A DNA stretch of 64,000 bases from Luteibacter aegosomatissinici (GTDB lineage Bacteria > Pseudomonadota > Gammaproteobacteria > Xanthomonadales > Rhodanobacteraceae), in contig NZ_CP095742.1 in NCBI RefSeq assembly GCF_023078495.1, forward strand, positions 1 to 64,000. Direction: 5' to 3'. The notes under the pieces are model-generated. The model was not told the DNA's origin. It did not search any database and saw nothing but the letters and a program-made list of their open reading frames with translations. Positions within the stretch are counted from its first letter, which is position 1. Every line of letters begins with the position of its first letter. Shown here in pieces: positions 1 to 64,000 of this stretch. The translations under genes were made by a program, and so were the position numbers.

Positions 1-1377
1 ATGAGTGATCTCTGGAGGCGCTGTCTCGAGCGTCTTGATGGCGAATTGAGCCCCGAAGACGTCCACACCTGGCTCATGCCCTTGCAGGCCAGGGAGGACG
101 GCACGGGCCTGTACCTGTACGCACCCAACCCGTATTCGCTGGAAGCGGTGCGCACCCAGTTCCTGGTTCGGATCGAAGCGATCATCGAACACCTGGCGGG
201 CCACCCTCTGCCCGTGCGCCTGGAAATAGGCTCGCACGGCGGCCGCCCCGCACCCGCGCGCCCGGCATCGTCCGTGGCCGCCACCACGCCGGCACCCGCG
301 CCCACGCACGCACCATCGCCCGCGATGCAGATGCCCGCCGCACCGGAACCGCCGCACCAGCACAACCTGGATCCGCACTACACGTTCGAAACGTTCGTCG
401 AGGGCAAATCCAACCAGCTGGGCAAGGCGGCCGCGATGCAGGTCGCGATGAACCCGGGCCGCGCGTACAACCCACTCCTTCTCTATGGTGGTACGGGCCT
501 GGGTAAGACGCATCTTATGCATGCGGCCGGCAACCTGCTGCTGCAGAACAATCCCGAGGCGAAGGTGCTCTACCTTCGTTCGGAACAGTTCGTCAGCGGC
601 ATGGTGAAAGCGCTGCAGCAGAAGAACATGGATGACTTCAAGCGCCGCTTCCGCTCGGTGGATGCGCTGCTGATCGACGATATCCAGTTCTTCGCCGGCA
701 AGGACACCACGCAGGAAGAGTTCTTCCATACCTTCAATGCGCTGTTCGAAGCCAAGCAGCAGATCATCCTTACCTGCGATCGCTATCCGAAGGAACTGGA
801 CAAGCTCGAGCCGCGATTGAAATCGCGTCTTGGCTGGGGTTTGTCCGTCGCTATCGAGCCACCGGATTTCGAAACGCGCGCCGCCATTCTCCTTTCCAAG
901 GCGGCCGACAAGGACATGGCGCTGTCGGAGGACGTGGCGATGCTGCTCGCACGCCGCATCCGTTCCAACGTGCGTGACCTGGAAGGCGCGCTCAACACGC
1001 TGGCGGCCCGGGCGAACTTCTACCGTCGCGCCATCACCACGGATTTCGCGGAAGAGACGCTGCGCGACCTGCTCAATACCCATGCGCAGGCCGTGACCGT
1101 GCCCAACATCCAGAAGACGGTGGCCGATTACTACCAGGTGCGCCTGTCCGATCTGCTCTCCAAGCGCCGTGTGCGCTCCCTGGCGCGCCCGCGACAGGTT
1201 GCCATGGCCCTGTCCAAGGAACTGACCGAGCACAGCCTGCCCGAGATCGGTGAGGCGTTTGGCGGCCGTGACCACACGACTGTGCTCCACGCCTGCCGGA
1301 CGATCCGCGGTTTCTGCGAGAAAGACGTGCGTATGCGCCAGGATTGGGAACAGTTGATCCGTATCTTGACGGGCTGA
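1..1377 (+). CDS. dnaA: Chromosomal replication initiator DnaA
   Basis: DnaA is the AAA+ ATPase that binds DnaA boxes at oriC, melts the origin and loads the helicase. The 458-residue protein has the usual four-part layout: an N-terminal interaction domain (about 1-75), an Ala/Pro-rich linker (about 80-120), an AAA+ core with Walker A GGTGLGKT at 163-170 and Walker B LLIDDI near 225, and a C-terminal DNA-binding helix with the signature GGRDHTTV starting at 421. The length is normal. The gene begins at base 1, so its promoter is outside the window. It leads the conserved dnaA-dnaN-recF-gyrB order, and the following spacer has consensus DnaA boxes. Identification is certain. Confidence 0.99.
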
Positions 1378-1590
1378 GAACCTGTGGATAATAGGTGGGC
1401 GACCTGAGGACGGTTTCAGGCCCTAAAGTTATCCACAACGGACCCACATGAAACCGTCGCTTCAAGCCAGTTGATATGAAGCTGTAGGTATCTGAAAAGT
1501 AAGATGAAATCGGACTTTTCAAGATATCCACCGGCCTAACTACAACCACTATAAAATCTTTAAAACCTTAAAAGCAGGAGTAGGGGACGC
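1378..1590. other. dnaA-dnaN spacer, probable oriC or DnaA-regulated region
   Basis: This 213 bp spacer holds two perfect DnaA boxes in opposite orientation: TGTGGATAA at 1383-1391 and TTATCCACA at 1429-1437. A partial match, ATATCCACC, lies near 1522. An inverted repeat, GAAAAGT/ACTTTTC, spans 1494-1520. The last 50 bp before dnaN are strongly AT-rich (1530-1580), as expected of an unwinding element. Boxes plus an AT-rich stretch beside dnaA suggest an origin; the region upstream of dnaA, not in this window, could share or hold that role. The dnaN ribosome-binding site (AGGAGTAGGGG) lies at its right end. Confidence 0.7.
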
Positions 1591-2691
1591 ATGCAATTCA
1601 GCATCCAGAGGGAAGTACTGCTCAAACCCCTGCAGCAAGTCGTGGGCGTCGTAGAGCGTCGCCAGACGCTTCCGGTCTTGGCGAACCTCCTGGTGCGCGC
1701 CTCCGGTAGCGACGTCTCGTTTACGGGCACCGACCTTGAAGTAGAGATGGTGGCGACCACCGCCGCCGATGCCGTGCAGGAAGGTGAAATCACCATCCCT
1801 GCCCGCAAGCTGTTCGATATCGTTCGCGCACTGCCCGATGGCGCCAGGATCGACCTGAAGCTCAACGGCGACCGTATCGCCCTGAACGCAGGCCGCAGCC
1901 GCTTCACGCTGGCGACGCTGCCGGCAACGGAGTTCCCGACCATCGACGAGATCGAGCTGGTCGAGCGGGTTACGTTGCCTGAGGAAGTGCTGCGCGACCT
2001 GATGGAGCGCACGGCCTTTGCCATGGCTAACCAGGATGTCCGTTACTACCTCAACGGCATGCTGCTCGATCTGCAGGAGCACACCCTGCGCTGCGTGGCC
2101 ACCGATGGCCATCGCCTGGCGCTCAAGGAAACCCGCCTGGAGAGCTCGGTATCAGCACGCCGCCAGATCATCATTCCCCGCAAGGGCGTGAACGAGCTGA
2201 TCGGCCTGTTTGAATCGGGTGAGGGCACGGTGGAGCTGGAGTTTGGTCGCAACCACCTGCGCGTTCGCCGCGGTGGCGTCCAGTTCACCTCGAAGCTGAT
2301 CGACGGCCGGTTCCCGGATTACGAGGCCGTGATTCCGCTCGGCGCCGACAAGACCGCCACGATCGAGCGCGATGTGCTGCGTAGCGCCCTGCAGCGCGCT
2401 GCCATCCTGTCGAACGAGAAGTACCGCGGTGTGAAGCTGGAACTGCAGCCGGGGCACATCAAGATCGTTGCCCACAATCCGGAGCAGGAAGAAGCCCAGG
2501 AAGAGGTGGAAGCCGAGACCGGCGTCAGCGACCTCGCCGTGGGCTTCAACGTGGGCTATCTGTTGGATGCGCTTGGCGCACTGCGCGGCGATAAGGTTCG
2601 TCTGAACCTGCGCGACGCCCAGTCGAGCTGCCTCCTGCAGGAAGAGGGCAACGATGAAGCTCGCCATGTGGTGATGCCGCTTCGCCTCTGA
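1591..2691 (+). CDS. dnaN: DNA polymerase III beta sliding clamp
   Basis: The beta clamp is a ring-shaped dimer that tethers DNA polymerase III and other enzymes to DNA. The 366-residue product has the family's normal length and its three repeated clamp folds. It opens MQFSIQREVLLKPLQQVVGVVERRQT-like and ends with the conserved VVMPLRL tail, which forms part of the hydrophobic partner-binding groove. A strong purine-rich ribosome-binding site lies about 8 bases before the ATG. The gene sits between dnaA and recF and is followed by a GC-rich hairpin at 2721-2750. Identification is certain. Confidence 0.99.
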   Translation: MQFSIQREVLLKPLQQVVGVVERRQTLPVLANLLVRASGSDVSFTGTDLEVEMVATTAADAVQEGEITIPARKLFDIVRALPDGARIDLKLNGDRIALNAGRSRFTLATLPATEFPTIDEIELVERVTLPEEVLRDLMERTAFAMANQDVRYYLNGMLLDLQEHTLRCVATDGHRLALKETRLESSVSARRQIIIPRKGVNELIGLFESGEGTVELEFGRNHLRVRRGGVQFTSKLIDGRFPDYEAVIPLGADKTATIERDVLRSALQRAAILSNEKYRGVKLELQPGHIKIVAHNPEQEEAQEEVEAETGVSDLAVGFNVGYLLDALGALRGDKVRLNLRDAQSSCLLQEEGNDEARHVVMPLRL

Positions 2692-2720
2692 CCGCACGAC
2701 ACGGTAAAGTTCGGCACACG

Positions 2721-2750
2721 ACGCCGGGGATGTCTTCGACACCCCGGCGT
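2721..2750 (+). terminator. Hairpin between dnaN and recF
   Basis: ACGCCGGGG and CCCCGGCGT form a 9-10 bp stem around an 11-base loop. The following sequence, TGTTCGTTCT, is only moderately T-rich, so termination is probably partial. It could separate dnaN output from recF, which is needed in much lower amounts. Confidence 0.55.
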
Positions 2751-2780
2751 TGTTCGTTCTGGCACGGGTAAAGGCAGGGA

Positions 2781-6369
<3,589 letters not shown>

Positions 6370-6402
6370 TTCGATCCAGTGACATGGCGAATGCCATCGA
6401 AA

Positions 6403-6437
6403 CGCCCGGCCGTCGAAAGACCGCCGGGCGTTTTTTT
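6403..6437 (+). terminator. Intrinsic terminator after gyrB
   Basis: CGCCCGGC and GCCGGGCG form an 8 bp GC stem around a 12-base loop, followed directly by seven T residues (6431-6437). This is a textbook rho-independent terminator closing the dnaA-gyrB cluster. Confidence 0.92.
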
Positions 6438-6656
6438 GCCCGCAACGTTCGGCCGCGTAGGGTGGATCGAAAAGCGATTTTCAAGGGCCAAAAATCACCC
6501 TAAATCGGTCAGTGCCAACATTCTTCTAACAAGTCATTGTTTTGACTCCTCTTTTTTGTGGCGCTGCGACTTGTTCTTAGGAATCAAATCAGGGTAACCT
6601 CTGTAGTCCCCCGGAGCACCGCCGTGTGCGACGACTCCTTCAACCGAGGTCAGTCA

Positions 6657-7955
6657 ATGAAACAGGGTTTCTTCAACAAGATGGCGCTCGCTACGGCGAT
6701 CGCACTTTCCCTCACCAGCGGCGTTGTCGGTGCCAAAGACAAGCCGGCCGATGCGAAGAAGGAAGTGCTGTACCCGAATGCCACTCGCACGGAACCCAAG
6801 CTCGACCTGAAGAGCGAGAAGGATCAGAAGGCGATCAACGAAGGCCTCGACGCCGCCAACAATGGCGAGAACGACAAGGCCGTCCAGTTGCTCACGCCGC
6901 TTGCCGATGGTTCGGCCACGAGCAGCAAGTACGCCCAGGCGCTCGCACTGCAGGGCCTTGCCAACATCAAGTACAACGCTGGCGACGTGAAGGGCGCCAT
7001 CGTGCAGCTGAAGCAGGCGCTCGATATCGGCGTGCTGCCGAACGACACGTACTTCCAGCTGAAGTACATGTACACCCAGTTCCTCGTCGCCGATGAGCAG
7101 TACGCTCCGGCACTGCAGTCGCTGCACGAGTGGCGCGACCAGGGCAAGAAGGAAACGGCTGATTCGTACGGCCTCGAAGGCAACATCGATTACCGCCTCG
7201 AGAAGTACCCGGAAGCCATTGCCGCCATCACCAAGGCGAAGTCGATGCCGGATGCGAAGCCGCAGGCATCGTGGGACCAGATCCTGATGGCCAGCTACTC
7301 CGAAACCGGCCAGGGCGACAAGGCTGCCCAGATGGCTTCGGATGAGCTCGCGAAGAACCCGAACGATGCGATGGCGCTGAACAACGCCACGTCGTCGCTC
7401 ATCCAGGCACAGAAGTATCCCGAAGCGATCGCCCTGATGGAGAAGGCACACACTGCCGGCGCCATCAAGGACGAGAAGCAGTATGTGAACTTCGCCAAGA
7501 TCTACCTGATCGACGGCCAGAACAACGATGCCCGCCAGAAGACGAACGCCCAGAAGGCGGCGGCCGTCCTCAAGGAAGGCATGGACAAGGGCGTGGTGCA
7601 GAAGACGGGCGAGAACTACAACCTGCTCGCCGATTCGTACATCACCGCCGACGACATGACCAATGCGACGTCCGCGCTCAACGAAGCGGTCAAGGTCGCG
7701 ACCAACGGCGAGCCGGCACTCAAGCTCGCGCGCGTCAATCTCCAGGAAAACAAGTACGCCGCTGCCGAAAAGGCCGCGACGGATGCCATCAGCAAGGGTG
7801 TGCAGCATAAAGGCCAGGCCTATATGGTGCGCGCGGAAGCCAAGCGTGGTCAGAAGAACAAGCAGGGTGCTATCGCGGACATGAAGCTCGCGGCCCAGGA
7901 TCCTGAAACGTCTGCCAAGGCCAACGCCTGGTTGAAAACCGCAGGTAACCAGTAA
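6657..7955 (+). CDS. Secreted TPR-repeat protein upstream of tonB
   Basis: The 432-residue product begins with a signal peptide (MKQGFFNKMALATAIALSL, cleavage near VVGA-KD), so it should be periplasmic or envelope-associated. The rest is a run of tetratricopeptide-like helical repeats (for example the segments KYPEAIAAITKA, KYPEAIALMEKA and KGAIVQLKQALD), a scaffold for protein contacts. The ATG at 6657 is preferred because it gives the signal peptide and has GAGGT 7 bases upstream; an upstream in-frame start at 6558 lacks both. TPR proteins of this kind commonly precede tonB-exbBD in Xanthomonadales. A role in assembling or supporting the TonB energy-transfer machine is inference from position. 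No enzymatic motif is visible. Confidence 0.8.
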   Translation: MKQGFFNKMALATAIALSLTSGVVGAKDKPADAKKEVLYPNATRTEPKLDLKSEKDQKAINEGLDAANNGENDKAVQLLTPLADGSATSSKYAQALALQGLANIKYNAGDVKGAIVQLKQALDIGVLPNDTYFQLKYMYTQFLVADEQYAPALQSLHEWRDQGKKETADSYGLEGNIDYRLEKYPEAIAAITKAKSMPDAKPQASWDQILMASYSETGQGDKAAQMASDELAKNPNDAMALNNATSSLIQAQKYPEAIALMEKAHTAGAIKDEKQYVNFAKIYLIDGQNNDARQKTNAQKAAAVLKEGMDKGVVQKTGENYNLLADSYITADDMTNATSALNEAVKVATNGEPALKLARVNLQENKYAAAEKAATDAISKGVQHKGQAYMVRAEAKRGQKNKQGAIADMKLAAQDPETSAKANAWLKTAGNQ

Positions 7956-8148
7956 GGCCTTGTAAAGTGCCGGAAGGGGGGTGTTATGGCGTGCCATAAA
8001 TCTTCCCTTCAGGCGCTATACAAACGCCATATGCTGGTGTAACTTGCATATTTTCCGCTTGCATAAACCCGCGTTCAGGCAATGTGAATCGCCGAGCGCC
8101 GGGAAGCAGCGGGCCCACTTCCGCTTGATTAGCTCTTGATAGTGACTG

Positions 8149-8811
8149 ATGGCCTCAAGTAACGAATCAACCGGCCAAGCGCCGTTCAGTTGGGGGCGCA
8201 CAAGTGCGTTGGCAGTCGCCATCGCGCTGCACTCGTTCGCTTTCCTCCTGCTGGTAGCGCCCATGGCGCCGCCCAAGCAGGCAGAAAAGAAGACGGATAA
8301 GGTGGTCCAGGTCGACTTTATCGAACCGCCGCCGCCGCCCCCGCCTCCCCCGCCGCCGCCGCCGGAACCCCCCAAGCAGCCGCCGCCGAAAATCATTCAG
8401 CAGGTGAAACCGCCCCCGACACCGCCGCCGCCGGCTCCGCCGCCGCCGGCTGTTGAAGAGGCGAGCACGAATGCCGTTCCGGCACCGCCTCCGGCGCCTC
8501 CCGCGCCTCCGGCACCGCCGGCGGATATCGCGCCTAGCGAAAATCTGTCGTACCGTCAGCGCAACCCGCCAAAGTACCCGCCGCAGGCGGTTCGCCAGCG
8601 GCATGAAGGTACGGTGGTACTTCTGGTCCTCGTGGCTGTCGACGGTACGCCGAAAGACATCCAGATCGACCAGTCGAGCGGTTTCCGCGAACTGGACAAG
8701 GCAGCGCAGGATGCGGCCAGGAACTGGCGATTCAACCCGGGCAAGCGAGGCGGTCAGGCCGTCGAAGGCTATGCACGTGTCCCCGTTACGTTCAACCTAA
8801 ACCAGCTGTAA
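8149..8811 (+). CDS. tonB: TonB energy-transducing protein
   Basis: TonB spans the periplasm and passes the inner-membrane proton-motive force from ExbB/ExbD to outer-membrane TonB-dependent receptors. The 220-residue protein has a cytoplasmic start, one membrane anchor (about 20-40, SALAVAIALHSFAFLLLVAP), a very proline-rich periplasmic spacer beginning around 58 with an uninterrupted polyproline run, and the conserved C-terminal domain (YPPQAVRQRHEGTVVL to WRFNPGKRGGQ). It precedes exbB and two exbD genes in the same direction. The 193 bp spacer before it contains the small palindrome TTATGGC/GCCATAA near 7983-7998 and no clear terminator. Confidence 0.96.
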   Translation: MASSNESTGQAPFSWGRTSALAVAIALHSFAFLLLVAPMAPPKQAEKKTDKVVQVDFIEPPPPPPPPPPPPPEPPKQPPPKIIQQVKPPPTPPPPAPPPPAVEEASTNAVPAPPPAPPAPPAPPADIAPSENLSYRQRNPPKYPPQAVRQRHEGTVVLLVLVAVDGTPKDIQIDQSSGFRELDKAAQDAARNWRFNPGKRGGQAVEGYARVPVTFNLNQL

Positions 8812-8865
8812 GCCCCCACGGCTTATAACTTTTAAGTTCACGCTTGACTTCCCAAGGGTAGCGTT

Positions 8866-9612
8866 ATGTTGCAAGACACCTCCGCTCAGCCTGCTTCGCC
8901 AGGTAACTCCAATGCCGATGCCCTGAAGCAGATGGGCTTCGACCACCTCATTCACAACTTCGACTTCCTCGGTTGGATTGTGTTCGTGGTGCTGGTCGCG
9001 ATGTCCGTGCTCTCGTGGTACTTCATCGTCGCCAACTTCATCCGTAACAGCCTGGTGCGTTCGCGCGCCGACAAGGTGATCCAGGGCTTCTGGAACACCG
9101 CGTCGACCCAGGAAGCCATCCGTATGCTCGAAGAGCAGCCGAAGGGCGAACCGTTCTCGAAGATCGCACTCGACGCCGCTTCGGCCGTTGCGCATCACCA
9201 GGCTGCTGCCGGTGGTCGTCTCGCCGAGACCCTGTCGCGTTCGGAATTCATCGACCGCGCCCTTCGCCAGGCCGTGGCTCGCGAGAGCCTGCGTCTCGAA
9301 GGCGGCCTGACCCTGCTCGCCACGGTCGGTTCGTCGGCCCCGTTCATCGGTCTGCTCGGTACGGTGTGGGGTATTTACCACGCGCTGATCGGCATCGCCG
9401 CTTCGGGTTCGGCTTCGATGGATAAGGTCGCTGGCCCGGTGGGTGAAGCTCTGATCATGACCGCGTTCGGTCTGTTCACCGCTATCCCGGCCGTGCTTGC
9501 GTACAACTTCTTCATGCGCTCGAACCGCCTGACCTACGCCCAGTTCGACGAATTCGCGCACGACCTGCACGACTTCTTCGCCACCGGCGCCCGTGTCGAA
9601 GGCACGAAGTAA
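8866..9612 (+). CDS. exbB: Biopolymer transport protein ExbB
   Basis: ExbB forms the pentameric inner-membrane channel scaffold that, with ExbD, harvests the proton-motive force for TonB. The 248-residue protein has three predicted membrane segments: one near 35-55 (LGWIVFVVLVAMSVLSWYFI) and two in the C-terminal half (GGLTLLATVGSSAPFIGLLGTVWGIY and ALIMTAFGLFTAIPAVLAYNFF), both with the MotA/TolQ/ExbB family signature. The spacer from tonB is 54 bases with no terminator, and exbD follows 20 bases after the stop, so an operon is very likely. Confidence 0.96.
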   Translation: MLQDTSAQPASPGNSNADALKQMGFDHLIHNFDFLGWIVFVVLVAMSVLSWYFIVANFIRNSLVRSRADKVIQGFWNTASTQEAIRMLEEQPKGEPFSKIALDAASAVAHHQAAAGGRLAETLSRSEFIDRALRQAVARESLRLEGGLTLLATVGSSAPFIGLLGTVWGIYHALIGIAASGSASMDKVAGPVGEALIMTAFGLFTAIPAVLAYNFFMRSNRLTYAQFDEFAHDLHDFFATGARVEGTK

Positions 9613-9632
9613 TCCGCTAGAGGAATTGACCC

Positions 9633-10046
9633 ATGGCTATGAGCAGCGGGGGCAACTCCGGTGGGCCGATGTCGGAAATCAACGTCACGCCGCTAGTCGA
9701 CGTGATGCTGGTTCTCCTGATCATCTTCATGATCACGGCACCGCTGATGTCCCATAAGGTCCAGATCGATCTGCCGAAGGCTAATCCGAACGTTAAGGAT
9801 GACACCCCGGTGGAGCCGATGGATCTCGCGGTCAAGCCGGACGGTACGTACTTCCTCAATGACAACGAAGTCACTGAGGCAGAGTTGAAGCAGCAGTTCG
9901 CCATCAGCGCCGCCAAATCCCCGCAGCCGGAACTTCAGATCCGTGCTGATCGCACCACCGAGTACAAGGTGGTGAAGAAGATCCTTGGCGATGCCAAGGA
10001 AGCGGGTATGGTCCACGTCGGCTTCATGTCGACTGGCAAGGAGTAA
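9633..10046 (+). CDS. exbD: Biopolymer transport protein ExbD, first copy
   Basis: ExbD couples proton flow through its membrane helix to TonB movement. The 137-residue protein has the family layout: a short cytoplasmic start ending in GGPMSEINVTPLVDVMLVLLIIFMI, where the Asp of PLVDVMLVLL is the conserved proton-carrying residue in the single membrane helix, then a periplasmic domain. It lies 20 bases after exbB and 5 bases before a second exbD. The first 45 residues are nearly identical between the two copies, while the periplasmic domains differ, pointing to an old tandem duplication with divergence in the partner-contacting part. Confidence 0.95.
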   Translation: MAMSSGGNSGGPMSEINVTPLVDVMLVLLIIFMITAPLMSHKVQIDLPKANPNVKDDTPVEPMDLAVKPDGTYFLNDNEVTEAELKQQFAISAAKSPQPELQIRADRTTEYKVVKKILGDAKEAGMVHVGFMSTGKE

Positions 10047-10051
10047 CGAAC

Positions 10052-10459
10052 ATGGCTTTCAGCTCTGGTAACTCTGGTGGCCCGATGTCGGACATCAACG
10101 TCACGCCGCTCGTCGACGTGATGCTGGTGCTCCTGATCATTTTCATGATCACGGCTCCGATGCTGTCGCATAAGATCAAGATCGATCTGCCGCAGCCGAA
10201 TCCGAACATCGTCAACCCAGAAAATCCGCCGGATCCGATCCGTCTGCAGATTCGCCAGGATGGCTCGCTGTACTGGAACGACACGCCGGTCGACGAACTG
10301 GGCCTTCGCGCCCAGATCGCGGTGGTCGCCCAGCAGTCGAACCAGCCGGAACTGCAGATCGATGCGGACGATTCGGTTCAGTACGAGGTCGTGGCTCGCG
10401 TGCTTTCTGACGCGAAGGGCCAGGGCCTGACCAAGATCGGCTTCGTTAACGCGCAGTAA
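10052..10459 (+). CDS. exbD2: Biopolymer transport protein ExbD, second copy
   Basis: This 135-residue paralog of the preceding ExbD keeps the membrane helix with the essential Asp (NVTPLVDVMLVLLIIFMI) and the same overall length. Its periplasmic domain is distinct (NPENPPDPIRLQIRQDGSLYWNDTPV). Two exbD genes behind exbB are known in Xanthomonas, where the second copy has been reported to be dispensable for iron uptake yet important in some host interactions; whether that holds here is unknown. A strong terminator follows 25 bases after the stop and ends the tonB cluster. Confidence 0.94.
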   Translation: MAFSSGNSGGPMSDINVTPLVDVMLVLLIIFMITAPMLSHKIKIDLPQPNPNIVNPENPPDPIRLQIRQDGSLYWNDTPVDELGLRAQIAVVAQQSNQPELQIDADDSVQYEVVARVLSDAKGQGLTKIGFVNAQ

Positions 10460-10484
10460 CCGATCAGGTCTGTCCGGTAAGACG

Positions 10485-10514
10485 AAAAACCCCGCCTCAC
10501 GGCGGGGTTTTTTT
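10485..10514 (+). terminator. Intrinsic terminator after exbD2
   Basis: AAAACCCCGCC and GGCGGGGTTTT pair around the tetraloop TCAC and are followed by further T residues. The flanking A and T tracts make it usable from either strand. Confidence 0.95.
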
Positions 10515-10530
10515 ATGCACCGTGCCCAAT

Positions 10531-10625
10531 GTAGGAGCTCACCCTGTGAGCGACGCCGTTCGCGATAACGCAACAGGCCCTGACGCACCTACGCGAAAGA
10601 TGTCGCCCACAGGGTGGGCTCCTAC
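10531..10625. repeat. GTAG-type REP/BIME palindromic element
   Basis: Two imperfect 24 bp arms, GTAGGAGCTCACCCTGTGAG at 10531 and the reverse complement of GTAGGAGCCCACCCTGTGGG ending at 10625, face each other across about 47 bp. The GTAGGAGC head recurs at 15663 and 61649. Pairs of inverted REPs with a GTAG head are typical of bacteria with RAYT-family tyrosine transposases; no such transposase lies in this window. The right arm ends inside the stop codon of pdxJ (TAG, minus strand, 10624-10622). Confidence 0.8.
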
Positions 10626-11365
10626 TTCAGGATATCGAGATACGCGCGAACGGTATTGGCGAGGCCCTGGTAAAGCGCCTCGCCGATCAACGCGTGGCCG
10701 ATCGACACCTCGGCCAATCCAGGAATTGCAGCCTTGAACGTACCAAGGTTCGCCTGGCTCAGATCATGCCCGGCATTCACGGCAAGCCCGGCCTGTTGCG
10801 CACGACGAGCCGTATCGGCGAACGATGCGAGTTCGGCACGTGCATCGCCTTCGTGGAACGCGTGCGCGTAAGGCCCGGTATACAGCTCGATACGTTCGAT
10901 GCCGATCGCCTTCGCCTCGGCGAATCCTTCGCCACCGGCATCGACGAACACACTCACGCGGCAGCCGATTTCGCGGAACGCCGCGACCACAGGCTTCAGC
11001 GTTTCGATGTCCTTCGTCAGGTCGAAGCCATGGTCGGAGGTGATCTGCCCGTCGCCATCAGGCACGAGCGTGACCTGCGTAGGCTTCACCTCGCGGCATA
11101 GCTCGATCAGGCCCGGGTAGGCACCGCGGGCACCGGCGAACGGATTGCCCTCGATGTTGTATTCCACGCGCCCGCGCAACAAACCGGCCAGCGTACGAAC
11201 GTCGGCGGGCGTCACATGGCGCATATCGGGGCGGGGGTGGACGGTAAGGCCGCCACAGCCTGCATCGATGCAGGTATTGGCCGCGGTGGCGAGATCCGGT
11301 TCGTTACCACCCCGGGAATTGCGCAGCACGGCGATCTTGTTCAGGTTAACGCTGAGTAGGGTCAT
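10622..11365 (-). CDS. pdxJ: Pyridoxine 5'-phosphate synthase PdxJ
   Basis: PdxJ condenses 1-deoxy-D-xylulose 5-phosphate with 3-amino-2-oxopropyl phosphate to form pyridoxine 5'-phosphate, the last ring-forming step of de novo vitamin B6 synthesis. The 247-residue product starts [20 protein letters not shown], the usual family opening, and carries [13 protein letters not shown] and the late motif [12 protein letters not shown] of this TIM-barrel enzyme. Length is normal. The start codon lies only 9 bases after the T-tract of a terminator-like hairpin, and the stop codon is formed by the end of a REP element; both are noted separately. It lies downstream of the phosphopantetheinyl transferase gene on the same strand. 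Confidence 0.97.
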
Positions 11366-11374
11366 CGACGGTCC

Positions 11375-11410
11375 AAAAAAATGCGCACGTCACCAAGCGC
11401 GACGTGCGCA
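11375..11410 (-). terminator. Terminator or attenuator directly ahead of pdxJ
   Basis: Read on the minus strand, TGCGCACGTC and GACGTGCGCA form a perfect 10 bp stem with a 9-base loop, followed by A and then T6 (11380-11375). The T-tract ends 9 bases before the pdxJ ATG. It should stop transcripts from the upstream phosphopantetheinyl transferase gene, yet any pdxJ promoter would have to lie inside or upstream of it. Confidence 0.8.
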
Positions 11411-11506
11411 ATGACTGTCGTCCCAGCATAACGCGCCACCTCCCTGTGGCGCACTCCACGGCTCACACACACACGCCAACTAAGACACAACCCGGAGCGG
11501 AAAGGT

Positions 11507-12130
11507 TCAAAGCGGAAATGTGAAGACGTAAACAGAACGCGGCTCACCGCGCCATGCGACCGCCGCGACGAGCCCGGCTTCGAGTGGGACCGGCGCCACC
11601 TGCCAGCCCGCTGCCGGGCCCAGGTCGCCGTCGAAAGCCAGCGGTGCGAACTCGTCGCCGTCGGAGGCGAACGCCACCCGGTGCAAGCCGTACGACAGCC
11701 CGCCCCCGTGCGCCTTCAGCACCGCCTCCTTGGCCGTCCACAGGGTGAGAAACCCGTTGAGCACGTCCGCTTCGCCAAGGCTTGCCAGCCAGGCCGCTTC
11801 CGCCGGCGCGAAGAACCGGCGAGCGAGTTCCAGCGCCCTGGCCCGGGGCCGGATCCGCTCCACGTCCACACCCACCTCGAAGCCAGCCGACCCCCGGCCC
11901 ACGGCAAACAGCGCCGTGTCCTGGCTGTGCGACCAGCTGAAGCCCAGCGTGCCGGCCGCCCCCGGAAAATGCGGCTTGCCGTGTTCGCCGCGAGCCACCT
12001 CGGGCGCATCGGGTCCGGCATACGCCGAGAGCAAAGCACGGAACGGCGCCGCCTCGGCGGCATCGGTGGACCAGGGCAACCGCCAGACATGAATCTCGGC
12101 GTGGGAAAGGTGGGGGACGGCGAAGGACAT
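11507..12130 (-). CDS. 4'-phosphopantetheinyl transferase, Sfp type
   Basis: This family transfers the phosphopantetheine arm of coenzyme A to a serine on acyl or peptidyl carrier proteins. The 207-residue sequence has the Mg-binding motif GVDVE (87-91) and the WTAKEAVLKA motif (131-140) with the catalytic KE pair. The HGKPHF and FSWSHSQDTALFAV stretches are also typical of Sfp/Gsp/HetI enzymes, as opposed to the shorter AcpS. Its carrier-protein substrate is not encoded nearby. It is divergent from the crbS gene with only 45 bases between start codons, so their promoters must overlap the coding ends. Confidence 0.88.
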   Translation of the reverse strand: MSFAVPHLSHAEIHVWRLPWSTDAAEAAPFRALLSAYAGPDAPEVARGEHGKPHFPGAAGTLGFSWSHSQDTALFAVGRGSAGFEVGVDVERIRPRARALELARRFFAPAEAAWLASLGEADVLNGFLTLWTAKEAVLKAHGGGLSYGLHRVAFASDGDEFAPLAFDGDLGPAAGWQVAPVPLEAGLVAAVAWRGEPRSVYVFTFPL

Positions 12131-12175
12131 TCCCCCATGCTAGCCTGAGCCCGTGTCGGACAGGGACCCCCACTC

Positions 12176-15100
12176 GTGATCGCAGGCTGGCTCTTGCTGC
12201 TGGTGGCCTTGCTGTACGTCGGCCTTTTGTTCGGGATCGCGTACCTTGGCGACCGCCGCCCACTCTACCCTCGCCAGCCGCGCCTGCGCCCGCTGGTGTA
12301 CAGCCTTGCGCTCGCGGTGTACTGCTCGTCGTGGACGTTCTACGGCGCGGTGGGCACCGCCGCACGCTCCGGCCTGGCCTACCTGCCGATCTATCTCGGC
12401 CCGCTGTTGTTGTTCGTGCTCGGGTTCGGCCTGCTCGAGCGCCTCGTGCTGGTCGCCCGCGAGCGCAACATTACTTCAATCGCCGATTTCATCGCCGCAC
12501 GCTTCGGTAAGTCACACGGCCTGGCGGCGCTCGTCGCCATCATCGCCGTCGTGGCCATCATTCCGTACATCGCCCTGCAGTTCAAAGCCGTGGCCATGTC
12601 GTTCAGCGTGCTCGGCGATGGCTCCAGCTGGTGGTTCGGCGATACCGCGCTGTGGTGCGCCGCCCTCCTCGCCGTGTTCGCCATCCTATTCGGCACCCGC
12701 AACATCGATGCAACGGAACACCACCACGGCATGATGCTCGCGGTGGCCGTGGAATCGCTGGTGAAGCTGCTCGCGTTCGTTGCCATCGCGGTATACGCGT
12801 ACCTGCACGGCCCGGGGCTGATCGAGACCGTCCGCGCACCGGTGTTGCAGATCGAACAAGGCAGCGTGCCACCCGGCTTTGTCGCGCAGACCTTGCTCGC
12901 CTTCTGCGCCATGTTCTGCCTGCCGCGCCAGTTCCAGATCGGCGTCGTGGAATGCGAAGACCCCCGCGACCTGCGCAAGGCGCGCTGGCTGTTCCCTATC
13001 TACATGGTGCTGATCTCGGTCGGTGTGCTCCCGATCGTCAGCGCCGGGCTGGGCCTGCCCTCGGTCACGACACGTCACGTGGATGCCTGGGTGTTGAACC
13101 TGCCGATCGCCCTGGGTGATCACGCCATGGCGCTGATTGCCTTCATTGGCGGTTTCTCCGCCGCGACAGGCATGGTGATCGTCGCGGCCGTGGCGCTCGC
13201 GACGATGATCAGCAACGACCTGGTGATGCCGGCATTGCTGCGGATCCGCCGGTTAGGCCTCGAGCAACGCGGCGATGTCTCGCACCTCGTGCTCGCCATC
13301 CGGCGTATCGCGATCATCGGCCTGGCCGCCATGGCCTACCTGTACTACCGCGTCATCGCCGATGCGGAGAATCTCGCGGCGACCGGCCTGCTCTCTTTCG
13401 CCGCCGTTGCGCAGTTCGCGCCGGCCATCGTCTCGGCGTTGTACTGGCGTGGTGCGAGCCGCGTCGGTGTGTACGTTGGTCTGATCGCGGGCTTCGCGAC
13501 ATGGGCATACACACTGCTCCTTCCGGCGATGACGCGTGCGGGCTGGATCGCCAGCGCCTGGATGGACCAGGGACCGTTCGGGCTGGGCTGGCTGAAGCCC
13601 AACGAGCTCTTCCACCTCAGCGGCTGGGAGCCGGTAACCCACGGCACCTTCTGGTCGCTGCTGATCAATGTGTCGTGCCTCGTCTTCATCTCGCTGCGCT
13701 TCCGTCCCAGTGTGGCCGAACGCCTGCACGCGGCGTTGTTCGTCGATCCGTTCGTTCGCAGCGTGAGCGGCGCGGGCGACTGGCGCGGCCGCGTGACCGT
13801 GCGCGACCTCGGGACCATCGCCGGGCGCATCGTCGGTGACCGCGTTACCCAGCGTGCGTTCCACGAGTATGGCCAGCGCCACGGCGTGACGCTCTCCCCT
13901 ACCGATTCCGCCGATCGCCCGTTGATCCAGTTCACGGAGCGCTTACTGGCGAGCGCGGTTGGTGCGGCGAGTGCGCGGCGCATCCTCATGGGCGCCTTGA
14001 GCGGCACCGGTCTCGATATCGCCGAAGCCATGGCCTTGATGGATGAAGCCTCGCAGGAGCTGCGCTTCAATCGTGAGCTTCTCTCCACCACGCTCGAGAA
14101 CGTCTCCCAGGGTATCAGCGTGGTGGATGGCGATATGCGCCTGGTGGCATGGAATCGCCGCTACCTCGAGCTGTTCGATTACCCGGAAGGCATGGTGTAC
14201 GTCGGCCTGCCGGTTGCCGACCTCATTCGCTGGAATGCCGAGCACGGTGAATGCGGGCCGGGTGAAGTGGATGAGCATGTTGGCAAGCGCATTCGCTACA
14301 TGCGTGCAGGTTCACCGCACTTGTTCCAGCGTGTTCGCCCCGATGGCACCGTGATCGAAATGCGTGGGCGCGCGTTGCCGGGTGGCGGCTTCGTCACGAC
14401 CTTTACCGACGTCACGGCGTACAAGCACGCCGAGCTCGCGCTGATCGATGCGAACGAAACGCTGGAGCAGCGCGTGGCGGATCGCACGGCCGAGCTCTCC
14501 GAGGCACTCGATGCCACGGCCATCGCGCGACGAGAAGCCGAAGCTGCGAACGCGTCGAAAACACGTTTTCTCGCAGCGGCGAGCCACGACTTGCTGCAGC
14601 CACTCAACGCCGCGCGTTTGTTTACCTCCGCCTTACGGCAGCACCCTGGCCTGGACGGCGAAGCGACGCAGCTCGCCGAGCGCATCGATGCTTCCTTCCG
14701 TGCGGCTGAGGATCTGCTCGATGCACTACTCGATGTCTCGCGTCTTGATGCAGGTAGCTATCGACCAGAGCTTGCACCGTTTGCGCTCGCCGACCTGTTC
14801 GACTCATTGCGCCAACAGTTCGCCGTTGTCGCCGAGCAACGTGGGCTCAGCCTTCATGTCGTGCCGACCACCGTTGCCGTTCGCTCGGATGCCCAGCTCC
14901 TTCGTCGCATCGTCGCGAACTTCCTTTCCAATGCGTTGCGCTATACCCGTTCCGGTGGCGTCGTATTGGGCGCCCGTCGTGATGGGAAAGACATACGCAT
15001 CGAGGTATGGGATAGCGGCCCTGGCATCGCGACCGAACAGCAGGCGCGCATCTTCGGGGAGTTCCAGCGGATCGACAGGCCGTCGCCATGGGGCGAAAAA

Positions 15101-15655
15101 GGCCTGGGCCTGGGCCTGTCGATTTGCGATCGCCTCTCGGGGATCCTCGGCCACCGCTTGGGCCTGCAGTCGCGCGTGGGCCACGGCAGCTGCTTCAGTA
15201 TCAGCGTGCCGCGTGCCGAAGCCACCGCGCGCAAGCGCGTCGCCGCCGTGGCCCGTCCGGGTGGCGAGCAGTTACCACTCACCGTGCTCTGCCTCGACAA
15301 CGACGAGTCCATCCTGGATGGCATGAAGGCGCTGCTCGGTCGTTGGGGCGTCGATTGCCGCGTCGCCACCGATGTCGGTGAAGCGCTGGCAGTCCTGCGC
15401 GATACACGTGTCGATCTGATTCTTGCCGATTACCACCTGACGGAAGAGATGGATGGCCTCGTCGCCCTGCAGATCATGGGCACGCAGGTTTCGCCCATGC
15501 CACCGGCGGCGATGGTGACGGCGGATGGCAGTACGGAGTTGAAGCAGCGCGCGAGAGAGATGGGCTATCCACTGCTGCATAAGCCGGTGAAGCCGGCGGC
15601 GCTGAGGGCGATGCTTGTCGCGCTGGCGAAACGCACGGGCACACACGCTGCATAG
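12176..15655 (+). CDS. crbS: CrbS-type hybrid sensor kinase fused to a sodium-solute symporter domain
   Basis: The 1159-residue protein is a transporter-kinase fusion. Residues about 1-490 form a multi-helix SLC5/PutP-like symporter domain. A PAS-like segment follows (about 640-755), then a short coiled coil (ANETLEQRVADRTAEL), a HisKA domain with acceptor His804 in ASHDLLQP, an ATPase domain (NFLSNALRYT, GPGIATEQQ, GLGLGLSICDRL), and a receiver domain with Asp1085 in LILADYH. This layout, beside a LuxR-type regulator and acs, matches CrbS (MxtR in pseudomonads), the sensor of the acetate switch. GTG at 12176 is the start. Substrate sensing by the transporter part is known for relatives and inferred here. 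Confidence 0.88.
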   Translation: MIAGWLLLLVALLYVGLLFGIAYLGDRRPLYPRQPRLRPLVYSLALAVYCSSWTFYGAVGTAARSGLAYLPIYLGPLLLFVLGFGLLERLVLVARERNITSIADFIAARFGKSHGLAALVAIIAVVAIIPYIALQFKAVAMSFSVLGDGSSWWFGDTALWCAALLAVFAILFGTRNIDATEHHHGMMLAVAVESLVKLLAFVAIAVYAYLHGPGLIETVRAPVLQIEQGSVPPGFVAQTLLAFCAMFCLPRQFQIGVVECEDPRDLRKARWLFPIYMVLISVGVLPIVSAGLGLPSVTTRHVDAWVLNLPIALGDHAMALIAFIGGFSAATGMVIVAAVALATMISNDLVMPALLRIRRLGLEQRGDVSHLVLAIRRIAIIGLAAMAYLYYRVIADAENLAATGLLSFAAVAQFAPAIVSALYWRGASRVGVYVGLIAGFATWAYTLLLPAMTRAGWIASAWMDQGPFGLGWLKPNELFHLSGWEPVTHGTFWSLLINVSCLVFISLRFRPSVAERLHAALFVDPFVRSVSGAGDWRGRVTVRDLGTIAGRIVGDRVTQRAFHEYGQRHGVTLSPTDSADRPLIQFTERLLASAVGAASARRILMGALSGTGLDIAEAMALMDEASQELRFNRELLSTTLENVSQGISVVDGDMRLVAWNRRYLELFDYPEGMVYVGLPVADLIRWNAEHGECGPGEVDEHVGKRIRYMRAGSPHLFQRVRPDGTVIEMRGRALPGGGFVTTFTDVTAYKHAELALIDANETLEQRVADRTAELSEALDATAIARREAEAANASKTRFLAAASHDLLQPLNAARLFTSALRQHPGLDGEATQLAERIDASFRAAEDLLDALLDVSRLDAGSYRPELAPFALADLFDSLRQQFAVVAEQRGLSLHVVPTTVAVRSDAQLLRRIVANFLSNALRYTRSGGVVLGARRDGKDIRIEVWDSGPGIATEQQARIFGEFQRIDRPSPWGEKGLGLGLSICDRLSGILGHRLGLQSRVGHGSCFSISVPRAEATARKRVAAVARPGGEQLPLTVLCLDNDESILDGMKALLGRWGVDCRVATDVGEALAVLRDTRVDLILADYHLTEEMDGLVALQIMGTQVSPMPPAAMVTADGSTELKQRAREMGYPLLHKPVKPAALRAMLVALAKRTGTHAA

Positions 15656-15662
15656 TGACGAT

Positions 15663-15706
15663 GTAGGAGCGCGCTTGCGCGCGATCGCGCGCAAGCGGGA
15701 TCCTAC
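15663..15706. repeat. GTAG-type REP palindrome between convergent crbS and crbR
   Basis: A nearly perfect palindrome runs from GTAGGAGCGCGCTTGCGCGC through its centre at ATCG to GCGCGCAAGCGGGATCCTAC. It fills the 57 bp gap between the convergent stop codons and could act as a two-way transcription stop or mRNA end protector. It shares its head and GCGCGC core with the element at 61649. Confidence 0.85.
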
Positions 15707-15712
15707 ATGGGC

Positions 15713-16377
15713 TTATTCTTCTTCTGTCGCGCCGGGGATGGTTTCTTTTTCTACGTCGAGGTGCGACGCAGCGAGCGCTACCTGCGTGCGGTTGGATACA
15801 CCGAGCTTGCGCATGATCGCGGTCATGTGCGCCTTGACCGTGGCTTCGGAGACACCAAGATCGTAAGCGATCTGCTTGTTGAGCAAGCCTTCGGCAATCA
15901 TGTTCAGCACGCGGAACTGCTGCGGCGTGAGCGATGCAACGCGCGCGGCCACATCCGCCTCATCGGGCTTGAGTTCCACTGTGCCGCCCATCAGCTGATG
16001 CGGCAACCACACATCGCCATCGAGCACCGTGCGCACCGCCTGCACGATGTCATCCACCGCAGCCGATTTCGGGATGTACGCCGAGGCACCGTGTGCGAGT
16101 GCGCGCCGAGCCACCTGCGCCTCCTCATGCCCCGAGACGACGATGGTCGGCAAACCGGGATACTGCCCACGGATGTGGGCGAGCGCGGAGTACCCGCGCG
16201 CGCCCGGCATGTGCAGGTCCATCAGCAGAAGATCCGCTTCCGGCATCGTTTCGATGAGCGCGAAAAGCGCAGGCACACTGTCGGCCGTATGCACGGTGGC
16301 ATCCGGCAGGGCCGCTACGACCGCACGCTGCAAGGCGTCACGGAATAGCGGGTGGTCATCGGCGATGAGGACGTCGC

Positions 16378-16381
<4 letters not shown>
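15713..16381 (-). CDS. crbR: CrbR-type LuxR-family response regulator
   Basis: The 222-residue protein has an N-terminal receiver domain with acidic pocket DD8-9, phospho-acceptor Asp55 in LLMDLHMPG and the conserved Lys in YIPKS, followed by a LuxR/NarL helix-turn-helix ([35 protein letters not shown]). It is the expected partner of CrbS and by analogy activates acs. The GTG start overlaps the acs stop codon as GTGA (16381-16378), so it is translationally coupled behind acs and should rise when acs is induced, a positive loop. It ends against the REP at 15663-15706, convergent to crbS. Confidence 0.88.
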
Positions 16382-18318
<1,937 letters not shown>

Positions 18319-18490
18319 GCTGGCTCCTGCGTAACCATGGTTCGTGGGGCGTGGGCCCTGAGTGTAACGTCGCGGCGCAGCATCCGGATGCGGCGCACTT
18401 ACGACTTTGGTCGAGGTTCGACCTTTGGCGAATGGATGCCGGGCCCCCTGTGCCACATGCTCGGCTCGCCAAGGGTTGGGGAGACCATTG
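18319..18490. promoter_or_regulatory. acs/porin divergent promoter region with inverted repeats
   Basis: The 172 bp gap between acs and the porin gene holds a perfect inverted repeat GGTCGA-GGT-TCGACC at 18409-18423 and an overlapping shorter one, CGAC-TTTG-GTCG, at 18402-18413. Together they give three GTCG/CGAC half-sites over about 22 bp. Because CrbR homologs control acs, this is a reasonable candidate CrbR operator; that assignment is inference. Confidence 0.45.
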
Positions 18491-19966
18491 ATGAAGACCA
18501 CGCATTCCGGTGGCCGTAAGGCCATCGCCTTCAGCGTTGCCTGTGCCCTCATGCTGCCGCTCGCAGCCATGCCGGACCTCGCGCACGCCCAGTCGAAAAC
18601 GAAGAAGACCACTAGCCGCGAGGCGCAGCTGGAGCAGCGCGTGAACCAGCTGGAACAACAGCTGGCCGAGCTGAAGGCCATGATCCAGGAACAGAAGACG
18701 GCGACGACGGAGGCCACCACCACGGCCCAGGCGGCGCAGACCCAGTCGCAGGCGACCGAGGAGAAGGTCACCAAGGTCGAAAAGACCGTGGCGGCCGTAC
18801 CGACCAAGCCCGCCTTCACCACCGGGACCACGCCGGGCGTCTCGCTGGCCCTGCACGGCTTCATCAACGTCAGCGGCTTCAAGCAGGATGGCAACTACCA
18901 GTACGGCAATGGCCAGAACGCGGAATACCCGCTGCCGGGGTCCAGCGGCAAGGCCAATTCCATCACCGGTGTGGACGTGCGCAACACCCGCTTCTGGCTG
19001 GATTTCACCGGCGCGAAGTTCAACGAGAACTGGTCGGGCTCCGGCCGTATCGAAATGGACTTCTTCGGCGGCTTCAACGGCACCGGTGCTTATGCAGGCT
19101 CACAGCCTGAGCAGCGCCTGCGCCAGGCCTACATGGATATCAGCAACGCCGATTCGGGCACCACGTTCCGCATCGGCCAGATGTGGCAGCTGCTGTTCCC
19201 TCTGGATTACGTCCCGCAGTCGCTCTCGCACATCGCATTCCCGCTGGGCTACGGCACCGGCCTGATCGGCTGGCGCTACCCGGGCATCGTGTGGATGCAG
19301 GACCTGAACAAGGGCTCCGAAGGCACCAAGTGGCGCTTCGACCTGGGTGCGTACGAGGGCAGCTGGAATGGCCCGGGTGCCACGACCAACTTCCTGACCG
19401 CCGGCAATGCGGGCTTCAAGCCGCAGATCCAGGCGCGCATCACCGCCAAGGGCAAGGACTGGCAGGCGTTCCTGGGCGCGCACTACAGCCGCGTCGACCT
19501 GCACGGTGTGGACGGCAACACGGTCACGCCGATCAAATCCAACATCAAGAGCACCGCCGTGGAACTTGGCGGTATGTGGACCCCGGGCAGCTTCATCCTG
19601 AAGGGCGCCCTCTACACCGGCAACGCCATCGGCCAGATGTTCGGCGACCTCTCGCAGTTCGGCGATATCAAGGACAAGGGCGCCTGGCTGCAGGCCGGCT
19701 ACAAGTTCGACAAGCACTGGACCCTGTTCGCGTTCGGCTCGGTCAGCAAGCCGGACAAGGATGATGTGCTGCGCTGGCGCGCCGCGAACACGGCGGGCCT
19801 GCTGAAGGGCACGCAGCAAGCACTCAGCCTGCAGTACAGCACCGGGCCGTTCGACTTCAGTGGCGAGTGGATCCATTCCAAGATCAACTCCACCACCACC
19901 AATGGCCTCGGTCGCCAGGCGGATTCCGGCAACGAGTACACCCTCAACGCGATGTACAAGTTCTGA
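18491..19966 (+). CDS. DcaP-like outer membrane porin
   Basis: The 491-residue protein has a signal peptide (cleavage near AHAQ-SK), then a coiled-coil stretch rich in Glu/Gln ([21 protein letters not shown] region, about 36-75), then a long beta-barrel ending in the aromatic residue Phe (NAMYKF), typical of outer-membrane proteins. Coiled coil plus barrel is the DcaP family layout; characterised members are trimeric porins taking up small carboxylic acids. GGGGAG precedes the ATG at 18491. The gene is divergent from acs and 11 bases ahead of an MHS transporter gene, so the pair probably brings the same organic acid, plausibly acetate, across both membranes. Confidence 0.85.
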
Positions 19967-19977
19967 CGGAGAGCAGC

Positions 19978-21642
19978 ATGGCCACCACCGCACACGGCAT
20001 GCGTGCCGACGGCAGCATCGGTACCAGTCACAAACGCGTGATCTTCGCGTCCAGCCTGGGCACCGTTTTCGAATGGTATGACTTCTATCTCTACGGCTCG
20101 CTTGCTGCCACCATCGGCAAGCAGTTCTTCACCGGCCTGAACGACACCAGCCAGTTCATCTTCGCGCTGCTGGCGTTCGCGGCGGGGTTTGCGGTGCGCC
20201 CGTTCGGTGCCATCGTGTTTGGCCGCATCGGCGATCTGATCGGTCGCAAGTACACGTTCCTTGTCACCATCATCATCATGGGTACCTCCACGTTCCTTGT
20301 GGGTGTGCTCCCCGGATACACGACGATAGGCGTGGCCGCACCCGTGCTGTTGATCGTGTTGCGCCTGTTGCAGGGCCTGGCCCTGGGTGGTGAGTACGGT
20401 GGCGCAGCAACGTATGTGGCCGAGCATGCACCTGACGGCAAGCGCGGTCTCTATACGAGCTTCATCCAGATCACCGCGACGTTTGGCTTGTTCCTCTCGC
20501 TGCTGGTGATCCTGGGCACGCGCCTTGGCCTGGGCGCCGATACGTTCGATGCCTGGGGCTGGCGCATCCCGTTCCTCATCTCGGCCATCCTCGTCGGCGT
20601 GTCGGTGTACATCCGCATGCAGCTGCACGAATCGCCGGTGTTCCAGCAGATGAAGGCGGAGGGCAAGCACTCCAAGGCGCCGCTTACCGAGGCGTTCGGC
20701 CAGTGGAAGAACCTCCGCCTGGTGATCCTGGCCCTGCTCGGCGCCACCGCCGGCCAGGCCGTCGTCTGGTACACGGGCCAGTTCTACTCGCTGTACTTCC
20801 TGACCCAGAGCCTGAAGATCGATGCCACCACGGCGAACCTCCTGATCGCCGCCGCCTTGTTCATCGGTACGCCGTTCTTCGTGTTCTTCGGCTGGCTCTC
20901 TGACCGCGTTGGTCGCAAGCCGGTGGTGCTCGCCGGTTGCCTGATCGCCGCGCTCACCATGTTCCCGATCTTCAAGGGCCTCACCCACTTCGGTAACCCG
21001 GCCATTGAAGCAGCCGCCGCCAACGCTCCGGTCGTCGTCACCGCCGACCCGAACGCGTGCAGCTTCCAGTTCGATCCGGTGGGCAAGCACACGTTCACCA
21101 GCTCGTGCGACGTAGCCAAGAGCGTGCTGGCCAAGAAGGGCATTCCGTACAGCAACGCGGCCGCACCGGCCGGAACACTTGCGACGGTGAAGATCGGCGA
21201 TGAGGTGATCGAATCGTTCGAAGGCGCGGGGATGGACAAGGCCGCGTTCACTGCCGAGCAGAAGGGCTTCACCAGCAAGGTGGATGACCAGCTGAAGACC
21301 GCCGGCTACCCGGCCAAGGCGGATCCTGCGCAGTCCAACTACCCGATGCTGGTGGTGTTGCTCGCGATCCTGGTGCTCTACGTGACCATGGTCTATGGCC
21401 CGATCGCCGCGTGGCTGGTGGAGATGTTCCCGACGCGCATTCGCTACACGTCCATGAGCCTGCCGTACCACATTGGTAACGGGTGGTTTGGCGGCTTCGT
21501 ACCGACCATTGGCTTCATGCTGGTGGCGTACAAGGGCGATATCTACTACGGGCTTTGGTACCCGGTGGTGGTGGCGTTGATGACGTTTGTGGTGGGGTTG
21601 TTCTTTGTGCGGGAGACGAAGGACGTTCCTCTGGAGCATTGA
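19978..21642 (+). CDS. MHS-family (MFS) organic acid:proton symporter
   Basis: The 554-residue inner-membrane protein belongs to the metabolite:H+ symporter branch of the MFS (ProP/KgtP/ShiA type). It shows GTVFEWYDFYLYG in helix 1, RPFGAIVFGRIGDLIGRKYTF between helices 2 and 3, and LRLLQGLALGGEYGGA in helix 4. It is longer than the usual 430-450 residues because of an extracytoplasmic insert of about 110 residues between late helices (about 380-490, including a Cys pair in NACSF and SSCDV). Start ATG 19978 has GGAGAG upstream, 11 bases after the porin stop. Context suggests uptake of acetate or a related acid; the substrate is not proven. Confidence 0.85.
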   Translation: MATTAHGMRADGSIGTSHKRVIFASSLGTVFEWYDFYLYGSLAATIGKQFFTGLNDTSQFIFALLAFAAGFAVRPFGAIVFGRIGDLIGRKYTFLVTIIIMGTSTFLVGVLPGYTTIGVAAPVLLIVLRLLQGLALGGEYGGAATYVAEHAPDGKRGLYTSFIQITATFGLFLSLLVILGTRLGLGADTFDAWGWRIPFLISAILVGVSVYIRMQLHESPVFQQMKAEGKHSKAPLTEAFGQWKNLRLVILALLGATAGQAVVWYTGQFYSLYFLTQSLKIDATTANLLIAAALFIGTPFFVFFGWLSDRVGRKPVVLAGCLIAALTMFPIFKGLTHFGNPAIEAAAANAPVVVTADPNACSFQFDPVGKHTFTSSCDVAKSVLAKKGIPYSNAAAPAGTLATVKIGDEVIESFEGAGMDKAAFTAEQKGFTSKVDDQLKTAGYPAKADPAQSNYPMLVVLLAILVLYVTMVYGPIAAWLVEMFPTRIRYTSMSLPYHIGNGWFGGFVPTIGFMLVAYKGDIYYGLWYPVVVALMTFVVGLFFVRETKDVPLEH

Positions 21643-21671
21643 GATCCACGCCGCGAAAACCCCCCAACAAA

Positions 21672-21702
21672 AAGGGCCCGCCGGATAAACCGGCGGGCCC
21701 TT
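21672..21702. terminator. Two-way terminator between transporter and autotransporter genes
   Basis: AAGGGCCCGCCGG and CCGGCGGGCCCTT form a perfect 13 bp stem with loop ATAAA, flanked by A-rich (left) and T/C-rich (right) sequence. It separates the convergent MHS transporter and autotransporter genes. Confidence 0.9.
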
Positions 21703-21723
21703 CTCATTCCACAAGGCTAACGC

Positions 21724-24700
21724 TTAGAACGCCACGCGCACACCCGCAGTCACGCCATACGCCGAGCGACCCGAACCTTCTTCAGCGGTCAGGCCGCCAT
21801 AGAGGTAGGTGCTCTTCGCCAGGCGCATCGTGCCGTTCGCATTCACCTGCACGAAGCCGCGACCCACACCCGGTGCGGCGGTGTCGAAGCGCTGGCCGGC
21901 CATGGTGTTGTTCACGGTCGGGTCGAGCAGGTTGCCGGTGTCGGCGCCCACGGCGACGCCGGCGCGCCAGGTCAGCGTGGTGGCCAGCGGATCGGCTGCC
22001 TTCGAACCCAGCGTCACGCCCGCGAGGACGCGCGTACCGGTTTCGGAGAGCTTGTCGAGCGACAGTGCGGCGACCGAGGTACCGCGTTCGGACGTCGCAT
22101 CACGCTCCACCTTCTGCCACACCGCGCTCACGTATGGCTCGATGCGGTTACCGGCGGCGGTCTGCATGGGCATGCGCAGGGTCGCGCTGGCCATGGTGTC
22201 CTTGCCCGAGGTACGCGTATCCAGCGTGCCGTTGCCCATCGGATCGGCGCGACGCGTCGACCAGTCTGTGGTGCCACGTGCCGCCATGCCATCGAGCACG
22301 AAAGCGCCGAGCGACTGCTGGGCGTACACGATGCCCGAGTTACCGCGGATCGAACCCGAACCGCCGTGGGCGATCACGTTGGTGTCGTGGTGCGTCGCAG
22401 CCACGCCGATCACCGTGCCATTCGAGGCGAAGAGATCCACGCCGGCCGTCGTGCGGTCGGTGCCGGTCTCGAAGCCGCTGCCCTGGCCATCGGCGATGGA
22501 GCGGTTGCCGTCGCGGGTGACGTTCGCCCATGCGTTGTGTGCCGTGTCGGTCGCCTGCACGTCGGTGCCCAGGTGGTCGCTCACGTCGCGCTGCATGCCC
22601 AGGCCCGCATTACGCGCGGCCGCGGCTTCATCGGCGTGCACTTCACCCGAAAGGCTCTTCACCATCGTGCCGACCTGGTTGGCGCCCAGTGCCGATACCG
22701 CGTACAGCAGCGTGCTCTGCGCGGCGGTGGCCGTGCCGGCATCCTGCGCCGTCACCGCACCATCCAGCGCGCCCGCGGCGGCCAGGCCATTGCGCTTGGC
22801 CGACGCACCGAGCAGCTGGGCGTACGACACCGGGGTCACACGCAGGTCGATGCTGTGACCACCGTCCACGCCATAGAACGCGAGGAAGCGTGTGTTCGCG
22901 GCAAGACCGTCGGTCGGCTGCGTGATGGAGGTGAAGTAGCCGGTGACGCCACCTTCCGCAGTGACGATGCGGTACGTGGTACCGAGCGCCGCCGTGTAGG
23001 TGTTGGTCGCGTTGCCGGTGATGCCGCGCAGCGTCGGGGCCAACGTGCCGTTGGCGACAAACTGGTTGCCGGCGCCGGTGACGAGCACGCGCGAGTAGTT
23101 ACCCGCACCGTTGCCCGTGCCCTGGCCATCGATATCGACCTCGAGCGTTGCGCCGGCCTGCATGGTGACCGTGCCGTCCACCGTCAGCGTGCCCGGCGAG
23201 TTACCGGCCGCCAGGGTGCCTTCCACGTTCACCGGGCCGCTGATGTGGCCGGTGCCGCGCAGCGTACCGGCGGCATCCACCTGCACGAAGGCGCTGTTCA
23301 GGTCGCCGTTCGCGCTCAGGATGCCATCCTGCACGCAGGTGCCACTGCCGAGGTTGGCCGAACCGGTGAGGCTCAGCTTGCCCTTGCCCGACTTCACGAA
23401 GCAGGCATCGCCCGCAGCGGCCGCCAGGTTGCCTGAGAGCACCGTGGTGGTGCCGGCATCCACGTTCACGCCGGAGTTGCCGCTGATGATCACCTGCTGG
23501 CCGGTACCGAGCGTGGCCACCGTCTGCAGCGTGCCGCCCTGGAGCAGGATCTGGCCCGTGCCGAGCGACGAACCGGAGTCGATGCGGATGACACCGCCGT
23601 CGATCAGGGTGCCGCCGGTGAAGGTGTTGTTGCCGCTGACGATCAGCGTACCGCCGCCCAGCTTCACCAGGCCACCGCTGCCGCTCATGTCGCCCTGCTG
23701 GTTCAGGGTCACGCCATCGAGTGTGGTGATGCTGGCGCCGTTGGCACCGATCACGATATCGCGGTCGGTCGTCATCGTCTTGGTGACGGTGAGGTTGCCG
23801 CCGTTGATCGCGATGTTGTTCGAGGCCGCACCGAGGTTGGCATCGGACGAGATCTGCAGCGTACCGCCGTTGATCGTGTTGCCGCCCGTGTAGGTGTTGT
23901 TGCCACCCAGGATCAGGGTGCCATCGTTCACCGTGGTGCCGCCGCTGTGCGAGGCCACGCCGTCGATCTCGAGCGTGCCTTCGCCGTTCTTCACCAGGCC
24001 CGACACGCCGATGACGTTGCCGGTGGCGGTGACCTTGGTCGCCGCGTCGGTGTTGAACGTACCCGTGCCATCAAGCGTGATGTTGCGCGCGGTGGTGAAG
24101 CTACCCGTGGTGTGCAGCGTGCCGCCCATCAGGTCGATGCTGTTGGATGCCGCGCCGAGGTTCGCATCCGAACCCACCTGCAGCGTACCGTTGCCGATGA
24201 AGTTGCCGCCGGTGTACGTGTTGTTGCCGGTGAGTACCATGGTGCCGTTCAGCACATACGTGCCGCCCGTCTGCGATGCCACGCCGTCAACTTCAAGGGT
24301 ACCGGCGCCGCCCTGGGCGAGCACGCCGCTGCCGGAAACCGTGCCGGACGTGACCATGCGGGTGCCCGCGTCAGTCGCGATCAGGCCATTTCCATCAAGT
24401 ACGAGGTCACGGGTGGAATTGACGTCGCCCGTGGTGTGCAGGATGCCGCCGTTGAAGACGAGGTTGCCGCCGTTGCCGAGGTTGTTGTCGCTGGCAATCT
24501 GCAGGGTACCGTCATTGATCCAGGTATCGCCGGTGTAGCTGTTGGCTTGGTCGAGCACCAGGGTGCCGTCGCCGCTCTTCACCACCGGGCCAAGGCCGAG
24601 GATCTCGCCGCTGCTCGTGGTCGTCGTGTTGCTGTCCACATCGAAGTTGATACCGCCGAGCAGAGCGACCTGCTTTGTGGTGTCGACATCACCCGTGGTG

Positions 24701-27060
24701 TGCAGCGTACCGCCGGCCACGATCAGGCCATTACCCAGCGCCGAGCCGAGGGCGTTCCCGCTGTTCACTTCAAGGGTCGTGCCGCTGTTGATAACGGTCG
24801 AACCCATGTAGCCGTTGTTGCCGTTGAGCACGAGCGTGCCGTCGTTGACCACGACGCCACCGGTCTGGTTGGCGTCGCCATCGATGCGCAGCGTGCCGTC
24901 GCCATTCTTGTAGATGGTGCCGTCGCCCGACACGTTACCGGTCGTTGCGAACGTGGTACCGGAGTCGGTGGTGAAGTGGCCGCCGTCCACCGACAGCGCG
25001 ATGTTGCGTGCGGAATCGACATCGCCGGTCGAGTGCAGCGTGCCGCCGTTCAACGTGACGCTGCCTGCGGCATCGCCCAGGTTGCCATCGTTGGCGATCT
25101 GCACGGTGCCGCCATTGGCAACCGTGGTGCCACCGGCGTACGTGTTGGTGCCATTGAGTACGAGCGTACCCATGCCCGCCTCATACACGCTGCCCGTGCC
25201 ATCGACCGTGCCGTTGAGCGTCAGCGATTCGCCGCCGTCGTTCACGAACACGCCGCCGTTACCGGTTACGTGGACATCGCGCGACGTGGTCACCGAGTCG
25301 GTCGTATAGAGCGCGCCACCATTGAGCGAGAGATCGCCCGAAGCAGCACCCAGGTTGGCGTCGCTCGAAATCTGCAGGCCCGCGCCGCTGTTTACGACGG
25401 TGCCACCGGTGTAGGTGTTTGCCGTGGAGCCGAGCACCAGTACGCCGCTATCGACGACGGTCTTGCCATCCTGGGTCAGTGCGCCGGTTTGGTCGAGGAT
25501 GCCCGAACCGCTCTTGATGAAGTCACCATTGCCCGAGACACCGCCGGCGTTATCAAACGTGGTGTTTGCCGCGGTATTGATCGTGCCCGAGCCCGCCACT
25601 TCAGTGGCGCGGGTGGACGACATATCGGTGGTCGTGGCGAGCGTGCCGTCGTTGAGGGTAAGGCCGCCGGTGCCGAGCGCGCCGTCGTTGTTGATCGCGA
25701 CGGTGCCGCCGTTGCTCACGGTCGTGCCGCCACCGTAGGTGTTGGTGCCGGTGAGCACTTCCGTGCCGCCGCTAACGTTCACGCCACCGGTGCCACCGAT
25801 CGTACCGGTGAACGTATCGTGCGCGTCGGTCAGGTTCAGGTCGTTGCCGCCCAGGAGCACGCTGCCGTTGCCTGCCAGCGAGGTACCCGTGGTGTCATGG
25901 GTCGCGGCCGAGGTATCGAGCGTCGCGCCGGTATCGACAGTGATGTCGCCCGTGCCGATCGTGCCCGCGCCATCCAGGGCAAGCGTGCCGCTATTGACGG
26001 TGGTGTTGCCGGTGTAGGTGTTGGCTTGGTCGATCGTGACCGTGCCGGTGCCCCTCTTCACGACATCGCCGGTGCCACTGATCGTGCCGTCGAACGTGCC
26101 ATCGGTGTTCTGGTTGAAGGCGACGGTGCCGCTGTTATCGATGGCACCGGTAAGGCTGCCGGTATCGCCCTGCAGCGTGCCCTGGTCGACATCGATGCCG
26201 CCGGTGAGCGTGGTCGGACCGGTAAGGACCAGCGTGCCGTCGCCGGTCTTGGTCAGGGTGCCGTTGCCGTCGAGGCCGCCGGTGAAGGTCACGTCACCGT
26301 TGCTGGTATCGACTGTACCGCCGCCGCTACGCACGGTGACGTCCTGGCCCTTCGTCACATCCGTCGTGGGCTTGAAGGTGCCGTCGTTGAACAGGATGGA
26401 GTACTCGTAATTGAGTTCCGGATCGACCTCGGTATACGTGTTGCCACCGATCATCGGCACGCCGTTCAGGTCGGCGCCGGTGATCGTGAGCGTGTTGGTC
26501 AACACTGGTGCCCAGGGGCTCCACGACACGGACGGGTTTGCAATCGGCACGTAGGTGTACGTGTAGGTGCCCGGCAAAAGGTCGCTGAACGACACACCCT
26601 GCCAGGTCTGTACGGGGCCTTCGCCCGTCTCGTTATCGGGGGTGAGCGTGCTGCCGTTGATGGAGTCGGCGTAGAAGTTGTTGACGCCGTCCTCGAGGCC
26701 GTCAGGCGTCGACGTGGCGCGCTGGCTGAAATCGACCAGCTCGCTGTAGCCGTTCGGGCCGGTCAGCTGGAATTGACCCTCAAAGCCAGTCGCCTCGGTC
26801 GGCGCATGATACGTGCCGTACCAGAACGTAAGGTTGCCGCTTCCGTTGTTGGTGTAGCCCACCGAGATGGTATGCGCGTTCGCGAACGGCAAACCGCACA
26901 GTGCGAGCGCGGCACCCAGTGCTACGCGCTTCAGCGTGGTCGATGCAAACGAACCGCCGGCGGCAGAACGGCCACCCTTGGCGGCGGAGCGAGCGTGCTC
27001 GGAAACGACAACAAGCTGGCCGATCGTCTTGTTCCAGACGATGCGAAAAATTCTATTCAT
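21724..27060 (-). CDS. Large type V autotransporter adhesin with PATR repeats
   Basis: The 1778-residue protein starts with an extended signal peptide (MNRIFRIVWNKTIGQLVVVSEHA, the ESPR type, cleavage near ANA-HT). A non-repeated domain follows to about 240. The central passenger (about 240-1240) has roughly fourteen autotransporter-associated strand repeats of the form NTYTGGTTVNxGTLQ, expected to fold as a beta-helix. The C-terminal part from about 1500 is a beta-barrel ending VRVAF with the terminal Phe used for outer-membrane insertion. It should be a surface adhesin or biofilm factor; no protease triad is evident. The coding DNA is internally repetitive between about 23.4 and 26.3 kb. 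It is convergent with the transporter gene and has a CRP-type site 192 bp upstream. Confidence 0.9.
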   Translation of the reverse strand: MNRIFRIVWNKTIGQLVVVSEHARSAAKGGRSAAGGSFASTTLKRVALGAALALCGLPFANAHTISVGYTNNGSGNLTFWYGTYHAPTEATGFEGQFQLTGPNGYSELVDFSQRATSTPDGLEDGVNNFYADSINGSTLTPDNETGEGPVQTWQGVSFSDLLPGTYTYTYVPIANPSVSWSPWAPVLTNTLTITGADLNGVPMIGGNTYTEVDPELNYEYSILFNDGTFKPTTDVTKGQDVTVRSGGGTVDTSNGDVTFTGGLDGNGTLTKTGDGTLVLTGPTTLTGGIDVDQGTLQGDTGSLTGAIDNSGTVAFNQNTDGTFDGTISGTGDVVKRGTGTVTIDQANTYTGNTTVNSGTLALDGAGTIGTGDITVDTGATLDTSAATHDTTGTSLAGNGSVLLGGNDLNLTDAHDTFTGTIGGTGGVNVSGGTEVLTGTNTYGGGTTVSNGGTVAINNDGALGTGGLTLNDGTLATTTDMSSTRATEVAGSGTINTAANTTFDNAGGVSGNGDFIKSGSGILDQTGALTQDGKTVVDSGVLVLGSTANTYTGGTVVNSGAGLQISSDANLGAASGDLSLNGGALYTTDSVTTSRDVHVTGNGGVFVNDGGESLTLNGTVDGTGSVYEAGMGTLVLNGTNTYAGGTTVANGGTVQIANDGNLGDAAGSVTLNGGTLHSTGDVDSARNIALSVDGGHFTTDSGTTFATTGNVSGDGTIYKNGDGTLRIDGDANQTGGVVVNDGTLVLNGNNGYMGSTVINSGTTLEVNSGNALGSALGNGLIVAGGTLHTTGDVDTTKQVALLGGINFDVDSNTTTTSSGEILGLGPVVKSGDGTLVLDQANSYTGDTWINDGTLQIASDNNLGNGGNLVFNGGILHTTGDVNSTRDLVLDGNGLIATDAGTRMVTSGTVSGSGVLAQGGAGTLEVDGVASQTGGTYVLNGTMVLTGNNTYTGGNFIGNGTLQVGSDANLGAASNSIDLMGGTLHTTGSFTTARNITLDGTGTFNTDAATKVTATGNVIGVSGLVKNGEGTLEIDGVASHSGGTTVNDGTLILGGNNTYTGGNTINGGTLQISSDANLGAASNNIAINGGNLTVTKTMTTDRDIVIGANGASITTLDGVTLNQQGDMSGSGGLVKLGGGTLIVSGNNTFTGGTLIDGGVIRIDSGSSLGTGQILLQGGTLQTVATLGTGQQVIISGNSGVNVDAGTTTVLSGNLAAAAGDACFVKSGKGKLSLTGSANLGSGTCVQDGILSANGDLNSAFVQVDAAGTLRGTGHISGPVNVEGTLAAGNSPGTLTVDGTVTMQAGATLEVDIDGQGTGNGAGNYSRVLVTGAGNQFVANGTLAPTLRGITGNATNTYTAALGTTYRIVTAEGGVTGYFTSITQPTDGLAANTRFLAFYGVDGGHSIDLRVTPVSYAQLLGASAKRNGLAAAGALDGAVTAQDAGTATAAQSTLLYAVSALGANQVGTMVKSLSGEVHADEAAAARNAGLGMQRDVSDHLGTDVQATDTAHNAWANVTRDGNRSIADGQGSGFETGTDRTTAGVDLFASNGTVIGVAATHHDTNVIAHGGSGSIRGNSGIVYAQQSLGAFVLDGMAARGTTDWSTRRADPMGNGTLDTRTSGKDTMASATLRMPMQTAAGNRIEPYVSAVWQKVERDATSERGTSVAALSLDKLSETGTRVLAGVTLGSKAADPLATTLTWRAGVAVGADTGNLLDPTVNNTMAGQRFDTAAPGVGRGFVQVNANGTMRLAKSTYLYGGLTAEEGSGRSAYGVTAGVRVAF
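23450..26280. repeat. Degenerate tandem repeats inside the autotransporter gene
   Basis: Degenerate repeat units of roughly 150-250 bp encode the passenger strand repeats. Recurrent words on the plus strand include GTGTAGGTGTTGTTGCC, CCCGTGGTGTGCAG and GTTGGCATC. They are protein-coding repeats and not a CRISPR: spacing is irregular and the copies diverge. Such repeats can change number by slippage or recombination. Confidence 0.75.
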
Positions 27061-27251
27061 GGGAAATGCAAAGTCCTGTCAGTGGTGGGCGCCCCCCCTG
27101 TCGATCGCTCTGGTCCTCCCTGATCGATGACAGCTGCCCTTGGTCGGGAGCGGGGGCCTATCAGCAAGTTGCGTGCCATGCCTTGTGAAGATTGCGTTAC
27201 AACTGCTTAGGCAGTGGAAGCCATGGCAGCGGGTGACGAGGCAGGTCGTTA

Positions 27252-27267
27252 TGTGACGTAGTTCACA
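27252..27267. promoter_or_regulatory. Perfect CRP/Clp-type site TGTGA-N6-TCACA
   Basis: TGTGA (27252-27256), CGTAGT, TCACA (27263-27267) is an exact match to the CRP consensus half-sites and spacing. It lies 192 bp upstream of the autotransporter start and 168 bp upstream of the radical SAM start, so either could be the target. In xanthomonads the CRP homolog Clp, which responds to cyclic di-GMP, controls adhesion and biofilm genes. The rest of the 374 bp gap (27061-27434) holds no gene I can support. Confidence 0.7.
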
Positions 27268-27434
27268 TTCGTGATGACCGAATATGAGTAGGAATTTTCG
27301 GCAATAGATCAAGGAATGGCCGAATCTCACACCTCGAAACGGCCGATAGTTCGTGATTGGGATCAGATTTCGAACAAAAGAGACCCTTTCGCCAGGTCGC
27401 GCGCCCTGAGATTCGGATGGTATACATTTGTACG

Positions 27435-28517
27435 ATGACCCAGCCGATCCCCATGATCCGCCCCCACAAGGGCCGCGGCGCCGCCTCCAACCCGGAGGGC
27501 CGGTTCGAATCCACCCGGTACCAGGCCGAAGACGACGGCTGGCACCGCGAGGAAGATGATCGTCGCCCGGCTACCACCGTGAGCCAGGAAGTCGCCCGCA
27601 GCGTCGTGTCACGAAATGACTCGCCGGATGTAGGCTTCGATCAGGCGATCAACCCGTACCGGGGTTGCGAGCACGGGTGCATCTACTGCTACGCCCGCCC
27701 CTCCCACGGCTACCTAAACCTCTCGGCTGGCCTGGACTTCGAGACGAAGCTGTTCGCCAAGACCAACCTGGCCGAGATCCTCCGCGACGAGCTGGCCAAG
27801 AAGAACTACACCTGCAAGCCGATCAATATCGGCAGTAACACGGATCCCTACCAGCCGATCGAGAAAAGCTGGCGCCTCACCCGTGCCGCGCTGGCGCTGC
27901 TGAATGAGTGCAACCACCCGTGCACCATCGTCACCAAGAACGCGCTGATCGAACGCGATATCGACATCCTCGCGCCCATGGCCGAGCGCAACCTGATCCA
28001 GGTGTTCATCTCGATCAACTCTCTGGACAACAAGCTCGCGTCAAAGCTGGAGCCACGCGCGTCGGCGCCGCACCGGCGGTTGCAGGCGGTGAAGACGCTG
28101 CATGATGCTGGCGTGCCGATCGGTGTGCTAGTTGCGCCGATCATTCCGGCGCTCAATGAGAAGGATGTGGAGGGGATTATCGAGCGTGCTGCGGCGAATG
28201 GAGCCAATTCGATTGGCTACACCTGCGTGCGCCTGCCGCATGAGCTAAAGCAGCTTTTCCGCGAATGGCTGGACCTCCACTACCCCGACCGCGCCGCGCA
28301 CATCATCAGCCTGATCCAGCAGATGAATGGCGGGAAGGACTACGACTCGAACTTCGCCACGCGCATGCGCGGGCAGGGGATCTTTGCGGACATCATCCGT
28401 AAGCGGGTGCAGGTGGCTTCGCGCAAGGCGGGGCTGCATCGGGCTTGGGATACGGTGTTGGATACGTCGCAGTTCGTGCCGCCGCGGATTCATTCGCCGC
28501 AAGGGGAACTTTTCTAG
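27435..28517 (+). CDS. PA0069-family radical SAM protein (intact copy)
   Basis: The 360-residue protein has the radical SAM cluster motif C78-EHG-C82-IY-C85, which holds a 4Fe-4S cluster that cleaves S-adenosylmethionine. The opening (KGRGAASNPEGRFESTRY) and body match the spore-photolyase-like PA0069 family, whose substrate is unknown to me. ATG 27435 has no clear ribosome-binding site. TATACAT lies 7-14 bases upstream, so a leaderless mRNA is possible; ATG 27453 is an alternative start. This is the only full copy: a 3' remnant lies near 43476-43578 and a long 5'-truncated copy at 48644-49483, so the gene's 3' end marks the edge of an accessory region. Confidence 0.88.
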   Translation: MTQPIPMIRPHKGRGAASNPEGRFESTRYQAEDDGWHREEDDRRPATTVSQEVARSVVSRNDSPDVGFDQAINPYRGCEHGCIYCYARPSHGYLNLSAGLDFETKLFAKTNLAEILRDELAKKNYTCKPINIGSNTDPYQPIEKSWRLTRAALALLNECNHPCTIVTKNALIERDIDILAPMAERNLIQVFISINSLDNKLASKLEPRASAPHRRLQAVKTLHDAGVPIGVLVAPIIPALNEKDVEGIIERAAANGANSIGYTCVRLPHELKQLFREWLDLHYPDRAAHIISLIQQMNGGKDYDSNFATRMRGQGIFADIIRKRVQVASRKAGLHRAWDTVLDTSQFVPPRIHSPQGELF

Positions 28518-28581
28518 AATGCTGAGGCGTCGAGTCTTACGAGGCAATCCGTCTGCACTTGCGCCGCATCATCCGAACGAG

Positions 28582-29766
28582 CTAGGTGTCGGTCTGAAGG
28601 TTGGTGTCCTGGTCATGCCTGTCAACTCGACGACGCATGGATGCATATCCGCTTGCGACGATCAGCGCGCCCGAAGCGACTAGCAATGAAATGGAAAAGT
28701 CGTGGTGCTTTGCGAAGAATGCGTCGGCAACAAGAGGACCAACAATCAGTCCCGAACCATATGCCGTGCTCATCAGTGCCATCACGTTGTAGCGCACCTG
28801 GTGTGAAACCCGTCGAGCAGCTGGGAGCACGATGGTAACGGTTCCCATGAATGCACCACCCACTAGAACGGCGCTAATGGCGTAGGTGGCGGCAGACGCG
28901 AAGAGTGCGGGAAGTCCAACGCCAATGCCCTGCACAAGGAGATTGATCGACAATGCGTACCGGGTACCAAGTCGGACATGCAGGGAATGCCACAGGAAGC
29001 TCGAAGGTATCGCCGCCACGCCGAAGAGAGCCCAAACGTGAACGGGGTTCACGGCGCCTAATGCACCGCGGACAAACAAAGGAAGGTATGTTGCAGTGAT
29101 GCTTCCGCCAAAACCAGCAAGCATATAAAGCAAGGCAAGCTTACGTACGGTGAGAGGTACGGCATCAATCCATGTCGCAGCGATGGTTGTCCTGGATAGG
29201 CCATGCCTGCGGTGCGACCGTCCCATGAGGACAACAGAAATTATCGTCAGCACAATAGACATGGAAGTGATCACAAGCCAGATGAGCCCGCTATGCAAGC
29301 CAAGCGATCTACCAGCAGCAATCACTTCCGCCGAAAGTGCTGTGCCGACGCCGACTCCCGCGTACAACAACGGCGCACTGTGAGTGTCGCCCTGGTCGTG
29401 CAACAGCCAGAATGAAGCGGCAACCATCGCCACTGCGCTTGCCAGGCCGGCACCAGCGCGAACAAGAATCAACATGACGGGGCCGAGCGGCATAGCCAGC
29501 GCAAGACAAAAGATGACCGTTGCCACCAAGGCCGCGGTGCATTTGTGCCGAGCTCCAATAGAAGGAAACATGCCCGCAAACACCGCACCTATAAGGTAAC
29601 CGGCATTATTCGCCGAAGCAGCCAACGATCCGGCGCTTACCGTCATCAGGCCCTCCTGCACCATCTGCGGATACAGGCCGGTAAACGCGAATCGGCCTAT
29701 ACCCATGCCTACCACCAACGCGAGCGCCGCCGGGAAGGCCGCACGTGGTTCTTTGATGCTCATCAT
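28582..29766 (-). CDS. YbfB/YjiJ-family MFS transporter
   Basis: The 394-residue protein has about twelve membrane helices and the YbfB/YjiJ hallmark opening ALALVVGMGIGRFAFTGLYPQMV. Substrates of this family are poorly known; drug or metabolite efflux is likely. It is convergent with the radical SAM gene, 64 bp away, and divergent from the exported crotonase gene. Two regulatory-looking sequences lie in its promoter: the inverted repeat AGATCACGT/ACGTGATCT at 29770-29816 and a copy of the segment A motif at 29841. A second in-frame ATG follows immediately (MM), so the start is uncertain by one codon. Confidence 0.82.
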   Translation of the reverse strand: MMSIKEPRAAFPAALALVVGMGIGRFAFTGLYPQMVQEGLMTVSAGSLAASANNAGYLIGAVFAGMFPSIGARHKCTAALVATVIFCLALAMPLGPVMLILVRAGAGLASAVAMVAASFWLLHDQGDTHSAPLLYAGVGVGTALSAEVIAAGRSLGLHSGLIWLVITSMSIVLTIISVVLMGRSHRRHGLSRTTIAATWIDAVPLTVRKLALLYMLAGFGGSITATYLPLFVRGALGAVNPVHVWALFGVAAIPSSFLWHSLHVRLGTRYALSINLLVQGIGVGLPALFASAATYAISAVLVGGAFMGTVTIVLPAARRVSHQVRYNVMALMSTAYGSGLIVGPLVADAFFAKHHDFSISLLVASGALIVASGYASMRRRVDRHDQDTNLQTDT

Positions 29767-29769
29767 GCG

Positions 29770-29816
29770 AGATCACGTCATTCCCAGGTGAGCCGATAGC
29801 CTAGGGAACGTGATCT
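29770..29816. promoter_or_regulatory. 9 bp inverted repeat ahead of the YbfB-type MFS gene
   Basis: AGATCACGT (29770-29778) and ACGTGATCT (29808-29816) are exact reverse complements 29 bp apart, starting 4 bp from the MFS start codon. A repressor operator or an mRNA leader hairpin are both possible. Confidence 0.4.
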
Positions 29817-29840
29817 GAAATGGAAGGTCGCATAGACGCC

Positions 29841-29863
29841 CAGCGGCTGATCATTCATGCACA
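29841..29863 (+). promoter_or_regulatory. Segment A motif, copy 1 (CAGCGGCTGA-N8-GCACA)
   Basis: This 23 bp element begins CAGCGGCTGATCATT and ends TGCACA. It lies 75 bp from the MFS start (29766) and upstream of the exported crotonase gene. It matches copies at 34142, 35601 (reverse) and 40158, all in promoter gaps of this island. Confidence 0.6.
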
Positions 29864-30079
29864 TCGTCCAGGTCCAATCATGAACAGCTGTTATGGGAGC
29901 AATGATTTACACCGACGTCGAAGTGGCGGACCGAAACGTCGCAGGTGGTTAGCTAAGCCTGCGCATTTATGATCAACCGACGATCGTGAAATCCGAATGG
30001 TATGAGGCTGCGGCGCTACGCAACATTCGTTGCTGTGGACGTCGTCCGCACCACCGCATACAACTACGAGGATACTTTC

Positions 30080-31051
30080 GTGAATCGCTTTTCGCGCACA
30101 CGCACCAAGTTGTTCCTGAACGCTCGTTCGATCTCCGCCCTTCTTGCTCTCTCGTCACTCGCGCCCATGGTGGTGAATGCCGCTGATTCGGTGCCAGCCG
30201 AACATCACGAAGAGAAATCGCAGGCCAACCAACAGATAAGTGTCACGAAGATCAGCCCGGCCTATTGGCAGGTCACGTTCCACAATCCTCCGTTCAATAT
30301 CTTCGGGCCCGAGTCGATCCCGCAGTTCGAAAAGGTCGTGGCGGCTATTGAAACCGACCCTCAGCTCAAGGTGGTTGTTTTCCAGAGCGACGTTCCAGGG
30401 TACTTCCTCACCCACTACAACTTTGTTCCGCCTCTTTCAGCATCGACGAGCCTGCCAAACGGACCGAGCCGCCTGCATCCGATCCCCGACATGCTGTCCC
30501 GTATAAGCCGCTCGCACGTGGTTTCCATCGCTAAACTACGTGGCCGAGTAACCGGTGTGGGCAGCGAACTTTCGCTTGCCAGCGACATGCGCTTCGCCGC
30601 GCGGGAAAACCTGCAGATCTCTCAGTGGGAAGTCGGCTCCGCGTTTGTTCCGGGCGGCGGCCCGATGGCTCGCCTTCCGCGCCTGATCGGCCGCGGTCGC
30701 GCGATGGAGGTACTGTTGAGTGCTGATAACTTCGACGGCGACACGGCAGAAAAGTACGGTTACGTGAACCGCGCTATGCCCGACGCACAGCTCGACGCCT
30801 TCGTCGACAAGCTTGCGCGTCGTATTGCGAGTTTCGACGGTGACACGTTGGCCGACGTGAAGCAAGCCGTCAACTACGCCACGCTGCCACCGGATTCGGA
30901 ACTGTCTGCTGGGTGGGATCTGTTCATCCGCTCCGTGCAACGCCCCGAAGCCCAGTACCGTATCAACGCGCTGATGAAGCGCGGCCTCCAGACGGACCCG
31001 GAGGTGGAGCGAAACCTGAATCAGTACACCGAAGAAGTCGGCAAGCACTGA
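30080..31051 (+). CDS. Enoyl-CoA hydratase/isomerase-fold protein with signal peptide
   Basis: The 323-residue product (GTG start at 30080, GAGGAT 7 bases upstream) opens with a basic stretch and a hydrophobic segment ending VVNAADS, a convincing signal peptide. The body is a crotonase fold: VTFHNPPFNIFGPESIPQFEKVV is the usual start, RGRVTGVGSELSLASDMRFAA the oxyanion-hole region, and FVPGGGPMARLPRLIGRGRAMEVLL the second signature. Crotonases act on CoA esters in the cytoplasm, so export is odd; the substrate may not be a CoA ester. An in-frame start at 30002 would give a longer cytoplasmic form but lacks a ribosome-binding site. It stands alone, followed by a hairpin. Confidence 0.8.
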   Translation: MNRFSRTRTKLFLNARSISALLALSSLAPMVVNAADSVPAEHHEEKSQANQQISVTKISPAYWQVTFHNPPFNIFGPESIPQFEKVVAAIETDPQLKVVVFQSDVPGYFLTHYNFVPPLSASTSLPNGPSRLHPIPDMLSRISRSHVVSIAKLRGRVTGVGSELSLASDMRFAARENLQISQWEVGSAFVPGGGPMARLPRLIGRGRAMEVLLSADNFDGDTAEKYGYVNRAMPDAQLDAFVDKLARRIASFDGDTLADVKQAVNYATLPPDSELSAGWDLFIRSVQRPEAQYRINALMKRGLQTDPEVERNLNQYTEEVGKH

Positions 31052-31077
31052 ATCACTTTGCCAGGTTGTCCACGTCC

Positions 31078-31109
31078 CCCATTGACGCCGGTCATACCGC
31101 GTCAATGGG
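31078..31109. terminator. Hairpin between convergent crotonase and MRJP genes
   Basis: CCCATTGACGC and GCGTCAATGGG form a perfect 11 bp stem with a 10-base loop. There is no strong T-tract on either side, but the position between two convergent genes suits a terminator. Confidence 0.6.
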
Positions 31110-31138
31110 TGATTAAATAACGTGCAGCAAGCTACGAA

Positions 31139-32332
31139 TCAGTGACCAGACTGCGTCGTAGGACGTCGAATGGTCTTCTTCATCCGCCACAATTGATAGC
31201 GCTCTTCGCCAGGTTTCACCAGGCCCATGAAATGCTCATTGAGCGCACTGGTTGTGAACAGGAGGTCGCCGTCCGGTGTCATCGAGATCGTGTCAGGCCA
31301 GTGAAGCGCGACGTCAGACGCCAGCAGCGTCATAGAGCTACCGGGGCGGTACTCGACAATGCCGTTACGCGTGAGGTCGGTGAGATATACATGGCCGCTC
31401 GCATCGGCGAGTATCCCATCGGTGTTTCCACCGACGTCGCCGAGATCGATCACGGCGGCAGAAAGCGCCACATCACTTGCATGTTCATCGCGCAGGAGAT
31501 CTGCTGCCAGCGCGTAGGCATGTCGGCCGGTTGTCACCGCCCAGTAGAGTGTCTTGCCGTCTGCGGACAACGCAATGCCGTTGATCCCGACCTTCAAAGG
31601 ATTGCCCGGGAGCACATCGTATCCATGGGCGACGAGCGTGACGCCGGGTTCTGGGCTTACATGGGTATCCTTATCGAGCGCGCGGCGTACGTGGCCTGAT
31701 TGAAGGTCGACTACGATAATGCCAGGGTCACCGCCACGTACTCCGCTATCGGAGATGAAGGCCACCTTGCGCTTCTCGTCGACGGCGACGTCGTTGAGAT
31801 AGCTGCCCTTGCGGTCAGCAACGGCATCCAGTGCCACGCGTTTCACCAGCTTGCCCGTTGCCGACTCGTAGACGACCAGCTTCTGTGCGCCCGCGGGGGC
31901 TTCGGATTCACCCGCAACAAAGCCCATATCCAACACCCACACCCACCCGTTGCGTTGGTCGACGTAAAAGCCGAGTACGCTGCGTAGGTGCGTAGCCGGA
32001 TCGCCTGAGGCATCGTTCTCGCTACCGGAGGGGAAGGCTGTGAGGTGCGCGGAGCCCGAGGCTTGCGCGGTATCCAACAGGTTCAACGTCGCAGGCAATG
32101 CAGTGGTAATAAATCGCGGCGTGCTTGCGAATGCGCGTCCAGCCTTGTCGAAGTGCACGCCAGTAATCGGCGCATTAAGCGATACATCTGCTGGAGTGTC
32201 GGGACCCCAGGTGGCGCCATGGTAATCACGCCAGAGCACCGGCTTCGAGTAACTGGCCCCGGAATCGGCCCCCTGCGCGGCAAAAGTACAAATCACCGCG
32301 GCAAGCGCCGCAGTGCGGAACAAAATCTTCAT
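31139..32332 (-). CDS. Secreted MRJP/yellow-family beta-propeller protein
   Basis: The 397-residue product has a signal peptide (MKILFRTAALAAVICTFAAQGADS) and is therefore exported. The remainder matches the major royal jelly/yellow protein family, a six-bladed propeller with segments such as NGWVWVLDMG, YLNDVAVDEKRKVAFISDSG and VGINGIALSADGKTLYW. Bacterial members are of uncertain function; some related proteins are annotated as dopachrome-conversion or lactonase-like. ATG 32332 is chosen because the signal peptide starts there; the open frame extends upstream without support. It follows the CGNR regulator gene on the same strand after 110 bp, with a weak copy of the segment A motif at 32416-32438. 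Confidence 0.8.
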   Translation of the reverse strand: MKILFRTAALAAVICTFAAQGADSGASYSKPVLWRDYHGATWGPDTPADVSLNAPITGVHFDKAGRAFASTPRFITTALPATLNLLDTAQASGSAHLTAFPSGSENDASGDPATHLRSVLGFYVDQRNGWVWVLDMGFVAGESEAPAGAQKLVVYESATGKLVKRVALDAVADRKGSYLNDVAVDEKRKVAFISDSGVRGGDPGIIVVDLQSGHVRRALDKDTHVSPEPGVTLVAHGYDVLPGNPLKVGINGIALSADGKTLYWAVTTGRHAYALAADLLRDEHASDVALSAAVIDLGDVGGNTDGILADASGHVYLTDLTRNGIVEYRPGSSMTLLASDVALHWPDTISMTPDGDLLFTTSALNEHFMGLVKPGEERYQLWRMKKTIRRPTTQSGH

Positions 32333-32415
32333 GGTGATTCTCGAGTAAGGATGGCGGAATGCAACGGCGCGATGATCCCGCCGGCACCTTGACCCGAGTA
32401 GTGATGATCTCCGCT

Positions 32416-32438
32416 CAGTGGATGCGCGTAAACGCACA
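32416..32438 (+). promoter_or_regulatory. Segment A motif, weak copy upstream of the MRJP gene
   Basis: CAGTGGATG, an 8 bp divergent middle, then ACGCACA fills the same 23 bp frame as the strong copies, with about 14 of 23 positions shared with the copy at 40158. It lies 84 bp upstream of the MRJP start. Alone it would not be convincing. Confidence 0.3.
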
Positions 32439-32442
32439 GCTG

Positions 32443-33030
32443 CTAGCTGGTATGGTGCTTCTCGCGACTTCGGTGCGAGCTGACCTTTGCCCTGTTTCCG
32501 CACTGGGCCATGTCGCACCAGCGGCGGCGACCGCCGCGCGAATGGTCATGAAACAGTAGCGTGCAGTCACTACCTGCGCACTGGCGAATACGCGACATAT
32601 CGGGTTGCACAAGCAGAGCGGCGAGTGCCTCGGCAATTGGAACAAGGACGGCATCGGGCTCCTGTGTAGTACGGACCAGCTGCAACTCTGGCTGACCGCC
32701 GCGCTTCCATGCCAGCTGTTGGTGGATCTGGCCTAGTGCTAGCAGTCGGTTGAGTTCGGATGCATCGGCCCACCCGCCTTCAAGACGGCGCTCGACCAGC
32801 TTACGGGCGCTGTCGCGAAACCGGCGCGCGACGACCTTCAGTCCTAGCGTTGCCTTTACCGCGACATCCTGGTCAAGCGCTCCGGCTTGCTTGAGCCATG
32901 CCACCACAGCGGCATCGTCATTGAAGTAATCGCGCCTGCCTTCGCCCACGCCGTACGCGGAGTTTATGAAATCCAGGGCGAGGTTATCGCCGAGAAAGAG
33001 TGGGCTCTCGATGTGCTGGTCAGGATTCAT
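32443..33030 (-). CDS. CGNR zinc-finger transcriptional regulator (ABATE domain)
   Basis: The 195-residue protein has an N-terminal stress-sensing ABATE domain (LFLGDNLALDFINSAYGVGEGRRDYF region) and a C-terminal CGNR zinc finger with spaced cysteines (RIRQCAGSDCTLLF, RRRWCDMAQCGNRAKVSSHR) that binds DNA. Proteins of this type are putative one-component regulators. It is divergent from an exported alpha/beta hydrolase gene, and the 143 bp gap holds two copies of GTAACC-N18-GGTTAC; a third copy lies before another hydrolase gene at 41198. It is thus the best local candidate to bind that site, which is inference from position. Confidence 0.85.
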   Translation of the reverse strand: MNPDQHIESPLFLGDNLALDFINSAYGVGEGRRDYFNDDAAVVAWLKQAGALDQDVAVKATLGLKVVARRFRDSARKLVERRLEGGWADASELNRLLALGQIHQQLAWKRGGQPELQLVRTTQEPDAVLVPIAEALAALLVQPDMSRIRQCAGSDCTLLFHDHSRGGRRRWCDMAQCGNRAKVSSHRSREKHHTS

Positions 33031-33057
33031 GGGTGCGATCCGGGTGATGCGCTCATT

Positions 33058-33128
33058 GTAACCGTATATTGCGTCTTGACAGGTTACGCCGACAATGCGT
33101 AACCTTTAAAACGACAGATATAGGTTAC
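33058..33128. promoter_or_regulatory. Double operator GTAACC-N18-GGTTAC (two copies, 41 bp apart)
   Basis: GTAACC at 33058-33063 with GGTTAC at 33082-33087, and GTAACC at 33099-33104 with GGTTAC at 33123-33128. Both pairs have an 18 bp spacer, and the units repeat at 41 bp, close to four helical turns. A promoter-like TTGACA (33076-33081) with TAACCT (33100-33105) at 18 bp spacing is covered by the inner half-sites, so binding should block transcription of the hydrolase gene. Confidence 0.7.
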
Positions 33129-33173
33129 ATCGTGCTGGGCGCACCGCGCCCGCCTTCTTCATTGGAGCAAGTC

Positions 33174-34127
33174 ATGAACCTCAAGACCCTGATCCTTGGT
33201 GCCGCGACCGCAGTAGCCGTTGCCGGAACTGCCGTGGGCGCCCCCGCGGCGAGTATTGCCACACCCGCCGTTACCTTCCACTACGTCAAGGTAGACGATG
33301 TAACGGTGTTCTACCGAGAGGCTGGCGACCCGCACAAGCCGACGGTATTGCTGCTTCACGGCTTCCCCACCTCCTCCTTCATGTACCGCAACCTGATTCC
33401 CAAGCTGGCCGATCGCTACCACGTGATCGCTCCAGACCTGCCAGGCTTCGGTTTCACGCAGAGCCCCGACCGAGCGCACTACGCCTACACCTTCGAACAT
33501 CTGGCCCAGACGGTTGATCACTTCACCCAGATCGCTGGGCTCAAGACCTACGCGATCCAGGTATTTGACTACGGCGCACCGGTCGGTTGGCGCCTGGCCG
33601 TCGCACATCCCGAGCGCATCACGGCCATCGTGAGCCAGAACGGAAACGCCTATGAGGAAGGCCTGAGTACCGGATGGCAGCCTATCCAGAAGTACTGGAA
33701 GGACGGTAGCCAAGCTAACCGAGACGCCCTACGCGACTTCCTCAAGCTCGACGCGATCAAGTGGCAATACACCCACGGTACCCGCAACCCCGACGACGTG
33801 GCGCCCGAAACCTATACCCTTGACGCCGCCATGGTCAGCCGGCCGGAAAACACTGAGATTCAGCTCGACTTGTTCCACGACTACGCGAGTAACGTGGCCA
33901 TGTATCCTAAATTCCATGAGTACTTGCGTGCGCACAAACCGCCTGTGCTGGCTGTCTGGGGAAAGAACGATCCGTTCTTCCTTCCCGCAGGTGCCGAGGC
34001 ATTCAAGCGCGACGTGCCGACGGCTGAAGTTAAGTTTTACGACACGGGTCACTTTGCGCTCGAGACCAACGGCGATGAGATCGGCGATGAAATCCACCGC
34101 TTTCTTGACGCTAACCTGCGGCCATGA
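33174..34127 (+). CDS. Exported alpha/beta hydrolase, epoxide hydrolase/dehalogenase type
   Basis: The 317-residue protein has a signal peptide (LILGAATAVAVAGTAVGA-PAAS) and an alpha/beta hydrolase fold: HGFPTSS oxyanion region, nucleophile Asp132 in VFDYGAP, an acid near NDPFF and the catalytic His in DTGHFALE. An Asp nucleophile points to epoxide hydrolase or haloalkane dehalogenase chemistry; the substrate cannot be read from sequence. ATG 33174 follows a TTGGAGC ribosome-binding site. It is divergent from the CGNR regulator with the double operator between them, and paralogous in type to the cytoplasmic hydrolase at 41198, which carries the same operator. Confidence 0.83.
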   Translation: MNLKTLILGAATAVAVAGTAVGAPAASIATPAVTFHYVKVDDVTVFYREAGDPHKPTVLLLHGFPTSSFMYRNLIPKLADRYHVIAPDLPGFGFTQSPDRAHYAYTFEHLAQTVDHFTQIAGLKTYAIQVFDYGAPVGWRLAVAHPERITAIVSQNGNAYEEGLSTGWQPIQKYWKDGSQANRDALRDFLKLDAIKWQYTHGTRNPDDVAPETYTLDAAMVSRPENTEIQLDLFHDYASNVAMYPKFHEYLRAHKPPVLAVWGKNDPFFLPAGAEAFKRDVPTAEVKFYDTGHFALETNGDEIGDEIHRFLDANLRP

Positions 34128-34141
34128 GCAATAAATAACGA

Positions 34142-34164
34142 CAGCGGCTGATCAAATATGCACA
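34142..34164 (+). promoter_or_regulatory. Segment A motif, copy 2, upstream of the LysR gene
   Basis: CAGCGGCTGATCAAA then TATGCACA, 23 bp, ending 66 bp before the GTG start of the LysR-family regulator. LysR proteins usually bind near -65 and autoregulate, so the presence of the motif here makes this regulator the leading candidate to recognise it. Confidence 0.6.
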
Positions 34165-34229
34165 GCGGCGGGGGGCCCCTCGCCGCTTAAAGTAATCCGG
34201 TGGCAGCCCGGCACGGGGAGCATCATTCA

Positions 34230-35117
34230 GTGAATGATAAAAAACGCGGCGAGGTCGATTGGGAAGATGTCCGCATCTTCCTGGCGCTGGCTCGGCACGG
34301 CAGCCTCTCAGCCGCAGCGCGGGCCCTTTCGGTGAACCACGCCACCGTGGCGCGCCGGATTCAGTCGCTTGAAGCCAGCATGGGGGAGCGCCTGGCCGAG
34401 CGACGTCCGGAGGGTTATGTGCTGACGGCGGCTGGCACCCGGATCATGGATGTGGCGAGCAATATGGAGACCGCCGCGCAAAGCCTGGGACGCGGCGGAG
34501 CGAGTGACACGCCGACCGGCCTGGTTCGCGTCAACGCACCCCCGGGCCTTGCCCAGGGCTTCCTTGTCAGGCACCTTGCCGACATCCCAGCCCGTCACCC
34601 TGGTCTGGATCTTGAGCTCGCGACGGACCTGCGCTCCATTAGCCTGGAGCGTCATCAGGCCGACATTGCCGTGCGCATAGGTCGCCCCATGGACGGTGAT
34701 TTCATCGCGAAACCTCTTGGCCACATGGCGTTCGGCTTCTACGGCACCGACGAGATCTGTAGTGCGGTGGAACGGGGCGAGCGCAAGACAGTGATCAGCT
34801 TTAACGAAGAAAACGCTGATATGCCCGAGGCGCTCTGGATGGCACGGCACTTCCCCCGGGCAAGAGTTTCATTTCGTGCCAACAACCATGTCGCTCAGGC
34901 TGTCGCGGCGACCCGGGGTGCGGGGTTGGCCTTGCTTCCTCACTATGTCGGCCGTCTACAACCCGGCTTACGCCGTTGCGAGCTCGAGCCGCTACCTGCA
35001 AGCCGAGAGATATGGGTTCTCATGCGCCGCCAGGATCGCACCGATGTACCCATCCGAACGATCGTGGAACACCTGGAGAAAGTGTTCGCCGAGGCACAAG
35101 CACTCTTCGAGGATTGA
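34230..35117 (+). CDS. LysR-family transcriptional regulator
   Basis: The 295-residue regulator has the N-terminal LysR helix-turn-helix (VDWEDVRIFLALARHGSLSAAARALSVNHATVARRIQSLE) and a C-terminal substrate-binding fold that senses a co-inducer. I favour the GTG at 34230, with GGGGAG 11 bases upstream; a GTG at 34200 would add ten residues. A copy of the recurrent island motif lies 66 bp upstream. Nearby genes with the same motif (MFS pump, exported crotonase, VOC protein, Ohr, DUF3237, SDR) may form its regulon. It is convergent with the VOC gene, with six bases between stops. Confidence 0.88.
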   Translation: MNDKKRGEVDWEDVRIFLALARHGSLSAAARALSVNHATVARRIQSLEASMGERLAERRPEGYVLTAAGTRIMDVASNMETAAQSLGRGGASDTPTGLVRVNAPPGLAQGFLVRHLADIPARHPGLDLELATDLRSISLERHQADIAVRIGRPMDGDFIAKPLGHMAFGFYGTDEICSAVERGERKTVISFNEENADMPEALWMARHFPRARVSFRANNHVAQAVAATRGAGLALLPHYVGRLQPGLRRCELEPLPASREIWVLMRRQDRTDVPIRTIVEHLEKVFAEAQALFED

Positions 35118-35123
35118 GTGCAC

Positions 35124-35531
35124 TCAGTTGAGTGGAGTGAATTCAAGGCGTATCCCACCAGGCATGCCACAGATGAAGTGCATGCGTGCGGATCCTGGAC
35201 GTGTGGGGCCAGGTGGAAACTCGATAGTCACGCCAGGAAAGTTCGACACACGCGCGAAGACCGCATGCAAGGCGGCCTCGTCGGAGACGGCGATCGCCAG
35301 GTGGTGGAGGCCGACGTTTTTACGGCGATCAAATGGCGTCGCCTCGGTAGGAAACGCGACACGCCAAAGAGTCAGCGTGATAACTCCATCAGATACGAAA
35401 CCTGCCGGATAGTCGTCGTTCCTGCCAAGGGACTCCCAACCCAGCGCATCGACGAAGAAGTCCATGGCGGTGTCAAGATCGGGAACGGCAAGGCCCACGT
35501 GGTGGATGCCACACGTTGCTGACTGAATCAT
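35124..35531 (-). CDS. VOC-family (glyoxalase/dioxygenase fold) protein
   Basis: The 135-residue protein shows the two beta-alpha-beta-beta-beta modules of the vicinal oxygen chelate fold: GIHHVGLAVPDLDTAMDFFVDALGWE in the first and LHHLAIAVSDEAALHAVFARV in the second, with the metal-ligand type His in each and the late Glu in GGIRLEFTPL. Members include glyoxalase I, extradiol dioxygenases and antibiotic-binding proteins; which activity applies here is unclear. A reverse copy of the island motif lies 70 bp upstream, shared with the divergent ohr gene. Confidence 0.82.
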   Translation of the reverse strand: MIQSATCGIHHVGLAVPDLDTAMDFFVDALGWESLGRNDDYPAGFVSDGVITLTLWRVAFPTEATPFDRRKNVGLHHLAIAVSDEAALHAVFARVSNFPGVTIEFPPGPTRPGSARMHFICGMPGGIRLEFTPLN

Positions 35532-35600
35532 GGTATCACTCGATAGGTCGGATGTGCTGAGCGTCGCATGGCGACCTCACGCAGGCAACGGCAATGCCCG

Positions 35601-35623
35601 TGTGCAGAATCGCTCAGCCGCTG
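35601..35623 (-). promoter_or_regulatory. Segment A motif, copy 3 (reverse), between VOC and ohr genes
   Basis: On the minus strand the 23 bp element begins CAGCGGCTGAGCG and ends TGCACA. It lies 70 bp upstream of the VOC start and 79 bp upstream of ohr, in their divergent promoter gap. Confidence 0.6.
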
Positions 35624-35701
35624 CGCGTACCTCGTGTCTCTGAAGACCCGAAACAGCGCTTTATAGTTTGGGACAACACATAAACCCGAACGGTAAAAAC
35701 G

Positions 35702-36127
35702 ATGTCCGTGAATGTGAAGTACACCACCCGCGCTACCGCTACCGGCGGACGCGACGGCACTGCGCGCTCCGAGGACGGGCGCTTCGAGGCGAAGCTTTCC
35801 ACACCCGCTGAACTCGGTGGTTCGGGCGGGGAAGGCACCAATCCGGAGCAACTCTTCGCCGCCGGCTACGCCGCGTGTTTCATCGGGGCGCTACGCCTCG
35901 CCGGTCGTACCATGAAGGTCGACATCCCGGCCTCGGTGAACGTAACAGCAACCGTGGGAATCGGCCCCCGTACGGAGGGTGGCTTCGGCATTACCGCAAG
36001 TCTCGTCGTTGACCTACCGGGTATTGATGCCACGGTGGCGAACGATCTTGTTGAGCTCGCGTACACAATCTGCCCCTGCTCGAACGCGACACGCAATAAC
36101 GTGGACGTGGGCCTTTCTCTGGCGTGA
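35702..36127 (+). CDS. ohr: Organic hydroperoxide resistance protein Ohr
   Basis: Ohr reduces organic and fatty-acid hydroperoxides with a reactive cysteine, using lipoylated partners as reductant. The 141-residue length is normal. The two catalytic cysteines are visible as Cys59 in AAGYAACF and Cys124 in TICPCSNATRNNVDV; the second motif has an extra Cys126 where many homologs have Tyr. No OhrR regulator gene is adjacent; instead the promoter gap has the island motif. The stop codon overlaps a GTG that could start the next gene (GTGA), so ohr and the DsbA-family gene are likely one operon. Confidence 0.93.
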   Translation: MSVNVKYTTRATATGGRDGTARSEDGRFEAKLSTPAELGGSGGEGTNPEQLFAAGYAACFIGALRLAGRTMKVDIPASVNVTATVGIGPRTEGGFGITASLVVDLPGIDATVANDLVELAYTICPCSNATRNNVDVGLSLA

Positions 36128-36138
36128 GTGGGCGAGCC

Positions 36139-36786
36139 ATGACGACGCGATTGCAGATAGATGTGGTTTCTGATGTGGCATGTCCATGGTGTGCCATTGG
36201 CGTCGCTAGCCTTGGGATCGCGATCGATAAAATTGGCGATGAGGCAGATGCGGAGATCACATTCCACCCGTTTGAATTGAATCCGAACATGCCACCTGGC
36301 GGACGAAGTCGGACGGATCACCTTCGAGCCAAATATGGGATGGAAGAGCTCGACGTGCGCGCGAATCAGGACAGCATCAAAGCTCGTGCACTCGACGTCG
36401 GATTCGACATGCGGCTGACGGAAACTAGTCGCATGTACAACACCTTCGATGCGCACCGGCTATTGGCATGGGCAAAAGAATACGGAAAGCAGCCGGACCT
36501 GAAGCGCAGGCTGTTTGTCCTGAACTTCACCGACCAGGCCGACGTCGGCGACTTCGACGTACTCATCGCTGCAGCCGAATCGGTGGGTCTGGACCGGGCG
36601 AAAGCACGCCAGGTGCTCCAGTCCCAAGCCTACGCTCTCGAGGTGCGTGCAGAAGAGGACGTATGGATCCGGCGCGGCATCAACAGCGTTCCCACGCTCG
36701 TGATTAATCAGCGATACGTCATATCCGGAGGACAGACGCCGGAGGAGTTCGAACGTCAGATCCGCCGCGTGCTGGATGGACCCTGA
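36139..36786 (+). CDS. DsbA-family (FrnE-like) thiol oxidoreductase
   Basis: The 215-residue protein has a thioredoxin fold with an N-terminal CPWC active site (Cys15 and Cys18) and the late cis-Pro region GINSVPTLVINQRYVISGGQTPEEF typical of the cytoplasmic FrnE/2-hydroxychromene-isomerase-like DsbA branch. No signal peptide is present. ATG 36139 (MTTRLQIDVVSDVACPWC) is the better start by homology; GTG 36124 overlaps the ohr stop and would add five residues. Pairing with ohr suggests a thiol-repair or redox-defence role, which is inference. Confidence 0.88.
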   Translation: MTTRLQIDVVSDVACPWCAIGVASLGIAIDKIGDEADAEITFHPFELNPNMPPGGRSRTDHLRAKYGMEELDVRANQDSIKARALDVGFDMRLTETSRMYNTFDAHRLLAWAKEYGKQPDLKRRLFVLNFTDQADVGDFDVLIAAAESVGLDRAKARQVLQSQAYALEVRAEEDVWIRRGINSVPTLVINQRYVISGGQTPEEFERQIRRVLDGP

Positions 36787-36818
36787 TACGAAAGGAAGTG
36801 GCTAATCACACCTGTCGT

Positions 36819-36841
36819 TGTGCGTTTTCCAACCGCGACTG
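36819..36841 (-). promoter_or_regulatory. Segment A motif, weak copy ahead of the MBL-like gene
   Basis: On the minus strand the element reads CAGTCGCGG, a variable middle, then ACGCACA in a 23 bp frame, 51 bp from the start at 36892. The ends match, the middle does not. Support is weak on its own. Confidence 0.3.
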
Positions 36842-36891
36842 CGCAAAGAAAGGAAATTTTCGGAAAGAGACCGTGACCCTATGCTTGGGAC

Positions 36892-37425
36892 ATGTTTCGC
36901 ACCAACCTTTCATTGACATATCTGGGCAGCTGCGCCGTGTTGCTTGAATACGGTGACCTAAGGGTCGTGACCGAGCCAGGATTGGCCGTATCCCGCGGAC
37001 TTGCGCCATTTGAAACGTGCCTGATGAGCTCGGTAACGGGCGCGAGCCTCCTGATTACCGCGACGCCAGGAAGACGCACGCGAGCGCCGCGGTCTCCGGT
37101 CGACACGCTGGGCTTCGCCCTGGGGCGCGATCGACCCGGCGACCTTTTCTACGCTACTGGGAGGTCTGTGTGGTGCGACGAAATGGCCACGGTCGCAGAC
37201 TGCTTTTCGCCCAAAGTGATTTTCACGACGATGGAAGGCGAGGGGCTGATCAACGTTTCCCGCGCATTCCCCGACGCGGTGATAACCGTCGCTGTCGACG
37301 ATCAAAGCGATGAAGCGCGGCCTCGCCTGAAGGACATGGGTCGACCTATCACGCGCGACGAAAGGCCACCAGGCCTACGACTTCTCTATCCGGGGAAGAA
37401 GCTCTGTTTCAACATCGCCGCCTGA
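36892..37425 (+). CDS. Shortened metallo-beta-lactamase-fold-like protein lacking metal ligands
   Basis: The 177-residue protein resembles UlaG-type MBL-fold hydrolases at both ends: SLTYLGSCAVLLEYGDLRVVTEPGL matches the first strands, PGDLFYATGRSVWCDEMATVADCF the usual GDTVWY segment, and PKVIFTTMEGEG a later strand. The HxHxDH metal motif expected after LLIT is missing (LLITATPGRRTRAP instead) and the protein is some 60 residues shorter than the family. It thus looks like an internally deleted, probably non-catalytic derivative. The frame is intact, and an SDR gene follows 41 bp downstream in the same direction. Family placement is moderate. Confidence 0.6.
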   Translation: MFRTNLSLTYLGSCAVLLEYGDLRVVTEPGLAVSRGLAPFETCLMSSVTGASLLITATPGRRTRAPRSPVDTLGFALGRDRPGDLFYATGRSVWCDEMATVADCFSPKVIFTTMEGEGLINVSRAFPDAVITVAVDDQSDEARPRLKDMGRPITRDERPPGLRLLYPGKKLCFNIAA

Positions 37426-37466
37426 CTGTGGCGGCTAGAACTCTCAAAACCACAAAAGGAACCATC

Positions 37467-38177
37467 ATGTCTGACGTCAGGAAAGTTGCTGTTGTAACCG
37501 GCGCATCCCAGGGCCTCGGCGAAGGTATCGTCGACGCACTCCTCGCCCGTGGATATGGCGTCGTCGCCACGTCGCGAAACATTAAGCCTTCGAGCAATCC
37601 GAACGTATTGACGATCGCCGGTGACATCGGTGAGCCGGAAACTGGCAAGCGCATCGTCAAAGAAGCGATGGAGCGATTCGGCCGAATCGATACGCTGGTG
37701 AATAACGCAGGGATCTTTATCGCAAGCGCGTTTACTGATTACACCGAGGAACAGTACCGCGCGAAGCTCAAGACCAACCTCGACGGATTCTTCTTTACCA
37801 CCCAGAACGTGATCCCAGTCATGTTGAAGCAGGGTAGTGGCCACGTCATCCAGATCACCACGACGTTGGTAAGCTACGCCGATACACGTATTCCGTCGGT
37901 CGTCGCCTCGATTACCAAGGGTGGCCTGGATGCTGCAACGCGTAGCCTCGCGATCGAATATGCCTCCCGAGGGATCCGCGCGAACGCCATCGCCCCTGGT
38001 ATCGTGAAGACTCCGATGCATGCGCCCGAGACTCACGAGGCGCTCGCCGCTTTCCATCCAATGCAGCGCATGGGTGAAGTCAGCGATATCGCCGAGGCCG
38101 TGATCTATTTGGAGAACGCGCCATTCATCACCGGCGAAATCCTGCATGTCGATGGCGGCATGATCGCTGGCCATTGA
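37467..38177 (+). CDS. Short-chain dehydrogenase/reductase without the usual catalytic Tyr
   Basis: The 236-residue protein has the SDR cofactor motif TGASQGLGEG (12-21) and LVNNAGIF, so it should bind NAD(P). At the YxxxK site the sequence is VASITKGGL, with Ala in place of Tyr, a feature of some SDR subgroups whose chemistry is not settled. The C-terminal IAPGIVKTPMH and ITGEILHVDGGM motifs are normal. ATG 37467 follows AAAAGGAACC. It sits in a same-strand run: MBL-like protein, SDR, tautomerase, OYE. Confidence 0.85.
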   Translation: MSDVRKVAVVTGASQGLGEGIVDALLARGYGVVATSRNIKPSSNPNVLTIAGDIGEPETGKRIVKEAMERFGRIDTLVNNAGIFIASAFTDYTEEQYRAKLKTNLDGFFFTTQNVIPVMLKQGSGHVIQITTTLVSYADTRIPSVVASITKGGLDAATRSLAIEYASRGIRANAIAPGIVKTPMHAPETHEALAAFHPMQRMGEVSDIAEAVIYLENAPFITGEILHVDGGMIAGH

Positions 38178-38203
38178 CAGACCCTTCTCTCGAGGAAACC
38201 CCC

Positions 38204-38440
38204 ATGCCTATCGTGACGATCCAGGTTACCCGTGAAGGCACCCTGCCTGGAGCCGAGCGTACGACGCGCGAGCAGAAGGAAGCTCTGCACAAGGGCGTCT
38301 GTGACCTGCTGTTTGAGGTGCTGGGTAAGCACCCCGATGACACGTTCGTCGTCTTTCAGGAGATCGAGCTGGAGGACTGGGGGCGGGGAAGCTCATCGGT
38401 CATCGAATACCGAAAGAGGAAGGCTCAGCTGGTCTATTGA
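38204..38440 (+). CDS. Tautomerase-superfamily protein
   Basis: The 78-residue protein begins MPIVTIQVTREG; after Met removal the N-terminal Pro acts as catalytic base in the 4-oxalocrotonate tautomerase superfamily. Its length is slightly above the 60-65 residues of classic 4-OT. A GAGGAAACC ribosome-binding site precedes the ATG, 26 bases after the SDR stop. It probably works on an enol or unsaturated carbonyl compound handled by the neighbouring SDR and OYE; that link is inference. Confidence 0.85.
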   Translation: MPIVTIQVTREGTLPGAERTTREQKEALHKGVCDLLFEVLGKHPDDTFVVFQEIELEDWGRGSSSVIEYRKRKAQLVY

Positions 38441-38460
38441 GCTGCCACGAGCATCTGCAC

Positions 38461-38486
38461 GGCCACCGCACGACGTTGCGGTGGCC
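38461..38486. other. Intercistronic hairpin between tautomerase and OYE genes
   Basis: GGCCACCGCA and TGCGGTGGCC form a perfect 10 bp stem with a 6-base loop, 20 bases after the tautomerase stop and 20 before the OYE start. There is no T-tract, so it is more likely an mRNA processing or stability element than a terminator. Confidence 0.5.
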
Positions 38487-38506
38487 TATATGAGAGGACC
38501 TTTGCA

Positions 38507-39601
38507 ATGACGACGCTATTTTCTGCGGGAACGATAGGCGCCATATCCGTCTCCAATCGGGTAGTCATGGCGCCCCTGACACGCGCACGTGCGGACATGG
38601 AAGGCCTTCCAAGCCGTTACGCCGCTCAGTACTACGCCCAGCGCGCCTCCGCGGGCCTGATCATCACGGAGGCGACCAACATCTCGAAGCAGGCACGTGG
38701 CTACGCCTATACACCGGGTATCTACACAGACGCGCAGATCGTTGCGTGGCGTGAGATTACTGAGGAGGTACATAGGGCTGGCGGAAAGATCGTACTTCAG
38801 CTCTGGCACACCGGTCGCATCGCTCATAGCAGCCTGCACGATGGGAAGCCCCCCGTTGCACCTTCTGAGATTCAGGCTGGCGACATGGTCTTCACCGAGG
38901 ATGGCGCCGCGCGGCCAAGCATGCCTCGTGCCCTGGAGCTCGACGAGATCCCGTCGATCATCGACGACTACGTGCTTGCCGCCCGGCACGCGCGAGCAGC
39001 GGGCTTCGATGGCGTCGAAGTGCACGCGGCCAATGCTTATCTCCTGGACCAATTCATCCGCGACAGCACCAATCGGCGGACCGATGCCTACGGTGGATCC
39101 GTCGAGAATCGAACGAGGCTCCCGTTCGAGGTAACCAAGGCTGTCGCCGATGTGTTTGGCCCGGATCGTGTAGGGGTTCGTCTGTCACCGATTACCCGTG
39201 CCGTGGGCGATACCCCCTTGGATAGTGACCCCGTGGGCACGTACAAGCGGATGGCGGAGCGTCTCGGTACGCTCGGGCTGGCTTATCTGCACTGCGTCGA
39301 AGGCCAGACGCAGGGCGACAATGCAGCGACATCGTTTGACTTTCAGTCGCTGCGCCGCGCATTTGGCGGAAGTTATATCGCTAACAATAGCTATGATCGA
39401 ACGCTTGCGGTAGAAGCGGTGGCGACGGGCCACGCGGATATGATCGCCTTCGGTCGCCCTTACATCGCCAATCCTGACCTGGTGGAACGCCTGCGCGCCC
39501 AGGCTCCAATGGCGGCAGGTGACGAGAAGACGTTCTACGGCGGCGGCGCGGCTGGCTATGTCGATTACCCCGCCCTGGACGGGGTAACCGCGAACGACTA
39601 A
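38507..39601 (+). CDS. Old yellow enzyme family NADH:flavin oxidoreductase
   Basis: The 364-residue FMN enzyme of the NemA/OYE class reduces activated C=C bonds or nitro compounds with NAD(P)H. Visible features are the MAPLTRARAD opening, the active-site pair His173/Asn176 in EVHAANAYLLDQF, the RTDAYGGSVENRTR segment and the C-terminal IAFGRPYIANPDLVERL FMN-binding motif. Length is normal. It ends the same-strand run with SDR and tautomerase, suggesting detoxification of electrophiles. It is convergent with the DUF3237 gene, with a 7-base gap. Confidence 0.93.
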   Translation: MTTLFSAGTIGAISVSNRVVMAPLTRARADMEGLPSRYAAQYYAQRASAGLIITEATNISKQARGYAYTPGIYTDAQIVAWREITEEVHRAGGKIVLQLWHTGRIAHSSLHDGKPPVAPSEIQAGDMVFTEDGAARPSMPRALELDEIPSIIDDYVLAARHARAAGFDGVEVHAANAYLLDQFIRDSTNRRTDAYGGSVENRTRLPFEVTKAVADVFGPDRVGVRLSPITRAVGDTPLDSDPVGTYKRMAERLGTLGLAYLHCVEGQTQGDNAATSFDFQSLRRAFGGSYIANNSYDRTLAVEAVATGHADMIAFGRPYIANPDLVERLRAQAPMAAGDEKTFYGGGAAGYVDYPALDGVTAND

Positions 39602-39608
39602 GGCCGGA

Positions 39609-40085
39609 TCAGAGCACCTCGTAGACGTCGTATACCGGCCCTTCTGGCAGGCGTTTACCTGTACCGACGGCAACAAGGCGGTTGAGCCACGAGTGCTCAG
39701 CCGACCCGGTTTCGAACTGCGCGGTCATGCGGAAATAGTACTCCGACGGATCCACGTGGTCCCCTGCCCGTATGCGGGCGAGCACCTCAGGGCTGCCGGC
39801 GCGCATTCCCTGATAACGCATAGCGATCTGCGCTCCATCATCGGTCCGCAGAACGAGGCGGCAGTCGAGGAGCACGGTGCCATCGTCGATGATCGTCTGC
39901 CAATCTGAGCCACCTTCGAGTATGACGCCATTGAGTCGCGCCCCCGTGAAGTGGCCACCGGCGACGACGCCTACCTGCTTCGCAGGTGCGTTCGTGCTGT
40001 AAGGAAAGACGCCACTGACATGCATCTTGATTGTAAAGAGATGGCGAAGCGTGACGAGAGGCAATGTGGGGATAGTCGCGGTCAT
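39609..40085 (-). CDS. DUF3237-family protein
   Basis: The 158-residue protein matches the DUF3237 family, small beta-barrel proteins of unknown function: PLVTLRHLFTIKMHVSG at the start, GGHFTGARLNGVILEGGSDWQTIIDDGT in the middle, and EYYFRMTAQFETGSAEHSWLNRLVAVGTG at the end are typical. Start at 40085 (MTATIPTLPL) fits the family length. It is divergent from an SDR gene; the 127 bp gap carries the best copy of the island motif, 73 bp upstream of this gene. Confidence 0.82.
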   Translation of the reverse strand: MTATIPTLPLVTLRHLFTIKMHVSGVFPYSTNAPAKQVGVVAGGHFTGARLNGVILEGGSDWQTIIDDGTVLLDCRLVLRTDDGAQIAMRYQGMRAGSPEVLARIRAGDHVDPSEYYFRMTAQFETGSAEHSWLNRLVAVGTGKRLPEGPVYDVYEVL

Positions 40086-40157
40086 GGCGGCGGTTCCTAG
40101 GATTGGTTGGCGTGAATCTAAACAGCCATGCCACGACATGTAACGGCTGTACCTGCG

Positions 40158-40180
40158 CAGCGGCTGATGATTTTCGCACA
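40158..40180 (+). promoter_or_regulatory. Segment A motif, copy 4, between DUF3237 and SDR genes
   Basis: CAGCGGCTGATGATT then TTCGCACA, 23 bp. With the flanking TGCGCAG on the left it forms a loose dyad (TGCGCA and the complement of TGTGCG). It lies 73 bp from the DUF3237 start and 33 bp from the SDR start. Confidence 0.6.
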
Positions 40181-40212
40181 GTAGTTTTCTAGTCGAATAA
40201 AGGATCAAGTCC

Positions 40213-41058
40213 ATGACCGCACCAAACAACCAAAAGGTCTTCCTCATCACCGGGGTTAGCTCCGGGTTCGGGCGTTGCTTTGCAGAGGTCGCTCTGGCCG
40301 ATGGGCATACTGTCATCGGAACAGTCCGGACCGAACATGACAAAAGCGATTTCGAGTCGCTTGTTCCCGGGCGATCGGTTGCCGTGCAACTGGAATTAAG
40401 CCAGTTGGATAGCATAGCCAGGGCCATTGACGGCGTAGTCGAGGTTACCGGCCCTATCGATGTGCTGGTTAACAATGCGGGATACGGCTACGAGGGCCCG
40501 CTGGAAGAATCATCGCTAGAAGACTTGCACCACCAATTCACCGTGAATGTCTTCGCGGCCGTGGCCATGATGAAGGCGGTACTTCCGTCCATGCGTGAAC
40601 GCCGGCGCGGGCGGATCGTAAACATAACCTCGCTGGCCGGGTACGTCGCTGCGGCCGGTATCGCCTACTACGCCGGCAGCAAGTTCGCCCTGGAAGCGAT
40701 CTCAGAAGCGTTGGCGCAAGAAGTGAGCGACTTCGGAGTCCACGTTACTGCGCTCGCACCTGGGGCGTTCCGTACCCAGTGGGCGGGCCGATCCCTCGTT
40801 CGCAACACTCGAAGCATCCCAGACTACGATGGTGTATTCGAACCGGTGCGCAGGGCGCGCATGGCGAAGGATGGAAACCAGCCTGGCAATCCTTATGAAG
40901 CGGCGCGCGTCTTGATGGATATCGTAGACAGCGATAACCCGCCTCGGCATCTGGTGCTGGGAAGCGACGCAGTGGAGACCGTTCGGAAGCAGCTTGGCGA
41001 GACTACACGGCAGCTCGATATCTGGGATCCGGTGTCCCGCTCTACCGACTACAACTGA
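40213..41058 (+). CDS. Short-chain dehydrogenase/reductase (classical type)
   Basis: The 281-residue oxidoreductase has TGVSSGFGRC (13-22) for cofactor binding, LVNNAGYGYEGP, the catalytic Ser in NITSLAGYVAAAG, and YAGSK with the Tyr and Lys of the active site. The length and C-terminal extension match broad-specificity SDRs of the retinol-dehydrogenase-like group. It faces away from DUF3237 with the island motif 33 bp upstream. Unlike the SDR at 37467 it keeps all catalytic residues. Confidence 0.9.
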   Translation: MTAPNNQKVFLITGVSSGFGRCFAEVALADGHTVIGTVRTEHDKSDFESLVPGRSVAVQLELSQLDSIARAIDGVVEVTGPIDVLVNNAGYGYEGPLEESSLEDLHHQFTVNVFAAVAMMKAVLPSMRERRRGRIVNITSLAGYVAAAGIAYYAGSKFALEAISEALAQEVSDFGVHVTALAPGAFRTQWAGRSLVRNTRSIPDYDGVFEPVRRARMAKDGNQPGNPYEAARVLMDIVDSDNPPRHLVLGSDAVETVRKQLGETTRQLDIWDPVSRSTDYN

Positions 41059-41074
41059 TCGTCGAATGAGCTGA

Positions 41075-41105
41075 GCATTCTTGCGATCGCGAATTGCATT
41101 CTTGC
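41075..41105. promoter_or_regulatory. Direct repeat GCATTCTTGC, two copies 21 bp apart
   Basis: GCATTCTTGC occurs at 41075-41084 and 41096-41105, exactly two helical turns apart, between the SDR stop and the GTAACC-type operator of the next gene. It could be a second regulator site. Nothing else supports a function. Confidence 0.35.
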
Positions 41106-41137
41106 ACATTGAAGGAACGCCACATCGATCGTAAGGT

Positions 41138-41167
41138 GTAACCTCATTAAGTAGCTAAAGCGGTTAC
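41138..41167. promoter_or_regulatory. Operator GTAACC-N18-GGTTAC, third copy
   Basis: GTAACC (41138-41143) and GGTTAC (41162-41167) have the same 18 bp spacer as both copies at 33058-33128, 8 kb away. It ends 31 bp before the start of another alpha/beta hydrolase gene, so one regulator, plausibly the CGNR protein, may control both hydrolases. Confidence 0.65.
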
Positions 41168-41197
41168 TAAAGTAAGCCGCGAGATGAGGTAGCGATT

Positions 41198-42166
41198 ATG
41201 GCCGAGATCTACGATCACAACGGCGAGCCCGTTACGCACGGGCGTGCGTGGGTTAACGGTATCCGTATGCATTACGTCACTGCAGGTCATGGACCGGCAT
41301 TGCTGCTATTGCACGGGACGCCGAAGAATCACTATTACTGGTACAAGTTGATACCGTTGCTCACGCGTCATTTCACCGTGGTGGCGCCCGATATCCGGGG
41401 GTTCGGCCATTCCGACAAACCGCCGGCGGAGGAGGGTTACGACAGCCTCACGGTCATGGCGGACCTGACCGAGCTAATGGATTTGCTTGGCCATGCGACG
41501 TTCCATATTCACGGCGAAGACCGTGGTGCGGAGTATGGCTACGTCCTCGCTGCGATGCAGCCAGCGCGGGTGGAGACGCTGTCATTCGGTGAGATGCTTC
41601 TGCCGGGGCTGGGATTCGAGAAGTGGACACATTTCACCCCTGAACACCTGAGTGCACGGTCCCGTGGTGAGGGCATATGGCTTTGGCATCCGCCATTCTT
41701 TTGGCTCCCTCATATCCCCGAAATGCTTATCACGGGGCGGGAGCGCGAGTTTTGGGAGTACTGGATCAAGGCGGAGACGTACAACCCGTACGCCATCGCT
41801 GACGAGGCGATCGATGAGTGGATTGGTTGCCTGAAGGCGCCTGGTGGGCTGCGAGGATGTCTCGAGAGCTACCGCGCCGGTATGAAAAACGCGCGCATTG
41901 TCGACGTATTGAGGGAAACCAAACTCACGCTGCCAGTCATGGCGTTGAGCGCGACGGAGTTCTTCGGCCCGCTCATCGCAGAGCATCTATTGCAGGTTGT
42001 AGACCGCGTCGAACGAAGTGAAATGTTCGAGAAGTGCGGGCATAGCCTCGCGCTGGAAGCCGAAGAACGGCTTGCTGGGTTGCTCCGCCAGTTCATGCTG
42101 GAGACGCCTCGTGAGCATGTGCTGCGGGACGCCGACGTTGATGCATACGTTATCGGGGTGGAGTGA
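41198..42166 (+). CDS. Alpha/beta hydrolase, epoxide hydrolase/fluoroacetate dehalogenase type
   Basis: The 322-residue cytoplasmic protein has HGTPKNHYYW near the oxyanion hole, VVAPDIRGFGHSDKP, nucleophile Asp108 in HIHGEDRGAEYG and the late catalytic His in KCGHSLALEAEE. An Asp nucleophile places it with epoxide hydrolases and haloacid-type dehalogenases. There is no signal peptide, in contrast to the exported relative at 33174. The stop codon overlaps the start of the MFS gene (TGATG), so hydrolase and pump are translationally coupled. Confidence 0.87.
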   Translation: MAEIYDHNGEPVTHGRAWVNGIRMHYVTAGHGPALLLLHGTPKNHYYWYKLIPLLTRHFTVVAPDIRGFGHSDKPPAEEGYDSLTVMADLTELMDLLGHATFHIHGEDRGAEYGYVLAAMQPARVETLSFGEMLLPGLGFEKWTHFTPEHLSARSRGEGIWLWHPPFFWLPHIPEMLITGREREFWEYWIKAETYNPYAIADEAIDEWIGCLKAPGGLRGCLESYRAGMKNARIVDVLRETKLTLPVMALSATEFFGPLIAEHLLQVVDRVERSEMFEKCGHSLALEAEERLAGLLRQFMLETPREHVLRDADVDAYVIGVE

Positions 42167-43380
42167 TGGCCTCCCCGGCGAACTCAGTAGCGCGGGTGCA
42201 CACGGTGCCTAAGCGCTTATCGTTGGCCGCTGGGCTGGCAAGTGTGACACTGATTGGTCTGGTCTTCCGCCCGGCTATTGTCTCGATGGGGCCATTGCTG
42301 GGCGACATAAGCGAGCAATTCGGTCTTTCACATACCGGCGCGTCACTACTGACAGCCATCCCAGACGTTCTCATGGGTGTACTTGCGGTCCCGGCCCCAG
42401 CGCTGGCCCGCCGTTATGGCAGAGACCGAGTGATGCTCGTCGCCTTGTGTCTGGTTCTATTGGCTACGCTAGGGCGCGCATTCTCACCCTCATCCACGAT
42501 GCTTTTCCTTTCCACCACGCTGGTGGGTTGCGGCATTGCCGTGGCAGGTGCGCTCGTCGGTGGATTTATCAAGTCGACATTTCCCGGTCGGGCACCCCTG
42601 CTAATAGGCGTTTACTCGGCCGCGTTAGCCCTCGGCGCAACCCTCGCGGCGGGGCTGAGCGGTCCACTTGCCGCCTACGGTGGCTGGCGTCTTGGCGCTG
42701 GTGTTTGGGCCCTACCCGGGGTGTCGGCAATCATCGCGTGGCTCCTAATTGAACGGCACCAGCGACATCAGGCAACCAAGACGTCGCAGCGATATCGGCT
42801 GCCATTGCGCCAGAGAAAGGCGTGGCTTATCGGCCTCTTCTATGCCGCCGACAATTTTATCTATTACGCACTGGTCTCGTGGATTGCACCGCTCTATCGC
42901 GAGCACGGCCTGAGTGACAGCACCGCGGGTCTCATCCTCGCCAGCTTTACGGGGTGCTTTCTCGTTGCCAATCCGATAGCGGGTGCGCTGAGTCGTAGTA
43001 GCGACCGTCGGCAGCTGTTGGCTACATTCTCGGCGATTACCCTAATAGGTCTTGTGGTGCTAGCACTTGCGCCAGATGCAGCGCCCTTTGCGGTCCTACC
43101 CTTGATCTCGTTCGGCATTGGCGGCGGCTTTACGTTGGGAATGGTGTTGCCCTTGGACAACACGCACGACCAGGACGAAGCGAACATTTGGGGCGCGTTT
43201 ATGCTTTTGATCGCCTATATCTTCGCTTCGGCAGGTCCGCTGCTCGTCGGAGCCTTGAGAGACATAACCGGGAGCTTTGATATAGCCCTTTGGATCCTAG
43301 TCGCTGTGGGTGTTGCCATGCTTGTACTTACCCCGCTGCTCGGTCCTCAGAACGGCTACGAGGCGTCGACGCAGAGGTGA
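42166..43380 (+). CDS. CynX/NimT-type MFS transporter
   Basis: The 404-residue protein has about twelve membrane helices and resembles the cyanate/nitroimidazole transporter branch of the MFS (IGLVFRPAIVSMGPLLGDISEQFGLSHTGASLLTAIPDVLMG at the start). ATG 42166 shares its A with the hydrolase stop codon. Coupling to a hydrolase suggests uptake of its substrate or export of its product. It is the last gene of segment A before the radical SAM remnant; about 95 bp with no recognisable feature separate them. Confidence 0.82.
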   Translation: MASPANSVARVHTVPKRLSLAAGLASVTLIGLVFRPAIVSMGPLLGDISEQFGLSHTGASLLTAIPDVLMGVLAVPAPALARRYGRDRVMLVALCLVLLATLGRAFSPSSTMLFLSTTLVGCGIAVAGALVGGFIKSTFPGRAPLLIGVYSAALALGATLAAGLSGPLAAYGGWRLGAGVWALPGVSAIIAWLLIERHQRHQATKTSQRYRLPLRQRKAWLIGLFYAADNFIYYALVSWIAPLYREHGLSDSTAGLILASFTGCFLVANPIAGALSRSSDRRQLLATFSAITLIGLVVLALAPDAAPFAVLPLISFGIGGGFTLGMVLPLDNTHDQDEANIWGAFMLLIAYIFASAGPLLVGALRDITGSFDIALWILVAVGVAMLVLTPLLGPQNGYEASTQR

Positions 43381-43475
43381 GCGCCTTGGCAAGAGATGTG
43401 TTTGGCGCGTACCGGGATTAGCTGGTGACTATGGCTATATATAGGCATGGTCCACCATTCACACCTTCGTTGACG

Positions 43476-43578
43476 AGGTTCGCGGAAGGCGGGGCTGCAC
43501 CGGGCGTGGGATACGGTGTCCGATACGTCGCAGTTTGTGCCGCCGCGGGTGCATTCGCCACAGGGTGAGCTGTTTTAG
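43476..43578 (+). pseudogene. 3' remnant of the radical SAM gene
   Basis: From 43483 the sequence encodes RKAGLHRAWDTVSDTSQFVP and continues to HSPQGELF plus TAG (43576-43578), the last 32 residues of the PA0069-family protein. The DNA differs at many synonymous sites from both the intact gene end (28422-28517) and the truncated copy end (49388-49483), so it is a third allele. A few upstream bases (AGGT..TCG) may also be homologous. It marks the boundary between accessory segments A and B. Confidence 0.9.
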
Positions 43579-43751
43579 CGGCTCTTGGCACGCGTAATCA
43601 TCACAAAGCTGAGGATGCCACCCATTGCCAGGACAGGTAGCTCAAAAACGCTGATGCGCCTGGTCAGGGCATCAATGAAAGAAGCTGGATTACCCAGTTC
43701 AGCGGGCGTCGCGTTGACTCTCCCCCTCGTAGTGACCGAAGGTTTTCTCAT
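43575..43751 (-). CDS. Hypothetical small protein with C-terminal membrane helix
   Basis: A 58-residue frame (ATG at 43751, possible longer start at 43832) ends with SVFELPVLAMGGILSFVMI followed by TRAKSR, a plausible membrane helix with a positive tail. I do not recognise a family. Its stop overlaps the radical SAM remnant. A frame on the other strand (43585-43929) is about equally open, so coding status is doubtful. The rest of 43752-44066 shows no gene I can support. Confidence 0.3.
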   Translation of the reverse strand: MRKPSVTTRGRVNATPAELGNPASFIDALTRRISVFELPVLAMGGILSFVMITRAKSR

Positions 43752-44066
43752 GGGTGTGGACTTATGGAGAAACGGCAAAAAGCTGGCGCGCACCACGCAT
43801 CGTTCCGACTCGCTGTCAGATCGTGATTCCATAGGGGTATCGGCTGCGCCGCTTTCAACTTTAGGGCCAGTTGCGCTTGTGACCTCTTATTCGGAGAAGG
43901 GCATCGCCGCGGTCATGCTCGAGCGTTAAAAGCGCCCCGGCGCTGGGCTTGCGCTGGCGTGAGACCTTGGTAGATGATTGACGAGTTAAGACGGATCTAT
44001 CGCGCTAGATGTTCGTATTGCGCAACGCAGTGAACACGATGCTAGGCAGGCAGAGGAGATAAGGAA

Positions 44067-45272
44067 ATGACCTCAGGAGGCTCCACTGGTTCGCTCTTTG
44101 GCGCGGGCGACGCCGCCCTCGGGTACCTTTACCAAATTCGTCACGCGCTGCTCGAATCACTTCAACGGCTCGCTAAGGGACAGATATTTTCCATCTGTCT
44201 CGAAACGCTCGACGATGTGACGTTCGAGCCGTCAGGTAGTCCGGTCGAGCTATTCCAGCTCAAACACCACCTAAAATCCGCAGCGAACCTATCAGATAGC
44301 AGTTCTGACATCTGGAAGACACTGCGCGTGTGGATTACCGGCCTCTCCGACGGCAAAATCCCGCGCGACGCGCGTCTATGTTTGGTCACTACCAGTCCCA
44401 CGGCGGGAAACGCCGTAGCCGCCAAGCTTGGTGTGGACGGGCGAGACGAAGTAGGGGCAGTAGCTGCACTTTCTGATGTCGCCGCGACATCGATGAACGC
44501 CGATAATGCAAAAGCCTATAAGCTTTTTCTTTGTCTGAGTGAGAGAGAGAAGCTTGACTTGGTCGGCTCCATCACGATTGTTGCCAGATCGCCAAACATC
44601 GGCGACATCGAGACCGGTCTGATTGAGTATGCCCGCACCGCGGTAAGACGCGACGTGGCATGGTCATTCCTGGCCCGGCTCGAAGGCTGGTGGTTCGTGC
44701 AGTGCCAGAAACACCTGATTGAGCAATCAATGACGCCCATTGTCAGCGCGGCGTTGGAATCGGAGATTGACGAACTCAGGGATCAATTTCTTCTCGATTC
44801 GTTGCCAGTTGATGAAGACATCCTTCAGGCAGAGGTGACGCTAGCCGCCTTCGAAGATTCGATCTTTGTCCATCAGGCGAGGCTCGCCCAGGTTTCGCCG
44901 AAGCGCGTGGTCGCCGCAGTCAGAGATTACTATCGGGCGTTCGAGCAGAGATCGCGATGGATGCGTGAGAATCTTCTCCTCTTTGGTGAGCTCGACAAGT
45001 ACGAGCGAACACTAAGGGAGGAATGGGAAATCGTTTTTGAACGTGCCGTGGATGAGCTTGGTGACGACGCGGCGGAAGATGCGATGACCAAAACAGCACG
45101 CGATATCTATAAGTGGGCGGAAACGTCCTGCTTTCCGATCCGCGTCAGGGTCAGCAACGCCAGTATGTCGCGGGGTTCACTACACATGCTGGCAGACAAG
45201 CGTGCGGTAGGGTGGCACCCAAAGTTCTTGGAGCGGCTTGAGGCCATGCTTACATCGAGGCCAGCGGCATGA
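44067..45272 (+). CDS. ABC-3C system effector with nuclease-like N-terminal domain
   Basis: The 401-residue protein opens with GAGDAALGYLYQIRHALLESL, then E45, D49-D50 and Q64-L-K66 in ICLETLDD and ELFQLKHH, a spacing that fits a PD-(D/E)xK-type nuclease core as in DUF4297/Cap4-like proteins. KSAANLSDSSSDIWKTLRVW follows as in that family. The C-terminal part (about 230-400) is helical and would be the ABC-3C effector tail. AGGAGATAAGGAA precedes the ATG. It overlaps the next gene by ATGA, making a three-gene operon with a middle component and a DUF3732 ATPase. DNA degradation on activation is inference from the fold. Confidence 0.72.
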   Translation: MTSGGSTGSLFGAGDAALGYLYQIRHALLESLQRLAKGQIFSICLETLDDVTFEPSGSPVELFQLKHHLKSAANLSDSSSDIWKTLRVWITGLSDGKIPRDARLCLVTTSPTAGNAVAAKLGVDGRDEVGAVAALSDVAATSMNADNAKAYKLFLCLSEREKLDLVGSITIVARSPNIGDIETGLIEYARTAVRRDVAWSFLARLEGWWFVQCQKHLIEQSMTPIVSAALESEIDELRDQFLLDSLPVDEDILQAEVTLAAFEDSIFVHQARLAQVSPKRVVAAVRDYYRAFEQRSRWMRENLLLFGELDKYERTLREEWEIVFERAVDELGDDAAEDAMTKTARDIYKWAETSCFPIRVRVSNASMSRGSLHMLADKRAVGWHPKFLERLEAMLTSRPAA

Positions 45273-45781
45273 CTATGTCTCCATGGCGCGACCAACCAGT
45301 TGAGCAGGCGCGTCTGTTTAACCCGGCCTTTCTCGGTGCGCTCGTTTTCTGCGCCGTTCGCGGTTATGAACGAGAGTCGAAAGATGAGCGGCAGGGCCTC
45401 CCATACGCGTTAGCCTTTCTCGCAGTTCCCGTGGTTCTGCATAAGACGACTCGTGATGCGTTACCGAAGACGATCGCGACGTCGCTGGCTGCCTGGATTA
45501 GTGTCAACGCGTACGCCCAAGTAGGTTTTGCGGAGCGCGCTTCCGCGATGGTCCCCATGGTAAAGGACTCCGTAGCGACCGCCTGTCACGGAGGCCTGAT
45601 CGACATTCAGGGGCCACGTCTTCATGGAATGGCGAAGCTGAGGACTGTCGAACGATTTGTGACTTCGATCAAGTCACCTGAAGTCGTCGACTGTGTGAAG
45701 AAGGCAATTTTCGTTGGCAGGTGGTTCGCGGGTTCGGGCGACTATCGAACAGTCATGGCACTTTGGGGAGTGCGACCTTGA
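45269..45781 (+). CDS. ABC-3C system middle component
   Basis: The 170-residue protein matches the small middle component of ABC three-component systems: EQARLFNPAFLGALVFCAVRGYE at the start, LPYALAFLAVPVVLHKTTRDALPKT and a late helical region (KKAIFVGRWFAGSGDYRTVMALWGVRP). Middle components are thought to link the ATPase and effector. It overlaps the effector by four bases (ATGA, 45269-45272) and the ATPase by TTGA (45778-45781), so all three are made in fixed ratio. Confidence 0.75.
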   Translation: MTMSPWRDQPVEQARLFNPAFLGALVFCAVRGYERESKDERQGLPYALAFLAVPVVLHKTTRDALPKTIATSLAAWISVNAYAQVGFAERASAMVPMVKDSVATACHGGLIDIQGPRLHGMAKLRTVERFVTSIKSPEVVDCVKKAIFVGRWFAGSGDYRTVMALWGVRP

Positions 45782-47706
45782 GCATCCAGATTCTTGACAT
45801 CGTCCTATACGCCAACGGGCGTATGCCACGAGTGTTGTCACTTAAGCCTGGCAGGCTAAACATCATTACCGGTGATTCGAAAACGGGAAAATCAGCACTC
45901 GTCTCCATCGTCGATTACTGTCTTGGCAGCGGATCCTACGAGGTTCCGCATGGAGTTATCCGTGAGCACGTCGTTTGGTATGGCCTTCGCCTGACTGATG
46001 GCGAAGCGCAGCACTTCGTCGCTCGGCGCGCGCCTGCAAAGAATCGTCAAAGCACGACCGATGCCTTTTATTCATCCGGCGTCGAGCTACCGATCCCGCT
46101 CCTCGAAGAATTGGCCGTAACCACCAATATCGATTCCGTCGCAGAACGGTTGGGTATGGTGTCGGGCATCGCCCTGAACCGACACGACCCGCCGGCGGAC
46201 CGGACGCGGTTACCGCTGTCCGCAAACCTGCGGCACGCGCTAGCTTACGTATTCCAGCCTCAGACGGAGATCTCCCAGCCCGGGTTCCTATTTCACGGGC
46301 AGAACGACACGTGGTTTGCGCAGGCGATCAAGGACTCGTTTCCTTATTTCCTGGGCGCCGTCGAGGAGGACTACGTCGGCAAGTCCGCGATGCTAAAGGA
46401 ATTGCGCCGCGAGCTTCGGGTGAAGGAGCAAGCACTCACCCGCATTGGAACACTGACGAGTGACGGGAGCATTTCCGCATTGATCTCGGAGGCGAGGGAT
46501 GTCGGGCTTCTGCCAGAGGATTACGCCTCCGAATCGTCCGCAGGCGACATGGCCGCGCTATCGGGCGTCATGTCACGCCCCATAGCGGACCAGATCGCAG
46601 AGCAGTTAGATGGCCCGGATCAAGCGGAGCTTGCCCGTCTGAACGATCGACGGAGCGGACTCCGGCGTGAGCTGCATCGCTTAGACGATGAGATCAGGGC
46701 GATGGTCGAGCTCCGCAATGAAGAGAACGCCTACACCCATGAAGCCAGCGAACAGGTCTCGCGGTTAGAAAGCATCGGGCTGCTCGAGCCCTCTGTCGGG
46801 AGTCACTGTCCTCTCTGTAGCCAACCCAGCGACCGCGTTCCGCTCTATGCCGAACTCGAAGCCGAGCTTAGGGCGGCTTCCGCTCAGCTTGAGGCTGTAA
46901 GGCGTAGCACGCCGGGGCTTGAGGCGCTGATCGTCGAGAAGCGGCGCGAATTTGACCTAGTCCGCATTGATCTACAAGACAATTGGGCCTCCCTTGAGGC
47001 CGTCCGTCGGTCGGATCAGCGCCTGTCCTCCATGCGAGACACCGCGACGCGTCGCGCGTTGGTGCTGGGGCGCATAAGCGCTACCGTGGAGTCGTACCCA
47101 ACGCGAGGCGACTCTTCGTCTTTGCAGGGAAGCATCATGGATCTGGCGGAGAAGATCAGGCTGCTCGAGGCTGACCTCGGTGACGACGCTGTGCGGGAGC
47201 GTGCGGATTCCATCCTATCGCGGTTAAGTGAGCGTATGACGCGTTGGGCGGGCTTCTTGGAGCTCGAGCACAGTGGTGTTCCGTTCCGTTTGGATCGGAA
47301 GAAGCTTGAGGTAGTTGCGGACGGAGACGAAGGGCCGATCCCAATGAGCGTCATGGGCAGCGGCGCCAACTGGCTTGGCTGCCACCTTATCGCCCACCTG
47401 GCGCTTCACGAGTGGTTCGTCCGAAAAGATCGTCCTGTGCCACGCTTTCTCTTTCTTGACCAACCGTCTCAAGTCTACTTTCCCGCCGAGGTCGACGTGG
47501 GCTCGGATGGTGAGACCTTACTGGACGAGGACCGGATGGCCGTCGTCAGGATATTCGAGCTCATCAAGAACGTGGTCAGTGAGCTCGCACCTAACATGCA
47601 GGTGATCATCACGGAGCATGCCGATCTTCATGAAGAATGGTTCCAAGCCGCGATCATCGAGCGGTGGCGCCACGGCGAGGCGCTGATCCCCCTGGAATGG
47701 CGGTGA
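45778..47706 (+). CDS. DUF3732 ABC ATPase of an ABC-3C system (Rad50/SMC-like)
   Basis: The 642-residue ATPase has Walker A GDSKTGKS (32-39), coiled-coil arms broken by a Rad50-hook-like C344-PL-C347 (GSHCPLCSQPSD), an ABC signature region (MSVMGSGANWLGCHLIAHLAL) and Walker B (RFLFLDQPSQVYFP), then VIITEHADL. The opening SIQILDIVLYANG and YCLGSGSYEVPHGVI are hallmarks of DUF3732. I place the start at TTG 45778, overlapping the middle-component stop; a GTG at 45721 would add 19 unrelated residues. By analogy with known ABC-3C systems it senses foreign DNA or nucleoprotein states and releases the effector. Confidence 0.82.
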   Translation: MSIQILDIVLYANGRMPRVLSLKPGRLNIITGDSKTGKSALVSIVDYCLGSGSYEVPHGVIREHVVWYGLRLTDGEAQHFVARRAPAKNRQSTTDAFYSSGVELPIPLLEELAVTTNIDSVAERLGMVSGIALNRHDPPADRTRLPLSANLRHALAYVFQPQTEISQPGFLFHGQNDTWFAQAIKDSFPYFLGAVEEDYVGKSAMLKELRRELRVKEQALTRIGTLTSDGSISALISEARDVGLLPEDYASESSAGDMAALSGVMSRPIADQIAEQLDGPDQAELARLNDRRSGLRRELHRLDDEIRAMVELRNEENAYTHEASEQVSRLESIGLLEPSVGSHCPLCSQPSDRVPLYAELEAELRAASAQLEAVRRSTPGLEALIVEKRREFDLVRIDLQDNWASLEAVRRSDQRLSSMRDTATRRALVLGRISATVESYPTRGDSSSLQGSIMDLAEKIRLLEADLGDDAVRERADSILSRLSERMTRWAGFLELEHSGVPFRLDRKKLEVVADGDEGPIPMSVMGSGANWLGCHLIAHLALHEWFVRKDRPVPRFLFLDQPSQVYFPAEVDVGSDGETLLDEDRMAVVRIFELIKNVVSELAPNMQVIITEHADLHEEWFQAAIIERWRHGEALIPLEWR

Positions 47707-47921
47707 TCGATTGCTCAAGAATACCAACGTGAGCACTGGACGAGTAAGGTCAGCGGTTCACTCTGTGGATGCGAACGAACACGATGCCGGGGCCACATCC
47801 AAGTTAGAGGGTCTGTGTAGTGGACGAAGCGCGAGACAGCTCAGACCCAGCTAGTAAGCGCGAACTGTCGTCATATGCCATTCAACGATAGAAGCCTAGA
47901 AATCAATAAGGAAATTGGGAC
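47707..47921. other. Spacer with no recognised feature
   Basis: These 215 bp between the ABC-3C ATPase and the DUF2971 gene are less GC-rich than the core chromosome. I see no gene, hairpin terminator or repeat here. It presumably holds the DUF2971 promoter. Confidence 0.5.
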
Positions 47922-48566
47922 ATGGCTAACGACCAGTATCTCTACCGCATCCTTAGCTTTGAGCACATAGTTGACATCTTTGAATCCGAGTCGCTCTATT
48001 TCGCGTCTCCAAGATCATGGGATGACCCGTACGAGAGCTACTTAAGCGCGGACGAGACTGGCGCCGTGTTCGCACAGTGCTGGTCAAAGAGGGCTGTTTC
48101 GGATGCGATGTGGCGCATATATTCGAACGACAGGCGGGGTCTGCGGATAAGAACATCGCGCTCGAAGCTAAAATTGAGCCTAAAGACGGCTAGAGAGGAA
48201 ACCGGCATAAGTTGGCTTGTCCAGGACGTGACGTACGAAAAGTCCTATCTTGTCAGGAAACGCTTGGCGGAAATCAGAGAAGAGATACGACTAGAACCTT
48301 CTGCGCGTCGTGCGGCAGATTCGCTACTCACAAAACGAGATGCATTCGATCACGAATACGAGGTCCGAGCTATCGTGCGAGATAAGGCGAATCATGAGGA
48401 AAAAGGATTCCTACGGGTGGCAGTTCGGCCGCATGAGCTGATTGAGAATATCTATTTCGATCCGCGAGTAGATCGATTCTACGAGCGAGTATGCACGCAC
48501 TATCTGAGATCAAAGCTAAAATACAAGGGTGCGATCAGCCGATCTTCGCTCTACAAAGAGATCTGA
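47922..48566 (+). CDS. DUF2971-family protein
   Basis: The 214-residue protein resembles DUF2971: YRILSFEHIVDIFESESLYFASPRSWDDPYES, then FAQCWSKRAVSDAMWRIYSNDRRGLRIRTSRSKL, and near the end NIYFDPRVDRFYERVCTHY. The family's function is unknown; members are scattered and often lie in mobile or defence-rich regions. The gene is clearly more AT-rich than core genes, in line with recent transfer. It is separate from the ABC-3C operon by 215 bp and ends 77 bp before the truncated radical SAM copy. Confidence 0.78.
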   Translation: MANDQYLYRILSFEHIVDIFESESLYFASPRSWDDPYESYLSADETGAVFAQCWSKRAVSDAMWRIYSNDRRGLRIRTSRSKLKLSLKTAREETGISWLVQDVTYEKSYLVRKRLAEIREEIRLEPSARRAADSLLTKRDAFDHEYEVRAIVRDKANHEEKGFLRVAVRPHELIENIYFDPRVDRFYERVCTHYLRSKLKYKGAISRSSLYKEI

Positions 48567-48643
48567 TTGCGTCCGGTTCAAAACGAAGAGACACCCGCCG
48601 GCAAAAAAAACTGGGCACCTTGCATTACGTTATAAATTGTTGA

Positions 48644-49483
48644 TGCATCTACTGCTACGCCCGCCCCTCCCACGGCTACCTCAACCTCTCGGCTGGCCTG
48701 GACTTCGAGACGAAGCTGTTCGCCAAGACCAACCTGGCGGAGATCCTCCGCGACGAGCTGGCCAAGAAGAACTACACCTGCAAGCCGATCAATATCGGCA
48801 GTAACACGGATCCCTACCAGCCGATCGAGAAAAGCTGGCGCCTCACCCGTGCCGCGCTGGCGCTGCTGAATGAGTGCAACCACCCGTGCACCATCGTCAC
48901 CAAGAACGCGCTGATCGAACGCGATATCGACATCCTCGCGCCCATGGCCGAGCGCAACCTGGTTCAGGTCTTCATCTCGATCAACTCGCTGGATAACAAG
49001 CTGGCGTCGAAACTCGAGCCACGCGCGTCGGCACCGCACCGGCGATTGCAGGCGGTGAAGGCACTGCACGATGCGGGGGTGCCGGTCGGTGTGCTGGTTG
49101 CGCCGATCATTCCGGCGCTGAATGAGAAGGATGTGGAAGGCATCATCGAGCGGGCTGCGTCGAATGGTGCGAACTCGATTGGCTATACGTGCATTCGGCT
49201 ACCGCATGAGCTGAAGCAGCTGTTCCGCGAGTGGCTGGATGTGCATTACCCGGAGAAAGCTGCGCACATCATCAGCCTCATCCAGCAGATGAATGGCGGG
49301 AAGGATTACGACAGCAACTTCGCCACGCGGATGCGGGGGTAGGGGGTGTTTGCGGACATCATCAGGAAGAGGGTGCAGGTGGCTTCGAGGAAGGCGGGGC
49401 TGCATCGGGCCTGGGATACGGTGTTGGATACGTCGCAGTTCATCGCGCCACGGATTCACTCGCCACAAGGCGAGCTGTTCTAA
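48644..49483 (+). pseudogene. 5'-truncated, nonsense-mutated radical SAM gene copy
   Basis: These 840 bp align without gaps to 27678-28517 of the intact gene. The copy starts inside the cluster motif (only CIYC remains) and lacks the first 81 codons. An in-frame TAG at 49340-49342 replaces the CAG of the intact gene, and the original end TAA is at 49481-49483. From 48644 to 48961 only two bases differ; from 48962 onward differences are frequent (about one in seven by eye). That mosaic suggests recent gene conversion of the left part. It bounds the accessory region on the right. Confidence 0.92.
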
Positions 49484-49592
49484 TCAACCGGGCCGCCCCA
49501 CCGGCATGAAGTGTCTCCAAGGGAACGTCGTGCTCCTGTTTGACATTACCCACACATGAGGTCGGCGAATCTCGCCCCCACGCTCCATAGTC

Positions 49593-49676
49593 GGAGATGG
49601 CATTCCTCCGGTCCAGAAAAGGACGAACCGCCGCCTTGGCTGATGATGCCTGCCAACCGCTACGGTTAGCAGGCAT
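49593..49676 (+). ncRNA. Fluoride riboswitch upstream of crcB
   Basis: GGAGATGGCATTCCTCC, then GAACCGCCGCC, then GGCTGATGATGCCTGCC matches the conserved parts of the crcB (fluoride) riboswitch in order. GCCTGCCAACCG-CTAC-GGTTAGCAGGC (49648-49674) forms a switching hairpin. It lies 117 bp before crcB. Fluoride binding should turn on expression of the exporter. Confidence 0.9.
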
Positions 49677-49792
49677 CCGCGTGTCCGACATTCTCCCCTC
49701 TCCCTTGTTTCTCGCGCCGAGCTTGCCCGTTGCTGCGTCGGGCTGTGCGCAATGGGTACGGCTTTCCATTCCGCCTGACCGAGCCATCTGAC

Positions 49793-50173
49793 ATGCCACT
49801 GACCCTGCTCTCCATCGCCATCGGTTCAACCCTGGGTGCCCTACTGCGGTTTGGCCTGGCCGAAGCCTTCAATTACGTCTTTCCAACGCTCCCCTTGGGG
49901 ACCCTGGCGGCCAACCTCCTGGGCGGCTTTCTCATGGGCGCTGCCATCGCGGCATTCATGGCCATGCCGCAGCTTCCCGTGGCCATGCGGCTGGCGATCG
50001 CCACCGGATTCCTCGGCGGCCTGACCACGTTTTCCACCTTTTCCGCCGAGAGCTTTCTGCTGCTGCAGCGGGGTCAGTTCGGCGCGGTCGCCGCGCACCT
50101 GGCGGCTCATGTCCTGGGGGCATTGGGTTGCCTCGCCCTGGGCTTCTTCCTCGTCAGGATGGCCACCCGTTGA
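49793..50173 (+). CDS. crcB: Fluoride channel CrcB/Fluc
   Basis: CrcB forms a dual-topology dimeric channel that lets fluoride leave the cell. The 126-residue protein has four membrane helices and the family signatures GSTLGALLRFGL, GTLAANLLGGFLMG and GFLGGLTTFSTFSAE, including the TTFSTFS phenylalanine and threonine track that lines the pore. ATG 49793 (MPLTLLSIAIG) is the family start. A fluoride riboswitch precedes it and a second one follows, ahead of a CLC-type transporter, so this is a dedicated fluoride-resistance locus. Confidence 0.95.
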   Translation: MPLTLLSIAIGSTLGALLRFGLAEAFNYVFPTLPLGTLAANLLGGFLMGAAIAAFMAMPQLPVAMRLAIATGFLGGLTTFSTFSAESFLLLQRGQFGAVAAHLAAHVLGALGCLALGFFLVRMATR

Positions 50174-50215
50174 GACTTTGCCCTTGGGCCGATGCCGCAT
50201 TACACTGAGCCCAAC

Positions 50216-50292
50216 GGAGATGGCATGCCTCCGAGAACCGCCTTCGGGCTGATGATGCCTACGTATCCTGGATTCCCGGGGGCGTAGGCATT
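50216..50292 (+). ncRNA. Second fluoride riboswitch, upstream of the CLC gene
   Basis: GGAGATGGCATGCCTCC, GAACCGCC and GGGCTGATGATGCCTACG repeat the crcB riboswitch core seen at 49593. ATGCCTACG and CGTAGGCAT (about 50255-50291) pair as the expression hairpin. It ends 52 bp before the CLC start. Two independent copies within 700 bp put both transporters under fluoride control. Confidence 0.9.
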
Positions 50293-50343
50293 CGTGCTTA
50301 TGGCGTCGGAAAACCAGGTGGTCCCACCACTTCTGGAACCCCG

Positions 50344-51666
50344 ATGCGCCACCTACGTTCACTCGAGCAATGGGAGCTGCTGCCCTACATGGGCAAGTGG
50401 CTGATCATCGCCAGTTGCGCCGCCACCCTGGCTGGCACGGCCTCGGCCTTCTTCCTGCTCGCCCTGGAATGGGCCACCGCCACGCGCGAAGCGTCGCCCT
50501 GGTTGATCGGTTTGCTGCCGCTTGCCGGCTTCGTCGTCGGCTGGGCGTACCACCGGATGGGCAAACCGGTTGAGGCGGGTAATAACCTCATCATCGACGA
50601 GATCCATGACCCCCGGAAGGTGATCCCGCGGCGCATGGTCCCGCTGGTCTTCATCGGTACGGTGGTATCCCATCTGTTCGGCGCCTCGGTGGGTCGCGAA
50701 GGTACGGCCGTCCAGATGGGCGGTGCGCTCGCCGACCAGCTTACCCATGTCTTCCGCCTACGCCACGAAGATCGGCGGGTGTTACTCATGGTCGGCATGA
50801 GTGCCGGTTTCGCCGCTGTCTTTGGCACCCCGCTAGCGGGCGCGTTATTCGGCCTTGAGGTACTCGCCATCGGGCGGCTTCGCTATGACGCGCTCTTTCC
50901 CTGCGTTATCGCCGGGATCGTGGCCGACCGCGTCTGCCTCGCCTGGGGCGTTCACCACACCGTCTATGTTGTCGATACCGTCACCGCCATGACCTGGCAA
51001 ACGGCCCTGAGCGTGATCGTTGCCGGCATCATCTTCGGCCTGGTGGGCTTGCTCTTCGCGACGGCCGCGCATCACGTGGGAGCGTGGATGAAGCGCTGGA
51101 TCGCGTACCCGCCCTTCAGGCCACTGATCGGCGGCGCAGTCATCGCGCTGTCCGTCGCCGTCTTCCATACCTACCGATACATCGGGCTGGGTATCCCGAC
51201 GATTGTCGAAGCGTTCCAACATCCGCTGGCGCCCTGGGATTTCGCAGGCAAGTTCGTCTACACCGTGGCCTCGCTGGGGTCCGGCTTTAAAGGCGGTGAG
51301 GTAACACCTCTATTCTTCATCGGTGCGACCCTTGGAAGTGCGCTGGCACCGCTGCTCCACCTTCCTGTCGGCATGATCGCCGGGCTCGGCTTCGTTGCCG
51401 TCTTCGCTGGCGCGGCGAACGTGCCACTGGCCTGTACGGTGATGGCCATCGAGCTGTTCGGGCCAGCCATCGCCCCGTTCGCCGCGATCGCCTGCGTTGC
51501 GAGCTATCTGTTGTCAGGCCACGCCGGCATTTACCACGCGCAACGCCTCGGGCGAGCCAAGCATGTGCGCCACCTGCCGGAAGATCTGCGCCTGGCCGAA
51601 GTGAAGGCGTACCGCAAGAGCCTCCGGCCAGCGAACGAATCCACATCCCAGTCCCGCGAACCGTGA
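50344..51666 (+). CDS. CLC-type fluoride/proton antiporter (CLC-F)
   Basis: The 440-residue protein is a ClC-family transporter with many membrane helices. It has the GREGTAVQMG motif with the gating Glu, but the usual GSGIP chloride-selectivity loop is replaced by GNNLIID, as expected for the fluoride-selective CLC-F branch in which that serine is lost. GSGFKGGEVTPLFFIGATLG is also conserved. The fluoride riboswitch just upstream supports a role in fluoride export by proton exchange. Two DUF190 genes follow closely, 14 and 37 bp from stop to start along the run. Confidence 0.9.
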   Translation: MRHLRSLEQWELLPYMGKWLIIASCAATLAGTASAFFLLALEWATATREASPWLIGLLPLAGFVVGWAYHRMGKPVEAGNNLIIDEIHDPRKVIPRRMVPLVFIGTVVSHLFGASVGREGTAVQMGGALADQLTHVFRLRHEDRRVLLMVGMSAGFAAVFGTPLAGALFGLEVLAIGRLRYDALFPCVIAGIVADRVCLAWGVHHTVYVVDTVTAMTWQTALSVIVAGIIFGLVGLLFATAAHHVGAWMKRWIAYPPFRPLIGGAVIALSVAVFHTYRYIGLGIPTIVEAFQHPLAPWDFAGKFVYTVASLGSGFKGGEVTPLFFIGATLGSALAPLLHLPVGMIAGLGFVAVFAGAANVPLACTVMAIELFGPAIAPFAAIACVASYLLSGHAGIYHAQRLGRAKHVRHLPEDLRLAEVKAYRKSLRPANESTSQSREP

Positions 51667-51680
51667 CACAGGAGCGATAC

Positions 51681-52034
51681 ATGCACGATCTGGCGGCCTT
51701 GCGCCTCTATTTCCCCTCATCCAGCCGCGCCGAGCGCACCCGTTTCTGGCACCACCTGTCGGCCCCTGCGCTGGCGCATCATCTGCTGACGGTCGCTCGC
51801 AAATCGGGCGTGGAACAAGCCATCCTCCACCACATCGATTCGGGCTACCTCAAGGGCCATCGCCCGAGCCACCATCATCCCGAGGCGCACACGATGCACC
51901 ACCCCCAGTGCCTGGAGCTGGTCGACCGCCGCCCGAAACTGGAGACCTTCCTGAAGGAGCACGCCGATGAACTTAAAAAAGTACGCGTACTGATGTTCCA
52001 TGGCGAGCCCTTGAAGGCCATCGCCACCGACTGA
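51681..52034 (+). CDS. DUF190-like PII-fold protein, first copy
   Basis: The 117-residue protein fits a divergent DUF190 pattern: a small PII-like fold with LLTVARKSGVEQAILHHIDSGYLKGH, a His-rich stretch (HRPSHHHPEAHTMHH), then LELVDRRPKLETFLKEHADELKKVRVLM. AGGAG lies 7 bases before ATG 51681. DUF190 proteins often follow crcB or CLC-F genes; their role, perhaps regulating the transporter, is not established. The histidine cluster might bind a metal. Confidence 0.65.
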   Translation: MHDLAALRLYFPSSSRAERTRFWHHLSAPALAHHLLTVARKSGVEQAILHHIDSGYLKGHRPSHHHPEAHTMHHPQCLELVDRRPKLETFLKEHADELKKVRVLMFHGEPLKAIATD

Positions 52035-52057
52035 TCATCCACCGAGGGCCAGACACC

Positions 52058-52390
52058 ATGAAAGGCTACCGCATACTTTTCTTTACGCAGGAAAACCGGA
52101 AGCTCCACGGTCATCCGGTCGGCCAGTGGATTCTCGATACGGCGCGGAAGCTAGGTGCACCAGGTGGCACCATGACTGTCGACGCGGCGGGTTTTGGTCA
52201 CTCGGGAAAAATGCACTCCGCGGGGTTCTTCGAGATGGCCGATCGGCCGATCACCGTCTCGGTGACGACGGACGAGGCGATATGCGAGGCGCTGATGGCC
52301 GCGATCGCCGCCGAGCATGTCGATCTCTTCTATTGCAGGAGCGAAGTGGAATTCGGGCGCCTCGACGGTGGTGCACAGAAGGAGACGTGA
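52058..52390 (+). CDS. DUF190-family protein, second copy
   Basis: This 110-residue protein is a clearer DUF190 member: MKGYRILFFTQENRKLHGHPVGQWILDTARKLGAPGGTM at the start and GFGHSGKMHSAGFFEMADRPITVSV in the middle. It follows the first DUF190 gene by 23 bases and ends directly against the stop codon of the convergent acyltransferase gene, with no base between. Co-transcription with the CLC-F gene under the fluoride riboswitch is likely. Confidence 0.85.
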   Translation: MKGYRILFFTQENRKLHGHPVGQWILDTARKLGAPGGTMTVDAAGFGHSGKMHSAGFFEMADRPITVSVTTDEAICEALMAAIAAEHVDLFYCRSEVEFGRLDGGAQKET

Positions 52391-53503
52391 CTAGTTCGCG
52401 CCCGGTACGCGACCAGACATGGGCTTTTCCCGGCTCAGATAGCTGCGCAACGGCATGTCATAGCACCGCATCACCACGTAAGCGAAGGCGACGGTAGCCA
52501 CCACGCCACCGACGATGACGAGTGTCAGCTCGGCCGTTCCCGGGTGCTTCGTGTCGACGTAATTGCCGAACGCATAGATGACTGCATAGTGCGTCGTATA
52601 CAGCGGATACGAGATATCACCAGCGAACTTGCAGAAGCGTTTCGAACGTTCGTTGAGTGTCACGCCCGCCCCCAACATCACCAGCGCGGGAAAGACGAGC
52701 ATGATCACGGTGGCTTCGCGAATCCACCCGCCAGTGGCATAAGGCGTCATCAGGGCGAGCGCAAGCAGCACGGCCGGTGCGGTGAATCCCAGCCGTGTCT
52801 TGATCAGGAAGCCGGACCGATAAACCAGTAACCCGGCGAGGAACGAGAAGTTGACCCGTGCCGCGCCGACCCAGAACGTCTCGCCATTGAAGCCCGCCCA
52901 CAGGTTGCCCTGCGTGTAACCGACCGCGCAGAGGATGGCGGCCGCCACCACCGTGGCCACGACCACCCCGCGCCGTCCCAGGCGGCAAAGGAACAGGGCG
53001 TAGACGATATTCGCGATGTATTCCCAGAACAGCGACCACGCCGGCGAGTTCAGGCTGAAGAGGCAGAAGCTTCGCTCCTGCATGGCCGGGTAGGGAATCA
53101 GGAACACCGACGCCAGGAAGATCAGGCTGACCTGGCCGGGGCTCAAACCCAGCGGCGTGGCGCGGAAGGGATCCGCGTACAGCGCGATAAGTCCGAGTAC
53201 CGATCCAAACACCACCATGGGATGCAGGCGGATAAGCCGCACCCGCGCGAACATCCGCAGCCCCATCGACCCGATGCGGTCGTCGTAGGCGTACCCGATG
53301 ACGAAGCCGGACAGGCAAAAGAAGAAATCCACCGCCAGCCAGCCGTGGCCGATGAACAGCTGGCTGTAATTGCCGATGACCATTTCCATGAAATGGAACA
53401 CCACGACTGCGAGCGCTGCAACGCCGCGCAACCCGTCCAGGGCGGGGAAATGCTGGCGCGTGGGTTGGGGCGCCGGGACGTCCGGGAAAACCGAGTGGGC
53501 CAT
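52391..53503 (-). CDS. Membrane acyltransferase, OafA/YrhL (acyltransferase 3) family
   Basis: The 370-residue protein has about ten membrane helices and the family opening FPALDGLRGVAALAVVVFHF, where Arg and the later His of the catalytic site reside, followed by GWLAVDFFFCLSGFVIGYAY. These enzymes transfer acetyl or other acyl groups to surface sugars or antibiotics. Substrate is not predictable. It is convergent with the fluoride locus and followed upstream by a small gene on the same strand. Confidence 0.88.
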   Translation of the reverse strand: MAHSVFPDVPAPQPTRQHFPALDGLRGVAALAVVVFHFMEMVIGNYSQLFIGHGWLAVDFFFCLSGFVIGYAYDDRIGSMGLRMFARVRLIRLHPMVVFGSVLGLIALYADPFRATPLGLSPGQVSLIFLASVFLIPYPAMQERSFCLFSLNSPAWSLFWEYIANIVYALFLCRLGRRGVVVATVVAAAILCAVGYTQGNLWAGFNGETFWVGAARVNFSFLAGLLVYRSGFLIKTRLGFTAPAVLLALALMTPYATGGWIREATVIMLVFPALVMLGAGVTLNERSKRFCKFAGDISYPLYTTHYAVIYAFGNYVDTKHPGTAELTLVIVGGVVATVAFAYVVMRCYDMPLRSYLSREKPMSGRVPGAN

Positions 53504-53542
53504 GCCTTGCCGTGTGCTTTATGGCGGTACGAACCGCCCACT

Positions 53543-53830
53543 CTAGGGCAAGCGGCGGTCGGTGTCCCAACAAACCAGCGCATGCGCCTCGCCCAACCGC
53601 TGCGTGCCCAACAAGGTCATCGCCGCAATGGCTTCCAGGGACAATCCAAGCCCCTTGTAGTCGACCTCATCCGCTTCATGGATTAAATCGGCCAGCGTGG
53701 CCGTCACGCCACGCGAGTATTGCAACCACATCGTCGCTTCATTCAAGAGATCGTGGGTCGTCTGAACAGTGCCGGCATCGTCGCCAACATCAGATCCAGA
53801 ACCCAGGTTATCGCTCACTGCTCGCATCAC
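53543..53830 (-). CDS. Hypothetical protein, 95 residues
   Basis: The sequence is acidic and helical in the middle (THDLLNEATMWLQYSRGVTATLADLIHEADEVDYKGLGLSLEAIAAMTLLGTQRLGEAHALV). It loosely resembles small helical proteins such as DUF3077/DUF6124 known from pseudomonads and xanthomonads, but I cannot assign it firmly. It lies 39 bp upstream of the acyltransferase start on the same strand. Two adjacent ATG codons begin the frame. Confidence 0.55.
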   Translation of the reverse strand: MMRAVSDNLGSGSDVGDDAGTVQTTHDLLNEATMWLQYSRGVTATLADLIHEADEVDYKGLGLSLEAIAAMTLLGTQRLGEAHALVCWDTDRRLP

Positions 53831-54188
53831 TCACTCCCATGTGTCACCACACCACGATCTAACGTGGCACGACAGTCGACGCGACCTGCCATGCCACGGA
53901 CCATACGATCGCGGGTTCACCGGTAGCCCGCGGCCGGGCACCGGGTGGCTTGATTGACGAAGTAGTCGGGGCGAAGGCCAACGATGAGGAACGCCAGGCG
54001 CCTTGCCTGCCTCATTCGATCAAGAATTGCCTCAAAAAGAAGGCTTCGCCGCGGTTCTTCAACCGTGCCTGCGGCTTATGCAGGCGGCCCGTTGGCCGGT
54101 GAGGTGTCGCCGGGGGGATTCGGCGGGCGAACGGTTGCCGTATGATCGGGCGTAGCCAAATCAGCTCTCCAGAAGTTGGTTTTGGTTA

Positions 54189-54284
54189 GCGAGCCAGGCG
54201 GTGCTCTAACACCTCTGGCTCGCGACTCTCACCGCATACAGCGGTGGTTGCCTGCGTGGCGGGGGTGAACTGCGCGCAGGCAAC
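54189..54284. other. Three consecutive hairpins in a 546 bp spacer
   Basis: The spacer 53831-54376 has no gene I can support. It contains three adjacent inverted repeats: GCGAGCCAG/CTGGCTCGC (54189-54223), ACCGC/GCGGT (54231-54245) and GTTGCCTGCG/CGCAGGCAAC (54247-54284). They lie downstream of the LysR stop on the minus strand. A structured small RNA, a mobile palindromic repeat or a complex terminator are all possible. Confidence 0.5.
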
Positions 54285-54376
54285 GAGGTGACGGTAACAA
54301 AAGTTTGGTGATGATGTCTGTAGGAACTTGGGACATCGTGTGTAAGCCGTTCGCTTTCGCGTAAGGCGATTCTGCC

Positions 54377-55228
54377 TCACTCCCGCGAATCCACGATCGC
54401 CATGACTTCATCCAGGAACGCCCGCAACCGCGGCAAATGACGAAGATCACGGTGGTATCCAAGCCACACATCGCGCTCAGGTGGTGCTTCACCAAGATCG
54501 ATACGCTCGATGCCTGGAATGGCATCGCCAAGCGGGCAGGGAAGCACGGCGATGCCGACACCTTGCGCGCATGCGCGTCCCTGCGCTTCACGGCTGTTGC
54601 TGCGAAAAGCGATCCGCGCATCGGGCAAACGCTGCTGTAGCCACGCCACATCCGGCATGCCGCCAAACGCGACATCCATCGTTACCAGACGATCAACGAA
54701 CGTCGCGCCGACCGCGCGGTACGCCGCGTAAGGCATCGTCATCAAGCGTCGTTGTGCAATATCGGGCTCATCGAATGGCGTGATGCGGAACACCAGGTCG
54801 GCTTCGCGGCGTGCGAGGCTGAGCAGCCGTGCATCGGTGATGAGTTCAACCAGCACGGCCGGGTGGCGCACGCCGAGTGCAGCGACCGCACGCGTGAGTA
54901 CATGTGCACCGAACCAATCCGATGACGACACGCGCAACACGCCATCAAGTGCCCCCGCTTGCCCACTCGCCGCGCGTGCGATGCCCAGCGCCTCGGCCTC
55001 CATCCGTTCGGCATGGGCCAGCACAGCGGCGCCTTCATCGGTGAGCACGAAGCCTTCGCTGGTGCGTTGAAACAACGTCGTGCCCAGCGCCTCTTCCAAT
55101 GCCCTAATCCGCCGGCCCATGGTGGGCTGGGTCTGGCCAAGGTCGCGCGCGGCGGCGCCCAGGGTGCCCCCGCGTGCCACGGCCAGGAAGATCTTCAGGT
55201 CGCTCCATTCCATAGGCCGATCATGCAT
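54377..55228 (-). CDS. LysR-family regulator, divergent from an oxidoreductase
   Basis: The 283-residue protein has the LysR helix-turn-helix (MEWSDLKIFLAVARGGTLGAAARDLGQTQPTMGRRIRALE) and a C-terminal effector domain. The annotated ATG at 55228 lies inside a perfect palindrome, CATGCAT-TT-ATGCATG; the ATG at 55213 (MEWSD) is an equally good start and would free the palindrome to act as an operator. It is divergent from a quinone-oxidoreductase-like gene, which it probably controls, as is common for LysR pairs. Confidence 0.88.
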   Translation of the reverse strand: MHDRPMEWSDLKIFLAVARGGTLGAAARDLGQTQPTMGRRIRALEEALGTTLFQRTSEGFVLTDEGAAVLAHAERMEAEALGIARAASGQAGALDGVLRVSSSDWFGAHVLTRAVAALGVRHPAVLVELITDARLLSLARREADLVFRITPFDEPDIAQRRLMTMPYAAYRAVGATFVDRLVTMDVAFGGMPDVAWLQQRLPDARIAFRSNSREAQGRACAQGVGIAVLPCPLGDAIPGIERIDLGEAPPERDVWLGYHRDLRHLPRLRAFLDEVMAIVDSRE

Positions 55229-55237
55229 TTATGCATG
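55222..55237. promoter_or_regulatory. Palindrome CATGCAT-TT-ATGCATG over the LysR start
   Basis: A perfect 7-2-7 inverted repeat overlaps the possible LysR start codon (55228) and lies 88 bp upstream of the divergent oxidoreductase. It is a likely binding site for the regulator itself. Confidence 0.5.
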
Positions 55238-55324
55238 GGTATCGTGCAAATAAGGGCGTTCTCATGCGGGTTCGAATGGCCTAACTTATCCACAACAGCG
55301 ACGCCGTCGCCCCGGAGCAAGCCC

Positions 55325-56323
55325 ATGTCCACCCACGCCACCATGACCGCCCTGCGTCTCGAAGCCGCCGGCCAACCCCTCCGCCTAGCTACCGTGGAAC
55401 GGCCTGTCGCCGGCCCCGGCCAGGTGCTCGTCCGCATCGCAGCCGCTGGCCTCAACCCGCTGGACGGGAAGATCCGCGCTGGCCAAGGCGCCCATGCCCG
55501 TCAGCCCGCACCGGCCATCCTGGGTATCGATATGGCGGGTCATGTCGAATCCGTCGGCCCGGGTGTCGAGGGTTTTGAACCAGGTGATGCGGTGTACGGC
55601 ATGACCGGCGGCGTGGGTGGTGTGCAGGGTTCACTGGCGCAGTACGCCGCCGTGGATGCACGTTTGTTAGCCCACGCACCGAGCACGCTGCCGCTGGCCC
55701 AGGCCGCCGCACTGCCGCTCGTCTTCATCACGGCATGGGAAGGCCTCGTCGATCGCGCCAACGTACATGCGGGTCAGAACGTGCTGGTGATTGCCGGCGC
55801 AGGCGGTGTCGGCAGCATGGCAGTGCAGCTCGCTGCCGCGCGTGGTGCACGTGTATTCGCCACGGGCAGCAAGGCACAGCAAGCCATCATCGAAAGCCTG
55901 GGCGCTACGTGGGTCGATCGCGACGCGCCGATCGATGCCGTCGTCGAAACACACACCGCTGGCGAAGGCTTCGACATTGTTTACGACACCCTTGGCGGTG
56001 CGACGCTCGATGCCGCGTTCGTCGCCGCACGCCGCTACGGCGGACACGTCGTCAGCAGCCTCGGATGGGGCACGCATGCGCTGGCGCCGTTGTCGTTCCG
56101 CGCGGCGACCTATTCCGGCGTGTTCACCCTGATGCCGCTACTCACCGGCAAAGGCCGCGAGCACCACGGCGAGATCATGGCCGAGGCTTCCATGCTGGTG
56201 GATGCAGGCAAGCTGCGGCCGGTGCTTTCGGAACAGCGTTTCGTTCTGGCCGAAGGCAATGCGGCGCTCGATCTGGTCGAGAGTGGCCGTGCTGGTGGGA
56301 AGGTCGTGGTGGTTGTGGCGTAA
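55325..56323 (+). CDS. Zinc-independent quinone oxidoreductase-like MDR protein
   Basis: The 332-residue medium-chain dehydrogenase/reductase has the N-terminal GroES-like part (PGQVLVRIAAAGLNPLDGKIRAG, GIDMAGHVESVGPGVEGFEPGDAVYGM) and a Rossmann domain with VIAGAGGVGSMAVQLAAARGARVFATG, then ESLGATWVDRD. The zinc-binding cysteines of alcohol dehydrogenases are absent, placing it with quinone oxidoreductases (QOR/zeta-crystallin type) that use NADPH. It is divergent from a LysR gene. ATG 55325 is the start, as the upstream frame is antisense to the regulator. Confidence 0.9.
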   Translation: MSTHATMTALRLEAAGQPLRLATVERPVAGPGQVLVRIAAAGLNPLDGKIRAGQGAHARQPAPAILGIDMAGHVESVGPGVEGFEPGDAVYGMTGGVGGVQGSLAQYAAVDARLLAHAPSTLPLAQAAALPLVFITAWEGLVDRANVHAGQNVLVIAGAGGVGSMAVQLAAARGARVFATGSKAQQAIIESLGATWVDRDAPIDAVVETHTAGEGFDIVYDTLGGATLDAAFVAARRYGGHVVSSLGWGTHALAPLSFRAATYSGVFTLMPLLTGKGREHHGEIMAEASMLVDAGKLRPVLSEQRFVLAEGNAALDLVESGRAGGKVVVVVA

Positions 56324-56341
56324 GCCGCCACCACCGGGCCA

Positions 56342-57058
56342 TTACGTCCCGCTTGGCGCGACTCTATTGAACACCCGCCACACGGTCACCGGCTCCTTCA
56401 TCCGCTTGGCCGCCAGGTCGGTGCGAATCGACAGCTGTCGTCCATCCGCCGAAAGCGAATAGCGCTGCGTCACCTGCATCCGATCCGGGTTGCCGGATTC
56501 CACGACGAACTCACTGCCGTACCAGCCGGTGATCGGGTCGCGCGGGTCGCTGGTGCCCTTCGACGAAAGCGGCACCTCGCGGCGCACGCCGTCGCCTTCG
56601 ACGTGCAGCGTGGTCGTGTCCTGGGCGATAACGATATGCGTGGGCCAGGGTGTCTGCTTGGTGATGCCATCACCACCGCCCGCGCGGCTGCCGGAGCCCG
56701 ACGAGGCGCCACCGCCACCGCCGCCCATACCACCGTGGCCCATCCCGCCACCGCCCATGCCGCCGCCCCCCATACCTCCGCCGCCCATCCCACCACCACC
56801 GAAGCCGCCCCCATGGCCGCCGCCGTGCCCACCCCCGTGGCCACCGCCACGCCCACCACCCGAGCCGCTTTGCTCCAGGGCGAGCTTCTGCGCAGGGTCT
56901 TCGCTTCGAGTCGGGTCGAGCTGCCAGTTACCGGTCAGGTCGACCGGCGTGGTGGGCACCGGCGTGAGGGGGAGCAAGCGATTACTGGCACAGCCCGCCG
57001 CTGCGAGTACAGCAAACGCGAGGGAAAGCGGGATGGCGCGGTGGCGAATCAGGGGCAT
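56342..57058 (-). CDS. Lipoprotein with a long glycine/histidine/methionine-rich stretch
   Basis: The 238-residue product has a lipoprotein signal peptide with lipobox LAAAG-C near residue 22, so it is membrane-anchored. After a short conserved segment (VDLTGNWQLDPTRSEDPAQKLALE) comes about 65 residues of low-complexity Gly with His and Met (repeats of GGGMGGGG and GGGH), then a beta-rich domain (THIVIAQDTTTLHVEGDGVRREV to LSIRTDLAAKRMKEPVTVWRVF). The TGxWxLDPxRS opening is common in envelope proteins of unknown function. His and Met in the linker might bind metal; this is speculation. The open frame continues upstream of 57058 but only antisense to an SDR gene. Confidence 0.75.
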   Translation of the reverse strand: MPLIRHRAIPLSLAFAVLAAAGCASNRLLPLTPVPTTPVDLTGNWQLDPTRSEDPAQKLALEQSGSGGGRGGGHGGGHGGGHGGGFGGGGMGGGGMGGGGMGGGGMGHGGMGGGGGGASSGSGSRAGGGDGITKQTPWPTHIVIAQDTTTLHVEGDGVRREVPLSSKGTSDPRDPITGWYGSEFVVESGNPDRMQVTQRYSLSADGRQLSIRTDLAAKRMKEPVTVWRVFNRVAPSGT

Positions 57059-57211
57059 GGCGAGATTTCCGGCAGGCAAACCATTGGGTAACACCCCGGT
57101 AACGCGCCAATCGCGCGGAGGTAGACATCCAGCGGTTGCATCACGCACCCACCGCCCATAGGTCGAAAAGGATGTCCAACCCGAATGCCTCACCCTTGGA
57201 GATGTACCGCA

Positions 57212-57946
57212 ATGAATGACTCGCAAAAGGTTGCACTGGTCACGGGCGCGACCCGTGGCATTGGCTTCGAAACCGTCCGCCAGATCGCCGAGACCGGCGT
57301 GCGTACGCTGTTGGCCGGCCGCGACGAGGCCCGCACGAAGGAAGCCGCCAAGAAGCTCAGCGACGCCGGCCTGCCAGTGGATCCCATCGTGCTGGATGTG
57401 ACAGACGCCGGCTCGATCGTTGCCGCCGTCAAGCACGTGACCGACAAGTACGGCCGCCTGGATATCCTGGTGAACAACGCCGGCATCCTGCTTGATGCGC
57501 TGGACAAGAAGCCGTCGCAGCAGTCGCAGCAGGTGTGGCGCGATACCTTCGATACGAACCTGTTCGCTGTCGTTGAAGTCACCAACGCCTTCCTGCCGCT
57601 GATCAAGGCGTCGCCGGCGGGCCGCATCGTCAACGTCTCCAGCCAGCTGGGTTCGTTCGCGCTGCATCTTGATCCGAAGTCGCCGATCTTCGATTTCAAG
57701 ATCCCGGCGTACAACGTCTCCAAGAGCGCCGTGAACGCATGGACCATTCACCTCGCTTATGAACTGCGCGACACGAACGTCAAGGTCAACGCCATCCACC
57801 CGGGTTACGTGAAGACCGAGATGAATGGCGGCCACGGCGAGATCGATGTGCCGACCGGCGCGAAGTCGAGCGTCGAGATGGCACTGCTTGATGCGAACGG
57901 CCCGAGCGGTACGTTCACTTACCTCGGCAAAACGTTGCCCTGGTAA
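57212..57946 (+). CDS. Short-chain dehydrogenase/reductase (carbonyl-reductase-like)
   Basis: The 244-residue enzyme has TGATRGIGFETVRQIAE for NADP(H) binding, LVNNAGILLDAL, NVSSQLGSF with the catalytic Ser, YNVSKSAVNAW with Tyr and Lys, and VNAIHPGYVKTEMNG. The layout matches carbonyl-reductase-like SDRs. ATG 57212 (MNDSQKVALVTGA) is preferred; GGAGATG lies upstream. It stands alone between the lipoprotein and the esterase genes. A GC-rich inverted repeat (ATGCGCGA/TCGCGCAT near 57992-58029) lies downstream. Confidence 0.92.
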   Translation: MNDSQKVALVTGATRGIGFETVRQIAETGVRTLLAGRDEARTKEAAKKLSDAGLPVDPIVLDVTDAGSIVAAVKHVTDKYGRLDILVNNAGILLDALDKKPSQQSQQVWRDTFDTNLFAVVEVTNAFLPLIKASPAGRIVNVSSQLGSFALHLDPKSPIFDFKIPAYNVSKSAVNAWTIHLAYELRDTNVKVNAIHPGYVKTEMNGGHGEIDVPTGAKSSVEMALLDANGPSGTFTYLGKTLPW

Positions 57947-58090
57947 TCCAACCCTCACGCGCGGAGAACATTTTTCGCACGCGATATTGAACCGATGCGC
58001 GAAGACGGCAACAGCCGCTCGCGCATCGTGTTCATGCCTCTACCATCGACCTCACAGCGCCATTCCCCTCCCCGCATGTGAGGCGCCACG

Positions 58091-59581
58091 ATGAAAAAGG
58101 ATGACCCCTCGCGGCCACGCCGCGACTTCTTGCGACAGAGCCTGGCTGCGATCGGCGGCCTGGGTGTTGCCAGTGCCACGGGCCTGGCGGGCGTGTCGGC
58201 GTTCTTCAGCGATAGCGCCGCCGCGGCGGCCGCGCCGGCCAGCGATGTCATCACGCGCGCCCGCCGTGAGCTGATCCTGTTCCACGGCCAATCCAACGCG
58301 GTAGGCACCGGCGGCAAACCCGCACTGACCCTGGAGGAGATCTACGCCAACGTCACCTTCAACGGTGGCGTGCGCCCCGGCACGGATCCCGCGGCGATGA
58401 CGAGCCTGGCACCGCTCGTCGAATACGACGGTGGCCATGGTACGGGCGGCGAAGTGGGCACGAACGCGTGCGCGGATGGTCTCGTGGAATACACCGCTGC
58501 ATTGAGCGGTGTTCCGTTCGCGGCGCAGTTCAGCCAGTACAGCGCGTTCACCAGCGGCGAAGGCGGCAGGCCGATCGGCTACTTCGCGAGCTTCCTTGCC
58601 GCCGATAACCTCAGTGGTTACCAGGGCTGGAAGAACAGCCAGCTGCGCGTGCAAAACATGGTTGGCCTGATGCGCGCGGAAGCCACGGCCACGGGCGGCA
58701 ACATCGGTTGGCTCGCGACCACCTGGCAACAGGGTGAAGCCGATTCCACCGGGCTTAGCGAAACCCGTAAAACCTACGCCTCCAAACTCAAGGCGCTCGA
58801 AGCCGCGCACTGGACGAAGCTGTGCCAGGTGCTGGTGCCCGAACAGGCGTGGCGCCCGCTGTGGCTGGTGGCGCAGGTGTGCAGCCACAACAGCTACGGC
58901 AGCGGCAGCATGGCGTTCTGCAACCCGTTCATCGCGCTGGCGCAGCGCGATGCCTGCCTCGCCAGCGCGAGCATGCGCATGGTGAACCCGCAGTACCTGT
59001 TCGATTACTTCGACGAATCATCGATCGGCCAACCGATGCTGCACCTGACCAATGAGAGCCACCGCTGGCAAGGCCGCTACTTCGCACGGGCGATCTACCA
59101 GCTCGTACAGGATCGGCAGGCAGGCCTGCCCATGCGTAACCCCGCGCTCGACATGGTCATGGCCATGGTGACAGGACCGCGTACGATCTATGTGGTGTTC
59201 AACGTGCCGGAGGGGGTTCTGACGCTCGATACCTCGTGGGTTGCACCAACGAGGAACTACGGCCTCGATCTGCGCGATGCGAACAACGCGATCGTTCCCG
59301 TGAACGCTGGCGACGACAACCTCATTGCAGTCGTCGAGGTGATCGCAGGCGACATGCTGCGGCTGACCCTCAAGACGGCGCTTCCCGCCAATGTGACAAA
59401 GCTAAGCCTCGGTTGGGGCGATCCCCACGAGCCTGCCTCGATCGCCGGCCGCACGGGTGGCCCGCGCAGCAACATCCGCGATTCGGCAGGCGATACCGAT
59501 GTATACACCGCGAGCGATGGTTCGCAGCGGCCCATGCACAACTACGCCCTGGTGGGCGACGTGGCGCTGATGCGGGCGTAA
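58091..59581 (+). CDS. Tat-exported SGNH-family esterase (sialate O-acetylesterase-like)
   Basis: The 496-residue protein starts with a twin-arginine signal (RPRRDFLRQSLAAIGG, Arg10-Arg11) and an Ala-rich cleavage region, so it is exported folded. The mature part has HGQSNAVG with the catalytic Ser68, WQQGEAD as the block typical of sialate O-acetylesterase-like SGNH enzymes, and the late His in TNESHRWQGRYFA. A C-terminal beta-sandwich-like segment follows (VVFNVPEGVLTLDTSWV onward). It may deacylate a surface or plant polysaccharide; the substrate is unknown. One base separates its stop from the convergent OsmC gene. Confidence 0.8.
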   Translation: MKKDDPSRPRRDFLRQSLAAIGGLGVASATGLAGVSAFFSDSAAAAAAPASDVITRARRELILFHGQSNAVGTGGKPALTLEEIYANVTFNGGVRPGTDPAAMTSLAPLVEYDGGHGTGGEVGTNACADGLVEYTAALSGVPFAAQFSQYSAFTSGEGGRPIGYFASFLAADNLSGYQGWKNSQLRVQNMVGLMRAEATATGGNIGWLATTWQQGEADSTGLSETRKTYASKLKALEAAHWTKLCQVLVPEQAWRPLWLVAQVCSHNSYGSGSMAFCNPFIALAQRDACLASASMRMVNPQYLFDYFDESSIGQPMLHLTNESHRWQGRYFARAIYQLVQDRQAGLPMRNPALDMVMAMVTGPRTIYVVFNVPEGVLTLDTSWVAPTRNYGLDLRDANNAIVPVNAGDDNLIAVVEVIAGDMLRLTLKTALPANVTKLSLGWGDPHEPASIAGRTGGPRSNIRDSAGDTDVYTASDGSQRPMHNYALVGDVALMRA

Positions 59582-59582
59582 C

Positions 59583-60077
59583 TCAGCCCGTCTTGTCGAA
59601 GTCGTCGCAGACCTTGACCATCGCCGGTTCGTGCATCGTGTCGCGCGGCGGTTCATGGGCGTGCCCCGGTGGCGACGACACCCGCTGCGACGAAATGCTG
59701 GCGCCGCCGCTGAGCGTCTTGCCTACCGGGCAGCGCTCGGCGATCTCCATCAGCCGGGCCATCTGGGTGTCATCCAGCGGGCCATCCACATAGATCTGCC
59801 GGTCGAAATGATCGCGGCCATCAGCATCGCGGCTGTGCGCCACGGCGACCTGCACCCGGGCGACCGGCCACGCCTTGCGCCGCGTATACATCTGCATGGT
59901 CATGGCCGTGCAGGCACCTAGGGCGCCACCCAGTAACTCGTAAGGGGTAGGGCCCGTCGCAAGCCCGCCGAGCTCGGCAGGTTCATCGGCGAAGAACGTG
60001 GGACCCTGCGCAGCGATGGCGACCTGGTGGCCCCCTGCGCCCGTGGTCTCGACAAGCACCGGTTTGGAATCGCTCAT
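59583..60077 (-). CDS. OsmC-family peroxidase-like protein
   Basis: The 164-residue protein has the OsmC fold: GGLATGPTPYELLGGALGACTAMTMQMY with Cys56 and the later AERCPVGKTLS with the second Cys near 117. The family reduces organic peroxides, but this subgroup is distinct from Ohr. A C-terminal extension of about 35 residues (SSPPGHAHEPPRDTMHEPAMVKVCDDFDKTG) is unusual. Start at 60077 (MSDSKPVLVET) fits the family; the open frame upstream is unsupported. It is convergent with the esterase gene and divergent from the TolC-like gene. Confidence 0.88.
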   Translation of the reverse strand: MSDSKPVLVETTGAGGHQVAIAAQGPTFFADEPAELGGLATGPTPYELLGGALGACTAMTMQMYTRRKAWPVARVQVAVAHSRDADGRDHFDRQIYVDGPLDDTQMARLMEIAERCPVGKTLSGGASISSQRVSSPPGHAHEPPRDTMHEPAMVKVCDDFDKTG

Positions 60078-60288
60078 GGCTGAAGCCCCATGGGAAAGAC
60101 AACAGGATAACCGTTCACCATGACCGCCACTGTCCGGTTCAGGTTGTCCGCGGACACGGTTCCGTACAGCGGCCGCTCGCGGCGGTGCGATCGAACCTGC
60201 GAAGAAACAGCGAGATAGAACGGCCCGATGGCCGTGGCATGGTAGTTGCTCAACGCCGGGAAGCCTCCGTGCGTTTAGGGAACCGTCC

Positions 60289-61644
60289 ATGCGTAAGAAC
60301 ACCCTCTCGGCCTGCCTTGCCAGCCTGTTGGCCCTCACCGGGGCCCTGCCAGCCGTCGCCAGTGCTGAAGACCTGATGGATATCTACCGCGAGGCGGTGG
60401 CCAACGATCCGGTCCTGCAAAGCGCCGACGCACGGCGGCTGGTGGTGGCCGAGGGCGTACCGCAGGCCCGCGCCGCGCTGCTGCCGCAGCTTTCCGCCGG
60501 CCTGAGCCTGCAGCAGTTCCACCCGGCGTATTCGAACAACACGAACGCCGATGGCACACCGGTCAACGGCGGTGACGGCCACAGCCGCCAGCGCGACCTT
60601 ACCTTGAACCTCGACCAGACCGTGGTCGATCTTTCCAAGTTCGCTCGCGAACGCCAGGCGCAGCAGACCGCCGAAGCGCAGAACGCGACCTACGAAGGTG
60701 AGCTGCAGGATCTGTACGTCCGTTCGACCCAGGCCTATTTCAACGTGCTCGTCGCGCAGGATCAGGTCGAAGTGTTCCAGTCGTATGAGGACGCTTACCA
60801 CCAGTCCTACACGCAGGCACAGACGCTGTTCGACAAAGGCCTGGCACCCGAAGCGGACCTGACCCAGTCGCACGCGTATTACCTATTCATCAAATCCGAG
60901 CGCGTGGATGCAGAGAACGCGCTGAAAGACGCGCGCCGTGCGTTGCAGCAGCTGACGGGCAAGGAGCCCGGAACGCTGAAGACCCTGCGCGATGACCTGC
61001 CGATGGATCGCCCGACACCGGACGATGCGAACGTCTGGGTGAAGCAGGCCGAAGAGCAGAATCCCTCGGTCGTCGCAGCCACCCACCTGGTGAAGGCCGA
61101 CGAACATTCAATCAATGCTGCGCGCAGCGGCCACCTGCCTACGCTGAACCTTGCCGTGGGTTACGACAAGCTTGGCTCGTGGTCCAACGTGAACCGTGGT
61201 GGCGCGGGCTATGGCCCCGGCAGCACCACGATCGGCTTGGTCGTCGCTGTGCCGCTCTTCAGCGGCGGCCTCACCCAATCGCAGGTCCGTCAGGCGATCC
61301 ATCAGCGCGATGCCGACCAGGGCGACCTGGAATCATCGCGCCGCCAGGCCGCACGCGACGCCTACAACTACTTCAACCTGGTGGTCGCTGGCATCAGCCA
61401 GGTCGACGATGCACGCATCGCGGTCGATTCGGCGAAGAAGTCACTCGCCTCGCTGCGCGCCGGTTACGACATCGGCACCCAGAGCCTGACCAACGTGGTG
61501 GTGGCGATCCAGATTCTCGCCGAAGTGCGCACCCAGTACACCTCGCTCCGCCACCAGTTCATCCTCAACAAGCTGCTGCTCAAGCGCAGCGTCGGCGCCG
61601 CCCAGCTAAGCGACGTCGAAGAAATCAACCGCCTCCTCCAATAA
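60289..61644 (+). CDS. TolC-family outer membrane efflux protein
   Basis: The 451-residue protein has a signal peptide (cleavage near VASA-ED) and the TolC layout: two similar halves of long helices and barrel strands, with LMDIYREAVANDPVLQSADARRLVVAEGVPQARAALLPQLS at the start and the second-half repeat ARRDAYNYFNLVVAGISQVDDARIAVDSAKKSLASLRAGYDIGTQSLTNVV shifted against it. It would form the trimeric exit duct of a type I secretion or RND efflux pump. No pump genes are adjacent, so it probably serves several partners. It ends against a REP-like element. Confidence 0.92.
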   Translation: MRKNTLSACLASLLALTGALPAVASAEDLMDIYREAVANDPVLQSADARRLVVAEGVPQARAALLPQLSAGLSLQQFHPAYSNNTNADGTPVNGGDGHSRQRDLTLNLDQTVVDLSKFARERQAQQTAEAQNATYEGELQDLYVRSTQAYFNVLVAQDQVEVFQSYEDAYHQSYTQAQTLFDKGLAPEADLTQSHAYYLFIKSERVDAENALKDARRALQQLTGKEPGTLKTLRDDLPMDRPTPDDANVWVKQAEEQNPSVVAATHLVKADEHSINAARSGHLPTLNLAVGYDKLGSWSNVNRGGAGYGPGSTTIGLVVAVPLFSGGLTQSQVRQAIHQRDADQGDLESSRRQAARDAYNYFNLVVAGISQVDDARIAVDSAKKSLASLRAGYDIGTQSLTNVVVAIQILAEVRTQYTSLRHQFILNKLLLKRSVGAAQLSDVEEINRLLQ

Positions 61645-61648
61645 CCCT

Positions 61649-61689
61649 GTAGGAGCGCGCTCGCGCGCGATCCCCTCACCCCCACCTAC
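61649..61689. repeat. GTAG-type REP-like element, degenerate
   Basis: GTAGGAGCGCGCTCGCGCGC matches the left half of the REP at 15663, while the right half is decayed and only an outer ACCTAC pairs back to the head. It fills the gap between the convergent TolC-like and DUF202 genes. Confidence 0.7.
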
Positions 61690-62072
61690 AAAGAAATCAC
61701 CACCAACTGCCTGGCCACATACCCCACAAGGAAGATCCCAATCACCACCACAAGCCAAGAGAGCGCCCTCTGCGGCCCCGTGCCCGAGTAACTATGGTTG
61801 TCCTCATCGGCAATCTGCCGCTTGTTCCGGTGATATCGCAGCGTAGCCAGCCACGTCATCCACGCCCCGACCAGTATCAAACCCAGCCCTAGCAGTTCCG
61901 TGGCCCGGGTATTTACGTGCAAGGCCGTGTGCGGGCTCGACGCCAACGCAAACGCCAGGAACAGATCGAAGCGTTCCAGCAGAAATCCGAACGCCATCAC
62001 GGCGATTGCCGTGCGCACCCACGCCAGGTAGGTGCGTTCGTTCGCGGCATGGTCCGTAAAATGCGGTATCAC
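61686..62072 (-). CDS. DUF202 (YidH-like) small membrane protein
   Basis: The 128-residue protein has the DUF202 opening NERTYLAWVRTAIAVMAFGFLLERFDLFL and three membrane helices, ending with a LSWLVVVIGIFLVGYVARQLV helix. Function is unknown. I choose the GTG at 62072, which overlaps the upstream LysR stop as GTGA and has GGGGAAG 6 bases before it; the ATG at 62105 would overlap LysR by 37 bases. Coupling to a LysR gene is unusual for this family. Confidence 0.82.
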   Translation of the reverse strand: MIPHFTDHAANERTYLAWVRTAIAVMAFGFLLERFDLFLAFALASSPHTALHVNTRATELLGLGLILVGAWMTWLATLRYHRNKRQIADEDNHSYSGTGPQRALSWLVVVIGIFLVGYVARQLVVISL

Positions 62073-62974
62073 AGCGTCTTCCCCTGCATCAGTTCCACCA
62101 CCCAATCAATAAACACTCGAAGCTTCGCGCTCACGTGCCGGTTAGGCGGGTACGCCACGTGCATCGGCATGGATTCAAACGACCAGTCCGCGAACAGCGG
62201 GACCAGCTCCCCACGCTCGTGGTGTGCCCGTGCCATATAGGTGGGAAGCCAGATCACGCCGAGCCCAGCCACGCCCGCGGCCAGGTAAGCATTCCCGTCA
62301 TCAAAAGCGAACGCGTGTTGGCCTTGCACCTCCACCTGCTCCCCATCACGCTGCATGACATAGGGGTATGTCTTGCCCGAACGTGCCCAGAGGAAGCCGA
62401 CGATGCGGTGGTGGGTGCCTTCGAGGTCGCGTGGATCGATCGGTGTCCCGTGATTCGCCAGGTAGGCTGGCGCGGCATACGCACCCAGCTGAAGGTCGCC
62501 CAGGGAGCGCGCCATCAGCGACTGGTCCAGCAACGTACCGCCGCGCACTACGCAATCCACGTTCTCTCCGATGATGTCGACCACGCGGTCGCTGACACCC
62601 ATATCGATCTGGATATCGGGGTAACGCGCATGGAACGCAGGTAGCGCCGGTACCAGTACCAGTCGCGCGAAGGGGCTGGGCACATCGACGCGAAGCCGGC
62701 CACGCGGCACGGCCGAAGCACTCGAAAGGCTGGTCTCCGCATCATCCAGTTCGGCAAGCAGCCGCACTGCGCGTTCGTAATACACGGCGCCATCGGCGGT
62801 AACGTTCACCTTGCGCGTGGTGCGGTTGAGCAGCTTCACCCGCAGGCGCGTCTCCAGCTGCTGCACCAGCTGGGTCACCGTGGTCTTGCTCATATGCAGG
62901 GTATCGGCGGCCTTGGTGAAGCTTCGCGTCTCCACCACCCGTACGAACGCCTGCATGGCGTCGAAACGATCCAC
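62069..62974 (-). CDS. LysR-family regulator, divergent from ridA-like gene
   Basis: The 301-residue regulator opens MDRFDAMQAFVRVVETRSFTKAADTLHMSKTTVTQLVQQLE, the CrgA-like LysR helix-turn-helix, followed by a substrate-binding domain (GRLRVDVPSPFARLVLVPALPAFHARYPDIQIDMGVSD). It is divergent from a RidA-family gene, with the classic operator-like inverted repeat ACTGTTTG-N7-CAAACAGT between them, and translationally coupled to the DUF202 gene downstream. Confidence 0.92.
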   Translation of the reverse strand: MDRFDAMQAFVRVVETRSFTKAADTLHMSKTTVTQLVQQLETRLRVKLLNRTTRKVNVTADGAVYYERAVRLLAELDDAETSLSSASAVPRGRLRVDVPSPFARLVLVPALPAFHARYPDIQIDMGVSDRVVDIIGENVDCVVRGGTLLDQSLMARSLGDLQLGAYAAPAYLANHGTPIDPRDLEGTHHRIVGFLWARSGKTYPYVMQRDGEQVEVQGQHAFAFDDGNAYLAAGVAGLGVIWLPTYMARAHHERGELVPLFADWSFESMPMHVAYPPNRHVSAKLRVFIDWVVELMQGKTL

Positions 62975-62997
62975 AACTTACCCCCAACCGACGTCGG

Positions 62998-63020
62998 ACT
63001 GTTTGGATTCTACAAACAGT
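62998..63020. promoter_or_regulatory. LysR-type operator ACTGTTTG-N7-CAAACAGT
   Basis: Perfect 8 bp arms with a 7 bp spacer contain the T-N11-A pattern of LysR binding sites. It lies 24 bp upstream of the LysR start and 97 bp upstream of the ridA-like gene, as expected for an autoregulated activator pair. Confidence 0.7.
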
Positions 63021-63116
63021 GATGGGTGCGATTGCTCGTTTATCCCACCCCCTGCGGTGCCTAGATTGGAGCCATCGTTCCCCACGGGCCCAAGCGCCCC
63101 CAGATGGAGTAACCCC

Positions 63117-63509
63117 ATGGCAAAGCGTGATGTCGTTTTCCCCACCGGCCGCCAGGCCCTTTACGAGCGCAACCGGTATTCCCCCGCGGTCCGCTCCGGC
63201 GGCCACCTGTTCGTCAGCGGCCAGGTCGGCAGCCGCGAGGATGGCTCCCCCGAGCCCGACCTCGAAGCCCAGGTGCGCCTGGCCTTCACCAACCTCAACG
63301 GCGTCCTCGCCGCCGCCGGCCTCACCTTTGACGACGTGGTCGACACCACCGTCTTCATCGTCGATCCGGACAAACACTTCGAGCGGATCTGGGCCGTGGT
63401 GCCGGAGTTCTGGGGCGCCGCGCCGCACCCAACGATCACCTGCGTAGGCGTGACGTGGCTCTATGGGTTTCAGTTTGAGATCAAGGTGATCGCTAAGCTT
63501 CGAGACTAA
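63117..63509 (+). CDS. RidA-family protein lacking the deaminase Arg
   Basis: The 130-residue protein has the Rid/YjgF fold: YSPAVRSGGHLFVSGQVG, AQVRLAFTNLNGVLAAAGLTFDDVVDTTVFI and EIKVIAKL. Where RidA has the catalytic Arg (in a PxRT-like motif) this protein reads APHPTITCVGVTWL, so it belongs to Rid subgroups without imine deaminase activity. It is divergent from a LysR gene with an operator between. GGAGT precedes ATG 63117. Function is unknown. Confidence 0.88.
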   Translation: MAKRDVVFPTGRQALYERNRYSPAVRSGGHLFVSGQVGSREDGSPEPDLEAQVRLAFTNLNGVLAAAGLTFDDVVDTTVFIVDPDKHFERIWAVVPEFWGAAPHPTITCVGVTWLYGFQFEIKVIAKLRD

Positions 63510-63603
63510 CCTTGCTGGGCAAATAGCCGCACCCAGCGAGCACGCCGCAAATACTGCGCAGGGTCAAAACTGTTCCGGGGTCATGGGCCTAGCCTTTGCG
63601 CCC

Positions 63604-64000
63604 ATGACTGGTCAAACCTTCACCACAAAATGGGCAAGACGGCTCGCCATGGCGGCCGCGCCCCTGTTCCTCAGCGGCTGCGAGATGGTGGTGATGAACC
63701 CCACGGGGGACATCGCCCGGCAGCAGCGTGATCTCATCCTTGTCGCCACCGGCCTGATGCTGCTCGTGATCGTGCCGGTGATGACCCTGATCGTGGTGTT
63801 CGCCCTGCGCTACCGCAAGGGGAAGAATCCACAGGCTTACGACCCCTCGTTCACGCACTCCACGCGCATTGAGCTGGCCGTGTGGAGCATCCCGCTCATC
63901 ATCATCGGCATCCTCGGTGTGATCACCTGGGTCACCACGCACAAGTTGGATCCGTTCCGCCCGCTTGATCGCATCGCCGAGGGCCGGCCCATCCCTGCAG
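63604..64000 (+). CDS. cyoA: Cytochrome bo3 ubiquinol oxidase subunit II (partial)
   Basis: The window ends inside this gene after 132 codons. The start MTGQTFTTKWARRLAMAAAPLFLSGCEM is a lipoprotein signal with lipobox FLSG-C, as in CyoA. Next comes NPTGDIARQQRDLILVATGLMLLVIVPVMTLIVVFALRYRKGK (first membrane helix), then YDPSFTHSTRIELAVWSIPLIIIGILGVITWVTTHKLDPFRPL (second helix). CyoA is the copper-less subunit II of the proton-pumping bo3 oxidase, and cyoB-D should follow outside the window. The upstream 94 bp hold no clear feature. Confidence 0.93.
   Translation, partial: MTGQTFTTKWARRLAMAAAPLFLSGCEMVVMNPTGDIARQQRDLILVATGLMLLVIVPVMTLIVVFALRYRKGKNPQAYDPSFTHSTRIELAVWSIPLIIIGILGVITWVTTHKLDPFRPLDRIAEGRPIPA

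Follow-up and report, generated by a model that had tools for sequence, protein, structure and literature searches.

The window (the whole 64,000-nucleotide stretch analyzed) starts at dnaA. It contains an inserted block of ~15 kb (28518..43478) with a lower GC content, which lies between two copies of the end of a radical SAM gene. These copies form a 100-bp repeat (28418-28517 and 43479-43578, 86%), and a third, longer radical SAM copy is located at 48644-49482 (91%). The nearby genome G010 has an intact radical SAM gene with a chloride-channel gene 4.5 kb further on, and no homologue of a block gene was detected between the two at E 1e-10. No integrase was found among the window ORFs put to Pfam, and a near-identity search of the block against plasmid records gave no match. 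A pattern search of the 64-kb window for CAGCGGCTGA-N8-GCACA resulted in four exact copies (29841+, 34142+, 35601- and 40158+), all of them intergenic. The features of the block are given below; the two matrix scores refer to the start-anchored and the motif-aligned matrix, respectively.

29841..29863, +, candidate operator in the divergent MFS/crotonase gap; exact consensus; matrix 17.6/19.6
32416..32438, +, candidate operator before MRJP (start 32332, 83 bp off); 3 mismatches to the consensus; matrix 22.3/20.6
34142..34164, +, candidate operator ahead of lysR, whose GTG (34230) is 65 bp off; matrix 24.7/28.0
34215..34220, +, Shine-Dalgarno sequence GGGGAG of lysR, 9 nt before the GTG
34228..34250, +, putative ancestral operator, decayed, at the start codon of the window lysR; matrix 18.4/15.5
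34230..35117, +, LysR-type regulator (Pfam HTH_1 and LysR_substrate; alignment with relatives)
35601..35623, -, candidate operator in the divergent VOC / Ohr-DsbA gap; exact consensus; matrix 15.7/17.2; OsmC start 78 bp off
36819..36841, -, candidate operator before MBL remnant-SDR1-tautomerase-OYE; matrix 19.8/19.6
36892..39601, +, MBL-fold remnant-SDR1-small ORF-OYE unit (Pfam)
36892-37425, +, MBL-fold remnant (Pfam)
37428-38177, +, SDR1 (Pfam)
38232-38510, +, small ORF, named 'tautomerase' in the preliminary description; no Pfam hit
38507-39601, +, OYE (Pfam)
40158..40180, +, candidate operator in the divergent DUF3237/SDR2 gap; exact consensus; matrix 17.4/20.7; DUF3237 start 40085, 72 bp off

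The LysR protein, which starts with GTG at 34230, carries both family domains above the gathering score (PF00126, E=2.5e-17; PF03466, E=3.8e-21). The preliminary description of this DNA had given the same four motif positions and had assigned every copy to an intergenic promoter gap; each exact copy is indeed located between genes. It had also noted a strong copy ahead of the LysR gene, which is the one at 34142. The distance of 66-75 bp that it gave from copy to start codon was roughly right, as the gaps are 72, 74 and 78 bp, and 65 bp on the LysR side. With the weaker copies included, the gaps to the start codon on one side are 74 bp for MFS, 78 bp for Ohr/OsmC, 72 bp for DUF3237, 83 bp for MRJP and 50 bp for the MBL remnant, the last being outside the usual range; on the other side they are 65 bp for the LysR GTG, 69 bp for VOC, 32 bp for SDR2 and 138 bp for crotonase. 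These values depend on the chosen start codons and some were obtained by subtraction. No site was found for the pair of CGNR-regulator and hydrolase genes at 32443-34127.

A genome-wide excess inside the island had been proposed as a check and was examined as a pattern scan. The own genome (4,994,364 bases) contains 4 exact matches to the motif, 2 with one mismatch and 14 with two, and the exact ones are confined to the island (4/4), all within 10.3 kb. At up to two mismatches a reversed control pattern gave 27 matches versus 20 for the motif, and thus only the exact copies are exceptional. The remaining 22 genomes of the genus contained no exact copy, and the remaining 232 genomes of the family contained 7 in 6 genomes, compared to 8 in 8 genomes for the reversed control (tallied from the table). 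With up to three mismatches, 7 matches were present in the window against a shuffle mean of 4.28, and 12 of 100 shuffles reached 7. As this count is ordinary, the weak copies at 32416 and 36819 needed evidence beyond the consensus. The variant CARYGGCTGA-N7-YGCACA was counted in 51 genomes that contain a LysR relative; the window genome alone exceeded two exact matches, with four by our own count, all in 10.3 kb.

The motif at the lysR start codon of relatives

Close LysR relatives were present in only 3 of 60 other nearby genomes, as four proteins with 54-71% identity, and the next best matches reached at most ~38%. Three of the four have the motif, with 2-3 mismatches, exactly over the LysR start codon, and in the fourth this position is occupied by a weaker copy. 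The absence of upstream copies in relatives, whose helix-turn-helix domain is strongly conserved, was considered as an argument against LysR and was dropped once the copies turned out to overlap the start codon. The contigs of the genomes were scanned with an alignment of five LysR proteins, which retrieved 76 relatives from Proteobacteria and Myxococcota. A start-codon copy, defined as a site scoring at least 13 that lies on the start codon and in frame, was present in 64 of the 76. The 54 loci L052-L105 account for 52 of these and the 22 others for 12; the remaining 10 of those 22 had none. The score of a locus omits its own copy and keeps identical words of other loci. No such score occurred in 4000 random 150-base stretches, which were drawn from a 400-kb portion of the window genome. 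The start-codon copy typically reads CAATGGCTGATNAAAAACGCACA, and its ATG is the lysR start.

The hosts of these loci include Bradyrhizobium, Sphingomonas, Burkholderia and Pseudomonas, as well as the myxobacteria Corallococcus, Pyxidicoccus and Archangium, whose LysR has ~40% identity. The divergent neighbour varies and can be an SDR or an MBL hydrolase, while the myxobacteria have another small protein there that resembles a hydrolase. Homologues of the MBL protein and SDR1 are found divergent from LysR in relatives. L105 and L075 are exceptions to the start-codon copy. L105 has a split LysR match with a broken frame. Bordetella genomosp. 13 (L075) resembles the window, with a good copy 32 bp upstream and a decayed copy at the start. 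The Oxalicibacterium locus L062 has homologues of VOC, MFS, SDR1, LysR, CGNR, hydrolase, OsmC and MRJP.

The codons of the first residues were counted at 49 loci, after omission of L059, L067, L075, L083 and L105 from the 54, where the match start differs from the motif's start codon. Thr7 was encoded by ACA in 48 of 49 loci, compared to 10% of the Thr codons in gene bodies. The same pattern was seen for Ala2 (GCT, 36/37; 8% in gene bodies), Thr2 (ACT, 11/11; 7%), Asp3 (GAT, 37/37; 39%), Gln4 (CAA, 16/16; 21%) and Lys5 (AAA, 38/39; 25%), while the N-terminal peptides vary (e.g. MADQIRT, MADHFRT and MTDCFRT). At the level of sequence, conservation of the start region acts on the DNA and not on the peptide. 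Free-standing copies, remote from any lysR start, were also observed. In L064, L066 and L083 they precede SDR genes by 71, 71 and 77 bp, L063 has one ahead of a transporter-like ORF, and in L062, the similar Oxalicibacterium island, one lies close to OsmC. Those of L062, L063 and L083 have one mismatch to the consensus of the preliminary description. The free copies start with CGGCGG, CAACGG, CAGCCG, CAGTGG or TAGCGG, which is close to the CAGCGG of the window. Given the frozen codons and the free-standing copies, the idea that the matches at the LysR start of the three close relatives are a coding coincidence was dropped.

A tree of LysR was built from 63 rows, a subset of the relatives. The window LysR groups (97/97) with those of Pseudomonas agarici, a gammaproteobacterial MAG and Oxalicibacterium faecigallinarum, all three with embedded operators, and L075 falls in a separate, well supported group (99/96). 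As the window LysR is nested among embedded-operator LysRs, the departure from the start codon in the window lineage is probably derived.

Relatives' matrix and promoter geometry in the window

Two matrices were built from the relatives. The start-anchored matrix used only the start regions of 54 loci (33 distinct words), with the place set by the tblastn start; for the motif-aligned matrix the place within ~100 bp of each LysR start was chosen with the window pattern. The top seven places of the start-anchored matrix in the 64 kb were 34142 (24.7), 32416 (22.3), 36819- (19.8), 34228 (18.4), 29841 (17.6), 40158 (17.4) and 35601- (15.7), and the eighth-ranked place scored 13.0. In 400 kb of background from the same genome the best scores were 17.2 and 14.7, the first of which exceeds that of 35601, the lowest of the six operators. 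The motif-aligned matrix recovered the same seven places with scores of 15.5-28.0, compared to a maximum of 12.8 in the background. Both matrices rank position 34142 first in the window; this site is without a divergent gene on its other side. As the seven sites head the window ranking, 32416 and 36819 likely belong to the operator set; these two had been described as weaker copies, and their membership is supported by the relatives' matrix and not by the consensus alone. The ranking also suggests that 34228, which lies on the window GTG and departs from the preliminary consensus at 6 of 15 core positions, is the decayed ancestral operator. A place at 29960 on the minus strand (12.6, ninth, start-anchored; 12.7, eighth, motif-aligned) is not claimed as a site.

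In the relatives the motif is accompanied by a flank element, AAAATTCGCTATC, fixed at -19 to -7 of the motif, with its TA at -10/-9 in 53 of 54 loci, and by a second TA at -40/-39 in 51 of 54. In the direction of the divergent gene, the second TA is consistent with a -10 element, which by our own reckoning places the motif at ~-51 to -73 and the flank element at ~-32 to -44. The recognition site of LysR-type regulators (LTTRs) lies near -65. The LTTR layout, with a site upstream of -35 and a second element at -35, is present in the relatives and partly in the window, where the -10 was found at 4 of 6 sites and the flank at 3 of 6. The derived positions match the layout of LTTRs with a divergent target in the portions of the literature consulted (PMC5002191, PMC8407307). 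In 31 of 54 relatives the motif is separated from a divergent start codon by 69-81 bp (30 ATG and 1 GTG, picked among candidates), and in the others this codon is nearer or farther (65-212 bp) or none could be fixed. The divergent targets of the window are at 72, 74, 78 and 83 bp, and the MBL remnant is at 50 bp.

The flank and -10 were evaluated at each window site with single-site p-values, permitting a one-base shift. The -10 was in place at 29841 (p=0.0027), 35601 (p=0.010), 40158 (p=0.0054) and 36819 (p=0.0001), and not at 32416 (p=0.36) and 34142 (p=0.77). The flank was present at 36819 (p<0.0001), 32416 (p=0.0023) and 40158 (p=0.0093); it was not significant at 29841 (p=0.15), 34142 (p=0.14) and 35601 (p=0.25), and absent at the decayed 34228 (p=0.64). 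At 36819 both elements are in exact register, and this is probably the ancestral target site. Within the motif, T11-N11-A23 fits three of the four strong window copies, and the relatives have T11 in 22 of 31 and A23 in 30 of 31, with no clear dyad around it; a strict T-N11-A pair is not kept at one place in all copies.

Toward lysR, the relatives have a -10 just before the ATG, with TA at -12/-11 in 48 of 49 loci and TANNNT in 41 of 49, counted after the same omission of five loci. A Shine-Dalgarno-like word was found before none of the 49 embedded-operator lysR genes, compared to 5 of 9 window gene starts in a control. With the -10 abutting the ATG and no such word, lysR of the relatives is predicted to be leaderless and, by sequence, has the features of a leaderless self-regulated gene. 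The window lysR is of another type, with the GGGGAG Shine-Dalgarno sequence, a decayed start copy and an intact operator upstream.

A candidate LysR regulon and its rival explanations

The main reading, to which we assign a probability of about 0.88, is that the LysR protein at 34230-35117 recognizes the motif, and that its ancestral operator lay on its own start codon and has since relocated, with five further promoter regions in the 15-kb block. LysR as the reader of the motif is strongly supported. The sites, their common ancestry with those of the relatives and their geometry are apparent from the sequence. In the ancestral state there would have been one operator, on the LysR start codon. 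LysR bound there would prevent transcription of its own gene, which is probably leaderless, and from ~-51 to -73 it would assist initiation at the divergent promoter of the SDR or MBL hydrolase, so that RNA polymerase and LysR would compete for the same DNA at the relatives' lysR. In the window lineage the operator would have left the start codon, with a copy 65 bp upstream and the old copy decayed, and lysR would have gained a state with a leader and a Shine-Dalgarno sequence. Operators would also have arisen in five additional promoter regions of the block. Bound LysR is expected to activate the genes 72-83 bp off and to repress lysR. We infer this order of events, and a single shared inducer, perhaps a reactive organic compound because of the OYE, Ohr, VOC, SDR and DsbA gene families.

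A LysR regulon over the island had already been suggested in the preliminary description, and is now supported by the start copies of 64 of the 76 relatives and by a matrix that recovers all six sites. The units which it had included as possible members gain support as well, MRJP from the site at 32416 (flank and both matrices) and SDR-tautomerase-OYE from 36819, which keeps the relatives' flank and -10.

A different regulator could bind the motif, either an unlinked factor or, for example, the CGNR/ABATE protein (32443-33030), with lysR as just one of its targets. The CGNR gene is in the island and adjoins the site at 32416, and a CGNR homologue adjoins LysR in L062 and L075; yet such homologues occur in just 2 of the 54 listed loci, and the start-codon copy stays with LysR in 64 relatives although the divergent neighbour changes. 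We consider this explanation unlikely. It is still less probable that the word at the lysR start is a signal for translation of leaderless mRNA or a conserved N-terminal peptide, with the window copies unrelated. The position on the start codon, the lack of Shine-Dalgarno-like words (0/49) and the AT-rich codons would suit this explanation, but the synonymous positions are frozen, free-standing copies lie upstream of other genes in L062, L063, L064, L066 and L083, and a matrix built from start regions finds intergenic sites in the window.

The clustering of the copies in one inserted block could also point to a short dispersed repeat, or spread by duplication, without a regulatory role. Among the explanations this one is the most improbable, as the similarity among the copies spans only ~23 bp with unlike flanks, no exact copy lies outside the island in the own genome, the spacing to start codons is regular, and the motif has its ancestry at lysR.

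Under the LysR reading, four similar strings turn into a defined regulon that has a named regulator and an ancestral operator and whose sites can be tested. The new part would be an operator that lies within the start of a lysR gene, itself probably leaderless, and that the window lineage has abandoned. A broader proposal, which we regard as reasonably probable though clearly less so than the main reading, is that a widespread LysR clade keeps its operator in its own first seven codons, so that recognition of the DNA determines the N-terminal peptide and leaderless initiation is coupled to self-repression. Escape would occur by an upstream copy, in the window and, probably independently, in Bordetella genomosp. 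13; the freed site would drift to CAGCGG/CAACGG, and in the window lineage it would have reached six promoter regions of one island. If true, this is a natural example in which the binding site of a transcription factor constrains the N-terminus of the protein itself, and the escapes show the form of the site once the coding constraint is lifted. Regulator and operators moving in one block would explain switching of detoxification-like genes as a unit after transfer.

Comparison with known systems

Searches of the open-licence PMC literature revealed no LTTR whose operator lies on the start codon of its own gene. The nearest parallels to the relatives' lysR are AcuR (TetR family) and AnsR (GntR type), for which the consulted parts of the reports describe self-repressed regulators with an mRNA that starts at the start codon and an operator at the promoter or 5' end (PMC3017554, PMC9145765). 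They share the leaderless regulator mRNA and the operator at its 5' end; they differ in protein family and in that the leaderless start was measured there and is predicted here. LysG-lysE of Mycobacterium tuberculosis, as far as the cited text describes it, combines an LTTR, overlapping divergent promoters and a leaderless transcript (PMC5648196), features that are shared here, with leaderlessness as a prediction. In that system the leaderless gene is the target lysE and not the regulator, and an inverted repeat lies in the gap (PMC5648196).

GcvA is the best NCBIfam model for the window LysR, at 75 bits far below the cut-off of 288 bits. In regulators of the GcvA, IlvY, OxyR and MetR type, according to the sections consulted, the regulator is divergent from its target with overlapping promoters, activates the target, represses itself and binds near -35 (PMC5002191, PMC8407307). 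The relatives are alike in the divergent arrangement and in sites upstream of and at -35, with the regulation predicted here. In contrast to the intergenic sites described for those regulators, the relatives' site lies within the first codons of the regulator, and the window LysR would serve six promoters within one block.

Radical SAM gene end and the stacked blocks

The gene end of the radical SAM gene is present in three copies, which delimit two blocks in tandem, the redox island and a second block.

28418-28517, 43479-43578 and 48644-49482: radical SAM gene end
44067-47706: ABC-three-component (ABC-3C) set, second block

Since additional partial copies of this gene are also present in several same-genus genomes, its 3' end looks like an insertion hotspot. 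In another genus member (G007, locus L190) the hotspot carries other cargo, including homologues of the OYE, hydrolase and CGNR genes. In the ABC-3C set, a candidate defence system, MC3 is the middle component; the other members are CTD7 and a DUF3732 protein.

MBL-fold remnant and internal repeats

36892-37425: MBL-fold hydrolase remnant, 177 aa
23593-26064: internal repeats of 66-81% identity, inside long ORFs at about 21.7-27.1 kb

The hydrolase is about 260 aa long in relatives, and the SHDQHID metal-site motif stretch was judged by eye to be absent from the remnant.

Motif copies and LysRs in other genomes

L079:2679-2701, + strand: strong free motif copy (24.9), locus from Sphingomonas aerophila
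L112, L114 (start of LysR), L106-L110 and L124: start-codon word retained in more distant LysRs

The free copy in Sphingomonas aerophila lies 5.3 kb from lysR and has both the flank and the -10. The more distant LysRs, from Caulobacter, Azospirillum and myxobacteria, retain the start-codon word and stand opposite a different divergent gene, which by eye appeared isochorismatase-like.
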